Below are positions 1-64,000 of a DNA stretch of 64,000 nucleotides, one piece after another. The translations under genes were made by a program, and so were the position numbers. Positions within the stretch are counted from its first letter, which is position 1. Each line of letters opens with the position of its first letter. Source of the DNA: Pedinophyceae sp. YPF-701. Taxonomy: Eukaryota > Chlorophyta > Pedinophyceae. The stretch covers positions 248,001 through 312,000 of the forward strand of contig CAJZHL010000024.1 of assembly GCA_916048055.1 (NCBI GenBank), in the 5' to 3' direction. The notes below the pieces were generated by a model. That model was not told the DNA's origin and made no database searches. It saw only the letters and a program-made list of their open reading frames with translations.

Positions 1-144
1 GCAGGGGGCTCGCTGAGGTAGACGTCCCCGGCAGAGCGGCGGCTTTCACATCAAACTTCGATATTGCCCGCGGTGCTGCGGCCCAGAACAGGCGAACGCC
101 GCAGACGCCGCGTCCCGCCGCTGGAGAAATACTACACCGGCGCG
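1..144 (+). repeat. 5' flank of array gene A, copy of the block before gene B
   Basis: This stretch runs up to the start codon of array gene A and closely matches 4029-4171 in front of gene B. Both start GCAGGGGGCTCGCTGAGG and end in a C/G-rich stretch, CGCAGACGCCGCGTCCCGCC, just before the start ATG. A more diverged version (7959-8104) precedes gene C. The conserved block probably holds the promoter and 5' UTR, which is an inference from position only. The window edge cuts its left end. Confidence 0.7.
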
Positions 145-3100
145 ATGGGCGGCCGCAAGGTGAGTCGCGCGCTCCGTCGCCGCGGGAATCGAGGATCGAC
201 GTTTCGAGGCACGACTGCGTCTCAAAGTCGGCGCTCGTCCGCGCATGCGTTGCAGGACCTGGCGCGGCTGCAGGCCGAGCTAGACAAGATCTGCGCGGGC
301 AACGGAGATGCGGCCGCTCGCCGCGCCCGGGAGGCCCAGTTCACGGACTCTGCCCTCAAGCTTTTCAACGACCGACTGAGCGCGTTCGAGGCAGAAATCG
401 CCGCTCTAAGCGCCCGCAAACCACTACACAGCGACGGAGGCTCGGACGTCCCACCGACCGTGGTAGATGCGCACCAGACAGACGGGAGCGCCGATGATGA
501 CGGGGCCTGCACGGGCGCGGACGGCGCCGGAGCAGGGCGGGGCGGCCACATGGTGATCGACATGACGATGGAGGACTCGGACGGCGGCGGAGACGGCGCG
601 GCCCCAGCCGACGGCGCTCGCGCGGCCCCATGGCAGCGCCCGCATAAGCTGCACGCAGCGCCGAGGGCCGCGGCGCCTGCGCACGTGCGCCGCACCGGAC
701 GGAGCTCGCAGCCAGTGTTGTGGCCTGCGTTCCTGCCCGCTGCCCGCCGCGGACCGGAGCCACTCCACCTCGCCCCTGCGCAGGGGGGGTCTGCAAAAGA
801 CTCCGCTGCAGACCTCCACGCCAAGCTGTGCCTGACGGCGTATCACTGCACGTCCGCCGACGCGGCGCTGGCGCTGCTCGGCAGCGGGCGCCTCCGGCGC
901 GGCAGCGAGGCACAGGCTTGCAGCTTGGCAGCAGCGCTGCACGCAATCGCAGACGTCGGGAGCTTCGACGGGGACAGCGACGCGAACAGGACGATGGTGT
1001 GCAAGGTGAGCTGCTCGCAACGCGCGTGGCTGTGCGTGGGGACTCGCGCGCCCTGACGTCAGCTCGCAATGCCAGCGCTGGTTGAGTGCGGCCTCAATAC
1101 CCCCCCCCCACACAACCTCCACCCCCGCGAACATTCTGCGCCGCAGACTACCAAGGCTCTGCACGGTCTCCGGCGGAAGATCGAAGCGGGCGTGCGCGCG
1201 GCAGCTCTGCGTTTCCGTGTCGCGTGCGCGGGCACAGCAGACGGCACGCGCCCCGTCGCGCACCACGCCTTCCGCCGAACGACGCGCGGCAGTCGCAGAG
1301 TGCCCCCGAAACTGTGCCCCTCTCCGCATCTGGAGCAGCTCGTCACCTTCGAGCGCCTCGTCCTCACCGACGACGGCACGCTGCGGCTGGGCCCCGGCTC
1401 GCTTCTGCGGTGCCTTGCGGCGGGGCTCGTTGCCAAGCTCAACCGGCCCGAGCTGCTGCTGATGCCCGGGGGCACGGAGCTGCGCGTGACGCCGGCGCTG
1501 CTCGCGGGCCTGCTCTTCGAGGTGCGCGATGGCGCTATTTCCGACCACTTCACCCCCGTCATCTTGCGGCGAGATCGGCGGAAACGGCGCCACCCTTCTT
1601 CGACCGTGCTGCGCAGGCGGAGGTCATGTGCAGTCCGAAGAACGCGAGCCTGACTCTGGAAACCAAAGGCGTCCGCTTGGTACGACTCCGCCATATGTTC
1701 GACGCCTACGTCAGGCCGCTGACGCAGCTGCCGGACGGCGGCGGCGTGCTGCTGCCGCGAGCGCAGGTGGAGGCGTGGCTGAACGGAGTCGGGTGGCTGC
1801 CGGCGGCGTTCCGCGTGCCTGAGTCGGACCTGCCGCAATGCTTGTACATCTCGGGGCGCCCCGCGCGCGGCGCCGACGATCATTCTGTGGGCGCCGAGGC
1901 GGAGCTGACGCCGCGGATCGAGATGTGCTTGGCGCCGGGCAGCAGCAGCGATTCGGAGTTGTTGGGCGACGCCGATCAATGGCTACAGACGACGCGCCGG
2001 GCTTGCAGGGCGCGCTCGAGGCCCGATGACGTTGTCAAGGACAGTGGCGACGACCCCTCTCCGGCGACGTCCTCGTCGTGGCTGTCGGGTGCGATCGTGC
2101 AGCAGCGCTGCACGCGCGCGCACGTGGACGCCGAAAGCAGCGACGACAGCGACTCCAGCAGCGCGACGCCGAGCTCGGGGTACACGCAGCGTTTGTGCGG
2201 TCCTGGAACGGCGAAGGTGGGAGGCCTCGGGCGACCCAGGAACACCCCCCGGGGGGTGTCTTTCTTCACGGGACCAGAATGTGCTGCGAAGCTCTTCTTG
2301 CTGACCTGCCGCGCCACGCGCGCGGACGTCATCCTTGCGCTGGTGGGCAGCGGGCAGCTGCCGGGACTCAAGTCCATGTACAAGGACGTGGCGTGTGTTC
2401 CCGCGCCCCGCATTCTTGACGCATGCTTCCGGGCAGTGCGCGACGTCACCCAAGTCTCCGACCGCCCAGACGCAGCGAATTCGGTCATCGCAACGGTGAG
2501 CCCCCGCCTCGCCACGCGTGCGCTCCAGCAGCGAGGCCGGCGCAACGAAGCAGCATGCGCATCGCACAGCCCCAACACTGTTCTGTCTCCCCTTGGTGCA
2601 TTGAAGGGCCTGGAGACCGTCACAAATCTGGAACGGAACGCGACGAACCACATGCGCAGTGCAGCGCTGAGATTCAACGTCGGCGAGGCGGGCAACGGGC
2701 GTTCTCAGGAATTGAGTTGCAGAGCGTTCTGCCGTGCTGCACCTTCGATCTCGGGGCAAGGCCGCCTCTGTCCGACCAAAGACGCAGCGCGCCTCGCAAC
2801 CTTCGAGAGGCTCGTCCAGCGCCCGGACACAGGGCTGCGTTTCGGCGCAGGTTCCTTGCTGCGCCACCTCGCGGCGGCAGCCCTTGAAGTGCTCCCCCGG
2901 CGCGTGGCTCTGCTCACTGGCGGCGATGAGGAACAGATCCGGCTGACGCCGGCGCTGCTGGCCAGCATTCTCGTCGAGGTGCGGTGACCCGCCTGCGGCT
3001 CCGTGGTAGCCTTGCTCCTCCGCGCCTTTATTAAGCACATCATCACGCGCTTGCAGCAACGTTGCTGGCTTGCGTTCCGATGCGGCGGTCGCATGCCTGC

Positions 3101-3513
3101 TGACGCACGGACCCCGCGCGTGGACCAGATTTACGACTTCTCATGTCCGCACCGCGCCCCCGCAGGCGGAAGACATGTGCACCCCCGTCAGCAACAAGCA
3201 GGCGTTCGGTGCGAGCCTCGCTCGGCTGATGCGGACGCGCCACATGTACGACGCGTACGTGCGCCCGCTCATGTCGCTCCCGGACGGCGGCGGCGTGCTG
3301 CTGCCGCAGGAGTACGTGGCGGCGTGGCTGCCGGGCGTGAACTGGGTGCCGGCGGCATTCCGCGTGCCGAAGGTGGACATAACGCTCTGCTCCTCCGCAA
3401 AGGCATTCTGGAAGATCAACGATGAACGGCGCAAGCGGAAGCGCGGCCGCGAGGACGACGGCACCTCCGGACGGGACTCCGACGCTGAGCATCACACGTG
3501 GAAGCGCGCCTGA
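145..3513 (+). CDS. Array gene A: two-module protein of an unrecognised tandem family (912 aa)
   Basis: Exons 145-159, 256-1005, 1147-1521, 1617-2495, 2607-2978 and 3166-3513, all joined in phase 0. I do not recognise the family. Exon 1 encodes only MGGRK. Residues 6 to about 60 look helical (DLARLQAELDKI), followed by an acidic, Ser/Asp-rich linker. Module 1 has the YHCTSADAALALLGSG region (about residue 200), the FERLVL...LLAGLLFEV exon, and AEVMC...DAYVRPLTQLPDGGGVLLP. A second acidic linker leads into module 2 (LTCRATRADVILALVGSG, then the matching two exons). The C-terminus is basic (RRKRKRGRED), a possible nuclear localisation signal. Neighbours B to F are paralogs in the same orientation. 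The exon 5 acceptor (TTGAAG) is the weakest junction. Start and junctions come from alignment with B and C. Function is unknown; a nuclear role is only a guess from the basic tail. Confidence 0.72.
2241..2260. repeat. 20-bp near-perfect palindrome inside the coding linker of gene A
   Basis: AACACCCCCCGGGGGGTGTC, palindromic except for its outermost base pair, lies in frame in exon 4 and encodes N-T-P-R-G-V. A shorter version sits at the equivalent place in gene B (6307-6324). Each half matches a C-rich/G-rich motif scattered through noncoding parts of the window. Confidence 0.8.
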
Positions 3514-4171
3514 CTCAGGGCGGTGCGCGAGAACGAGCAGCGACGAGAGCGACGGCGCTTCAGCACCGGGGGGCGCGGGCCAGGCGGCAGCATCAGGGGC
3601 CGGGCGGTGCCGTCGCGGGCTGGCAATGGCAATGGCAACGGCGACAACAATCGACGACGCCAGGTCTGGGCAGCCACGTGCGGAGTGCGGAGCGCTCGGG
3701 CTGCTGGGCTGGCGCTGCGGTGGCGACGAGCGGGTGCGGACGAAGGAGGACGATCTTGCGCGCGCAGAATAGAGAGACAGTGCGTGGAGCTTTCGAATTG
3801 TGTGCCTCGACGGAGGCTGCATCGAGGCTCCGTTCTCTCCGCGTGTGAGCTGCATGCATCGAGGCACGGTCGCGCGTCCCGTGATCGCGACGCAAGCTGC
3901 AGGGGCGCGGGAATCCGAGGTCGTGTCAGGTACAACACACCCCCCCTGGACGTGGCGTGCTGCGTTGCGCGTCGCCGGCATCTTTGCGCCCCTGAGAGAC
4001 ACCGCACACTCAATTCCGTCCTCGCGTGCAGGGGGCTCGCTGAGGGGGCCATTCCCCCGGCAGAGCGGCGGCTGGAACGGCCATCTTCGACCTTGCCCGC
4101 GGTTCTGCGGCCCGGAACCGGCAAACGCCGCAGACGCCGCGTCCCGCCGCTGGAGAAACTACACCGGCGCG
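3514..4171. other. Spacer between array genes A and B
   Basis: No convincing gene. The stop codon of A is embedded in a TGACTCA palindrome (3511-3517). The spacer contains a small GGCAAT-type repeat near 3622-3645, and a segment at about 3830-4030 that resembles 7750-7970 in front of gene C. Positions 4029-4171 repeat the 5' flank of gene A. Probably terminator plus promoter sequence of successive duplicates. Confidence 0.6.
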
Positions 4172-7100
4172 ATGGGCGGCCGCCAGGTGAGTCGCGCGCC
4201 TCGCCGCAGCGGGGAAAGAGGATCGAACTATTGACTCACGACTGCATCACCGGTCCGACGCGCCCGTGCATGCGCTGCAGGACCTGGCGCGGCTGCAGGC
4301 CGAGCTAGACAGGATCTGCGCGGCGAGCGTGCGAGAAGTCCCCGCGGACGCGCATGCGCACCGGCTCACGGAGCGATCTCTCGCCCAGCTCTGTGCCCGA
4401 GTCAGCGCCCTGGAGGCGGAGCTCGCGCACCTGAGCGACCGCAGAGCACTAGTCGGCGACGGAGGTGCTAGCGACCCGAGCGACGGAGGCTCGGAACGTT
4501 CGGACGTAGCACCGACGGCGGTCGACCCACAACTGACGCCGGCAAGCGACAGTGACGACGCGAACGGGGCTGCTGCTGGCGCGGAAGATGCCGGGGAGAT
4601 CCGGGGCGCCCACGTCGGCGACATCAGGATGGTGGCCGACAGCGAAGACGGGCCAGGCGACGGCCCATCGAACGGCGACGACGCACCCTTGTCGTACGCG
4701 GACGGGCCGACGAGCGCTGGCGAGGCTCCGCAGGGGAGCGACGACGACGGCGCGCGGCGCGCGGTGCTGTGGGCGTCCTTCGTGCCGCCTGCGCTGCGAG
4801 AGCAGGAGACGATGGAGCTGAAAGCCCCGATCTCGGCAACTGTCGAATCATCGCTGCGTCGCCTCGGCACCGAGGACAGCAGGAAGCTGGCTCTGCTGAC
4901 GTACGTGTGCACGGCCGCGGACGTGGTGCTTGCGCAGCTCGGGAGCGGGCGCAGGGCGAAATGCGGACGAGGCGCCAGCTCGGAGCGTTCGTCCAAGTGC
5001 GACAACATGAAGACCGCTCTGGTCGCGACGAAGGATCCGAGGGTCTACCGCGACCTTTTTGGACGTGGCGTAAAAAGCCAGCGGGTCAGTGCATCACAGT
5101 CCGGCGCCAAGCCTCCCTCCTCGCGCCACATAAATCGCAGTCAGACGGAGTCCATGGTACAACACTCTAAAATGACGTCAGTTGGATTCCTCCCACCGCA
5201 GGCTTTCACGAACGGGCAGAACCTCTTCGCAAACCACGCTCGCGCCGGCGTGCGCGCGGCGGCCCTGGGCGTGACCGTCCCTGCTGACGCGGAGGCTTCG
5301 AGGGCTACCAGCGGCGCAACCACCGGGCCGCGCACCGCGTTCCGCCCCTGCGAGTCTCCCCGGAAATGCCTCCGTCCGTCTCGGAGTCTCGGGGACCTCG
5401 TCACCTTCGAGCGCCTCGTCCTCCGCGACGACGGCCGCACGCTGCGGCTCGGCCCTGGGTCTTTGCTACGCTGCCTTGCCACGGGGTGGCTGGCGAGCTT
5501 CGACCGATGCGACCTGCTGCTGATGCCGGGGGGCGAGGAGCTGCGCGTGACGCCGGCGCTGCTCGCGGGCCTGCTCGTCGAGGTGAGGCCTCCTGGATCG
5601 AGATTCGTGTTTTGCTTTTTTATTATTATTCTGCCAGGCCCAACTGGTCGTCACTGCTCGCAACTGCACGATCGAGGCACGGCCCGACCTTGCGAGTGCG
5701 TGTCTGCAGGCGGAGGACATGTGTACTCCTCCGGAACGCAAGTTACCGCTCGCCGCGCCCGGACATCGCGTGCTGCGCATGCGGGAGCTCTTCGACACGT
5801 ACGTCAGGCCGCTGACGCAGCTGCCGGACGGCGGCGGCGTGCTGCTGCCGCAGGCACAGGTGGAGACGTGGATGCCGGGCGTGGGGTGGCTGCCGATGGC
5901 GTTTCGAGTCCCGAAAAACAAAGTACCGGGCTGCTTGTTTTCTCAGTACGGGGCGGCACACAGGCTGCAACGACCGCAGCGATCGGGCTCGGACGCGCCT
6001 CCGCAGGCCTCGAGCGACGACGTTGCGGACGACGCGGATGCTTCTGGGAGCTCCCGCGACGGGTCGTCTTCGCCGTCGCCGACGCGTCGCAGAGGGCGCG
6101 GAGGGTGCGAGGCTGACTCCCGGACGGACAGCGGCGCTGACCTCTCCCCGACGTCTTCCCCGTCGCCGACGCAAGCGATCGCGCTCCGCACGCGGGCGCG
6201 CGAGAACGCGGGTGACGGCGGCTGTGGCGAGGTGCCGAGCACAGGACATGTGCGTCATGGACCAAGCGAGGCACAGACGACAGCGAGAGGTCTCGAGCGG
6301 CCCAGAAACACCCCGGGGGGTGTTCCTTTCATCGACAGTAATCAAGGAGCTGCCAGACTCTTCGCGCTGACCTTCAACACCACGCGTGCGGACGTGATCC
6401 TGGCGCTGGTGGGCAGCGGAGAGCTGCCGGGGCTGAAGCGGAAGTACAGGGATACGGCGGGGCGCGCGCCGGGAGCTCTCGACGCGTGCGTGAGGGCAGT
6501 GCGAGACGTCAGTGTCTTGTCCGACCGGCAACTCGGTGCGCGGGCGATCATCTCAAAGGTACGGCCGAGACTCCGACGGCGCGTCACGACAAAAGCAACG
6601 CACGTGTCGCCTTCTGAGCGCCATCGGCATGTCGTTATGCCTCGCAGGTGTCTAAGATCGCCCGCGCCCTGCGTCAGCTCGCAGAGGCCCGTATGCGCAA
6701 GGCAGCGCTGGGCTTTACTGTCAAGGGTGCAGACGCCCGAGCACGAGGGAGCCGGCCGGCATTCCGTCGCGCCGACAACGCCGAGAGCGCCCGGCTGTGT
6801 CCGGCCACTGACGCAGCGCACCTCGCGTCGTTCAAGCGGCTCGTTCTGCGCCGGGATGGGCGGCTGCAGCTCGGCGGAGGGTCCCTGCTGCACTGTCTCG
6901 CGGCGACGTGCGTCGACGCGATTCCCGGGTACGGTGCTCTGCTGGCTGACTCGGTTGAAGGGCAGGTCCGACTGACGCCGGGGCTGCTGGCCGGCGTGCT
7001 CGTCGAGGTGCGGCGACTCGTCTGTGCGCCTCAGAGGCGGCTGCGCTCCTCCTCGCAGCTTTTGCTGCGATCCATGAACACAATACGTCGCATTTGAATT

Positions 7101-7606
7101 CGCAGCTGCAACGTTGGATGCTTATGTTTGTTTCACGGAGCGGCGATCGCGCACACGGCCCAGCTCGCTCGCTTACACCGAGACCGTGCCTGAAACAGCC
7201 CCCTTCACGCCCCTGTCCGCGCCACAACCCCGCGCAGGCGGAAGACATGTGCACCCCGGTCGGCGAGAAGCTGCCGTCGGGCCGCAGCAAGTACCTTCCT
7301 CGCATGTTGCGGATGCGCCACATGTACGACGCGCACGTGCGCCCGCTCATGTCGCTCCCGGACGGCGGCGGCGTGCTGCTGCCGCAGGCGCATGTGGCGG
7401 CGTGGCTGCCGGGCGTGCACTGGGTGCCGGCGGCCTTCCGCGTGCCGGAGGACGAGATCGCGCTCTGCTCTGTCGGAACAACTCTTGTCAAGACGGTTAA
7501 GGGACGGCGCAAGCGCCAGCGCAGCGCTGATGACGACGACAGCTCCCACGGCGGCGCCGGTGCACAGCAGCTACCACAGCAGCGCCGGAAGCGGAGGCGC
7601 GCATGA
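4172..7606 (+). CDS. Array gene B: two-module paralog (920 aa)
   Basis: Exons 4172-4186, 4281-5069, 5202-5582, 5710-6558, 6648-7007 and 7238-7606. All junctions are phase 0 and at positions equivalent to gene A. Exon 1 encodes MGGRQ. The order is helical N-terminus (DLARLQAELDRI), acidic linker, module 1 (LTYVCTAADVVLAQLGSG; FERLVLRDDGRTLRLGPG; AEDMCTPPERK...DTYVRPLTQL), a long Ser/Asp/Arg linker, module 2 (LTFNTTRADVILALVGSG; LASFKRLVLRRDGRLQLGGG; AEDMCTPVGEK...DAHVRPLMSL), and a basic tail (KGRRKRQR and QQRRKRRRA) suggesting nuclear targeting. The donor of exon 2 could be GTAAAA at 5070 or GTCAGT 12 nt further on; both keep phase. Closest relative in the window is gene A, with which it also shares upstream DNA. 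No known domain recognised. Confidence 0.72.
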
Positions 7607-8104
7607 CAGGGCGGTCCGCGAGACAGGTTGACGACGAGCGCTCGAGCAGCGCGGCTGCGTCACGCAGCACTGCGTTGGCACTTGACGTGGTCGTAAATGC
7701 TCACAACAACACGAGTTTCATCGATTGATGACTTGTAGACGGTCCTGGTTGAGGCTCCGGTTCTCGCACGCGTGTGAGCTGCTTGCACCGCACCGTCGTC
7801 CTGCACGCCGTGGTCGTGGCGCGGTACGAGCCGCAGGGGCGCGGTCAGGCGAGGCTGCGTCAGTCAGAGGTGAGACCCCCCCCTCCTCGATGCTGCTTGC
7901 GCGCATCGCCGGCTCTTTGCGCTCGCGAGACCCGCGACGCATCGAACTCTGTCCTCGCATGCAGCGGGCTCGTCGAAGGGGACGTCGCCGCCACAGCGAC
8001 GGCTCCAACGTCTGCGGTGATCTCACGGGCGCGCCCCGCTTCTCGGGGCCGCAACAGGGCGTTTTTTGCGGTTTCCGCTGCCTGAAAAATACTGTTCAGA
8101 CACC
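7607..8104. other. Spacer between array genes B and C
   Basis: No coding signal of its own. The part from about 7750 to 7975 is a diverged copy of DNA in front of gene B (shared pieces include GTGTGAGCTGC and GTCCTCGC near the end). It is presumably the promoter of gene C, inferred from position and duplication. Confidence 0.55.
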
Positions 8105-11100
8105 ATGAGCGGGCGAAAGGTCCGTCGCGCGGCCCATCGGTGCAGAACACGAGGATCGACTCGAGCCACATCTGTGTCTCCGACCTGACGCGTCCGTGCA
8201 TGATTGCAGGACCTGGCGCGGATGCAGGCCGAGCTCGATAAGATCGTACGAGCCGGGAGCACGCGACCGCCCCGTCAGAAGGCCGCGGAGCCTCGTCTCG
8301 CGGAGCTTCCCCTCGACCTGCTTCGGTCCCGACTAGGCGCTCTTCACGCGGAGCTCGCGGCGCTAAGCGCGCTCAAACCGCAAACCAGCAACCACGGCGT
8401 CGACGAGCCGAGCGAGAGCTCGGACGTCCCACGCACGGCGGTGGATTCCCAACCACCCGAAGTCAACGAAGAAGACGTCAAGGGAGGGGGCGCTGCCGCG
8501 GACGACACCGGCGCGGCGCACGGCGGCTACGTCGTCGACCTGACGGTCGCGGACTCGCGCCGCAACGGCGGCGCAGGCCCGGCCAACAGCGCCCGCGCCG
8601 CCCACCCGCCCCGGCGCCACAAGACAGGGCCCGGGACGGGCGTGCGCCGCACGGTGCACCGCCTCGCGCGGGCGGCGCTGTGGCCCGCGTTCGTGCCCGC
8701 CGCGCTCCGCGAGCAGGAAACGCTGGAACTCCCCCCCATGTACGTGGCCGCTGTCGGGTCCGACGCAGACCTCCACGCGAAGCTGTGTCTGACGGCGTAC
8801 CAGTGCACGCACGCCGACGTCGCGCTGGCGCTGCTCGGCAGCGGGGAGTTCCAGCGCGGCGGGGACGCCGGGACGCCGGGGAGGGGGGGGAGTGATTACG
8901 ACGTTGCGCTGCGGGCGATGAAGGACGCGGAGGTGCTCGCCGGCGACGGCGACGAGCACAGGGAGCTGCTGCGCACGGTGAGGACCATGCAGCGGCGACC
9001 TGAGCGCCTGATGAGAGAGCAGCACCATGTGTCGGTGCTCTGTCAGACCCAGTGCATGCAACACCCCCCCCGTTGCTCCTGCGATGCAGAAAGCCCTGGC
9101 AGTGCACGACGTTCGCCGGAGGCTGGAAGCCGGCATGCGCGAAGCAGCTCTGGACTTCGAGGTCGCGGTCACCGACGCAGCGACCCACGGCGCCATGCGT
9201 CGCGCCTTTGTACGCCGGTCGCCCACGGCGCAGTCCAAGCTGTCCCCGTCCCCGGGCCTGGAGCACCTCGTGACGTTCGAGCGCCTCGTCCTCGGCGACG
9301 ACGGCCGCGCGCTGCGCCTGGGCCCCGGATCGCTGCTGCGGTGCCTTGCGGGGGGCCTCGTGTCGAGGACGACCCGGCCTGAGCTGCTGGTGATGCCCGG
9401 GGGCGCGGAGCTGCGCGTGACGCCGGCGCTGCTCGCGGGCCTGCTCGTCGAGGTGCGCGTCCCGCGTCGTCACGCCCCCGAAATTCAAATATGACTCCCC
9501 CTTGCAGCCAGTGCAGCCCGCGATCGCGCGGCCGGCCCTCCACCGCGCGACGCAGGCAGAGGACATGTGCACGCCCGCGAACGCGAGCTTCAATCTGGAC
9601 ACGAGGGGCGTCCGCGTGCGGCGCACGCGTGCGCTGTTCGACACCTACGTGCGCCCGCTGACGCAGCTCCCGGATGGCGGCGGCGTGCTGCTGCCGCAGG
9701 CGCACGTGGAGGCGTGGCTGCAGGGCCTGGGGTGGCTGCCGATGGCGTTTCGCGTTCCAATCGAGCTTTTCCCTCACTGTCTGTTTCCACCGAACGTCCG
9801 ATTGCCAGTGCCAAGCAGCGTGAAGGATACGCGGGTGCGGGAGCGCGGAGCAGCTGCTGCGAGGCCGCAGGAGCCCGCGACGTCGGACGCGGGCGCGCTG
9901 GCGCAGGCCTCGAGCGACGATGGCGCGGACGGGGATTACACCCCCGGCGCCTCTCGGGAGGCCTCCCCTTCGCTGCTGACGCAGGGCGCCGGCGACGCGC
10001 GCGCGGCGCGCAGCGACGACGACGTCGACAGCGGGGACGAGTCGTCGGGAGCGTCGTGGTCGTCGGCGCCGTCGTTGGCGCTCTCGCGGCACGCAGCACC
10101 ACTACAAGCGGAAAGTGCCGTCGACGAGGCGAAGCTGTTCTTGCTTACGTACAGCGCGACGCGTGCGGACGTCATTCTCGCGCTGGTGGCCAGCGGCGCG
10201 CTGCCGGGGCTCAGAAAGAAGTACAAAGGCACTGGAGGTCCTCAATGCAGCATTGAAGACTGTCTGAAGGCCGTGCGCAACGTATCTGAGGTCTCCCGTC
10301 AAGAGGCTGCTGCGAGGCCTCTGGTGGCCAAGGTGCGCTGCCCGCGGAACGGTCCGCAGGCTCGCGACCGCGCTGCGCGCAACGCACGCGCATGCACGCG
10401 TGCGTGTGCGGATCGAAATGCCTGGGAAGTGACTGACGCGCCGCACGTCTTTCTGTGTTTTGCAGGTGAAGGAGGCCACGCATGATGCGACGAGAGCTGC
10501 GGCGAATCGACTCTACAGCGCGGCGTTGCATTTCCGTGTCTCGTCTGCCAGCACGGTGCTTTCAGAGTCGGACCCAACAACGGGCCGCCCCGCGTTCCTC
10601 CGGGTCCAGGGTAACGCGAAGGGGGGCTCCCTCTACCCGCACCCCAAGGCCGCGAAGCGCGGCCTGGTGACCTTCGAGCGGCTCGTGCTGCGGCCCGGGG
10701 GGGGTCTGCAGCTCGGCGAGGGGTCTCTGATGCACTGTCTGACAGCGGCGTGCCTCCGCGGACACCCCCAGCGCGCCCTGCTCTTAACCGACGGCGGACG
10801 AAGGTTCCGGTACACTCCCGCGCTGCTCGCGGGTCTCCTCGTCGAGGTACCAAACCCCCAACCCCGCTGCACAACGCAGCGCTTGCACCTGACGCAGGCC
10901 CCCCACGCGCCACCTGCCGCTCCCCGCACTCACGTCCACGTCCTGGTCCATCCATTCCCGTCCTTCCCCGCTCCCCGCGTCACGTGCCCGCAGGCAGAGG
11001 ACATGTGCGCGCCCGTAGAGCACAAGCAAGCCTTCGAGATCGTCGGCCGCCGGACGCTGCGCATGCGGCACATGTTCGACGCGTACGTGCGGCCCCTCAC

Positions 11101-11308
11101 GCAGCTGTCGGACGGCGGCGGCGTGCTGCTGTCGCGCGTTCGCGTCGAGACGTTGCTGCCAGGCGTGCCGTGGCTCCCGGTGGCGTTCCGCGTGGCCGAA
11201 GCGGACCTGCCGCGGTGCTTCCGGCGCGTCGTGCATGCTGACGCCAAGCCCTCGAAGCGCGGGCGCGAAGCGGACGGCGCCGGCGGCTCGAAGCGGAGGC
11301 GCGCGTGA
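8105..11308 (+). CDS. Array gene C: two-module paralog (872 aa)
   Basis: Exons 8105-8119, 8210-8977, 9090-9452, 9556-10332, 10466-10846 and 10994-11308, all phase 0. Exon 1 encodes MSGRK. Its donor is GTCCGT where A and B have GTGAGT, an unusual change. Exon 2 carries DLARMQAELDKI, an acidic linker and LTAYQCTHADVALALLGSG. Exon 3 has VTFERLVLGDDGRALRLGPG. Exon 4 has AEDMCTPANAS...DTYVRPLTQL plus the inter-module linker and LTYSATRADVILALVASG. Exons 5 and 6 complete module 2, ending in a basic tail (SKRGREAD...SKRRRA). In place of the proline/glycine palindrome linker of A and B there is a Ser/Asp/Ala-rich segment. Family unrecognised. The conserved intron positions make the model reliable. 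Confidence 0.72.
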
Positions 11309-11856
11309 CGCGGAGGCTGTCTGGGCTGAGTCAGCCGCGGCGCACGCCTGCGCTCCGTGCGTCCGGGAGGACGCGCGCGGGCGAGGCGGTGCGGAACGCG
11401 GTGCCGCTGTGTAAGTGCATGCAAGCTCGATTCCGCGGTGGTCGACGTCGATTGCTGCGACGGTACGTGTTCCGTGATTACGCCTGGAGGGCCGTCGTGG
11501 TGCTGGAAGCGATGCTGCCTGCGCGACGCGACACAGGATGCCAGGGGGCGCTTCCGCGGACGGGGGCGCTTCCGCCGGCTCGACGGCGGCCTGGGGGTGT
11601 CTCGCAAGTCCAGTCAGGACGCATTTGCGGTCCGACAGTCCGACTGGCGGGCTGGAGATGCCACACCGTTGCTGGACCGGGGCGCCCGTCGCACGAACAG
11701 CCCGCTCCGGCACGCAGAAGGTCCGCCCAGCGCCCGCTCGTCCGTCGAGGCGGGGCTACGTTCGCCTCGTGCGCCAGCCGGGCCTCCGGGGCGCTCGTCC
11801 AGGGGCGAACCCATCTGTTTGGGCCGCAATCCGGCTCGTGAATCTCACGGGGCACG
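11309..11856. other. Spacer between array genes C and D, containing the D/E upstream repeat
   Basis: The first about 180 nt hold no recognisable feature apart from a TGAGTCA palindrome at 11327-11333. From about 11488 to the start of gene D the sequence is repeated almost base for base at 14207-14568 before gene E. Short open frames here are antisense or random and show no conserved protein. Confidence 0.6.
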
Positions 11857-11871
11857 ATGTCGACCGGTCGG
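11488..11871 (+). repeat. Upstream repeat, copy 1 (before gene D)
   Basis: About 380 bp, beginning GGAGGGCCGTCGTGGTGCTG and running through the five-codon first exon of gene D. Copy 2 is at 14207-14583. The two differ by small indels and scattered substitutions, which indicates recent duplication or gene conversion. It likely holds the promoter and 5' UTR of the D/E subfamily. Confidence 0.8.
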
Positions 11872-14018
11872 GTGAGCTCGAGCGTCCACGAATTCGTCGC
11901 AACGGAGCGTTCACACGTTGGTTCAAGCCCTCACGATTCCTCGCCCGTTCGCTTCGAATCGCGCGCCACTGCAGGATCTGCTCCCCGACATTCTTTCGAT
12001 GCTGACCAAGATCCACGCCGGCCTGCAGCAGCAACGCCAGACGGGCCCAGACGACGGCCAGCCGCTGGCGGATCTCCTGATGGACAGCGCGACCCTCGGG
12101 AAGCTCACGGCGATGTCCGACGCCGCCGACGCCGTTCCCGGCCAGGAAACGGCGCAGCCCGACGCGGCGTGCTCCGTTTCGGTCCCGGACACCCAGGTTG
12201 ACGACTGGAGCGGCCACGAAGGGTCGGAGACGAGCGACCCGGTCGACTCGCAGGTCAGGCCGCCCGCGCAGGGCAAGCGCCACCCCACCGTGCCCTCCTC
12301 GTCGACTCTCGAGGACGAGAGCAGCGACGAAGACGCGGACGCCCCCGCGGACAGCAACGACCCTGGTCGCTCAGTCGAACGTCAAAACCTCGCCGCACCG
12401 GCGCCGCGTCGACCGGCTGACAGGCCGCGCGCTCCCCTCACGTCCTCCTCGTCCGACGGCACCCTCTCAAGCATCCCTCTGCGTCCGCCAGCGACCCCTG
12501 CGCGCGCAGCGCAGCGGCAGGTGCCCGACAGGCTGCGCCCGCCGGCGCCGCGGCCCGCCGACCGCGACGCCTGCCCCGCGAAGCTCATTCTCTGGCCGGC
12601 GGCCCTGCGGGCCGCCGACCGCCAGGCGGCGTACTTCAGGCGGAACGCCGTCAAGCCTCCGCCGGGGGCCGTCGACAGTGGGAGAGTCTGCCCCCTGGGC
12701 GTGGAGGGCAACGCCAAGCTGACGCTGTTGACGTACAGCTGCACGGCCGTCGACGCCCTGCTCGCCCTGTGCCGCTGCGAGTCGATGCCCCGTCTGACAC
12801 GGAAGTATAACGACATCAGGAACAGGAGGGGTCCCTTCGCGGCGGCCATGGCGGCCGCGGCTGACGTCGAGGCGGCGTTCGCGGACCACAAGGTGGCGTT
12901 CCACATGATGACCAAGGTGCGGGCCCGCCTCATGCGCCGGCGCGGAAGACCCCCCGCCTGTCGTTGCGCAAAGGAGGGGGGGGGTGTTTTGGCATTCTCG
13001 AAGCTCCTTGCTGCCCGTGCGCCGCCGCTGCAGCTCATGCACACGATCAACGACATGCGGGCGGCCTGCGATCGGAAGGTGCGGAATTCCGCGCTCGCCT
13101 TCACCGTCGTCGACGAGGCCTCCGGGACGCACAGGCGCCGGGCGTTCCGGGTCTGGCCCGGCAGTTCCGGGCGCAAGTGCGAGCTGTGTCCGTGCGAGGA
13201 CCTCGAGGACCAAGTGACGTTCGAGCGCCTCGTCGCGGCCGAGGACGGCGGGCTGCAGCTGGGCGCGGGGTCGCTGCTGCGGCGGATTGCCACGACGTGG
13301 GTCTCGGCGTTCCGCAGGCAGTGGCTGCTGCTCGCCGATCAGGAGACAGGCGAGCTGCGGGTCACGCCGGCGGTGCTGGCGGGCCTGCTCGTGGAGGTGC
13401 GCTGGCGGTCAGACACGCAGTTGTCAGTCTGTCAGACACAGCCGTCGCGACCGCAAACTCGGTGTGCCGCCACGCGCTGTGCTTGCGGCAGTGGGTAGGA
13501 GAGCGGGAGGGCCGGCGTTCAGTCGCATCCGCATCCACTCGCGCCGGCGCCGCGTCAAAACAACCCCCCCCTGACATCATCCGCCCGTTGTCGTTCTTTC
13601 GCAGGCGAAGGAAATGTGCACGCCTGCGGGTCAGAAGAGCGCCGTTATCGGACGGGACCGATCCGCGGAGCACCGCGAGATGTTCGACACGTACGTGCGC
13701 CCTCTCATGAGTCAGCCTGACGGCGGGGGGGTGTTGCTGCCCAAGGCGCAGCTGGCGACGTGGCTCGACGACGTGGGCGCGCTGCCGGCCGCGTTCCGCG
13801 CGCCGAAGGAGAAGCTGCCCGGCTGTCTCGGCCCCAAGAGGCACGGGAAGCCCTACGAGCAAGCGCCTGTCCCTGAGAGCGCTGGCGGCGGCGCAACAGG
13901 CGGGCAGCGGGCCAAGCGTGCCAGCGACCGGCAGCCTGGCCACCACAGCAGCAAGCAGCCGAGGCTGGTGATTCGGGACTACCGGGGCATCATCCGCGAG
14001 AGAGTGGAGAAGGAGTGA
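11857..14018 (+). CDS. Array gene D: one-module paralog (577 aa)
   Basis: Exons 11857-11871, 11975-12916, 13034-13396 and 13605-14018, all phase 0. Exon 1 encodes MSTGR. Exon 2 starts DLLPDILSMLTKIHAG (helical), followed by a long polar linker with an acidic patch (LEDESSDEDADAP) and Pro/Ser/Arg-rich sequence, then LTLLTYSCTAVDALLALC. Exon 3 has VTFERLVAAEDGGLQLGAG...LLAGLLVEV. Exon 4 has AKEMCTPAGQK...DTYVRPLMSQPDGGGVLLP and a C-terminal RDYRGIIRERVEKE, shared in form with gene E. Compared with A to C it lacks the second module. The last intron shows a clear CTGAC 29 nt before the acceptor. Function unknown. Confidence 0.72.
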
Positions 14019-14568
14019 GCGCGCCCACGTTGCATGACGACTTTGGCGTTGAGGTGAGGCTGTTGGAGTAGCGGGTGGGACAGCAGGGACGGGTGTGAAT
14101 GAGAGGAGCCAACGGACTGCCGCGGACGTGTCGGAGAGTCGCGGAACCGGCACGCTCGGGGCCGGAGTCAGCCCGTGGTGTTATGTCATACCGTGATCGC
14201 GTCAGGAGGGCCGTCGTGGTGCTGGAAGCGATGCTGCCTGCGCGACGCGACACAGGATCGCAAAATCCGCGGACGGGCGCGCTTCCGCCGGCTCTCCGGC
14301 GCCTGGGGGTGTCTCACGAGTCCAGTCAGGCCGCTTTTGCGGTCCGACAGTCCGACTGGCGGGCTGGAGATGCCACACCGTTGCTTGACCGGCGCGCCCG
14401 TCGCACGAACAGCCCGCTCCGGCACGCAGAAGGTCCGCCCAGCGCGCCCTCGTCCGTCGAGGCGGGGCTGCGTTCGCCTCGTGCGCCAGCCGGGCCTCCG
14501 GGGCGCTCATTCAGGGGCGAACCCATCTGTTTCGGCCACGTTCCGGCTCGTGAATCTCACGGGGCACG
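14019..14568. other. Spacer between array genes D and E
   Basis: The first about 150 nt (14026-14170) resemble 16753-16900 after gene E, with shared pieces such as CGTTGCATGA and GTGTTGGAGT-like sequence, so the 3' flank was duplicated with the gene. From 14207 it is the upstream repeat described for gene D. No independent gene seen. Confidence 0.6.
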
Positions 14569-14583
14569 ATGTCGACCGGTCGG
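14207..14583 (+). repeat. Upstream repeat, copy 2 (before gene E)
   Basis: Second copy of the block at 11488-11871, covering the putative promoter and first exon of gene E. The sequence around the start, GGGGCACGATGTCGACCGGT, is identical in both copies. Confidence 0.8.
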
Positions 14584-16685
14584 GTGAGCTCGAGCGTCCA
14601 CGGAGCGTTCACGCGCTGGCCCATGCCTGTACGTATTCCCTCACCTTTTCCGCTTCGTATCGCGCGCCACTGCAGGATCTGCTCCCCGACATCCTCTCCA
14701 TGCTGACCAAGATCCACGCCGGCCTGCAGCAGCAACGCCAGACGGGCCCAGACGACGGCCAGCCGCTGGCGGATCTCTTGCCACAGATGGACAGCGCGAC
14801 CCTCGGGAAGCTCACGGCGGTCTCCGACGCCGCCGCCGTTCCCGAGCAACAAACGGCGCAGCCCGACGCGGCGCGCTCCGTTTCGGTCCCGGACACCCAG
14901 GTTGACGACTGGTCCCGCTCCCAACGCGGCCGCGAAGGGTCGGAGACGAGCAACAAGGCCGGCGGGTCGCAGGTCAGGGCGCGCGCGCAGGGCAAGCGTC
15001 ACCTCACCGTGCCCTCCTCGTCGACTGTCGAGGACGAGAGCAGCGACGAAGACGCGGACGCCCCCGTGGTCAACAACAACACCAGCGCGGGCGCCCATGG
15101 TCGCTCAGTCGAACGTCAGCACCTCGCCGCACCGGCTCCGCGTCGACCGGCTGACGGGCCGCGCGGTCCCCTCACGTCCTCCTCGTCCGGCGACGACGGC
15201 GCCCTCTCAAGCGTCCCTCTGCGTCCGCCAGCGACCCCTGCGCCGCCGGTGCCCGACAGGCTGCGCCGGCCCGCCGACCGCGACGCCTGCCCCGAGAAGC
15301 TCATTCTCTGGCCGGCCGCGGTGCCTGAGTCTCAGCGCCAGGGCGAGTACTTTCCCAGGACGGTGCTCGCCCACGTTTGCGGCGCCCCCGCGCAGGCATC
15401 CTCGCTGGGCGCCGAGGGCAACGCCAAACTCGCCCTGCTCGCGTTCCACTGCACGAACGCGGACGCTGCGCTCGCCCTGCTCGGCTGCGAGAAGTGCCCG
15501 GCGCTCGTCAGCGCGGCCCGCTCGGCGCTGGCAACGCGGCAGCGCACGCACCTGGAGCTCGCGTTGGAGGCCGCCGTTGACGTCGGATCGGTCTTCGCTC
15601 CCCCGAGCGCGTCCAAGACGATAACGAAGGTCCGCGGCCCGCCGGATCCGCGCCAGGATGTCGCCGACTGCAGGTCACACGCTAAGAGACTCCCCACGGA
15701 ACTCCCCCCCTGCAGCTGACTCACTCGGTGAACGACCTGCGGGCTCGTCTGGACCGCAACCTGCGTGCAAGCGCCCTGGAATTCACCGTCGCGGTCCCCA
15801 ACCACGTCCCCGCCGGCCACAGCCGCCACGATCCGCCCCCCGCCACAGACGCGAACGCCGCAGCACCCCGCAGGGCCTTTCGGCGGTGCTCCGTGGGGAT
15901 CCGGAAGAGCGAGCTGTGTCCCACAGCGGATCTCGAGTCCGTGGTGACCTTCAAGAAGCTCGTTCTGGACGCAAAAGGCCCCGGGGGACTGAATCTTGGT
16001 GTCGGGTCGCTGCTGAGGTGCATCGCCAAGGCGTGGCTGTCGGGGCTGCGCAGGCAGAGCCTCCTGGTCGTCGGCGGGGACGGGGAGCTGCGGGTGACGC
16101 CGGCGGTGCTGGCGGGCCTGCTGTACGAGGTGCGCCGAGGGTCAGCGGTTTTGTCTTGTTTTTTTTTCGCCTTGTTCCTGGACAGTGACTGATCTCACGC
16201 AGCCGTAAAGAACCTCCGCGTTACCACGAAGTGTGCGTTTGCGGCGCGAGCGCCGCGCTCACCGAGATCACGTAGGAGACCGCGCTCAATACCCCCCCCT
16301 TTCACAGGCAGAAGAGATGTGCACTCCTCTGCGCCGCAAAGTGGCGTTCGGCGCCAACGGCCACCGCACGCTCCGCATGCGCTTCATGTTCGACACGTAC
16401 GTGCGCCCGCTCATGCGTCTGCCGGACGGCGGCGGCGTCCTGTTGTCTACGCAGCGGCTCGCCACGTGGCTCCCGGGCGCGGGCGCGGTGCCAGTGGCGT
16501 TCCGCGTGCCGAAGGAGAAGCTCCCGCACTGCCTCGGCGTGTCCAGTTGCGTCGGCCGCCCGCCGGGGTCCGGCTCCAAGCGCGGCCGGGGGCCTGACGC
16601 AGGCCCCGACAGCGGGCGGAAGCTGCCGAAGACGGTAGTGCGGGACTACCGGGGCATTGTCCGTGAGAGGACGGCGGGGGACTGA
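14569..16685 (+). CDS. Array gene E: one-module paralog (586 aa), closest to D
   Basis: Exons 14569-14583, 14676-15629, 15716-16129 and 16308-16685, phase 0 throughout. MSTGR is followed by DLLPDILSMLTKIHAG, the same as gene D; the N-terminal linkers are also nearly the same until about residue 200, after which the two diverge. Exon 2 ends with LLAFHCTNADAALALLGC. Exon 3 has VVTFKKLVLDAKGPGGLNLG...LLAGLLYEV. Exon 4 has AEEMCTPLRRK...DTYVRPLMRLPDGGGVLLS. The C-terminus carries SKRGRGPD and then RDYRGIVRERTAGD. Near-identical N-terminal halves beside diverged modules point to gene conversion or recent duplication of the 5' part of D and E, which is inferred. No known domain recognised. Confidence 0.72.
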
Positions 16686-17304
16686 GGATAGGGCGGATCA
16701 TCGCGCTTGGATGAGCTGCGGCGCCCGGGGGCCGCGCCGTCGACGGCGGTCTTCCGTTGCATGAACACTTTGGCTCGAAGTTGAAGGTGTTGGAGTGGCG
16801 GGCGTGCCGAACGGGGACGTATGTGAGATAGAGGAGCCAATGGGGCTGCCGTGGACGCGTCGGACGGTCGCGGGACCCGCGCGTTCGGGGCCGAAGTCGC
16901 AGGTGAGGGTGCGCTGCACGTGCGCGCGCAACGACGCAGGGGTGCTGATCGGATCCTGGACGGTTTCGAGGAGGTTGCTCGTGACGCGCCTGCGCAGTGT
17001 CGTGCAGGCGAGCTCCCTGGCGGTCTCGGGGGGGGGTCTCTCGGGTGTTAAAAGGACGACGGAAGGCCTCCGCGCGGCATTGCACGCGTCAGGATTGCGT
17101 TGCTGCGGCTCGTTCGGCGCACATCGGTCGCCATGTGCTGTCGCAGAGGCAGAACATAATTGCCGTGGGTAGTTGGACCGCCGACAGGCCGTAGCGTCTC
17201 GCGCAAAGCGGATCAAGAGTTTATCGGGTCGATTTCTGCGCTCGTGCGCGCCCTGCACGGAACGTCCACGTCACCACAGCAAGCGCAGCGGCATCGGCGA
17301 CGAA
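16686..17304. other. Spacer between array genes E and F
   Basis: The region around 16753-16900 is a diverged copy of the 3' flank of gene D. The remainder up to the gene F start shows no coding signal or repeat that I can support. Confidence 0.5.
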
Positions 17305-19240
17305 ATGCCGCGGCGTCAGGTGAGGCGCAAGACCACGAAGCCGTCCTGCGGGCATGTTGAGCTGCAGGAACTTGGCCTCCCGCGGCGCCCGATATGTGTG
17401 TTGGATTTGCGCGATGCAACTCTCGCTCGATCGATCGAATCACGATTGTACCTATGATGTTGTTGCAATGTCAAGCTGTGTTGTGGCGGAGACGCCCAGC
17501 GCGTCCTCGGTTCTGATTTGACCCGCAGGCAACGGAGCCCCTACAGACGCCGCCAGGGACAAACAACCACCTATATCTCACCGTCGACGAAGATTCAGAT
17601 ACCTCTGCGAGCTCCAGTTCGCATAGCGTGGCCAGCACCGTCAAGGACGAGTCCCTGGAGGCCGGAGACGAGGCTCCCAGCGGTCTCGGCGCCTCCGCGC
17701 AGCGCCGACGCGACCGCAGCCCCGAGACGTCCGGTTCCGACTCCGAAGAAATCCCGCTCCAGCCCGCGGAGCACGTCCCCGCCGGCCGCTCGCCGCGACG
17801 GAGCAACACACGGCTCGCTCCCGCACCCAACCGGCGAGCCTCTCAACGCAGCGCGGCAGCAAAGCCCCTCATCCCGCCGCTACCGAGATACATGCGCGAC
17901 AGAGAGGCCAGAACGTCGCGGAAGGCCGCGGTCCGACGCTCCCCAACCGTCCCCCGCCCCATCGTGGCCAACAACGCTGCGGGGCTCTCGACCCTCCACA
18001 CTGCCAAGGTCTGCGCGCTCGCGTACCACTGCACGCACGCCGACGCCCTCTTGGCGCTCCTGGGCGCCGGGAGCGTCGTCTGCGCGAAACCAAGCGCGAA
18101 CATCGCGCAGCACAGAACTGTTAGTTCTGCCGCTAATAGCAACAGCTACTTTGGCGTCGTCATGCGGGCCATGGGCGACATGGGCGACCTCGCGACCATC
18201 TGCTCGAACCCCAGGGAGACCTACCGCGCCGTCAAGAACGTACGCTCCCGCCACGTCCCCCCCTGAAAACACGCAACACCCCGCGACGCGCACACTCACT
18301 CACCGCCGCGGCGCCGCGCGCCGCCTGACCCGCAGCTGCAGGCCGCGGCGAACGCGATGAAGCGCCGCGCCACGCGCGCGATGCGCGTGGCGGCCGCGGA
18401 GACCTTCGCGCTCGGCGACGGCGATCACGACCCGCCGCGTCTCGTGTTCATGACGTGCGGCGACGGGCTGCAGACGCACGACGTGTGTCCGCGCCCGGAG
18501 GCGCTGCACCTCGCGGACTTCGTCAAGCTGGTCTTCCGCGAGGACGGCAGCCTGAACCTCGGGCCGTGCTCGCTGCTGGAGCTGCTGGCGTCCGCGTGGA
18601 TCCAAAGCTTCCCGGAGTCTGACCTGCTGCTCTCGGAGAGGGGGGAGTATTGCCTGACGCCGGCGGTGCTCGCGGGGCTCCTGCTCGAGGTGCGCGGCGG
18701 CGATCGCGCGCGTTGCGACGTGGCGTCGCGGCCCGTTGCCACTTGCGGTGCAAAGCTGGCGCTGTGTTGGCGTGGCTGCGAGCGCCGTGCCCGCATCGGC
18801 GTGATCGCTGGCTCCACCGCCGCGACATCGGCCCGCTGCACGGCCCGTGCCATGGTCTGACTATGTCCTAGGATTGAGTGTTGAGGAATTGATAATAATT
18901 TGATAATAATTGATAATAATATGACTTTGTTTGTGTTGCCGGTGCTGTGCAGGCAGAGGAGATGTGCACGCCCCCCGAGGAGAAGCGCTCGCTCCACGAC
19001 GGCGGTCTGCCCCGCCTGCGCGAGACATTCGACGTCCACGTGCGCCCGCTGCTGTCGCGCGTCGACGGGGGGGGGGTGTTGCTGCCGGCGGCGCGCACCG
19101 CCACGTGGCTCCCGGGGGTCGACCGCCTCCCGATGGCCTTCCGTGCAGGGAAGCAGGGCCTGCCGAAGTCCCTGCGCATGGCCGCGCATCAGGCGCGGTA
19201 TGACGCGGGGGGGGGTCCGATTCGCGAGAGGATCCGCTGA
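17305..19240 (+). CDS. Array gene F: shortest one-module paralog (455 aa)
   Basis: Exons 17305-17319, 17529-18239, 18336-18689 and 18953-19240, phase 0. The first exon MPRRQ was found by analogy with the other five genes: ATG plus four codons, then GTGAGG. The first intron ends TTTGACCCGCAG. Exon 2 lacks the DLARLQ/DLLPDI helix and instead begins ATEPLQTPPG with a Ser/Asp-rich stretch, then LAYHCTHADALLALLGAG. Exon 3 has LADFVKLVFREDGSLNLGP...LLAGLLLEV. Exon 4 has AEEMCTPPEEK...DVHVRPLLSRVDGGGVLLP and ends PIRERIR, a remnant of the D/E tail. It is the most diverged member. The stop codon lies in a TGAGTCA palindrome (19238-19244). Confidence 0.68.
18889..18922. repeat. AT-rich TTGATAATAA repeat in the last intron of gene F
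   Basis: About four imperfect copies of TTGATAATAA, an isolated AT-rich island in otherwise GC-rich sequence. It lies inside the intron 18690-18952, so it has no coding effect. Confidence 0.75.
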
Positions 19241-19645
19241 GTCAGGACAGCGGGCCACCAGTCCGACCGCGAGGACGGCGCGCGCTTGGACACGTTGCGC
19301 GCCTGCTGGGGAGGTCGGGTGTATGTCTGGTGGAGTGCGGCGTCGCTGCTGCTCGTAACCATCAATGCACAAAGAAAACAACGCAACAGAGATCGGCAAA
19401 TCATATGTCTCGTTTCGTCAGACTAGTCGCTCTGGCTTGCAGCTGCACAGCAGGGGCCTGTCGCAGCGCGCGTCTGCCGCGCGACGGGGCTTGGTCGGCG
19501 CTGTGACGACTTAGTGCGCACCCGTGTCAGGTCTTTGTCTGACGGAGGGACCTTCGGGGCGCTGGTTGCGGCGGCGGCGGCCCGCGCACGCGGACTTCGT
19601 TCGGGGCGAGCAGCTGCGCGCGCGCGGGGCCCGGAGAAGCCCAGG
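19241..19645. other. Spacer between the tandem array and thioredoxin reductase
   Basis: An open frame runs through its right part into the reductase, but without family similarity. Presumed 3' flank of gene F plus promoter/5' UTR of the reductase. No repeat recognised. Confidence 0.5.
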
Positions 19646-21650
<2,005 letters not shown>

Positions 21651-21979
21651 CCTAGCCTACTGGCGCAGCCGCAGCTGCGGCGAAGTGTGACTCAACCGAG
21701 CCTCTCTCCCGCCGCCCCTCTCTTGCTCCCTCTGCGCGAGCAACTGGTACACAAAGACGGCGCGACTGAAAGACGGCACGGTCGCTACTGCGGCTGTGCG
21801 GTGGGTGCAGTGCTGTGCTTGGGTGAGACGTCTCGTTTCTCTCGCCGCCGCCCTGGAGGCTGGTCCGCACGCCCAGCTCTCATAGCCCGTTTCACAACAT
21901 CTGCCGCCGCGGCAGTCTCGCGCGGGGCGCGCTCAGCTGCGGCCTCCGTTGCTGTCGCCGCCAGTGCTGCGCTGCGCCG
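21651..21979. other. Convergent spacer between thioredoxin reductase and NME7
   Basis: 3' flanks of two genes transcribed towards each other. It contains a TGACTCA at 21688-21694. No gene or conspicuous polyadenylation signal seen. Confidence 0.5.
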
Positions 21980-24010
21980 CTACACGATGAGCTCGAAGAA
22001 GTACTGCACTTCGAGGCCCGCGTCCTCCTCGAGGTCGGTGCAGTGCACTGCGTTCTTCGCGCGGCTCTGCCCGAACACCGCGCGGATCGTCTCCTGCCGC
22101 AGCAGCCGCGCCAAATCCGGGTCCCGCGGCCCGCACAGCTGCCTGCAGCCGCAGACGCGCACGCAGCCGACAGACAGTGAGAGCGCACGCCACACAAGAG
22201 AAGAATGCGCGCGAGCCGCGGACACGACGCGGCAACTGCGCTGCACGTCGCCTGCAACGCACACGCATGCGCGTTTCCGCGACCACGCGGCTTCGAAACG
22301 CCGCAGTGAGCGCGCTCCGCGCTGAAGCATGCAAAGGTACGTCGTGTGCGCGCCGAGCTGCGGCGGTGCGGCGCGCGCGTGCGCACCGGAACGACTCCAC
22401 GGTGTCGGCGCCCTCCGCGCCGGGGGCGACCTCGAGCGCCAGGAACGGCCCGGACGTGATCTCCTCGAGCATGTCCGAGAACTCGTCCGGCGGCACGACG
22501 CCGCGGTATACCTCGTAGAACTCGCTGGCGTCGGTGCGGTTGAGCGACACCAGCTGCAGCGCGGTCACGTCGAACTGCGCCTGGATGACCTGGAGGATGG
22601 AGCCGGCGCGGCCGTCGAGGAAGGCGTGCGGCTTGATGATGCCGAGCGTCGTGGACCCGTCGTTCACGCAGCACTTGCCCACGCTGCGCAGCAGACGACG
22701 CGGGGCGCAGCGGCAGTGTGCGGGGGCCGCGCGACGCCGTGCAACGGACCGCACACACACGCAGCTCCGCACTCGAGAACGACAGAGAGACAGAGAGAGC
22801 AGAGCCCTCGCGCTCGGACGCGCGAGCGCCAGCACGCGTGCACGCATTGCAGCTGCGGGCCGCATCGGCGCCGCGCTCACCTGCCACGCCCGGCCCCGAA
22901 GAAGAACTCCACCTCCTGCGCCGCCGTCTCCGGCGCGTCGCTCCCGTGGCACGCGTTGCGCGTCTTGTCCGTTCCGAAGCGCGCCCGGATGGACGCGGGC
23001 GCCTCCTCGCGCGCCGCGGCCGCGTCCGTGGGCCCAATGAGGTCCCTCCAGGCCTTGATCGCGTCCTCGCGGAGCAGCTCGAGCGCCACGATGCGCCCTG
23101 ACGTCATGTAGTCCACCAGCGTCGGGTAAAAGGGCTTCCCGCGGTGCACAGAGTAGAACTCCTCGGCCTCGGCGCGCGAGAGCCGGCACATGCGCATGTT
23201 CTTCACGCGGAAGCCCGCCTTCGTGATGTCCGTGAGGATCTCGCCCGCGTGGTGCACGGCGTCCGGCTTGATCATCGCCAGCGTGCGCCCGAGTTGCTTG
23301 GCGAGCGCGCTCCGGGTCTCGTCGTCCGCGAAGTCCACCAGCTCGAGGCTCCGCCCGAAGATCATCAGCTTCGCGCCCAGGAAGAACCTGCGGGCGCGCG
23401 GCGCGGCGCGGCGCTCCTCTCGCGCACGACCATCGCAGCGGGCGCGCAGCTCTCCCCCGCGCTCACCGCGCAGCCACAGCGACGCGCGGGGTGGGAAAAC
23501 GCAAGGCCACGCGCGACGGAGTCGTTGCGGCGGCCGGCCGCGCGGAGCAGCGGCGCGGACTCGCCGCGCTGCACCTGCGCAGCTGGACGGTGCCGCTCGC
23601 AGCTGCGGGCGCACAGCACGGCCCCCGCACGCCCCCCGCAGCGGCGGAATCAGCACGGCTGGACCGGAGCTGCTCCACGCGGCCCAGCGCGGCCGCCCTG
23701 GGGGCCTGTCCGGCCCGGCACGCGCCGTCCGCGGGGCCCCTCCATGCACCCTCTGGCTCCTCCGAAAACGGGCGGGCGGCCCCGCGGCGCCGCGGGGGCG
23801 CCGGGCGGCGCCGCGCGCGCGGGCGGCGCACCTGTCGTCCGGGATGGGGCCCGTGGGGAGCAGGGCGGGTTTCAGGTAGGCCCGGCGGTTCTTGACGTCA
23901 TACAGTTCGACCTTGGCAGTCTCCCTGTGGTATGTGAAGAGGAAGGACCACTCCACGCCGGAGACGGGGTCGAGCCACGCGGCCTTGAAGTTGTAGGACT
24001 TCGGGTCCAT
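21980..24010 (-). CDS. NME7: NME7 nucleoside diphosphate kinase homolog (DM10 + two NDK domains, 381 aa)
   Basis: Exons in transcript order: 24010-23832, 23387-22881, 22683-22387 and 22142-21980. The N-terminal DM10 domain (about residues 1-88) includes AAWLDPVSGVEWSFLFTYH and ELYDVKNRRAYLKP. NDK domain A follows with LAMIKPDAVHHAGEI and RNACHGSD (His near 207). NDK domain B has LGIIKPHAFLDG and KNAVHCTD (His near 361), so both histidine motifs are kept. Length matches animal NME7 (about 376 aa). Known role of the family: component of the gamma-tubulin ring complex and a microtubule inner protein of ciliary doublets, with NDP kinase activity. Its presence suggests the organism makes flagella at some stage. 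It faces the gene at 24436 head to head, 425 bp apart. Confidence 0.93.
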
Positions 24011-24435
24011 CCTGCCCGACGGCGCCGCGGCGCTCGCGCCCGGGCTACGCGGCGCTGGGGGCGCGGAACGCTGCGCGGGGGGTGGAGATCGTCCGCTGTG
24101 GCGCGAGCGCGGCGTTTCTGCGCGTGTAGCGTGGCTGGCGGACAGGTTGCGTCGCGGGGCGCGCGTGTGGCGCGGCGCGCGCGCACCGCGCGCGCCTTGG
24201 CGGCCGTGCGGGCCCTGCGAAGCGAGTCGGGCTGAGAGCTGGTGGCAGGAAACCGCCTGACGCGGCGCGCCCTGGCACTATATGGCGCCAGCGTCGCTCC
24301 CGCGACGGCTACAGACGATCCAGGAGCGAGATAGGCGGAGTTCACGACCGGAAATCCACGGACGGCGCGCGCAGCCCGCCCAGCGGCACCTCTCCCGGGT
24401 CCGGGGCGCTCCACCGGGGCACAGGGAGCGCCAAA
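24011..24435. promoter_or_regulatory. Divergent intergenic region (NME7 / 24.4-kb gene)
   Basis: Sits between two outward-facing start codons, so it must hold both promoters. A weak TATA-like TATATGGC occurs at 24280. No other motif can be supported by eye. Confidence 0.4.
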
Positions 24436-26619
24436 ATGGGCGTGCGCGTCGAGGACGTCGCAGAGGAGCGCGTGGCGGCGGGCGTCGCGCCGCTGCTGAC
24501 CCTCAAGCGCGCGACGGACTCCGCAGTGGAGGTCGCGGCCCCGGAGCTGGCGTCGGCGCGCGAGGAGCTCATGAGCGCACAGGGCGCGACGATGTCGTGC
24601 ACGCTCGACAGAATCCACCAGCTGCGCCAGTCCCTGCTCGACCTGGTGCGCCCCGCGGCCTCCCCGCCCTCGCACGCCCCGCCACCACCATTGTTGACGC
24701 CGGCACCTCCCCCGTTCCCCTGCACAAGCACGCCGCTTTCCCCACGATCCCTCCCCGCATCCTCCACGCTCACTCACAAAGCATCCTCCTCCGCCGCGCC
24801 GCTACCTTTTTCTCCCCTCGGCCCGCGACCACGGCGACGACGCGCGTGCGACCCCCTCCCCCACCGCTGTGCTCCGCACGCACCGCCGCGCAGGGCACCG
24901 AGCAGGACGCCGTCGAGCTGTGCACCTGGGGCACGATGCCGGCCTTCCGCGTCGCGCGCGACGGCACCGTCGAAGCCCACCCCGGCCCGCCGCTCGACCC
25001 CGTGCACGCCCGCATCGCGGCGCTGCACGAGGTGCGCCGCGACATGGAGCGCGCCGCGACCGGAGAGGCGCCTGCGCCGCCGCCGACGCGCGCGCAGCGC
25101 CGGGCGCGCACTGCGGGCACAGAGGGGGGTCTGCGCGGGGCGATGGCGCGGATGGGGGAGCTCGTGCGCGGGGGGGGAGTCGGCCGGAAGCACGGCGTCG
25201 GGCCGATGCTGTTCGAGCCAGGCGTGCGCGGGCCCGTGGCTGCGGGCGGGCCGACGCAGCGGGTCCGGCCTGCGAAGGGTGGCGCGGTGCGGAGGGCGGG
25301 GGTGGACCGTGGGCCTGCGACACGGCGCGTGCGGGCGGAGGAGGGGATCGAGGAGGGGGCGGGGGAGGTGGGGGGGGCGGGGGGCGGGGGGTCGTTGGGG
25401 GAGTGGGGGTGTCAGGACGGATGCGGAGGCGATGTTTTGGGCGTACGAGCCCGCGCAGGCGCTCGCGCGGGCGGTCGCGCGGCACCCGGAGCTGTGGGGC
25501 GGGCGGGTGCGCGGCCTGCGACCGCTCCGGCGGTGCGGCGCGGCGCGGCGCCCACGACGCCGGGCGGCGTGAGGCCCGCCGCCTGGGCCGGCGGAGGTGG
25601 CTCTGCGCGCCGCGCACAGGGCGGGGCGCGAGGCTGCGCGTCGGACGGCGGCGGCGGGCGCGGGCGGGCGCGAGCGGGGGGGGAGTCTGCGGCACAAGCC
25701 GGGGGGGGGTAAAGCGCCGACTGCGGTGGCACGGGGGGCGCTGGGGGCGGCGAGGGACCGGTGCGACAAGGGGTGGTACCTTCGGGGCGTCGAGGCGCTG
25801 CCGGGGGGACTGTACGTGGGGTATAAGGCGCTGGCGGTGGACAGATCGGCGGGGGGGGGAGTGAAGCTGCTGTCGCTGGATGAGGCGCAGGTGGTGGTGG
25901 GGTTGGGGGAGAAGCGGACGCTCGCGGCGCCGAAGTTTCCGGTCGCGCTGACGCCGCAGGTGCGCCTGCGAGCAGCCGATCGACGCCGCGCGACCGATCG
26001 GGCGCAAATGATGGATCGCAAGTCGGGAATTCGTGTTTCCTGTTGCGTCCTTCGCCCTCGCCTGCCGCCGCGCCCTCGCCTTCCGCCTACGACACCCCAA
26101 CGGTGGACACGCACCACCGCTTCGCGCCTCGCACCCAAAACACCCCCTCCAACCTGACTCAATCCACGCAACACCCCCGGCGCACGTCGCACCCACGCCC
26201 CCGGACCGCCCGCCGCTCATCCCCGGCCCCCGCTCAGCAGCCCCTCCACGCCCCCGCAATACACCCCCCTGCAGGACGCCCTCGAGCTGCCTGTCAGGGA
26301 GGACTGGCTGCACTGCCCCCCTAAGCCCCGGCTGCATGGGCGGCGCACGGCGTGGATGGCGTGCGTGGAGCGCTACGAGGGCCCGCTCAGCACGCGGCGC
26401 GCGGCGTCGCTCCCGCGCGTGGTGGTGCGCGTGCTGGCGGGGGGGCGTCACCGCCGGGACCCCGCGTCAGGGGTGGTGTATTTCAGCCAGGTGCGGTATG
26501 TCAGACTCGTGGACAGCGGGGACGTCGTCGGGGGCGACGAGTACCTGCCCGGCGCGCCGCGGTGGGAGGCGGCGGGGGGGGACTGGGACGCGTGGGAGCT
26601 GGAGGAGGGGGGGGTGTAA
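24436..26619 (+). CDS. Hypothetical multi-exon protein, function unknown
   Basis: Supported exons: 24436-24645 (MGVRVEDVAEERVA..., helical, ending RIHQLRQSLLDL), 24894 to roughly 25290 (GTEQDAVELCTWGTMPAFRV, then a basic Ala/Arg-rich stretch), about 25416 or 25429 to 25532 (AMFWAYEPAQALARAVARHP), 25755-25959 (DRCDKGWYLRGVEALPGGLY...KFPVALTPQ) and 26275-26619 (DALELPVREDWLHCPP...WDAWELEEGGV). The exon 2 to exon 3 junction lies in extremely G-rich sequence and I could not fix it. No family recognised. The first segment is weakly reminiscent of Mediator-type coiled-coil subunits, but this is not evidence enough to name it. It converges with the next gene on the minus strand. Confidence 0.5.
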
Positions 26620-26965
26620 ACACTACGCTCCAGTCTGAGCGAGCACGGACGGAGCCTGCCACGCAGGTCAAGCAACCAGCACGACACCCCACGACCCGCC
26701 GCTGCCGTCCTTCCAGCAGACAGACCCTGCGCAGCCGTCGCCACAAGTCAGCCACCAATCGAGATTCCATGTCTGGAAAAGCACTCAACGCGCCCTGTCT
26801 TTCCGCATCTCTCACACACCTCGCACCTCCCCTCCCACCAGCACCCCAGCCCCGCATCCACCTCCTACCCCCCCGTGCGGCGCATCATGCACTCATCCTA
26901 ATGTACGTGTCCAAAACAGATCGAGATTCCTCGAATCAAATCCACTCCGCCCCTCCCTCCCATCC

Positions 26966-27831
26966 TCACACCCGCCCCTCCTCGCCCCCGCCCCCGCCCA
27001 CCCCCGCCCGCACCTCCGCCGTGCAGCACACCGGCAGGTTCACCTTGCACGTCGCCCACGACATCAGCCCTGCGCGCTCCCACTCCGCCACGCTGCCATC
27101 GTCGCCCGCATCGCGCGCTCCGCCCTCCGCCAGCGCGAACAGCCTCGCCTCCGCCGCGCCACCGGGCCGCGAGCCAGCCGCCGGGCCGAGCGCGTCTTGG
27201 CGGGCAGCGGAAAGGGGGGGTGTTTTGGCGCTGAGGTCGTCCTGAGGCGGGAGAGCGCGCGTCGCCGTCGCTGCGGGGAGCGCGGCATCATCCTCGTCCA
27301 TGGGCGCGGGCGGAACGGCGCGTCGCTGGACGTACGCGTCGAGCGAAACGGAACTCAAGGATTCGTATTCGTTGATCCGCGCGAGCCTGTCTGGGTCCGC
27401 GGAGTTCCACGCGCGGAAGCAGGCCGCGTCGAGTTTCCCGAAAATTGGCCCAGGCGCGTTCAGCTCCCGTTCCGCGGCGGACGCGCCCGGAGCGAGCGCT
27501 GAGAGGGGATGGAGGGCCGACGCGGGCTGCAGCGGGACGTCCAAGCCGGCCGGGGGATGGTCGCCTCCGTCGAAACGCTTCTTCACGATCTGGCCGAGCA
27601 CTTCGTCGACGACTCGGCCGGACGGGACCTTCGCAGGGTCCAGGTCCCGCTCGCCGGCGCCCGGCGGCGTCGGCTTTGAACGGCCGAACCTGAGGGTCAG
27701 CGCGCCCGGCTCGTCCTTCCCGGAGCTGACCGAGCTCGTCTGCGCGGAGACGGAGGGCGGAAAGCGGGGTGACGCGCCGGGAGTTGGCGGAACACATTCG
27801 TTGAACGCTTTCGCGGCGTGCGGTTTCGCAT
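26966..27831 (-). CDS. Hypothetical protein (about 269 aa)
   Basis: Proposed exons in transcript order: 27831-27796 (MRNRTPRKRSTN) and 27739-26966. The intron is 56 nt with a GTGTTC donor and an acceptor reading CTCCGCGCAG. The second exon reads SVSSGKDEPGALTLRFGRSK, DLDPAKVPSGRVVDEVLGQI and later NSADPDRLARINEYESLSS, MSWATCKVNLPVCC. An alternative 3' end splices at GTGAAC or GTGCGG (27043 or 27013) to a CTGAC-containing acceptor near 26727, giving a different C-terminus. Basic N-terminus and a Ser/Asp-rich, low-complexity middle. No family recognised; convergent with the + strand gene ending at 26619. The antisense frame is also long and open, so the strand choice rests on splice sites and protein composition. 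Confidence 0.42.
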
Positions 27832-28397
27832 CGCGGCAACGAACCGCTGCAATGCGCTCAAAGCAATGGAAATATTACGGGGCAAGGCCTCGCCTGTCCG
27901 AGCTGCATCTTGGCGGCGGCGTGGCGACGTTTCGCGCACAGGATTTTCCTCGCAGGCTCCTCTGGCGCCTCCCGCGCCTCGCCGTCGCGCTGCACGACGA
28001 CCGAACTGCGCCCCCACGGTCCGTCTTGGTCGCAGCTCGCCTGTGGGTCCCGCGCGGGAGCGCTGAGCTGGAGCGGGGGCCAACCGCCCGCCCTGCGGTC
28101 CACCACTGGGCCAGCGGCCGTCAGCTGCAGGCGCCGCACGCCTGGCGGAGAGGTCGGGCGCCGCTGGCGGAGGCGCGGAATCATCGCACAGAACGATCCC
28201 GCGGCTCTGCGCGGCGCGCTCAGCCCCCGGAGCGCCGCTGCGCAGCCCCTTCTCGGAAGTTGAATGCTCAGTCGAGGTTTCAGGTCTCCCGCGGCGCAAG
28301 AACGACAGAGACTGTTCACAACAAGCACGCCGCTGGTGGCCCGCACGCCCGCGACGGCGGTCCGTCGTCTTGCGGATACCACGCCAGTGGGTCGGAC
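27832..28397. other. Spacer between the 27-kb gene and cytochrome b5 reductase
   Basis: Both neighbours are on the minus strand, so this is the 3' flank of the reductase plus the promoter of the 27-kb gene. Long open frames exist on both strands because of the GC content, but none shows conserved motifs. Confidence 0.4.
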
Positions 28398-29885
28398 TCA
28401 GAACTGGAACTGGCTGTCGGGAGAGTACCCCACCTCCTCGAACACCCCCTTCAGCGCCGCCATCATCCCCGGCGGCCCGCACCGCAGCACCTTGACGTCC
28501 CCTGCACGCACCACCGCACAAAACACCCCCCATCAACACCCCACGCATTAACACACCTCCCCCCACCTCCAAATCCCCCCCCCTCCGGCGCAGCGAGCGC
28601 ACCTGCGGGCTTCGGAAGGTGCGCCTTGGCCATCTCGGCCGTCACGTAGCCCGATCCGCCTTTCCACCCCTCTGGCGGCCGGTCCAGCACCAGGTGCAGC
28701 TTGAAGCGCGTCGCGTGCTCCCGCGCCATGGCCTCAAGCTCGTCGCGCAGGAGGATGTCCTGCTCGGTGATGTTGCCGAAGATGAGGCTGAACTTCGTGC
28801 GGTCGCGCTTGTCCGCCAGCGCAGCCTGCGGCGGAGGTGCGGGGGGGGGGAGTGCCAGGGGGGTGTGCAGAGATGCACGTGGCGGTGTTTTGGTGCGGGG
28901 AGTGCGCTGCGGCGGCGGCTAGGAGTCGCGTGGACGCGCTGGTGTGTCCGTGGGTGCGTTTCCGCGCGTGGCTGAGCTGGGAGGGCTTCTCGATTGATGA
29001 ATGAAGTATTCAATCGAGGAACTGCGAGTGGTGGCGCGCCGCACCTGCAGGACCTGGTACATGGGCGTGATGCCCGTGCCGCCCGCGACCATCCCGATCT
29101 CGCGGCACATGTTTGGCTCATACTCGAACTCCCCCTTGGGGCCCTTAAACTGCAACACCTCCCCCTCCTGCGCAGCGACACCCAACACACCCCAGCACTC
29201 CAACATCAACCCTGGCACCAGTTTATATATATATATAGAAACACATATGCAGGAAAAAGCCACCAGCAATCGAGAAACCAAGACTGCCGGCATTTCCCCG
29301 CACCTTCATCTTGTCGAGGTGCTGCGTCATGCGGCCCTGCGGGTAGACCTTGATCACGAAGTCCACGTGGCCCGTGACGCCCTGCGGCGACGTCGGCGTG
29401 TACGACCGCGCAATCAGCCCCTTGTCGTCGCGGATCGGCGCCCCGGCCTGGTCCACGGCGCGCAGCAGAATGTGCTGCCCGATCGGCAGCCCGAGCGGCT
29501 GCTTCGGGTCGCTGAGGCCGAACCTGCGGGACACACGGGCGGAGGGGCGCGTGGGGCGCGGAGCTGCGCGCGCACGGGCGGCCGCGCCGCCGGCTGCGGG
29601 GGGTTGTGTTGCGGGGGAGCTGGGGGGTGTCTGCGGGGCGTGTGCGCGAGGGTGTGGCTTCGCGGGCGGTGCGGCGGCGCAGGGGCCGCGCGCGCACCTC
29701 ATGAACAAAGTGTTGTGGTTGAGACTCCGTTTCTCGACTAGCGGCAGCAGGATCCACTCGCTGGGGTCCAGTGCCGGCGGGAGGTGCTTCTTCCCGCCCC
29801 CGAGGCCCAGGAGCGTGACGAGCAGCAGCACCGCGAGCGCCGCGGTCACCACGGCCGCCTGCAGCCGAGCGGCGCGGGAGGACAC
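28398..29885 (-). CDS. CBR1: NADH-cytochrome b5 reductase, membrane-anchored
   Basis: Transfers electrons from NADH through FAD to cytochrome b5 for lipid desaturation and related pathways. Exons in transcript order: about 29885-29698, 29523-29304, 29167-29045, 28825-28603 and 28501-28398, about 285 aa. One N-terminal membrane segment ([20 protein letters not shown]) is followed by the FAD domain (RSYTPTS, then [11 protein letters not shown]) and the NADH domain ([41 protein letters not shown]), ending FQF as in known family members. The frame opens upstream, but no ATG precedes the membrane segment in this exon. The start at 29885 is a GTG, so either a short upstream exon supplies the ATG or initiation is non-canonical. 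Length and motif order otherwise match the family. Confidence 0.88.
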
Positions 29886-31218
29886 GCCGTCTGGGGTCTC
29901 GCGCGCGTGCGCTTGAGTTGTCGACCGGCCCTGTGGCCGCTGGTGCGTGGTTGTGGCGATGATTCCGCCGCCCGGCCGGCGGCACCGGATGACAGGGTCG
30001 TGGCAGGCCGGCGTGCAGGCGATTGAGTCAGGAACAGCTGCGGGGGCGCGTCAGGTCACCGTCACCGCAGGTGTGGGCGCGGGGCAGCGCGCAGCCTCCC
30101 AAGGGCTTGCAGGACAGCCGAACGCCGCGGATGCGCGGCTCCTGCTGAAAACATCGCAGGACGGACATGGGGACGCGCCTGGTTGTCCTGCAGGAGCGCG
30201 AGGAGCCCTTGAAGGTCCATCGTTGCTGCCAGTCTTCGAAACACGACTCAGAACCCGCGCCTGGGTGCTGTCTGTGACCGCTGCGGAGTGTGCGTGATCT
30301 AGGATCTCTCAGGAGCCAAGGGGTGTGCCGTGTGGCGCAGATCCGGGCCTGCTGACTGCCAGGAGCTCACGAGCCACAGAAAGACCGGTTCGCGCCTGAC
30401 TCAGCAATCTGCTGCGCGATCGCGATGAGCTGGGGGTCCCGAGGATGCGCTACGTGCCCGTCGTGGGCGCAGCGTCGCGCCAAGAGCCCCGAGCCGCACG
30501 CACTGCCCAGTCGGTCTCACGGTCTCTGGGCTTCTACCTCGCCCCGGGCCCGTCAGGACCCGAACTGCCGCGCGCGCGACGCAGCGCGGTCACACGCGAC
30601 GTAGGAACGCCCCGACGCCAGCTCGTGCACATCTCGAAGCGTCACGGCCGCGAACGCCCAAGCCCTCTTTTGGACGCAGCTAGCAGGCGCCGAGAGCCGC
30701 GCACGCGGTCTCATGGACTGGTTTCGGCAGCCGATCGGCTGATCCGCGCCGTCAGGGACCAGCAGGTCTCGCGCAGCCAGACACAGAGATATCTGTAGGG
30801 GTCTAGACGATCAGGAAGAGTGCGACCGGGCAGCGGGGGCGGGCGCTGGGGCGTAGTGCGGCCGCATAAGCGGCGTCCGACGCTGCTAGCGCGGCGTACG
30901 CGTCTGATACGCGACGCGGAGGCCCGGTGAGGCTTCGCGTGGCGTTGTGGCGGCAGGGCGGCCGTCAGGCGGCCTGCGGAGGGGGCGAGTGGGTGCTGGA
31001 GTCCGCGCCCGCGCCTCGTCGTGGGCCCTCGCGCGGTCTCCGCGCCGCTGAAGCACGCGACACGGAGGTTCATACCAGCGCGCGGGTCTTCCGTGCGACG
31101 GCGCGCCCCTGCGGCCCGCACGAGCCGCCGCGCGCAGACCTGGCGAAGCGGCGCCGCGGCAGACCTGGGATCTCGACTGCCCGTGCGCGCGTCCTCCTAG
31201 GCCGCCCGAGCCGCCGCG
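29886..31218. promoter_or_regulatory. Divergent 1.3-kb spacer between b5 reductase and the fused glycan enzyme
   Basis: Should contain the missing first exon of the reductase and promoters for both genes. TGAGTCA/TGACTCA palindromes occur at 30024-30030 and 30397-30403. Several short open frames show no conserved sequence. No repeat or RNA gene recognised. Confidence 0.4.
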
Positions 31219-34200
31219 ATGAGCGCGTGGGCGGCGCCCGGGCCGCGCCGCACGTCGCACCCGCACTCCGTCGGCGGCGCGGGCGCGCTGCAGCGGGGGG
31301 GGTCTTTCAGCGACATGCCCCCCGGGGCCAACAGCAACACCACCACGGGGGGGGGGGGCCTGAAGCGTACTACGGCCCGGACTCCCCCAAGGAGAAGCGC
31401 AAGGGACGGAACTGGCAGATGATGCTGCTCGCCGCGGGCGGGTGGCAGGGAGGTGCGCCGCGCCACGAACCACCGCATCATATCTGCCGTTCACACTTTG
31501 CGCGATATGTACAGTGGCGCCGGCGCGAGCACACGCACGCGCGCCCGTCGCCTGCCTGTTGTGCGCTGTGCCTGGCCCGAGCTCTGTCTGTCTGTCTGGC
31601 GACTGAGTCAGCCGGGCGCTGTGGTGGTGTGTGGTGCAGTGGCGAGGTTTGTGGGCGCGGTGTTGGCGGTGGCGTTCGCGGCGTTTGGGCTCGTGCGGTT
31701 CTTCTCGGGCCCGCCGGCGCCCGCGGCGATGACGCCGCCGCACCTGCGCCCGAAAATGCCGTGGTTCGCGTGGCTGGGAGGCAAACGGGTGCGCCGCGAG
31801 ATATGTTTTCATGACTGCCGACGCGCCCGTCAGATAGGACGCGCGCGGGTACCGCACGCCCAGCTCCCTACGTGCCCCGTGGCGCCCGTGCGGGCACACA
31901 CCACCCCGTCGCACGCGCGCACACACAGTCGGCGTACACCAAATCACAACAACTCATCGTTTCCCATCTTCCACGGCGCTCCTCCACCCATATCTGCACC
32001 GACCGCAGCGCCGCTCCGTCCGGCCACCGACCCAACGCCACGCACACCCACACCCCTCGCCGGCACGTCCGCACCCCCACCAACACCTCGACAACACCCC
32101 CCCCCCTTACACTGCAGACACCCCTGTCAGCCCTCGTCCTCGGAGAAGGCCAGGCCCCCGCCGACACCTGGGGCGCCATCCACCAGTCCGTCGTCGACTT
32201 CCGCGCCACCCGCAGGGGGGGGTTAGAGCTTCTGACGGACTTCTCATACTACGCCCTAATGCTCCAGCCCGACGGGGCGACCTACCAGCGCCTCGAGGCC
32301 GACCTGAACGTGCGCCGCCCTCTCCGCATCCCCACGCGCGCGCACCGCACCCACGCCCCACCACGACCCCTCGCACGACCAGAACACCCCCCGCGGCAAA
32401 ACAAAACACCCCGCCCGCTTCCTGCGCGCTGCGTTGCACCTCGCCGCCCTCTCCGCATTCCCACGCGCGCACACCGCACCTGCACCGCACCACACCCGCT
32501 CGCACGGCCCAAACGAGAACGACACACCCCACAGCAGAACAAAACCCCCCTCCTTCCGTTCGCGGCGCCTCGCAGGGCCTGAACCGCCACTTCACGGCCT
32601 ACCGCGGCGCGCGCGCCAACTGCGGCGACCGCGAGATCCTCTCCCAGACGACCCTCTCGCTCGAGTCCGCCGCGATGGCGTGCACTGCCAACCCCCGATG
32701 CACCTTCGTCAGCCGGGACCCCTCCTCAGGCTGGACGTACTTCTGCTTCGGCAAGTACGGCTCGTTCGACGAGTACTCCAAGGGCGGGTACCCGGGGTGG
32801 TGGAGTCTGGAGCGCGTCGGGTGCGAGGACCTGACGCCCGACATGGCGGCGGTGCTGCAGTTTGCGGGGCGGAACCCGGTGTGCAAGCGGAGCTGCGAGT
32901 GCCCGGAGGGGCTGTTCGCGCTGGAGCCGTGCTCGGCGACGCGGGACGCGTCGTGCGTGGAGTGCGCGGACGGGGGGGTGTGTCCGGAGGCCCCCGGGGC
33001 CGTGATCGTCGAGAACTTCGCGACCGCGTCCACCAAGGTGCGACCGCCTCGCCGCGCGCCCTTCCTCGCGGGCCGCACACGCTTCCTGATCGAAACAAGG
33101 CGCATAGCAAAAAAGAAACAAACAAGAACAAGAGAACAATCAAACGCATCAATCATACAATTCACAAATAAAGACGAACCGCAGTCTCGCTTCTCCGTCG
33201 CACAGCGCTGCCCCGCGCCGCACTCACCCCTCTGCCAACCCCCCCCGCCAACACCCCCCTCTCCCTGCGCAGGCCCTGCACGCGGTCCCGCTGCCCGAGA
33301 GCCTCCGCAGCGAGCTCGGCACGCAGGAGATCGAGCGCCTCGCGCCGGAGCTCATGGCCGCGTTCAACCCCGCCGTGTTCGAGCACGACTCCAAGTTATA
33401 CTCGGTGTACCGTCTGACCAACCGCCACCTGTGCGCGGGCGGCGACGGCACGGTCGTGCGCGGGTCGAAGCAGGACCTCCTCTTCGCCTGGTCGCTCATC
33501 GGCCTCTGCGAGCTCGACCCGGCCACGCTGCTGCCCGTCGAGGGCCGCTGCACGTCGCTGCACGTGCCCTTCCGCGACATGCAGGGCACGGCGGGCTATT
33601 TCGAGAGCCGCGCGTACGGGGGCATCGAGGACCCGCGCGGGATCTCGATGGGGCCCGGGAACGGGTTCCTCGTCTCCGGAACAGTCAACTTGGGCGTAAA
33701 AGTGAACGAGAACTTCCAAACGTTCGCCAAGATGTGTTTGTTGTGGCTCGAGATCGAGGAGGAGGAGGAGGGGTACGAGGGGCCGCCGAGGATCAAGTTC
33801 GAGAAGGGCATGGTGTTCGAGCACCGGGTGCGTGCCCGCGCCCTCGCCGGGGGGGAGTGTTGCGCGCCGTCTGTCTTGTGCGGACGGGGCCGCGGCGAGG
33901 AGGTGCCGGGCGGACTGCGCGGTGGCTCGCCACGGCGACGCGCCCCAGGCCACACGCGTGCCTGTTGATACATCAAAGCCTTGCATCTTTCACTTATTGA
34001 TTTCCCTATCTTCACATCCTTCACCCACTTCTGCTTCTGCTACCGAGCACTCCCTCGCCGGCCACTCGGCCGAGCACGCACCCGCGCACGCACGCCAGCC
34101 CCAACCCCAAAACACCCCCAACACACCCCCGCAGCACGGCCGCGCGCTGAGTCAGGACAAGAACTGGATGGTCTCGCTCGACCAGTCCGGCGCGGACCCG

Positions 34201-36625
34201 CAGCCCGACGGCCGCCCGGGCATCCACTTCGTCATGTTCCCCATGCCGCCGCGCGTCTGCCGCGTCAACGTCGCCACCGCCTCGTGCGATTTCGTCGAGT
34301 TTTCAAAACCGGACCTCATTCGCGCCCTAGGGCACGACACGGAGAAGTACGTGCAGCACCTCGGGCCGTGGCACGGCGGCGGCGCGCTCGTGCGGACCGA
34401 CTTCGGCCTCCTCGCACTCGTCCACCAGCGGAAGAAACAGAGACAAGGATCCCTATACACGCATCGCATGATGCTGTTCGACACGATCGACCCCACCGTG
34501 CCCATCTGGGCGAGCGAGCCGTTCCGGCTCCCGTTCGTCGGCGTCCCGGACGAGGACGTCCAGATGGCGACGTCCCTCCAGCCCCTGGCGGAACTCCCCC
34601 CCACCCTGCGTCAGCGCATCGTCAAGGACGCGCTCGGGCTGGCCGGCGCGCAGGCCGCGGAGGCCGCGGCGCGCATGGCGCTCGTGTCCTGGGGCGTCGC
34701 GGACTGCTCCGCGCAGCTCGCGGTGATCGAATTACCCATCGAACAGATGCGGCAGGCGCAAAGAAGGTACTTGGACAAGGGTGGGGAGGTGTCTCTGCAG
34801 CCGGCGCGGCCCGTGTCGGCGCGCGCGCCGCCGTTCACGCTGCGCAACTCGCGCGTCCCGGCGTACGGCGCCGGAGTCAGGTTCCACGTGTGGTCGGGCC
34901 CCGACAACCCCTGGCACCACTTGCTGGCCGAGGTGATACCGCTGCTGGCGGCGTGGACGCCGGAGCCGTCGCCGGGGGTGTCGCAGCTGGGCGAGCAGGA
35001 GCCGATGAAGCCGCTGCGGCGGGGCAACGTCCGGGTGGTGCCGCTGGCGGTGAGCGACGAGGCGCCGCCGGCGAAGCGCGGAGAGGGCGTGGAGGCGCTC
35101 GGGCACGTGCTGATGGCGAGCAACACGGCCGCGAACGCGCCCGCGGCGGTGGCCGTGCGGGCGTTCGCCGACCACCTGCTGCGGCGGCCGTCGGCGCCGG
35201 TGTGGGTGCAGTTCTGGGACTTCGGCGTCCTGGCGCTGCCGGAGGAGTCGCTCGAGGTACGCCGAGGAGAAGGGCGGTCGACACGGGCGCGCTCCGCGTC
35301 CCTGCTCGGCTCTGCTCGTCTCCAGACATTCACACTACATACTAGATACGAGATACCGAACACGGATCCCTGATGCTGGATTATGCGCGTTTGCGCGCCG
35401 ACGACGGCGCGACGCGCTGCCCCTCGCGCTGTCGCTCGCTGACCCACCGCCCATCACCCACGCGCGCTCCTCCTCAGTTTCCAAACTCCCCCCCCTCCCT
35501 CCAACACCCCCCGCAGATTCTCCGCGACGACGTCGACGACATCTGGGTCCCGTCCCCGTGGGGCGCCGCCGTGCTCAAGGCCGCGGGCGTCCCGCCCGAC
35601 CACGTCTTCACACTCCCCCCCACCCTCGACCGCGACTCCCCCCTCCACACCGAGCTCCGCACCCACTGCGGGTGCCCCTCCCAGGGCACGGGCCTCAAAG
35701 ACCGCCACCGCGGGAAGAAGTTCCGCTTCGGCATCGTCACGGACCTCTCCCCCGGCTCCGGCCTCGAGTCCGTCGTCCGCGCGTTCTTCGCCGCCTTCCC
35801 CGACGGCGAGGCCTCGCTGGGTCGCGCCGCGGAGCTCCACGTGCTCGTCTGGGGCCCGCGCGCGCGCAAGTACGACGACCCGTTCGGCGCCGCGGAGGCC
35901 GGCGGCGACACGGAGCAGGAGGTCCCCCCGCACCTCTTTGACGGCGTCAGCGACGAGGACAAGCAGCGCGTGGTGATGCGGTCGCTGGTGTCGCAGTTCA
36001 ACATTGGGCCGCACGTGCTCGACGTGCTGGTGTTCGCGCCCGCGGGGACCACGACGTACGCGCCGCTGACGTGGGCGATCGAGTGCGGAGTGCCAGGTGC
36101 GGCGTGGCGGGCGCTGTGGCTCTTGTGCTCTTGTGCTGCGGCGCTGCGGTCGCATGCGCGCACGCGTGGAGTGTACGTGCTTCCGAGGCTGCTCGGTTGC
36201 GGCCGCACGCGCCGGCGTAGTCTGATGCGCTTCGCTGCATAACTTCTGCTCCAACAACCCCCATTGCGATGCCGTTGTCTGCAGCGATCGCGCTGGAGCA
36301 GCCGAGCGCGCCGCTGGTGGTCCCCGACGGCTCGTTCGTCGTCACCGGCGTCCTCGAGCCGTGCCGCCAGTTCCCCTGCGGCTTCGACGCGCCGGCGCTC
36401 CTTGGTCGGAGTCTCCCGGAGTGGCCAACCTGGCTGTCCTTCTCGCGGCAGGCGATGGCGGACGCAATGGTGAAAGCGGCGCACGCGGAGGCGGACACGC
36501 TCAAGGCGATGACGGAGGCGGCGCGGGAGCACCTGCACGGGGTCGCGCTTTCGACGGAGGAGGCAGCGGGGGAGATTCTGGTCCGACTGGAAATGCTCAT
36601 TGACAGACTGGGGGAGTCGCTGTGA
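31219..36625 (+). CDS. Membrane-anchored fusion: PAN-like + Cys-rich + GH130/GT108-like propeller + GT4-like domain (about 1,204 aa)
   Basis: Exons 31219-31452, 31640-31788, 32118-32309, 32576-33037, 33273-33827, 34156-35256, 35517-36096 and 36285-36625. Order: short cytosolic N-terminus with a basic KEKRKGR; one membrane anchor (FVGAVLAVAFAAFGLVRFF, about 83-101), suggesting a type II Golgi protein; a PAN/apple-like segment (CTANPRCTFVSRDP, about 200-280); a six-cysteine CECPEGLF...CVECADGG patch; a five-blade-propeller-like region with FNPAVFEH, GGIEDPRGIS (EDPR near 462), KNWMVSLDQSG and GGGALVRTDFG, as in GH130 phosphorylases and GT108 beta-mannosyltransferases; then a GT-B region with DDVDDIWVPSPW, VFTLPPTLD and FRFGIVTDLSPGSG, as in GT4 enzymes; and a helical tail. 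Family assignments are by motif memory. In exon 1 the frame shifts across a run of 12 G (31347-31358), probably a sequence error or a real break. Confidence 0.72.
31347..31358 (+). other. G-homopolymer with apparent frameshift
   Basis: Upstream reads MSAWAAPGPRR...NTTTGGGG in one frame. The plausible continuation (EAYYGPDSPKEKRKGRNWQ, leading into the spliced membrane segment) is in another. A one-base difference in the run of 12 G would join them. Either the run length is wrong in the assembly, the copy is broken, or the true start lies elsewhere. Confidence 0.55.
32314..32550 (+). repeat. Tandem duplication inside an intron
   Basis: Two copies of an about 110-130 bp unit, starting GCCGCCCTCTCCGCAT at 32314 and again at 32443, lie in the intron 32310-32575 of the fused glycan gene. 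Both contain CAACA/CAAAACACCC-type C-rich tracts. Confidence 0.7.
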
Positions 36626-37015
36626 TGACCCCCATCACCAGTACAGCTCAGTATAGAATCGGTGCGACAATCGCGTCCACTGGGCGCCACAATCATCCAG
36701 AAAGGGGCGGCCGAGCGGGACGGCAGCCAAGACTCTCAAAGACTGCGTGACCGCTCGCAGACGAGCGACCGTGCAGCGCAGGTGCCGGTAGGACGCACGT
36801 GCACGATCAAACTGCTGTCTCCGCACTCACAACCCAGAAGCACAGCCACGCACTCCCTCCAGAACCCCACCCGCATTCGCACCGCCGCCTGCGATGCACC
36901 ATCCACCCGGCTCTCAACCCCCCACCCCCCGCCTTCACAGCACACGTGCGTATGCGCGCACGTGCGCACCGCACCCGTGCCCCCACGACCGACGTCCCCA
37001 GACCCCCTCCCTGAC
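36626..37015. other. Convergent spacer between the glycan enzyme and the carrier
   Basis: Short 3' flanks of two convergent genes. Slightly lower GC than the surroundings; nothing recognisable inside. Confidence 0.5.
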
Positions 37016-39340
37016 TCAGGCCGGCACCGCCGACACACGCACGATGAATACGGCGAGCCAGACTGCGACGGGGACGACCCCCGCGGCGTAGACGCGCGTC
37101 AGGAGCGCCTCGTAGCGCGTCCGGAGCTGCACGGTCGTCTTGTGTCGCGGGATGCACCCGAGCAGCATCTGCGCTGGCGGCATGCAGGATTGGAGCAGGA
37201 CGGCGACGTGGACGGCTTTGCTGGAGATGGCCTGCGCGGTGATGACGCCCTTGGCGACGAGGGTGGTGTAGAGGAGGAGCGTGAGGCCTGCGCGAAGGAG
37301 GGGCTGGGGTGAACGAGGTGAGTGAGGTTAAGAGGGGGGTTTAAATGCTTCTGAAGTCTTGTGTGAGAGGAGGGGAGTGTTGGGGGGGGATTTGCGTGGG
37401 AGGAGGTGTGGATGGCGACTGCGTCGCGTTGCGAAAGCGTGCGCGGAGCGAGGGCGTTGCCCGAGAGCAGCGCAAAGTTCGAATCTCAGTCGTGGATTCT
37501 CGTCTGCCAGCGTCCGTCAACCACGGCGCACCTGGGACGAAGAGGAACCGCGACGCCGCGACGAGCATCGCCGCGGCCGCCTCGTGGCGCCCGGGCATGA
37601 TCAGCCGCCGCACGCGCGACGTCCACACGGGCCCGCCCACCAGCGTGTCGTCCGCGTCAGCCTGACCCAGGTGCTTGGGGAGGTGTATGAGGGACGCCAG
37701 CGCCAGCGACAGGACGGCGGGCGCCGCCGCAGTGAGCGACCGCAGCAGCTCCATCGCGCTCGCGGACGCCGCGGACAGCGCCTCGACCTCGATCGGGCCG
37801 GGCGTCGGCTGGGCGACGCCTGCAGTCGAGCAAAACGGTAACGCGCGTGTTTGCGCGCGGCGCGGGCCGCGGAAGGCGCCGCGGCTGCGAGCCCACGCAT
37901 GGAAAATTCGGCAAAAAGCAGCTGCGGCAACGGAGGGCGCTCGCGGCGCCGCGCGCGGTCGCGGGAAGGAGGAGGAGGAGGAGGCTGCGCACGCACCGAA
38001 CGCGAGGTCCGCCATGCCCTCCATCCGGCCGAACGCGAGTCCCGCGAGCGTGGCGAGGAGCGGGACGCTGAACGCGACCGGCCCCCACCACCGCAGCGCC
38101 CGCCCCGGCAACAAACCGAGCATGTACGCCTTTCGCGCCCCCACGTCCTCCGCGTCCACCGTCCGCCGCGCCCACCTGCGCAGACCACAACGAATCAATC
38201 AATCTCGCGCTCGTCGTCCCATGCGCGAACATCGTCGCCACGGCCGCGGTCAGAGGACCGCCGCCATCACTAAACGTCGGTTTGCGCGCCTCGCCGCACC
38301 TGTCGATGGCCTCCACGTCCACGCTCGCGGCCCGCGCGTCCGGCCCGACCTCCGCGCCCCCCGCGCCCCCCTCCCCGCCCCGCGCCTCCTCCCGCACGCT
38401 CCCCACCACCGCCGCCGGCCCCCTCCGCGCGACCGCGCTCCCGCTCTCCGCCCGCAGCGCCTCCGCCGCCGCCACCATCCGCTTCGCGACGCCCGCCCAC
38501 GCCGACGTCGTGAGGCCCCAGAACACCGGCGTCCACACCGCCAGCGCCAGCCCGGTCGACAGAGCACTATGCGCGTACAACTCCGCGCTCGACGACAGCA
38601 GCAGCACCGACAGCGGCAGCGTCAGCGCGTTGCCGAGCACGCACGACAGCCCGACCCATTCCCGCCACCCCGTCGCGCCGGCCGCCATTGGCGGCAGCAG
38701 CGCCATCTCGGCGCCGGGCACGCCTACGGCCGACGCCGTCGACGCCGCGATGGCCGCGGCGGGGGAGACTCCGGCGGCGGGGAGGCCGCCCGGGGGCGCG
38801 GGGAGCCCGCCGGGCGTCCTGCGGCGGTCCAGGCGTTCGAGACGCCCTAGGGCTGACTCAGCCAGCCACCCACAGAGGCGCCCCGCGGCGAGCTGGAAGG
38901 TCATCATGCCGAGGACGAAGAGGAGGTTGTCGCGCGTGAGGATGTCCGTGGACGCCACGAGGCCGCTGCGGGGCGGGGCGGCGGGCGCCGGGGCGTTTCG
39001 ATTGGCGTCAAGGGAATCCTCGATTCAAGCAGGTGGGAACGAGACGGGATTCCAGGTCTGCTCGCGCGCCGCCACAACTACCACGCTTCTGTGCGCGCGC
39101 GCCCAGCGGCAGCGTCGCGGCACCACGTCATCGGCGCACTCCCCCCGCGCAAACCAAACAACCCCCCGCGCACCTGTACAGGAGACACGCCGGCGCGAAG
39201 ACGTGGAACGACAGCGCGCTCAGCACCGCGGACGTCGCCTCCGGGAGCTTCTTGCTGTTCAGAAGCGCCTTGAGCAGTGCCGCAGCCAGCACAATCTGTA
39301 CCGCTGCGTTCCCGGTCGCGCTCAGCGCGCCCGACTCCAC
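37016..39340 (-). CDS. Auxin-efflux-carrier / PIN-LIKES family membrane transporter
   Basis: Exons in transcript order: about 39340-39174 (start unresolved), 38965-38300, 38175-37997, 37819-37532 and 37287-37016, at least 523 aa. The N-terminal half shows about five membrane segments (AVQIVLAAALLKALL; SAVLSALSFHVFAPACLLY; LLFVLGMMTFQLAAGRLCGW; LSCVLGNALTLPLSVLLLSS; TGLALAVWTPVFWGLTTS). A long Ala/Gly/Glu-rich loop follows, then about five more segments (WGPVAFSVPLLATLAGLAFG; APAVLSLALASLIHLP; LTLLLYTTLVAKGVITAQ; VAVLLQSCMPPAQMLLG; GVVPVAVWLAVFIVRVS). This matches the 5 + loop + 5 layout of the Mem_trans family, which in plants moves auxin at the ER or plasma membrane; the substrate here is unknown. 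No ATG is present just upstream of the first membrane segment, so an upstream exon is likely. The stop codon lies in a TGAGTCA palindrome. Confidence 0.8.
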
Positions 39341-41151
39341 CGCGGCGCCCAGAGCCCCCGCGCCCGCCGCGCCGCGCCGCCGCCGCGCGCCCCTGCGGTC
39401 CCCGCGGGCCCACGCCGCGCAGCGGACCGTTTCCGCTCCGCGTGCGCGCGCAGCGGGGGCGCGCCGCGACGTCCCTGCGAGCAGGTTCCGCGGTGCGACG
39501 CGATATTGCGAGAGTTCGTGGCAGTGCGGAGGGGGTCGGGGCCGCGAGACCGATCGGATGTCGCGTCGTGTCGCGATCCGGGGCCTGGGTAGAGGTGGTG
39601 CCACTGGGTATCGCGGCGTGCGCGTCGCGGGCGGGCTGCGACGCGCCCGCGGGCCTCCGCGCGCATGTCCGGTGTACCAGCGAGGTCCACGCAATGCGAT
39701 CGGCCGTGAAACGCGCGCACGGCCCCCAAGCGCCCGGCAGTGCCTCGCGAGCCCTGCAGGCTTGGGTCCCACCTGCACACCCCCACGACGGTGCCCCTCC
39801 CGCGTACGCGCCGTGCAGCGAACCCTGAGTCGCCTCGGACCTGATCCGCGCCGCCGATCGAACTCCCCCCCCCCGCGCCCGCGCGTGTGCATCGCCCAGG
39901 CCTACGCCGAGCCCACGGACGGTCGAGACGCCGCGGCGCCGCCGGATCCGCAGCTCGCGGTGCGCTGGAGCGCTGCAGGCGTCGCGCGCCTGCGGGACCG
40001 CGCGCAGAGCGGCTCTGGGCGCGGGCGCAGGGACGTGCGACACGCGCTGGTGCACTGCTGCGCGCACAGTGGCTGGACGGCCGCCGATGGGCCCCATTTC
40101 CGGCACCAGGTGGCTTGTGAGTTGCGGGAGGGGGCGTCCGGGGCGGCCCGAGAACCCGGGGCGCCTGGCGGGCACCCGTCAGGGGGGGAGCGCGCTGCAT
40201 GACCGACAGACGGGGTCGTCCGCGGGCCGCGCGGGGCTTGAGGGCCGGCGTCGTGCGGAGGGCGTCTACAGCTCATCGCTTGCGAGCGCGGAAGTCTCGC
40301 AGAGAGCGGGAGGACAGCCCAGCTCGAGCTTCGCCCGCCGCTTAGGTACGTCCGCCTTGCGCCGCGCCACAGCAGGCTTTCGTGGCCCGCAGGGATATCT
40401 CGAGCTCGCAACGGATTCACCGACCCTGCGCGCGTCGTTCTGATCCTCTCTGACACCGCTCGGCGCCGCGCGCGGAGGGTGGCTTCGAGTACTAATTGCG
40501 GCACACGCGCCACGCGCGGACTTCCCGGCCCTCCCTTTCCGCATTCGCGCGCTGTCCGTTCTCCGACACGCCTTCAAGTTCGAGAAACTTGCGCGTTCGT
40601 CCCGGATATCAGCCGCAGCGCGCCTCCTAGCTGCGGAGGCGCAAGGGCTCCCTCCGGCGCCCGCGAGGCGACGAACGCCGCCCATCGCCACGCACACCGA
40701 ATGCTCTGAACCAGAGCTACCTGGTTTCGCTTGATTCGCGCCCGCGCACCCACCACACGATCCACGCGGCGAGGACACTTGTCCCGCCACGGCGCCCTGG
40801 CTGCGCAATTCACGTCGCCGCCCCCCCCTGCGGCTCCGCCGCCCCGGCCGGGCACTCCCCACTTTCAAACGCCCGCTCCGCGCCCACACACACGCGCCGC
40901 GGCGGCCCCACCCACGCGAGCACCGTGCCGTGCCCCCTCTGGTCGGTGCTCCCGCGGCCCGCCGCCCCCCCCCCCAGAAACCGCCCATTCGACGCCCCCA
41001 GGCGCACACCCGCACCCGTTACAGCGCGCCCGTGGCCGCTTTCGTGCGCATGGAGCGCCTGCGCCTCCTCCCGCGCCCAGAGAGCCGCTCCCAGATCCCG
41101 CTCGCGGCCCGGTGCGACGCAGGCAGCGCTGGAGGCGACTGAGGGGCCAGG
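39341..41151. promoter_or_regulatory. Divergent 1.8-kb spacer between the carrier and the OSCA channel
   Basis: Expected to include the missing first exon of the carrier and two promoters. Both strands carry long frames, but composition is Arg/Ala-rich and no motif is convincing. Confidence 0.4.
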
Positions 41152-44100
41152 ATGAAGTCGTCCGAGTTCTACACAGCCATCTGGCTGAACGCCCTGATCG
41201 TGCGCCCGCCGCCCGCCCCGCCCCGCCGCGCACGCGGCGTTCACCGCGCGCGCACCGCCATCCCGCCCCGTGACGCCCCGGCGCTTTCGCGAACCGCTCG
41301 GCTCCGCCGCTCCTCCGCAGGGCGCGATCGTTCTCGCGCTGTTCGTGTGGCTCCGGAAGATCGACGCCACGCACCGGTTCTACAACGCGCGCCTGTACAG
41401 GTGGGGACACCCCTCCGCTGCCGCCGCTGCCGCCGCGCCGCCGCCGCGCACGACGACGCCGCCTGCCACGGGCACGCGTCCGTGCGCACCCGCCCAGCGA
41501 CCACCCTCTCGCCACGACAACCCCCCCCCTCACACACACAAGCACCAACACACCGTGTCCGCGCCACGCCTCCCCCGCAGCACCCGGGTCCACAACAAGC
41601 CCCGCAAGCTCATCAACTCGGTCTACCCATGGTACGCGCCCCGCTCACACACCCCCCAGACAGCCCACGACACCATGTGCAAACGCACAGCCACGCCCCC
41701 TCCTCCCACCGAACCCCCGCCTCCGCCCCCGCCCTCAAGCTCCAACACCCCCCCCTTCAACACAACCCCCCCTGACGCAGGAAGTGGATCGTCCCGCTGT
41801 TCCGCATCACAGAGGACGAGGTCATCGACACGGCGGGTCTCGACGCCGTGCTCCTTCTGCGCGCGATGCGCTTCGGGATCTACCTCTTCGCGATCCTCTC
41901 GTTCTTCGGCCTCGCGATGCTCATCCCCGTCGACGTCACCGCGGACTACGTCGCGTTCGTGCAGAACCAGCGCGCCATCAACGCGCCCGGGTCCGACGAG
42001 CTGCCCATCCTGGAGGACCTCGACGAGTGCGTGCGCCCGCCCGCCCGCCCGCCCGCTGCCCCGGCGGGCCTCCCCTGCGCAGGCGTGTGCGCCACGCCGT
42101 GCAGCGCCAACGCGTGCGCGCCGCACGTCTCTGCGCGCCCGCGTTTGCACTCTCCGATCGCTCCGCTCACGTACCGGACATTCCCGATTCCTCGTTCTCT
42201 GTTTCACATCTGCGTCTGTCAGGCGGGCATATCTGCTCGTCTGTCGGGCGCGCACGTCCCCGCTGGACGGGTCCATTCACCCGCGCCCTCCCCCGGCCCC
42301 GCAGGCTCAACATGTCGAACGTCCGCGTCGGCTCCAAGCGCCTGTACGCCCACGCGGCCATGGCCTGGATCATGACGCTCGCCGTGTTCTACCTCGCCAA
42401 CTGCTTCCACAAGGACATGGTCGCGCTGCGCCTGCGCTTCCTCGCGACGCAGCCGCCCTCGGGCTCGACGCACGCCGCGCTCCTGCGCGACATCCCCGGC
42501 ACGCGCGCCGGCACCAAGCCCGTGCGCGCGGTGCAGATCATCGACGAGGTGCGCACGCACACAAACGGGGAGGGGGGGTGTGTTGTGGGGTGTTGTGTTG
42601 CTCTCGCGTCCGGCTCACGGACACCGCGCTCTGCGCCCGCCCGTCGAGCACCGGTCCCAGCAGTTCCCAACCAGTCTCGGATCCTCGACTGCCGTTCCCG
42701 CGCAGGTCCTCTTCTTCCTCCCCGGGTGCCTGAAGCGCCCGATCCTCTCGCGCGCCGACGCCGTGGTCCGCAAGATGGACGAGGTCGCGCAGGAGCAGAT
42801 CCGCAAGGCCAAGGCCGGCATGGCCCGCCGCAGCTCCCGCAAGGCCGGCCTCACCGACTGCGAGAACGGCGAGTGCACCGTGGAGCTGTCCCGCAAGGGC
42901 CGCCTCCAGCGCGCGCTCGACGGCGAGGCCAACCCGGCGCTCTACATCGGCCGCACGCAGTCCGCCGCGGTCCCCGCGCTCAAGGGCGACATCGAGTCGG
43001 GCGGGGGGGGCTCGAACACCGAGACGTCGCAGCCCGGGTCGGCCACGCCGCCGACGAAGTTCGCGGTCGTGGAGGACCCGAAGACCGGCGTCGCGAAGGT
43101 CGTCAAGGTGGACGACCCGTTCAAGGAGCTCCCGCGCATCCACGACGTCCGCGCCGCGGTGGACGCCGACGCCGAGACGGCCGAGTTCTTCGCGTACGCC
43201 GAGGCGCGGGACCGCCCCGTGACGTTCGACGAGTCGGTCGCGGTGCCGTTCAAGACGATCTTCGGCGACCTCGTCGACGCGGTGCACCCCGTCAAGGACT
43301 TCACGCGCGCCCAGGCGCTGCTCAACGAGTTCAGCGCCATCAAGGCGCGCGCGCAGCTGACCGCGGACGTGTACCACACGACGATGGCGCGGCAGCGCGA
43401 CATCAAGCACAAGTTCGTGAAGCCGCGCGGCGTCTTCGGCGGCGCGGCGCCCACGTGCAAGGCCGACGCCGAGTGGCTCAACGCCACGTACGGCGAGAAG
43501 ACCAAGCCCAAGGTTGAGAGCCTCGAGTTCTTCGCGGCGCGCATGGAGCGCCTGAAGGCGCTGCTCGACGAGGAGCGCGTCGCCGTCGTCAAGAAGGAGG
43601 CCCCCGCGGCGTTCGTCACCTTCAACAAGCGTTGGGCCGCCGCCGTGGCCGCCGACGGCATGGTGCACCCGGACCTGCGGAACTGGACGACGGACCCGGC
43701 GCCGGAGCCCGAGGACGTGTACTGGCACGCCCTGCGCCTGCGCGGCTGGGAGCGCTTCCTCCGCTCCTGCCTCGTCAACGGCACCATCGCGCTGGCCATC
43801 ATCTTCTTCTCGATTCCCGTCGGGTTCATCCAGGCCCTGCTCGCCGTCGAGCGCTGGGAGAACGTCGTCGTCCTCAAGAGCATCGTCGGCGTCGACGCGA
43901 TCCGCAAGTTCCTCGTCGGGTTCCTCCCCGGCCTGGCCATGGTGATTGTGCTCGCCGTGCTCCCGCCGCTCCTGGCGCTGCTCGGGAAGATCCAGGGGCT
44001 CGAGTCCTTCAGCCGCATCGACGGCTTCGTCGTGTCCCGCTTCTTCCTCTTCCAGATCCTCGTCGTCTTCTTCATGAACGTCGGCGCCGCGGCCTTCTCC

Positions 44101-45199
44101 GAGCAGATCGACAAGATCTTCTCCGACCCCGGAATCATCCCGGACCTGCTCGCGAACAACGTGCCGTCGGCCTCGGACTTCTTCCTCTCGTACACGCTCG
44201 TCCGGGGCGTCCTCCAGCCCTGCCTGAAGCTCCTGAACGTCCCGAAGCTGGCCATCTACTTGCTGCGGCTCAAGTTCGCGCCCACGGAGCGCGCGAAGCA
44301 GGCGGTGATCGAGTCGAGCAACCGGAAGCTCGGGCCGGTCCTGCCCGTGCTGACCATGGCGTTCTTCCTCGGGCTCGTCTACGCGCCGCTCAACGCACTC
44401 ATGTGCGTCGTCACCCTGGTGAGTGTGCCCCCCCCCGCCCGCCGATGAATCAACTCACGCACAACTCAAACAAGCGCACGACACGCACACCGCACAGCGC
44501 TCTCTCCGAACGCCGCACGCCCGCCGCGGCGCACCCACACCCCCCCTGGAACCCCAGAAACACACACGCAAAGCAAGGACGACGCATTCCAACCCCCCCC
44601 CCGCCCCCCCGTCCTTCCCCTCCCTCGCGTCGCAGATCTTCTTCTGCATGCACTTCATCGTGCTCAAGTACCAGACGGTCTTCATCGACCACGGCACGTA
44701 CGAGACCGGCGGCCGCCTGTGGCCCACCATCTTCAACCAGATCATGATCTCCCTCCTGTTCGGCCAGCTCGTGACGCTCGGCGTCCTGGGCCTCAACGAG
44801 GCCGGCGGCGCGGCCTCCATGTGCATCCCGCTGCCCATCATGGCCGCGGCCTTCTGGTACTACCAGACGAAGCTCTACGCAAAGCCTCTGTCGATCTTGT
44901 CGCTGAGGACCTGCATGGACCTGGACGAGGTGCAGCGCGTGGACCGGAACCTCGAGGCCGGCGGCAAGGTCCTCCGCGACGGGTTCTTCCGGCACCCCGC
45001 GCTCAACATCACGCACGACGACTGCGACGCCGTCATCGCCGAGTGCAAGGAGTGCCTCGAGCACGTGCGCGAGTACGAGCGCATGCGGTCGCCGGACTAC
45101 GAGGAGGACACGAACGCGGAGACGTACAACGCGGCGGAGAAGGACGACGCGCTCGAGCAGCGCCGCGAAGCGCGCACCGACGGCGACGACTCCGCGTGA
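41152..45199 (+). CDS. OSCA: OSCA/CSC1-type mechanosensitive cation channel (981 aa)
   Basis: Exons 41152-41199, 41321-41400, 41581-41631, 41781-42026, 42305-42548, 42706-44418 and 44636-45199; frames close exactly. Members are plasma- or organelle-membrane channels opened by osmotic stress or membrane tension and passing Ca2+. Visible are the N-terminal membrane segment (WLNALI/GAIVLALFVWL), the hallmark KWIVPLFRITEDEVIDTAGL followed by DAVLLLRAMRFGIYLFAIL, the third segment (AMAWIMTLAVFYLANC), the soluble RNA-recognition-like domain with insertions (about 230-580), and then the conserved channel core (ALAIIFFSIPVGFIQALLAV; FLPGLAMVIVLAVLPPLLAL; FFLFQILVVFFMNVGAAAFS; VLTMAFFLGLVYAPLNALM). 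The cytosolic tail is acidic (DYEEDTNAETYNAAEKDD). The intracellular domain is longer than in many relatives, carrying a Ser/Gly/Thr-rich insertion near SGGGGSNTETSQPG. Confidence 0.93.
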
Positions 45200-47168
45200 G
45201 CGCGCGCGCCCGACCGCGGCGCCCGCGGAGACCCAGGGCCGAGCTCTCTCTCGGGCCCGCCGGCGCGCGGCTGGACGAGCGGCGCGGAGCGGCGGAGGCG
45301 GGGTCTCGCGTTGCGCGCGGCGCTGCATTGGTTTTGGCTCGAGAAGGGACAAGATGTCTGCGCAAGACTGCGGCATGGCCAGCCTACCCGAATGCCGGCG
45401 CAACTATGCTGGTTCGTTCGTCCTGGAATCGATCGACAGAAGAAGGTTCCTTTCTTGACTGCCTGCCTATCGAAACACACCCCCCCTCACATGTCTGTTC
45501 GTGTAGACAAACCCCCCCCTTTCCCCAGTCGGGATCCAATCCCGACTCGACCCATCCCCGCCAAAACGTCTCCTTCTCCGGCCAGGAGCAGCGCCGCAGA
45601 GGCCGCTGAGAGGCGCGCCTGTCAGTCGTCGCTCCGAGCCCAGGACGCGCCGGCGACGGGCCTCCGTGTGACGCCGCCGTGCGCCGCTGGATGCGTGGCC
45701 GTCGTCTCGCCGTGAACGACCAAGAAGCTGCGCGATGCACGCGAAACGCCGGCACCGACCTCGCGCGACGCTCATGCTGCACATGCACCAGGCCTCGGCG
45801 ACCCTCCCCGCGGAGAGCCTGGCGACCGTCGCGCACAGCGCCGCTTCGCCGGCCTCTCGCGGGCCCGACGCGCACCGCGCGCGCCCTCTCGTCGGCCCCG
45901 CACAGCGCCCACAGTGTCCCGCGGGTGCTTCCGGGAGCACCCCCGCTGCGCTGCTGGCCGTTTCCGGCCGAAACCACAGCGCGAGGATCCGTCGAGACTG
46001 CCACAGCGACGCCGCGGTGCGCGGGGCGCCTCGCAGGCCGTCCCCCGCGCCTCGCGGCAGGCGGAGTGATGCAGGCGCAGGAGTTGTTCCGCGGCTCGCG
46101 GCGGCTGCGGGGCTCGTCGGCGCCGCGGAGCGCGAACTCCGCGATCACGGTGGACAGGGCGACGCGGCGGCGCGCGGCGCCGGCGGTTCCGCGCCGACGA
46201 GGTCGCACGCAAAAACGACCCGGTTCGACGGGGAACGGGGAATCGAACCCGGGGCACCAACGCGGCACTCAGGTTTCAAGGCTGGCTCTCAGCAGGGCCT
46301 ATCAAGCAGAGATAGGCTCTCGCGGCGGCGCCTTGGTATCTGATCAAATAGGACTTGAGAAGGCGACATGAAGGTCTCGACTCATGGGCCGATCGTGGTC
46401 TGCGATGCCGCCGCACGCGGTGAGCAGAAGCATGGCATGCCCGGCGCGCAGCCCCTTCTCGCAGCTGCGCACCCGGCGACTCGCGACGGGCCAAGAACAA
46501 CAACCGCTTGCAGGCGGTGCGATGTCCGGGCCAGGCGCGAGGCTCCGGGTGGCTGCTGCCCGGCCCGCTCTCACTGCTGGCTAGCGGCGCCCGTGGTGCA
46601 CGCGGGACGCTGTTTGCGCCCCCGCCAGCCCCTGCGACCCCACGCGATCACTTTCGCAGCATGGCAGCGTTCCAGCGTCGGTTGTTGGCGTTTCAGCAGG
46701 CACGCGCAGCTCGCCGCGGCTCGCCCTGGGTCGATGGGGCGGTGCTCTGCTGCCCGCTAGGCGTTGAGAGCTCGGTGCTGCGCGACGGCCTGACCGTCGT
46801 CGTCGGCCTGTACTCATTGGAGGTGTGCGACGGTGGCTGGCGTCTGAGGGCGCTCAAGGGGGCGGCGCTGCGACGACGTGGAGTCGACTGGATCAGCGAC
46901 ACTGCTTCGGCCGCGGACCAGCGTGAGACGCGCCCGCTGCAGTGCCGTGTGCAGGAAAGTTTGTCTCGGACAGAGAGATCGGTCCAGCGCTGTCCGGGGG
47001 CACCGGGCGTTCGGGCGTATCCACGTGCGTGTGCAATTCACATATTCGCGCTCGGATATCCGCCGCAGACGCCGTACGCGGCGATGCGCGGCACCGAAGG
47101 ATGTCGCACTGGCTTCCACCTCCTCCGCTCGCGAAATCAGTCCTGCCGGTGCCCCCGCGACGCAGGAG
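45200..47168. other. 2-kb spacer before the LRR gene
   Basis: Contains a B-box-like pol III sequence on the minus strand at 46239-46249 (described separately) and C-rich tracts near 45478-45525. An open frame (MAAFQRRLLAFQQARAARRG from 46661) might encode a small protein, but it has no support beyond being open. The frame of the LRR gene also extends upstream of its proposed start to 46878 with Arg-rich, unconvincing sequence. Confidence 0.4.
46218..46256 (-). other. tRNA T-arm / B-box-like sequence
   Basis: The minus strand reads GGTTCGATTCC (46239-46249), a perfect eukaryotic B-box, flanked by a potential T-stem with one mismatch. No matching acceptor 5' strand or clear anticodon arm is found upstream, so this is at best a tRNA relic. 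The arms CCGGTTCGA and TCGAACCCGG also form an inverted repeat. Confidence 0.3.
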
Positions 47169-49250
47169 ATGGGCCTGAGCGTGAGCAGAATACTGTACGG
47201 CAGCGCACAGGCGGGGACGTCGCGGGAGCGCAGCCAGCTGCACCGCGTGCTGCGCGAGGCACCCGTGCTGGACACACTGCCAGACGGCGATAAGGCGAGC
47301 CTCGCGGCGACGTGCTGGGGCGCGCTCGAGACGGTGCTGCGGCACACGCGCGCGGTGCTCAAGGTGCACCCGGACGACCCCGTGCTGGCCGGTGTGGCAC
47401 AGCGGGTGACGGCGGGGCCGTGCGCGGGGGCCGTGGAGCTCCAGGGCGTGCGCGTCGTGGCGACGGACGCGGGGGCGCTGCTGGACGCCGCGAGGGAGGT
47501 GGGCTTCGACCTGCCGCTGAAGATCGACGTCGACGAGAGCCGGAATACCATTGAACACGCGCGAGAGGAAGCGAGCAGCGAGAAGGAGATGCTTTTGTGG
47601 GTCGAGATGATGAGGGCGCTCGCGGCGACGCCCGGCGGGGCGCACGTGACGGGATTGACGGTCCCTGCCCTGTCAGGGAACTCTTGGGACTTATGGACGC
47701 ATTTGACGTCGGAGGCGGAGCTGCAGGGGGTGGCGCGGGTCCTGCAGACGCGCACAGTGCGGGACCGCCTGCGCTTTCTGAAGATCGCGGTGGGGCGGGA
47801 CGCCTTGATGCAACACCGGGCTGCCGAGGTACTGCACGGAGCGCTGGGTGGTCTGTCGGCGCTGCAGCACCTGCAGCTCGACCACCCCAGTGCACACTTG
47901 GCAAACGTCGTTGACCAGCTCAGCGGGCTCAGGACGCTCGAGGTGCGGCAGGGGCTGTGGATGCATGATCGTGGATTCACAGCCGCGGAGTGGTCCGCGT
48001 TCTGGGTCGCTCTGGAGCGGGCGACGGACCTGCGCAGCCTCACGTTGTCCGACTGGGCCGATCGGGACGCAAGCGCGGAGCTGCGGGCCCTGCCGGCGCG
48101 GCTGGAGGTACTCTGCATGAATTGCGAGCACCCCCTTCGCTGGTGGGACGGCATCAACCTGCGGTCGCTGAACCTGGAGCGTATGGGACACTTCGAGCGC
48201 TGGGACAGGCTGGCGGAGCTCCTGAGCCGCAGCAGGAAGCTGACGCGGCTGCGGGTGGGGGGTATTTCAGATCGCCCGCACATCGACCCGGACGCCGTGC
48301 TTGCGGTGTTTTCGGCCCTGGAGCACAGCCAGGTGGAGGACCTCTCGTTGGCGTGCTCATTCGAAGCAGAAGGAGCCTTTCGCGAGGCGTTGGGGGCCGC
48401 CGTTGCCTCCGCGGTGCGCAACATGCCCGCGCTCCAAGAGCTGCACCTTTCGGGCCCGACGACGCGCGAGGCGGACCCCGATGGCTGGCTCGGATTCGAT
48501 CGGTCCGCGGCGGTGGCGGCCCTGCGCGACACGGCGACGCTGCGCACGCTGCGGCTCGACCTGTGCAGTTCCAAGATCGAACCGGGTCTCGGCGCGGCTC
48601 TGGGCGGCCTGGTCAGTCGGAGCACGTCGCTCGCGGAGCTGCACCTGCACCGCTTCGAGTGCCCCGCGGGATCATACAGTGAGCTCTTCCAGGGCCTGGG
48701 CGAGAACAGGACGCTGCAGGTGCTGCGGTGCTGCAGCGGCGGGGAGGCGCCGCTGGACAACGGCTTCGTGCGCCGGCTGATGGACGCGCTGTACGGTGGC
48801 GGCCGCCACGAAGGCCGGCAACTGCACACGCTCGAGATTCGGTCCAGCCGCGTCAGGCACGCCGGCGTTGCGCACATCGCGCAGGTCCTGGAAGACCGGC
48901 CATCGGTCAAGCTGCGGCGGCTGACTCTCGAGGGCGTCGACGTCGGGCTGGAATCCATCGGGTTCGCGCTGCAACGGAACTGCGCGCTCGTGTCGCTGCG
49001 GGTCCCTGTCAACGAAGACCGCATATACCGGGAGGTGGCGACGTTGGAGGAGGCGCTGGTGGACAACACGACGCTGCGGCACCTGGACATCAGGGAGCTC
49101 GAGGGCGGTTCGCTGTATTCGACAAATGTCGGGAAGCAGCTGCGAGAGGTGTGGCACGCGCAGCGGTTTGCGATGGCCCTGCGCGAGGCCATCGGGGGGA
49201 AGCCGAACAGGACGCCCGGAGAATATTTCATGCGGATGATGGCGCGCTGA
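47169..49250 (+). CDS. Intronless leucine-rich-repeat (RNI-like) protein, probably N-myristoylated (693 aa)
   Basis: Single exon. Start chosen at the ATG giving MGLSVSR, which follows stop-free but Arg-rich frame sequence. Gly2 and Ser6 fit the N-myristoylation pattern, so the protein may be lipid-anchored to a membrane. An N-terminal region of about 180 residues is followed by about a dozen LRR-type strands: LRSLTLSDW, LEVLCMNC, LRSLNLERM, LTRLRVGG, VEDLSLAC, LQELHLSG, LRTLRLDLC, LAELHLHRF, LHTLEIRSS, LRRLTLEG, LVSLRVPV, LRHLDIREL. Spacing is like ribonuclease-inhibitor repeats, normally a protein-binding surface. No F-box, kinase or NACHT motif seen; partner unknown. Absence of introns contrasts with its neighbours, which may indicate retroposition. 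Confidence 0.75.
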   Translation: MGLSVSRILYGSAQAGTSRERSQLHRVLREAPVLDTLPDGDKASLAATCWGALETVLRHTRAVLKVHPDDPVLAGVAQRVTAGPCAGAVELQGVRVVATDAGALLDAAREVGFDLPLKIDVDESRNTIEHAREEASSEKEMLLWVEMMRALAATPGGAHVTGLTVPALSGNSWDLWTHLTSEAELQGVARVLQTRTVRDRLRFLKIAVGRDALMQHRAAEVLHGALGGLSALQHLQLDHPSAHLANVVDQLSGLRTLEVRQGLWMHDRGFTAAEWSAFWVALERATDLRSLTLSDWADRDASAELRALPARLEVLCMNCEHPLRWWDGINLRSLNLERMGHFERWDRLAELLSRSRKLTRLRVGGISDRPHIDPDAVLAVFSALEHSQVEDLSLACSFEAEGAFREALGAAVASAVRNMPALQELHLSGPTTREADPDGWLGFDRSAAVAALRDTATLRTLRLDLCSSKIEPGLGAALGGLVSRSTSLAELHLHRFECPAGSYSELFQGLGENRTLQVLRCCSGGEAPLDNGFVRRLMDALYGGGRHEGRQLHTLEIRSSRVRHAGVAHIAQVLEDRPSVKLRRLTLEGVDVGLESIGFALQRNCALVSLRVPVNEDRIYREVATLEEALVDNTTLRHLDIRELEGGSLYSTNVGKQLREVWHAQRFAMALREAIGGKPNRTPGEYFMRMMAR

Positions 49251-49702
49251 ATCGCGCGGCGGCGCGGAGCTTCCAGCCCGTGGCGGCGAGTATGCGGTGC
49301 GAGCACGTGCGAGTGCGCCGCCGCCTGCAGCGCCGGGTGCGCGCCGCGTGTGAGCGAGCATCCCGGCGAGTCGCTGCGGATCATCGGGCGATGCTCGCAT
49401 GCGGCGCAATCTCGAAGCGAGGGTGATTTGAAGGTCGGTGAATCTAGGGGGGTGTCACCGCATGGGTGAGGGATCGCTAGGCGGGGCGGGTCGCGATGCC
49501 GGACCGACGCGCCCCGCAATGTCGACGTCCTCGCAAGCATCACTGCCGAAGCCGCACCGGAGGGGCACGCGCGCCCCTGAATATAAAAAACCCGTCTACT
49601 TCCTTCAAACATATCTATGTATTCACCGCCATCTATGTCTGGCACCGCGCCCGCCGCCCACCCCTTCCCGGCCATCCGGAGCACTCGCCACCCGCCCCGC
49701 GC
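49251..49702. other. Convergent spacer between the LRR gene and STK19
   Basis: 3' flanks. It contains a lower-GC island with GAATATAAAAAA near 49580 and a run of AT-rich sequence to 49640, possibly part of a 3' UTR or polyadenylation region. Confidence 0.45.
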
Positions 49703-50903
49703 TCACCGCAATGCCTCGGCGCCGCGTCGCAGTCGGACTGAGGGCCCGACGGCGGTGCGCACGCGCTCCACCTCCCCGCGCCCCTCCATCTCGCGCGCGA
49801 CGAACACCCGCTGCTCCGGCGGCACCGCGGGGCACCCCTTGAGCTCCCCGAGCTTGCTCAGCAGCACCTCGCCACCCCGCCGGCGCGCCAGCGCGCGCGC
49901 GAGGTCGCGCCGCGCGCCCGTGAGGAGCGCCGCGACGCGCGCCGCGGCGGGGAACGAGAAGACGAGCGCGTCGGGGTCCTCGCGGCTGCTCACGAGGACG
50001 CGCGCGTCCTCGAGCGCCTTCAGCGCCGCCACCTCGGGCCGCAAAGACCCCCCCCCTGACGCGACTGGGCCGCCGGCGCCCCGCCGACGCTTCGCGGGCG
50101 GCGCGGCTGCGTCGCCGGTGTCGGTCCGGGCGGCCGCGGCGCCGTCCGGGGGGTCGTCGGGGAGCGCGGCGCGGAGTGCTGCCAGGGCGTCGGTGCGGAG
50201 AATTCCAGGGGATGTGCTGGAGGGGAGTATTGCGGAGATGAGGGCGTCGACGGCGCGGGGGAGCGCGGGGTGCCGGTGGGCCCCCGCGGCCGCGGCGGCG
50301 CGGAGGGCGGCGGCGTAGGCGTCGGTGGGGACCAGCACGAGGGGGGGTGTTGGGCCTGACGTCAGGTGGAGGAAGCGCAGGCGGCCGGTGCGGCGGAGGT
50401 GGTCCAGGTCGCGCGCGAGGCCCGTGGCGTCCGTGAGAATGGTGCTCAGCTGCGAAGTCAACGCGGAACACCGGAGGGGGGATGTCACGTGTAAGTGCTG
50501 CGCGCTGTCTGCACCACGTGCGGGATTCGGCGTCGTTTCTGCTCCGAGAGCGCAGATACAAGGTGCAGGAATCGTTTGCGCGCACGGGAGGTTCACCTGG
50601 GCGCGTGTGGCGAGCGGTGGGGCGCCCAGCGCATCGAGCGCTGGCTTCAACTGCGGCTGCAGCGCCTGGAACGCAGCCATCGCATCGCTCGGGAGATCCT
50701 CAGCCGTCAGGTCGTCGTCGGGGTGCCACGCCGGCGCATCTGCAGCGGGGATGCGCGCCCACGGGACGTCGGTGCGCAACGCATTGAGCAAACCGCTCGC
50801 GCACACGGCTCAAACGCTTTCGAAACGCAAGTCCGACCGCCCCACCTTCTTTTCCCTCATGTCTCCGATGGAGCCGCTCCAGAACGTCGTCAATGTCGCC
50901 CAT
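49703..50903 (-). CDS. STK19: STK19 (winged-helix DNA-repair factor) homolog, 328 aa
   Basis: Exons in transcript order: 50903-50807, 50739-50597 and 50449-49703; all phases close. The first exon reads MGDIDDVLERLHRRHEG with a basic FRKRLS. Winged-helix segments are visible as TILTDATGLARDLDHLRRTG followed by RLRFLHL, VLVPTDAYAAAL, ALEDARVLVSSREDPDALVF, SFPAAARVAALLTGARRDLA and a C-terminal EMEGRGEVERVRTAVGPSVR. This order matches STK19, once called a kinase but now known as a nuclear winged-helix protein acting in transcription-coupled nucleotide excision repair. A low-complexity insertion (about residues 165-215, ending AKRRRGAGG) separates two parts of the fold and may act as a nuclear signal. 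It shares a divergent 580-bp promoter region with BRE1. Assignment is by motif order; moderate certainty. Confidence 0.74.
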
Positions 50904-51483
50904 GGCGAGCCCTCACACCCCCCTCTTCCGTACAGACCCTGTCATCGACCCGCGAGCCGCGCTCGCCGCACGTGCCGCCAAGCGCGCGCCCGCAGCCACC
51001 GCAGGACCTCTGCTCCCCCGCGACGCGCCCGGACCCGAACGCCGCGCCGACGCCGGGCCCACGTGCGCCCCCTCCACGCGTCGTCGACACGCACCGCACG
51101 CGCACGCGGCCGACACACCTTCGGCGCGCCGTGCGGCTTCGCTCGGGGCAAGAGTGGCCCGCGGGCATGCCAGCGCCGCGCCAAGCGGCCATGCGCGGGC
51201 CCGCGAGACCCCCCCCGGCGACGTGGGGAGTCGCAGCGCACACTCCGGGAGGCCTCGTCGCGCGCAGGCGGCGGCGCTGGGGCGCGAAGCGGGCGTCGGA
51301 GGCGGCGCAGGGGCCACTCTGCCCGCGCGGCGTGCGAAAGGGCGCCCAGGCCCTGACTCAGCGCAGCGCCGGTCCGCAGAGCCAAGGGTGGGGGAGACAC
51401 GTCTCCGGATACCCGCCCGTCGGGGGCGGCAGGGCGGGGGCGTGCCGCGCGACGCGCTTTGAGCGCGAGAGACGGAGGCCGGG
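50904..51483. promoter_or_regulatory. Divergent promoter region of STK19 and BRE1
   Basis: 580 bp between two start codons pointing outwards. It contains a TGACTCA at 51354-51360. Both genes have chromatin or DNA-repair roles, so shared regulation is plausible but not shown. Confidence 0.45.
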
Positions 51484-54400
51484 ATGGCGGCGGAGCTGCT
51501 GAACGAGCCCGCGACGCTGCGGAAGATCAATTTGAAGCTTGCGGAGAGGCTTGCGGCGCGCGTGGCGGACAACAAGCGGCTCGAGGAGCGGCTGAAGGCG
51601 GCCGAGGGCGCGAAGGAGTCGTTTGTGGACACCGCGGCGTGCATCTCGAAGTACGTCCCCGCGCATCGGCGCCGTAGCGCGACGAGGCGCCCCCCGCTCC
51701 GCACACGTCCGCGCCGCGGCCCCGCCGCGCCCCGAGCGCCGCGTACCGTCCTCCCACGGCGTGCCTGCGGACTGGAGCGCTGCCGGGGCGGACCAGGCGG
51801 GGCCTCGTCGCCCCGAGCAGCCACGTTTCGGACGTGCAAGCAGGTCCCGGGGCTCTCGCGGCGACACCCCGTCGCGGCCCGCGCACGCGCGCTCCCGCTC
51901 CCCGCGCAGCTCGCATGTTGCGCGCCTCTGACAGCTCCTCCGCCGCCGTGCGGCCGCGTTCGCAGGCTATGGGCGGAGCTCGACGCCAACCTGCAAGCGG
52001 TGTGCAAGCGGGCGGGCGTGGAGCCCGCGCAGGCTCCGCCGAGCGACAAGGGCGCCAGCCCGGAGGATATCTTCCTCGAGAGGTGCGGCACAGCGCGCGC
52101 AGCGGCCACGCGCGCGCCTCGGCTGCTCGTCGCCGCACGCACACCTCGTGCCACCCACCACGCGCCCGCTCGACCGCTGCGGGGCCGCCCGGGCGCTTTC
52201 CCGCGCCTGAATATACTCCGAGACGGCAGACCTCGCGAGCGCGCCGAGGGAAACGGAGCGCGCGGCCTTCTGCGCGTCGCGGTCGCCGTCCGACCGTCGA
52301 AACTGCGCCCGCCCCCTCGCAGGCTCCTGCGCGGCGGGTCGGCCGCGGACTCGGACGCAGCGAGGCCGCGGAAGCGCAAGCGCGTCATTGAGGTGCCCAC
52401 CATCGACCCCACGGACCTCGAGGTCGCCCTGCGCGGCCGCAGCGGCGCCACGCTGGGCATGCTCTCGGCAGTGGTGCAGCGCATCGACGACGCGGCGCGC
52501 CAGCGGGCCGAGCACGCCGCGCAGCTCTCCGGCGACGAGGTGCGGATTTTTCGCGAGCCGCACGCGCCCCGCGGCCCGCGCTGCGCGCGCAAGCACGGCG
52601 TTTGCGCCTCGGTTCGATTTCTCTAGTGACATGGGCAGCAGCTGCGCGCGTGGCGCGCGTGGCGTCTCGGCGCGAGTTGTGCGCGCGTCTTGCGAGGTTT
52701 CACGCGGGCGGAGAGCGTTCGCGGCGCCCCGTGCAGGCGCTGCGGAGCGAGGTGGCGAGGCTGCAGGCGGAGCTGCAGCGGGCGACGGAGCGCGCGGCGG
52801 CGAGCGAGGCCGAGTGCGCGCGCGTGGAGTCGGTCGCGGCGCTCTTCTTCGAGCAGTTCCAGCGGCAGGAGGCCGAGGTGCGGCGCCCACGCACCAGCTG
52901 TGGCTGCTCGACAACAGCCGACAGGTCGACGACGGCGCGCGTTCGCTGGCGAGCTTCGTCCTCCGGTTCTGCGCGCTATCGCTACGATGCTGCGCCATCA
53001 TCCGCATCAGTGCGCGTTCACGCGATCGCGCCATGCGTGCCCCCCGTCCACATCTCTCGTCTACCCGCGCCAGCTGCTCTTCGGCCGCATAGACCCGCGG
53101 AAAACAACTTCTGCATTATCCCCGCACGCATACGAACGGCGCAACGCACTCACCGGGCCGCGCTCGCGCTCGTCCACCGCTGCGCAGTGCGGGGAGGCCC
53201 AGGCCGAGGTCGCCGCGATGCAGGAGCGCGCCGACGCGGCGATCCGCGACGCCGAGCGCCTCAAGCACGAGCTCAGCGCCCTGCGCGCCACGGCCACCGC
53301 CGTGGAGCCCCCCACCCCCGCCGACGCCGCCCCGCGCCCGCCCACGCCACCTCCGGCCACCCCGGCGCCCACCCCGGGCGCCCGCCCGGGCACACCCGGC
53401 GCGGACAGCGCCGCCGCGGCCGCCCCGACCGACGCAGAGGCGGCCGCGCAGCAGCGCGTCGCGGAGCTGGAGGGGGAGCTGCGGGAGCTGCGTGAGGCTC
53501 ACGACCGGCGCGTCGCGGAGCTGCAGGGGGCGCTGCGCGCGAAGGAGGAGGAGGCGGATCGGTTGGGGTTGGAGGCGGCGGCGGCGGTGGAGGCGCGGGC
53601 GGGCGAGGAGGGGTCGGCGGCGGCGGGGGGGGGGTTGCCGGGGGAGTTTGTTGCGTGGCTCGGGAAGGCGCGCGGGGCCGCGGGGGCGCTGCGGTTCGAC
53701 GCGGAGCAGGTCGCGGCGCGCGCGGTGGCGCTGCGGCAGGCGTGGGCGTCGTGGGACGAGGAGCTCGAGCATCGAGTCAGGGAGGGGTGTCGGGCGCTGG
53801 AGGGGGAGTTGAAGAAGGAGCAGGAGCGGGTGCTGGCGCGGCAGGCGGGGGGCGGGCGCGCGGGCGCCGCGGACGGCGGGCTCGCGGCTGCGGCGGCGAC
53901 GGAGTTCCACAGGTGCGGGGCGTCGAGCGGCTCTCTGATTGTTGTTGTGGTTCCGCACTCGAGGATTCGCGAATGGCTGCGCGTACTTGAAGATAGGGCT
54001 CGCGGCCGCCCGCGACGAAGCTGCCGCTGTGTGCGACGCTCTCCGCCTCGGCGGGGCGCGGTGCGTGGCACGCCGTGTGCCTGACAGCAGCTCTGCGGGG
54101 GGTGTTGTGCTTTGTACTGCAGGGGCGTAATAGAGCGGCTGGGGGCGTGGGCGACGGCGCGCGGGGCGCGCGTGCACGCGGCGATCGTCGGGGCGCGCGA
54201 CGCGGCCGAGGCGCTGGCGGACCGCGAGGGGCGGTTGCGAGCGCTCACTGCGCGCCTCGAGGTGAGCCCGTCGACATGCACACGGGGCACACCACTCTCC
54301 GTCCTGGGACGCGTGACAGGTCCTGTCGTTCGGGGGGCCTCGCGGGCTCGAGATTGAATTATAAAATGTTTGAAAAAACGTAGAATTTGTGTATCACGAT

Positions 54401-55782
54401 CTAACCCGCGCCGGCCCCGCCGCTTCGCAGACCGTCGAGGCCGAGCTGCACGCCGAGCGCGTCCGCACGGAGCACCTCACCAACCGCATCGACGCCGCGC
54501 GCACCCTTGCGGACGTGGCGACCGCGATGGCCGACGACGACCGCACCGCCGTGGAGCTCCGCGCGCGCGTCGCGGAGCTCGAGGGCCAGCTCGCGGGCGG
54601 TGGCGACGCCAAGTCGAAGTCGGCGGAGACCCCGCCCGACCTGACAGCGGTGCGCGCTGCCCTGACTCAGGCCGAGAGCGACCGGGAGGCGCTGCGCGCG
54701 CAGCTCGAGGCCGCGCGGGGCGGCAACAGGGAGCTCGCGGAGAGCCTCGAGACGGTCGAGAGCGAGGTGGAGGAGGTGGGGGGGGTGTACGAGGCGGCGC
54801 TGCGGGAGAAGGGGGAGTTGTTGCGGCGGGTGGGGGAGTTGGAGCGCCAGGCGCAGGCGGCCGAGGACGACCGCGCGGTGCTCCTGCGGCGCGCGGTCGC
54901 GGCCGAGCGGAAGACGCAGGAGGCCGAGGTGAGCGCGCAAAGACACGTGGACGCACGCTCTCATGCGTGGTGCTGCCTGGCTGGTGGTTGTCGTGCCGGC
55001 GTCAGAGGCGGCCCCCGCTGCGGCCTCGCGCCCGCGTGCGCGCCCCACGCACACTGCTCAACTCCCTTGCTTCCATACACGCACCGATTCATGCATTTCA
55101 CGAACAAGAAACCACATACTTCAGCATCTCTCAAACATGCGCCCCTTTCACGCATATTTCATAAACAACGCCGAGGCGCCGTCCCCGCACCCCGCCCCAC
55201 GCGCCCACACGCACAAACCACACCCCCCCAACACTCCCCGCGCAGGCCGCCCGCAGCCGCGCGCACTCCGAGTGGCTGGAGCGCACGCGCCAGCTCGACC
55301 GCCTCTCGGCGCTCGCCGACCAGCTCGCCGCCGCCGCCGCCACCGCCGACGACTACGTCGCCCGCCAGCAGCGCGCCGTCGCCGCAGAGGCCGACCGCGC
55401 GCGCGACGCCGTCGCGCTAGAAGCTGCACAGCGCCGCGCCACAGAGGCCGAGGTGCGCGCCGCGCGCGCGGGCGACGACGCGGAAACGCTGCGGCGGCGC
55501 GCGCGGCGGCTCCAGGAGCGGCTCCGGCAGGCGCAGTCGGTGTCCGGGGGGGCGTTGGGGGACTCTGCGACCAAGGAGCTGGAAGTCCTCCGGGACGTGT
55601 GCTACTGCTCGCTGTGCAAGGTCAACGTGCGGGACCAGGCGCTCGCGCGGTGCGGGCACACGTTCTGCACGGACTGCATTCAGAAACGGATAAGGCTCCG
55701 CGACCGGAAATGCCCGTCGTGCGGCATCGGGTTCGCGGTGGAGGACGCCAAGCGCATCTACTTGGGGCTCGAGGGGGAGTGA
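51484..55782 (+). CDS. BRE1: BRE1-type E3 ubiquitin ligase for histone H2B (846 aa)
   Basis: Exons 51484-51650, 51966-52082, 52323-52539, 52737-52877, 53188-53912, 54123-54261, 54431-54928 and 55246-55782; all phases close. The protein starts MAAELLNEPATLRKIN, then ISK|LWAELDANLQ as in BRE1 N-termini, a basic PRKRKRVIEVP, and long coiled coil with Ala/Glu/Arg heptads over most of its length. It ends in a RING finger (about residues 786-826) of spacing C-x2-C-x11-C-x-H-x2-C-x2-C-x11-C-x2-C, followed by AVEDAKRIYL, the usual BRE1 ending. Known role: with RAD6/UBC2 it monoubiquitinates H2B on transcribed genes in the nucleus. A Pro/Thr/Ala-rich insertion (about 245-300) interrupts the coil. Length agrees with plant HUB1/2 (about 880 aa). 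Confidence 0.93.
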
Positions 55783-56208
55783 GGGGGGGAGTGTCGGGGG
55801 GTGTGAAAATCGGAGGCGAACGGAAGAAAACAGGAGCGCTCCTTGTGCGGGCAACGTCGACTGCTTGGACGGCCCGTCAGACTCACGTCCCGGGGCGCGC
55901 GCTGCACCTCGCGGCGGCCGTGGGTCGTGCTCGTCCGGAGCCCAGCGCGTCGAGCAGCTTCCTACGCCCCCACGCAACCGCGCGCAACATGTCAGCCCTC
56001 GGCCACTCAGACCCCTCCACCCAACCGCCGCCGCGCCCGCTCGACCGCCCGGTCGACGTGGCCCCGAGCGAGCACGTCCGCCGCGCCGCGCACCCGCGCC
56101 CCGCTCTCATTGCCGCCGCTCGCTCATCCTGCGTGCGGGTACTCCACCGCGTCGTTGCTCTCGGCCACCCCTTTCCTTGGTCAATGAGGTGATCCGAATT
56201 TCGACGTC
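55783..56208. other. Convergent spacer between BRE1 and SGT1
   Basis: 3' flanks of the two genes. G-rich GGGGGGAGTGTCGGGGGGTG lies just after the BRE1 stop. No gene seen. Confidence 0.5.
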
Positions 56209-58116
56209 TCACATCTTCATCGGCTCCTGCCCCGCCGGCGGCTTCACCTCGACCTTGCCCGCGCCCACCTCCTTCCAGTTCGTGCTCAGCACAGTGCCCC
56301 CCGACTCGGAGTACGACTTCATCATCGCGCGCCGCGTGTCGTCGTCCGCGTCCTTGTAGATGTTCTTGAACAGCTTCATCAGCGCCGCGTCGCCCTCCAG
56401 CTGCTCGTCCTTCTCCTCGGCCGCGATCTCCGACTCGAGCTTCGACCAGTCGCCCGGCCGCCGCTTGCTCGCCCACGGCAGCGGGATCCCTGCGCAGCAA
56501 GCGCATGCGGACCGCGGGTTGCGAGCTGCGCGCGAGCGGCGCCGGCGCCGGCACAGGCCGGCTTGTATTAATTCGTCTGCGCGCAGACGGTCGTTGCGCC
56601 CGGAAAGCGCGCCGCGTCGCTGCGGAAGAGCGGTGCGAAAAAGAAGGCACAGACACGGCGCGGGCCGCGCGCACCGTCGTCCTGCGCGCCGCTCCCGCCC
56701 TGCTGCAGGTCCGTCCACTGCGACCCGTCCGCCTTCGCGAGCTTCACCTCGATCTTCGGCGCGACGTGCTCCACCACGGTGCCAGCAGGGTCCACTTTGC
56801 CCCCTAGCTGCACCGCCAGCTCGTACTCGGGCTCCCCGGCCTCCGACCGCACCTGCGCCGCGACAAATCGTCAGACAATTATTACTCTCGCCAAGAACGC
56901 GCAACGGCGGCCCGCTGCGGCCACGGCGACGCAGCCACTGACAGTCAAAGGCGCTCGCGCGCGCATTTCGTCGCTCCGCAGCGCGGCGGCAGGCGCGCGC
57001 GCAAGCAGCGACGCACCTGGATCAGCAGCGCGTTGTCCCGGACGTCGACGGTCGCGCGCTCCTTCGGGATGTTCTTCGCAAACACCGACACGTAGACGTG
57101 CGTGCCCGTCTGGTACCACTGGTGCCGGTACTTCTTCGCTCCGGCGCCCGTGAGCGTCGCGTCGAGCGCAGGCGCCGCCGGCGCGCCGGAGCCGCCGGCC
57201 GCCGCCGGGGCCGCCTGGAGCGTCGCCAGAGCCGCCGCACACTTCTGCGTCCACGCCGCGACGCCGCTGTCGCCGGGGCGCGCCTTTCCGGCCTCCGCGA
57301 AGGCCTCCTGCGCAGCCTCGAACTCGTCCAGGTGGAAGCTCGCGATCCTGCGCGACAACGAGCACGCCCGCGCTTGCGCTGTGTGTGTCTGCGCTGTGGC
57401 GCACCACGCGCGCGGGACGCCGCGAGACGCCGCGGCCCGCCATGGCTCGGCGGCCCTGTGCTCCATCGCGTGCAGCCACGGCGCGGGGCGCCCGGACGCT
57501 GCGCCCGCGCGCCGCGCTGCACGCCCGCGCGCCGCTCCCTGCAGGTCCGTTCGCTTCCCGGCCTCTTCCCGGCGGCGCTCGCGGCTCAAACGGGCAGAAC
57601 GCGATCTCCGTGGACGGCCACGCTCGCAGAGTCAGCGCTGGCGCGGAACAGCGCGCTCCTCGCGCCCTGGGAACCGGAGAGTGCGGCATCGAGACCTACC
57701 CTTTCCGGAGAAGCGCGCTGAAGAGGGACTTGTCGGCCTCCGCGGCCTTGGTGGCGTCCTCGAGGGCCTCCATGAACTGCTCGTCGCGTATCTTGAGCTC
57801 CGCGCGCGCCGAGAGGAGCTCCGCGCGCCCCGGCTCCGACGCGACTGCCTGCGCTCAGCCCACCACACACATCGCCGTTCCGAAGCGCTCCCGCGCGCAT
57901 CCCGCTCCGAGGCAATCCGAGGCCCTAGCGCACGCAGCGAGGAAGCCTTAGCGCTGCGTGGACGCCGCTCGGACCGCGTGCGGCGTGCGTGGAGGCGTGC
58001 AGGCAGCGTGCGGGCGCTGGGGCGGGGACACGGCGTACCTGGTCCATGTGCGCGCACGCGGCGGCGAGGTCGCCGTCCAGGAGCGCGAAGAACGCGCTCT
58101 CGACCGGCCCGCCCAT
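56209..58116 (-). CDS. SGT1: SGT1 co-chaperone of HSP90 (TPR-CS-SGS, 338 aa)
   Basis: Exons in transcript order: 58116-58039, 57848-57700, 57347-57017, 56852-56675 and 56489-56209; phases close. The TPR region (about 1-105) shows [36 protein letters not shown] and [20 protein letters not shown] across exon joins. The CS domain (about 146-230) begins [20 protein letters not shown] and continues PKERATVDV...[11 protein letters not shown]. The SGS domain (about 254-338) runs [17 protein letters not shown] to [20 protein letters not shown] and ends near EPMKM. SGT1 links HSP90 to SKP1-containing ubiquitin ligases and, in plants, to NLR immune receptors; it acts in cytosol and nucleus. Somewhat shorter than plant SGT1 (about 350-360 aa) but with every domain present. 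Confidence 0.94.
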
Positions 58117-59611
58117 GGCCGTCACGCAACCGCTCGGTGCGGGGTCACGGCCGCGGTGCTGCGCGGGACGTTTGCTTCGCCTCGCTGCGACGCCTCGGGG
58201 GAGCGTTCCGTCGCGAAATGCACGTGGGGTCGCAGCTGAGCGTACTGGCCGCGGCCCGCGCGCGCGCGACGGCATGGCCGGGGCCGGGCGTGGACGGGAC
58301 GGACGGAGTGGTAGAACAGACACTGACTCAGCGGGGGGTTGTTGGGAGGGCAGGGCGCGGGGTGCGTCGGGAGGCGCCGCCTGGCGGGCGCAAGAGCTCG
58401 CTGGGTGCGTGGGTGCAGTTCACGCGCGATGTCTCGTGGCCGGAGGGTTGTGCACGGTCCGTTCATGCAGCGGGCGCGCACGTGCGTGAGACGCGACTCC
58501 GCCGGGGCTATGAGCACGCGTAGCGCCCGGTCGGACCCGTTCCCTCCGCCCGACTCCGGCCCCGCGCCACCGGGCCGCTGGGGACTCCCCCCCATGCTGC
58601 GTCAGCCCACGCATGCACTACGGCCGACTTTGGCGACACACTGCCGGCGTCGCATCCGCGGAGACTTGTCCCCGCCCGCACGGCCCGCCCTCCGTCAGGC
58701 GGGAACCCATCATCAGGCGCCACGGCATTTCACCCACGCCACACCCTTGCAACCCCCCCCTAAACCCCCCCCCTCCCGCCGCGGCCGTGGATCGAGCCGG
58801 TCCAGGGCCGTCCGGTCGGATCGCAGTCCGCGTCCGCCGTCTGCTGCCGCACCGGCTCCTGTCGGACAGCCCGTTTGCCTGCCGCGTGTGCCGCGCGATG
58901 CCCGCCTGCGAGTCGTGTCGTGCCGTCGTGGTCGGCTGCCCGCCCGCGACCTCCGCGCACCCTGCGCCGCGGCCGTGGCGGCGCGCTGGGCCGGCCTCGA
59001 TCGACGGGCGAAACGGCGGGCATTTTCATCAACAAAAAAAAGCAACAATGAATCAATTGATGACTAATCACTCGCGCGTGGTGAGTCAACTACCACCCCG
59101 GGTGCGCCGCGCACGGAGCCTCCTCCTCGCCGCGGCCGCAAACGCAGCGCGCCGCCCACGCACAGCAGCAGCACATCCTCACGCAAACACACCCACCGCC
59201 GCCCGCCGTCAACTATCCACCTGGCAGCACACATCATGCGCGCCCATGCCACCGTGCCTCGCGCCACGGCGGCGGCCCACCGCGCGGCGCCGCGGACGCG
59301 TCGTCTCCGGCACATGTGCCCTGGCGACGCCGCCACGTCATGGGCCCTTCGAGGGGCCGACGCAGCGGGGGAGTCCACGGCACCACCTAGGTCGTCCGAG
59401 GGGCCCTCGGCGAGGGCGGACGGTCGCATTGCCATGGGCGCGCCGGGCCCCGCCGCGTGTGCATTCTACGCAATTTTACACCTCGTTTGCCGGACCCGCG
59501 CGACGTCGCTCGCGGTGGCGCATCGCATTGGCCACTCCTTGTATCTTGGCGCGACTTCCCGATTTGTCGTGGACCCCGCGGGCTGTATTGTGCGAATCTA
59601 GGGCAGGTGCC
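58117..59611. promoter_or_regulatory. Divergent 1.5-kb spacer between SGT1 and the 60-kb gene
   Basis: Holds promoters of both neighbours. C-rich tracts at 58746-58776, an A-rich stretch CAACAAAAAAAAGC near 59030 with AATCAATTGATGAC beyond it, and TGACTCA-type sites at 58324 and 59082. No conserved protein in any frame. Confidence 0.4.
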
Positions 59612-61314
59612 ATGCGGAGCTGCTTCGTGTGCATTGCCGGCGGCGGGCGAGGGCGGGACTGGGACGGGTAAGCCGCCCTAGATTTCGTTGGGGGGCAATC
59701 GGGCATGCTCTCGCGTGCGGCCTTGCCGCGCGAATGCGACCGGACGGGCTGAATGTGGCGTCAACATCGTCGCCGGCGAGACCAAGGACCCGCGCGGGTT
59801 CTCTTTCACGCGGCCGGTTGCCGGGTTCCTGCTCACGAGGACGGTTTCACGCGCCGTGGCCCGCAGGGTCGACCAAACAATCGCTGAGGACCGCCTGCGG
59901 CTCAGCCAACACTCCAAACACGACATGACTCGCCTCCGGAACGCTGGGAAATCCGTGCCGAGCCACGACCCCCGGCGCCTGAGCACTCTGGGCCTCGCAG
60001 ACAGCACACGACTCCTCCGCGACTCCGCCGCGCGCGACGCCCGCCCCGCGACCTACCGCAGGTGATCCTCGCCGCGGCGCCGCGGCGCCCCCGCCCAGCC
60101 TGTGCACCACACCGCCGGGCTGTACACGGCCCCCGTCACGGGGAGCTCCGCTGCCCTCCCGCGCGTTTGCCATTTCCGCCCCGCATCGGCGCGCCGGCGT
60201 CATGCGTCAACGTGGGGCCGGGGGCGGTCGCTACCACGCCTGTCAGGCCAGTCCTCGCCGCGACCGACACGCACTCGATGCGACGCCATCATCGCCCCGC
60301 AGGCCGCCCGCACGTTCGCGCCGCAGCAGCATGCAAGCAGCCGGCAAGCACAACAATCTCAGGTACTCCCCGCGCCATCGAGATTCGCGACCTGCGAGTT
60401 CCGCACGCCACAGCGGCCCAACCACCACCCTGGCAGTCATGCTGACAGCCTGTGGCGCTCCCGCACCGCCGCAGCTCCGGCCGGCGCTCGCTCGACCAAG
60501 CACCCTACGGCGCGAACGTCGCGCTCGGCCACCGCGCCGCCGCGGACGAGGACGGCCCGGGCCTGTTTCACTGTAGCAAGCGCCAGTGTTCCGACTGCCA
60601 CGAGGACTCCATCGTCGCCGCATTGCCCTCGTGGCGACTCGCCGAGGCTCTCCCGCTCACGCCCACAGGTGATCCGCGCCCGCCACGCACACTTGCGCCC
60701 CGCCTTCTGTCCGCCGCCGCGTGAGAGCTCAGCTCGACTCTAAACCCCCTACGCTCCGTCGACCCGCAGCGTCCAACCTGCGCGTCCGCGGCGGCCCCGA
60801 CGAGCACGCACGGAAGCACCTCACCGACCCCGCCCGCGTCGGACCCTGCCAAACACCCCCCCCCCACCTCTACGTCGAGAACCCGGCATTCGAGGAGAGC
60901 GTCTTCGTCTCGGCGCGCCGCAAGGCCGCCAGGGCCGCGTCGAGCCGCGTGACACGCCAGGGCGGGGAGGACAGCCACCCCACGTGGGACGGTGCCCCCA
61001 AGCACGGGTCTGACAGCGGGCTCGTCGGCGGGTCGGAGCACGGGCAGGCGCGCAAGCACGCTGCGCCGGCCCCGCTCGCGGCGCACTCGACCCGGGGAGT
61101 CTTGACCGCGGCGACCGCAGGCGAGCGCGTCACCGGCGAGGGCGGGCGCGACACGCAGCACGTGGAGCAGTGCGCGACCGCGGAGTGCTGCGGCGTGGAC
61201 AGCTGCTCCAGCGGCCGCCTCGCGCAGCAGCTGCGCTTCCTGCGCGACGACGCGCGCTTCGCCTGCCCCGGCGGGCCGAAGCACCCGAACCGCGTCGTGC
61301 TGTGGGAGCAATGA
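59612..61314 (+). CDS. Hypothetical Cys-containing protein (about 338 aa)
   Basis: Proposed exons 59612-59667 (MRSCFVCIAGGG), 59840-60061, 60475-60668 and 60770-61314; phases close and the first donor is a consensus GTAAGC. Exon 2 is basic (TRLRNAGKSV, DPRRLSTLGLADSTRLLRDS). Exon 3 has HCSKRQCSDCHEDS. The last exon has HLYVENPAFEESVFVSARRK, ECCGVDSCSSGRLAQQLRFL and ends GGPKHPNRVVLWEQ. Cysteine/histidine pairs could bind metal, but the spacing matches no family I know. The exon 2 acceptor (CACGAG) is a guess from phase. The opposite strand also has a long frame with poorer composition. Confidence 0.45.
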
Positions 61315-62888
61315 GAAGAGCGTATGGAAGATGGAGCGCCACCGCCGCCAGAACGGCATGGCTGCCGCGGCTCCGACCAGCTCCGGCTTCTCGTTCTTCT
61401 GCTCTCCGGACCTTGAATCAAAACTCCCCCCCTTCCCTCGAGACCGTTTCCCCCTAACCACCCATCGCGTGATCTCACGGCGCCTGATCCGCGCGGCACG
61501 TGGCTCGACGGCGGAGCCGCCCGATGTGTTGGGCGGCGCCGTTGTCGGGGCGCTCTGCGCGGTCGGCCTGCACCGTCTATGGTTCCCACCGCCACCGGCG
61601 CGGATGTATTGCCTGCGTTTCCGTGCTGAGCACGAATATCTTCTTATGGAGCGTGCACCTCGGTCAGGATAGAACGGGCTTCCGAGGATCGTCTGGTCTC
61701 CTGCCCACAGAGGAGGCGCGCGAGCGCGCATGCACTCCTAGTCTCCTGTTCACCATGATTCCTTCTTGAATGAATGAATCATGGATCTCCTTCTCCGTTC
61801 AACACTATCACCGATCGGGTACTAGGACACCTCGATCGCTGCGCTCGCAGCCCCCCGTCGCTCTCCGCCCGCCCTTCCCTTCCCCCCGACTCACGTCGGC
61901 CATGCCTGCAGCCAACCACGACGTACTATCTGACAGACAAACAACCCCACGCCCCGAGTCAGTCAGTCAGCAGCAACGCTGAGTCTGACAGACCGTCGGC
62001 CCGCCTCGCTGCCGCAGCCCGGCGCTGCCAGTAGCACTTTGCACAGTCTTTGCCCCGTCAACCATCCCGTGGACGCTCGAGTGCGTCTGCGCGATCGAAC
62101 ACCTCCGCCCGCCGTGGCTGAGGCCCCTCAGGCCCCGCGGGGCCGGTCGCCGGCGTGCTGCGCGGCCACCGCCCTGCGCAAGCGGCTGTGGGGCCGCCGC
62201 GGCGACAGCATCGATACTGGACGACTGCGCGGCCCCAGGGCCTCGATCAGTACGACTTCTCTTTCTGGAGACATCCGCCGTGTCCGTGATGAATTTCCAC
62301 CTCGTGGTGGGCGAGCCCGTGTTCGACATCGTCGCCCTCCACTGGTGGCATCATCCGTGACAGACAGGTTTACAAGAACTTGGAGCATTCGACTTCTCAA
62401 TCGACTTGCAGCGACCACTACTCCTGCCGCCAGGACACCCACGCCCCTGGACGTGCTCCAGCAGCGTGCCTGCCTGGCGTCAGACCCCTCCGCTGACATC
62501 ACTCCCCCACCCCTATCCATTCGACCACCTGCGCAGCCGCGGCCCAGGCTCTGGCCGGGCCTGCACCGGCATGTGCGCCCCATCGTTGTAAGCGAACCCA
62601 TTCATCGCCGCGGCTCACCTCATACGCGCACGCTCATCTATGGTGCAACTGCCCCTGCGCACGCACGCTGTACGCATCCCGGGATCCCGTTCGCATCCCG
62701 CACGCATGCAACCCGTGCAACATGCATGTATATACGGTCCATACACGTTGAGTCTCTTTCAGAAATGAGCGCTGACACGTGTCAGGAGGCACTGCCTACT
62801 CGAATGTACTTTCTCCGCCCCGCGGCCGGCATGTGATCCACCGCGCTCGCACCAGTCACCCAGACACTGACCCACTCGACACGTCAGA
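61315..62888. other. 1.6-kb convergent spacer
   Basis: Lower-GC patches, short repeats GAATGAATGAATC near 61768 and CAGTCAGTCAGCAGC near 61960, and ATGCATGTATATACGG near 62723. No gene recognised on either strand. Confidence 0.45.
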
Positions 62889-64000
62889 TCAGATCCGCAC
62901 CACCTCCGCGCCTCCCTCAGGCGCGTCGCTGCCAGCGCCGTCTGCGTCCCCCGAGCCGTGCTGCGCCTCGCCCGCCTCCGCGCCGCCGTCGTCGTCCACA
63001 CCGACGGCCTCTTCCCGCACCGCACCACCGTCGTCCGCGCCCGCGCCCTCGTGCACCGCCACCCCCCCCCCCATGCTCTCATACCTCCCCACGACGTCGT
63101 TGTAGTCAGGGTACGCCGCCTCCCAGTCCCCGGGAGCCGCCCCGAGCGGCACCTCCGCCGGCCGCTCGTCCAGCAGGTCCATGTAGCTCCGCACGCGCCG
63201 CACAAGGTCCAGGTAGGCCTCGCGCTGCTCGATGTCATGCAACCCCCACTTGTGCGCCCAGGGGTACCAGTGCGTGCTGCCGTCGCTGATCAGTATGTAG
63301 TTGCAGCACCCCCCGAGCGTCGGCAGAGCCACGCACCGCCCCCCGAACCCGTGCTGCACACCGCGCCACACCACATGCATGGCGGGGTCGTGGTACAGCT
63401 CGCGCCCCTCGAACAGGCCCGTCATGGCCACGTAGCCCGCCGCGAGGTCCACGCCGAGGAACTTCATGTCGTCCCACAGCGAAAACTCCCCCTGGCGCGG
63501 GAACTCCGGCGGCAGCCACCCGCGGTCCTGCAACGCGGGGAGCGGGCGTCGCGGCGTGGTGCTTGGCGGCCCCGAGGAACGGCGTGGTCGGTGCCTGCGA
63601 GCGCGGGCGAGCGCGGGCGAGCGCGGGCGAGCGCGGGCGAGCGCGGGCGAGCGCGGGCGAGCGCGGGCGAGCGCGTCGTCGTCGCTTGCCTTGGCGTTGG
63701 CGATCACGTCGCCGGTGAGGTCGTCTCCCATGACCCCGTCCGGGCCCCAGCCGGTCCAGCGCCACCAGGCCGCGCTGGGGTCGTCCCGCTTGATGTACTC
63801 CCACGGCCAGCAGTTGTTCACGCGGTCCAGCATCGGCTCTTCGCTCTGCGCACATCAACGTCCCGAAATAGTGACATGTCGATCCTGGTCGACGCTCCGA
63901 CCCCTCGCAGGCGGTCGGGCGCGCAGGCACAGTGTGACGGCGCGCTCACCGACTTGGGCTGCGTGGGCAGCACGTACGCGTCCGGTGCCACGTCCCGCCA
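62889..64000 (-). CDS. Hypothetical protein, partial (5' end beyond the window)
   Basis: Exons in transcript order: 64000-63950 (continuing off the edge; reads WRDVAPDAYVLPTQPKS), 63845-63690 and 63527-62889. Exon 2 has LDRVNNCWPWEYIKRDDPSA and WWRWTGWGPDGVMGDDLTGD. Exon 3 has LWDDMKFLGVDLAAGYVAMT, HVVWRGVQHGFGGRCVALPT, ILISDGSTHWYPWAHKWG and an acidic Gly/Ala/Asp-rich C-terminus. Tryptophan-rich throughout. The intron 63528-63689 uses a GC donor and has a length divisible by three, so retention would also stay open. It contains the 10-bp tandem repeat. I do not recognise the family. Confidence 0.6.
63601..63670. repeat. Seven perfect copies of a 10-bp repeat
   Basis: GCGCGGGCGA is repeated seven times without change. 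It lies in the predicted GC-AG intron of the last gene; if the intron were retained it would add an Ala/Arg/Pro/Ser-rich stretch. Confidence 0.9.

Follow-up and report, generated by a model that had tools for sequence, protein, structure and literature searches.

A tandem gene array built on a three-exon module of no recognisable family in the green alga Pedinophyceae sp. YPF-701

A tandem array of same-strand genes in the nuclear genome of Pedinophyceae sp. YPF-701 probably represents a real protein-coding orphan family, known so far from this alga only, in which one module carried on three exons is used singly or doubled, with the history proposed below. PMC12574857 gives the current name of this green alga as Akinorimonas japonica and cites Repetti et al. 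2022 as its genome paper. The assembly comprises 27.9 Mb in 32 contigs; the stretch analyzed here (the window, 64,000 nucleotides) corresponds to bases 248001-312000 of contig C24, which is 320,568 bases long.

Extent of the array

A sequence-only reading of the window had described six intact paralogs on one strand at 145-19240. Their shared strand and common ancestry were confirmed, beyond chance, by protein-versus-exon matches and by exon and intron identities: the gene D protein matched exons of other genes at E = 3.8e-38 (E), 5.0e-32 (Z), and 1.0e-23 (B), among 40 matches at E <= 0.01 in which the exons of D itself are counted. A first exon of 5 codons was identified in A (145), B (4172), C (8105), D (11857), and E (14569), as well as in Y and X upstream of the window, and was looked for in gene F without being found, so that "intact" holds for five of the six. 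The genes of the window are as follows:

Gene A, 145..3513, + strand: two modules; exons 145-159, 256-1005, 1147-1521, 1617-2495, 2607-2978 (with a less usual acceptor, AAG), 3166-3513
Gene B, 4172..7606, + strand: two modules; exons 4172-4186, 4281-5069, 5202-5582, 5710-6558, 6648-7007, 7238-7606
Gene C, 8105..11308, + strand: two modules; exons 8105-8119, 8210-8977, 9090-9452, 9556-10332, 10466-10846, 10994-11308
Gene D, 11857..14018, + strand: one module; exons 11857-11871, 11975-12916, 13034-13396, 13605-14018
Gene E, 14569..16685, + strand: one module; exons 14569-14583, 14676-15629, 15716-16129, 16308-16685
Gene F, 17517..19240, + strand: one module; exons ..-18239, 18342 (or 18336)-18689, 18953-19240

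The count of six is an edge effect, because the array runs on upstream of the window: in total it holds nine genes on one strand of C24 (~236.9-267.2 kb), the upstream three being Z (one module) and Y and X (two modules each). Two diverged relatives lie some 10-15 kb to the upstream side of Z, and another gene lies on a different contig:

G1, C24 ~222.0-224.0 kb (L012:4041-5957), upstream of Z: diverged, single-module
G2, C24 ~224.9-227.4 kb (L012:6926-9394), upstream of Z: diverged, single-module
N, contig C9 ~232.1-235.5 kb: two-module gene

Mapping the copy number across the genome, as had been suggested, therefore raised the family from six to at least 12 genes with 18 modules, 11 of the 12 within one ~45-kb stretch on one strand and the twelfth (N) elsewhere. 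Genome searches with the D, N, G1, and F proteins revealed no further loci among the best candidates; since such searches score only best candidates, 12 is a lower bound.

Several features of the surroundings were also recorded. The reading frames of G1 and G2 end alike, in a ...VQF tail. Two leucine-rich-repeat genes stand between G2 and Z on C24 upstream of the window (L010:4857-6239 and 6945-8018; LRR_6, E 4.1e-67 and 5.9e-58), and an open reading frame at L010:2216-3499 contains several imperfect AGGGAPSNDTGRMSFG-type repeats and matches the Pfam Nup98 Gle2-binding sequence (E 1.6e-6). The array is followed closely, on the - strand at window positions 20717-21229 and 21933-23462, by an exon of a pyridine nucleotide-disulphide oxidoreductase and by a nucleoside diphosphate kinase domain. 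At 63597-63675 a 10-base unit is repeated perfectly in tandem, in 7.9 copies. The telomere-type repeat CCCTAAA does not occur in the window. Scanning 10 of the 42 long open reading frames at 27-62 kb yielded one sub-threshold Pfam match and no functional clue.

The module and its gene models

The repeated unit is a module of ~270 residues encoded by three exons, designated a, b, and c. There are nine modules in the window, two each in A, B, and C and one each in D, E, and F; an interpretation as six single-domain genes was dropped, as each frame of A, B, and C contains the exon anchors two times. The conserved blocks reported earlier (Y-x-C-T-x-A-D, FERLV, LLAGLLVEV, M-C-T-P, and PDGGGVLLP) were present as described: AKLxLLTYxCTxADAxLALLGSG falls in exon a, TFERLV.. 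and TPALLAGLLVE in exon b, and MCTP, YVRPL, and PDGGGVLLP in exon c. Exons of the six window genes have GT..AG boundaries at matching places. The claim of matching intron positions stood for 17 of the 18 modules, in which both sites were found (phase 0), and failed for Z, whose module has no second intron. The donor of intron 1 was GT in 16 of 16 modules compared and GC in G1. Protein identity between module pairs was 30-60% (16 modules), with exon c the best conserved (mean 50%) and exon a the least (31%). At the nucleotide level, 10 paralog pairs had mean identities of 66%, 67%, and 72% in exons a, b, and c, respectively, versus 52-53% in introns and 44-48% in a shuffled control. Upstream of the module, most genes encode, after the 5-codon first exon, a short helix-like segment and a charged linker; the acidic character earlier ascribed to these linkers was retained for part of the set only, the N-terminal region having a net charge of 0 in C and +3 in F.

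Splice sites of the present models were fixed before the published proteins were compared. Those genes for which a model has been published contain 26 module junctions, of which 21 were identical in the two sets and one was off by 6 nt, the acceptor of F intron 1 being placed earlier in published P0002 (intron 2 is the same); the remaining four fell in exons that the published models omit (module 1 of B, module 2 of A). Such a match is agreement between predictions, not proof of transcripts. P0006 (gene A) retains module 1 and leaves out the first two exons, a and b, of module 2, agreement with P0005 (gene B) starts at exon c of module 1, where that model begins, and P0001 (gene D) has both module introns in common with our model while an extra piece of the N-terminal exon is spliced out. 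The existing annotation is corrected here, because the eight matched proteins of YPF-701 include no model for 4 of the 12 genes (C, E, Z, and G2) and at least three models are shortened or skip exons.

Duplication history, sequence exchange, and constraint

In a tree of the 18 modules, the six first modules clustered together (89/95), as did the second modules of X, Y, A, B, and C (96/93), and the G pair was separate (100/99); the second module of N did not group with the other second modules. Because first and second modules group separately, the doubling of the module within the array genes appears to be older than the duplications of those genes. A probable exchange is visible between two neighbors:

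5' flank and N-terminal part of gene D, 11500..12590, + strand: 81-99% identical to E ~14220-15310

Eleven 100-nt intervals (~1.1 kb) fell within that range of identity, which then dropped abruptly to 40-78% through the module; likewise, the synonymous difference between D and E was 0.06-0.13 in the first 40-codon steps and ~0.5 from the module start. So abrupt a step is better explained by conversion or unequal exchange than by divergence at a uniform level. The 5' ends of A and B were 84% identical. The earlier suggestion of birth by duplication with sequence exchange is supported by the module tree together with the D/E step.

The family is conserved as protein-coding sequence, exon identity exceeding intron identity and pN being lower than pS in 8 of 8 module pairs. 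Module dN/dS, from a simple Nei-Gojobori calculation on 8 chosen pairs, was 0.60-0.80 (all <1), values that are probably too high at a GC3 of 0.86. They are compatible with weak constraint; being below 1 yet probably inflated, they show neither strong constraint nor the positive selection between copies for which they were checked.

Searches for relatives and predicted structure

Protein collections were searched with three profiles (module, two-module, and wide-family), each search scoring ~8,000 candidates, which had to share 5-residue words with the query. The searches returned 2, 6, and 1 proteins, respectively, eight of them distinct and all from YPF-701; no relative outside YPF-701 was found among the ~8,000 candidates scored per profile. 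Absence elsewhere is no proof, given the number of candidates and the required shared words, and distant relatives could have escaped detection. The apparent lack of relatives is also due in part to YPF-701 being the only pedinophyte nuclear genome searched.

Comparisons with domain collections gave no family. For eight modules the best Pfam match had E 0.091, in a single member, and a wider set of eight had none; no match reached E <= 0.05 in these 16 module or protein rows, some of which are common to both sets. The best values in PHROGs (0.17) and NCBIfam (0.12) were not significant, and PADLOC had no match for four proteins. Ribosomal protein L18A, the best hit among PDB sequences (0.17 and 0.32), was taken as chance.

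Structure models for genes D and F were built from alignments of 30 and 20 rows, respectively, which represent few genes. The D model has a confident core, with blocks of 60-96 pLDDT at residues 241-390, and the F model reaches 72-94 at 21-180; in both, the predicted core combines a long helix with short strands and several helices. An N-terminal helix is modeled at residues 8-28 of D, with a confidence of 52-72 only, and an LQA.LD.I segment resembling that region occurs at the N terminus of A, B, C, X, Y, and N. A Foldseek search of the PDB with both models, with VIA second looks, found nothing significant, and the viral fold library BFVD, compared with the longer model only, gave a best E of 0.32. 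Weak or missing fold matches are not proof of a new fold. The statement that the proteins belong to no recognisable family was borne out by Pfam, NCBIfam, PHROGs, PADLOC, PDB-sequence, and fold comparisons, none of which was significant; a confident profile or fold match, which the sequence-only reading had named as counting against it, was looked for and was absent. As for the proposed exons, departure from which in transcripts would likewise have counted against that reading, 21 of the 26 module junctions are exact in the published models.

Alternative origins

The module might be a known domain diverged past recognition, in which case a branch of some known nuclear or regulatory family would have expanded here. 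We regard this as unlikely; it would be favored by the limited sensitivity of searches that depend on shared words, by structure models drawn from so few alignment rows and genes, and by the restriction of the viral fold comparison to one model. Helical-repeat families that regulate organelle genes expand in tandem in green algae, and nucleus-encoded regulators of that kind could account for the array; we think this highly unlikely, given that no repeat-protein match of PPR or OPR type was obtained, among repeats having a Pfam model, and that the predicted core is a mixture of helices and short strands and does not consist of repeated helix pairs.

Mobile and foreign origins were also considered. 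Many copies of no known family might suggest transposable-element proteins, active or domesticated, but this is very improbable: all genes but one share a single same-strand stretch, the duplicates have introns in common, and no transposase, integrase, or reverse transcriptase domain was found (Pfam, 16 rows). Nor does an inverted repeat of >= 25 nt bracket single genes in 1-20000, where the four such pairs are either 7-12 kb apart (three) or inside gene C (one). Capture from a virus is the least probable of the origins considered; an orphan algal family could stem from a poorly sampled virus, but 49 pattern matches in IMG/VR viral contigs included no relative, the best viral fold was the insignificant one given above, and the copies share spliceosomal introns.

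Proposed history and function

An orphan family of this alga remains the preferred explanation, and its history starts from direct observations: the genes, the module, the introns, the order of duplication in the array, and the D/E step. One copy would have acquired a second module, the two-module gene and the single-module genes would have multiplied by tandem duplication on one strand, and neighboring copies would have exchanged sequence. In the mechanism that we favor, the products would be nuclear proteins whose N-terminal helix lets them associate and whose folded module would bind nucleic acid or a nuclear partner at its surface, the copies presumably differing in variable loops of exons a and b. 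This functional part, a nuclear, self-associating binding protein, is tentative and on balance doubtful. A basic motif resembling a nuclear localization signal, by a simple pattern of our own, was present in 8 of 12 tails versus 1 of 10 N-terminal regions and missing in 4 of 12 (Z, D, F, and G2, the tail model of G2 being incomplete). The nuclear character earlier read from the basic tails is thus weakly supported: the tails make such a location plausible, no more. A recognition or defense role, also put forward earlier, is possible and not supported so far.

Orphan families are common, and tandem ones appear in most new genomes. What sets this array apart is its orderly set of adjacent single-module, double-module, and diverged copies, together with a module that is predicted to fold and has no match; one exchange event, between D and E, is still visible. 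Should the lack of relatives prove genuine, the module would offer a clean case for the origin of a new folded domain and family in a eukaryote. By its sequence the module family looks like one particular to this algal lineage. A bolder proposition, which we consider quite unlikely, is that its fold is new and gives pedinophytes a variable surface of their own for recognition or regulation in the nucleus, the copies having diversified as genes duplicated in tandem, modules doubled, and neighbors exchanged sequence.

Comparison with known systems

Recognition families of the NLR and LRR type likewise form tandem, diverging copies, but the module proteins have no nucleotide-binding domain or LRR match (Pfam), and the leucine-rich-repeat genes beside the array are separate genes, not part of the module proteins. 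The closer likeness is to taxon-restricted tandem families with gene conversion. From such families in general the array differs in its three-exon module, used singly or doubled and without a recognisable domain; it resembles them in having no relative detected outside one species (among the ~8,000 candidates scored per search, with one pedinophyte nuclear genome covered), in its clustered same-strand copies with common introns, and in the abrupt step between D and E.
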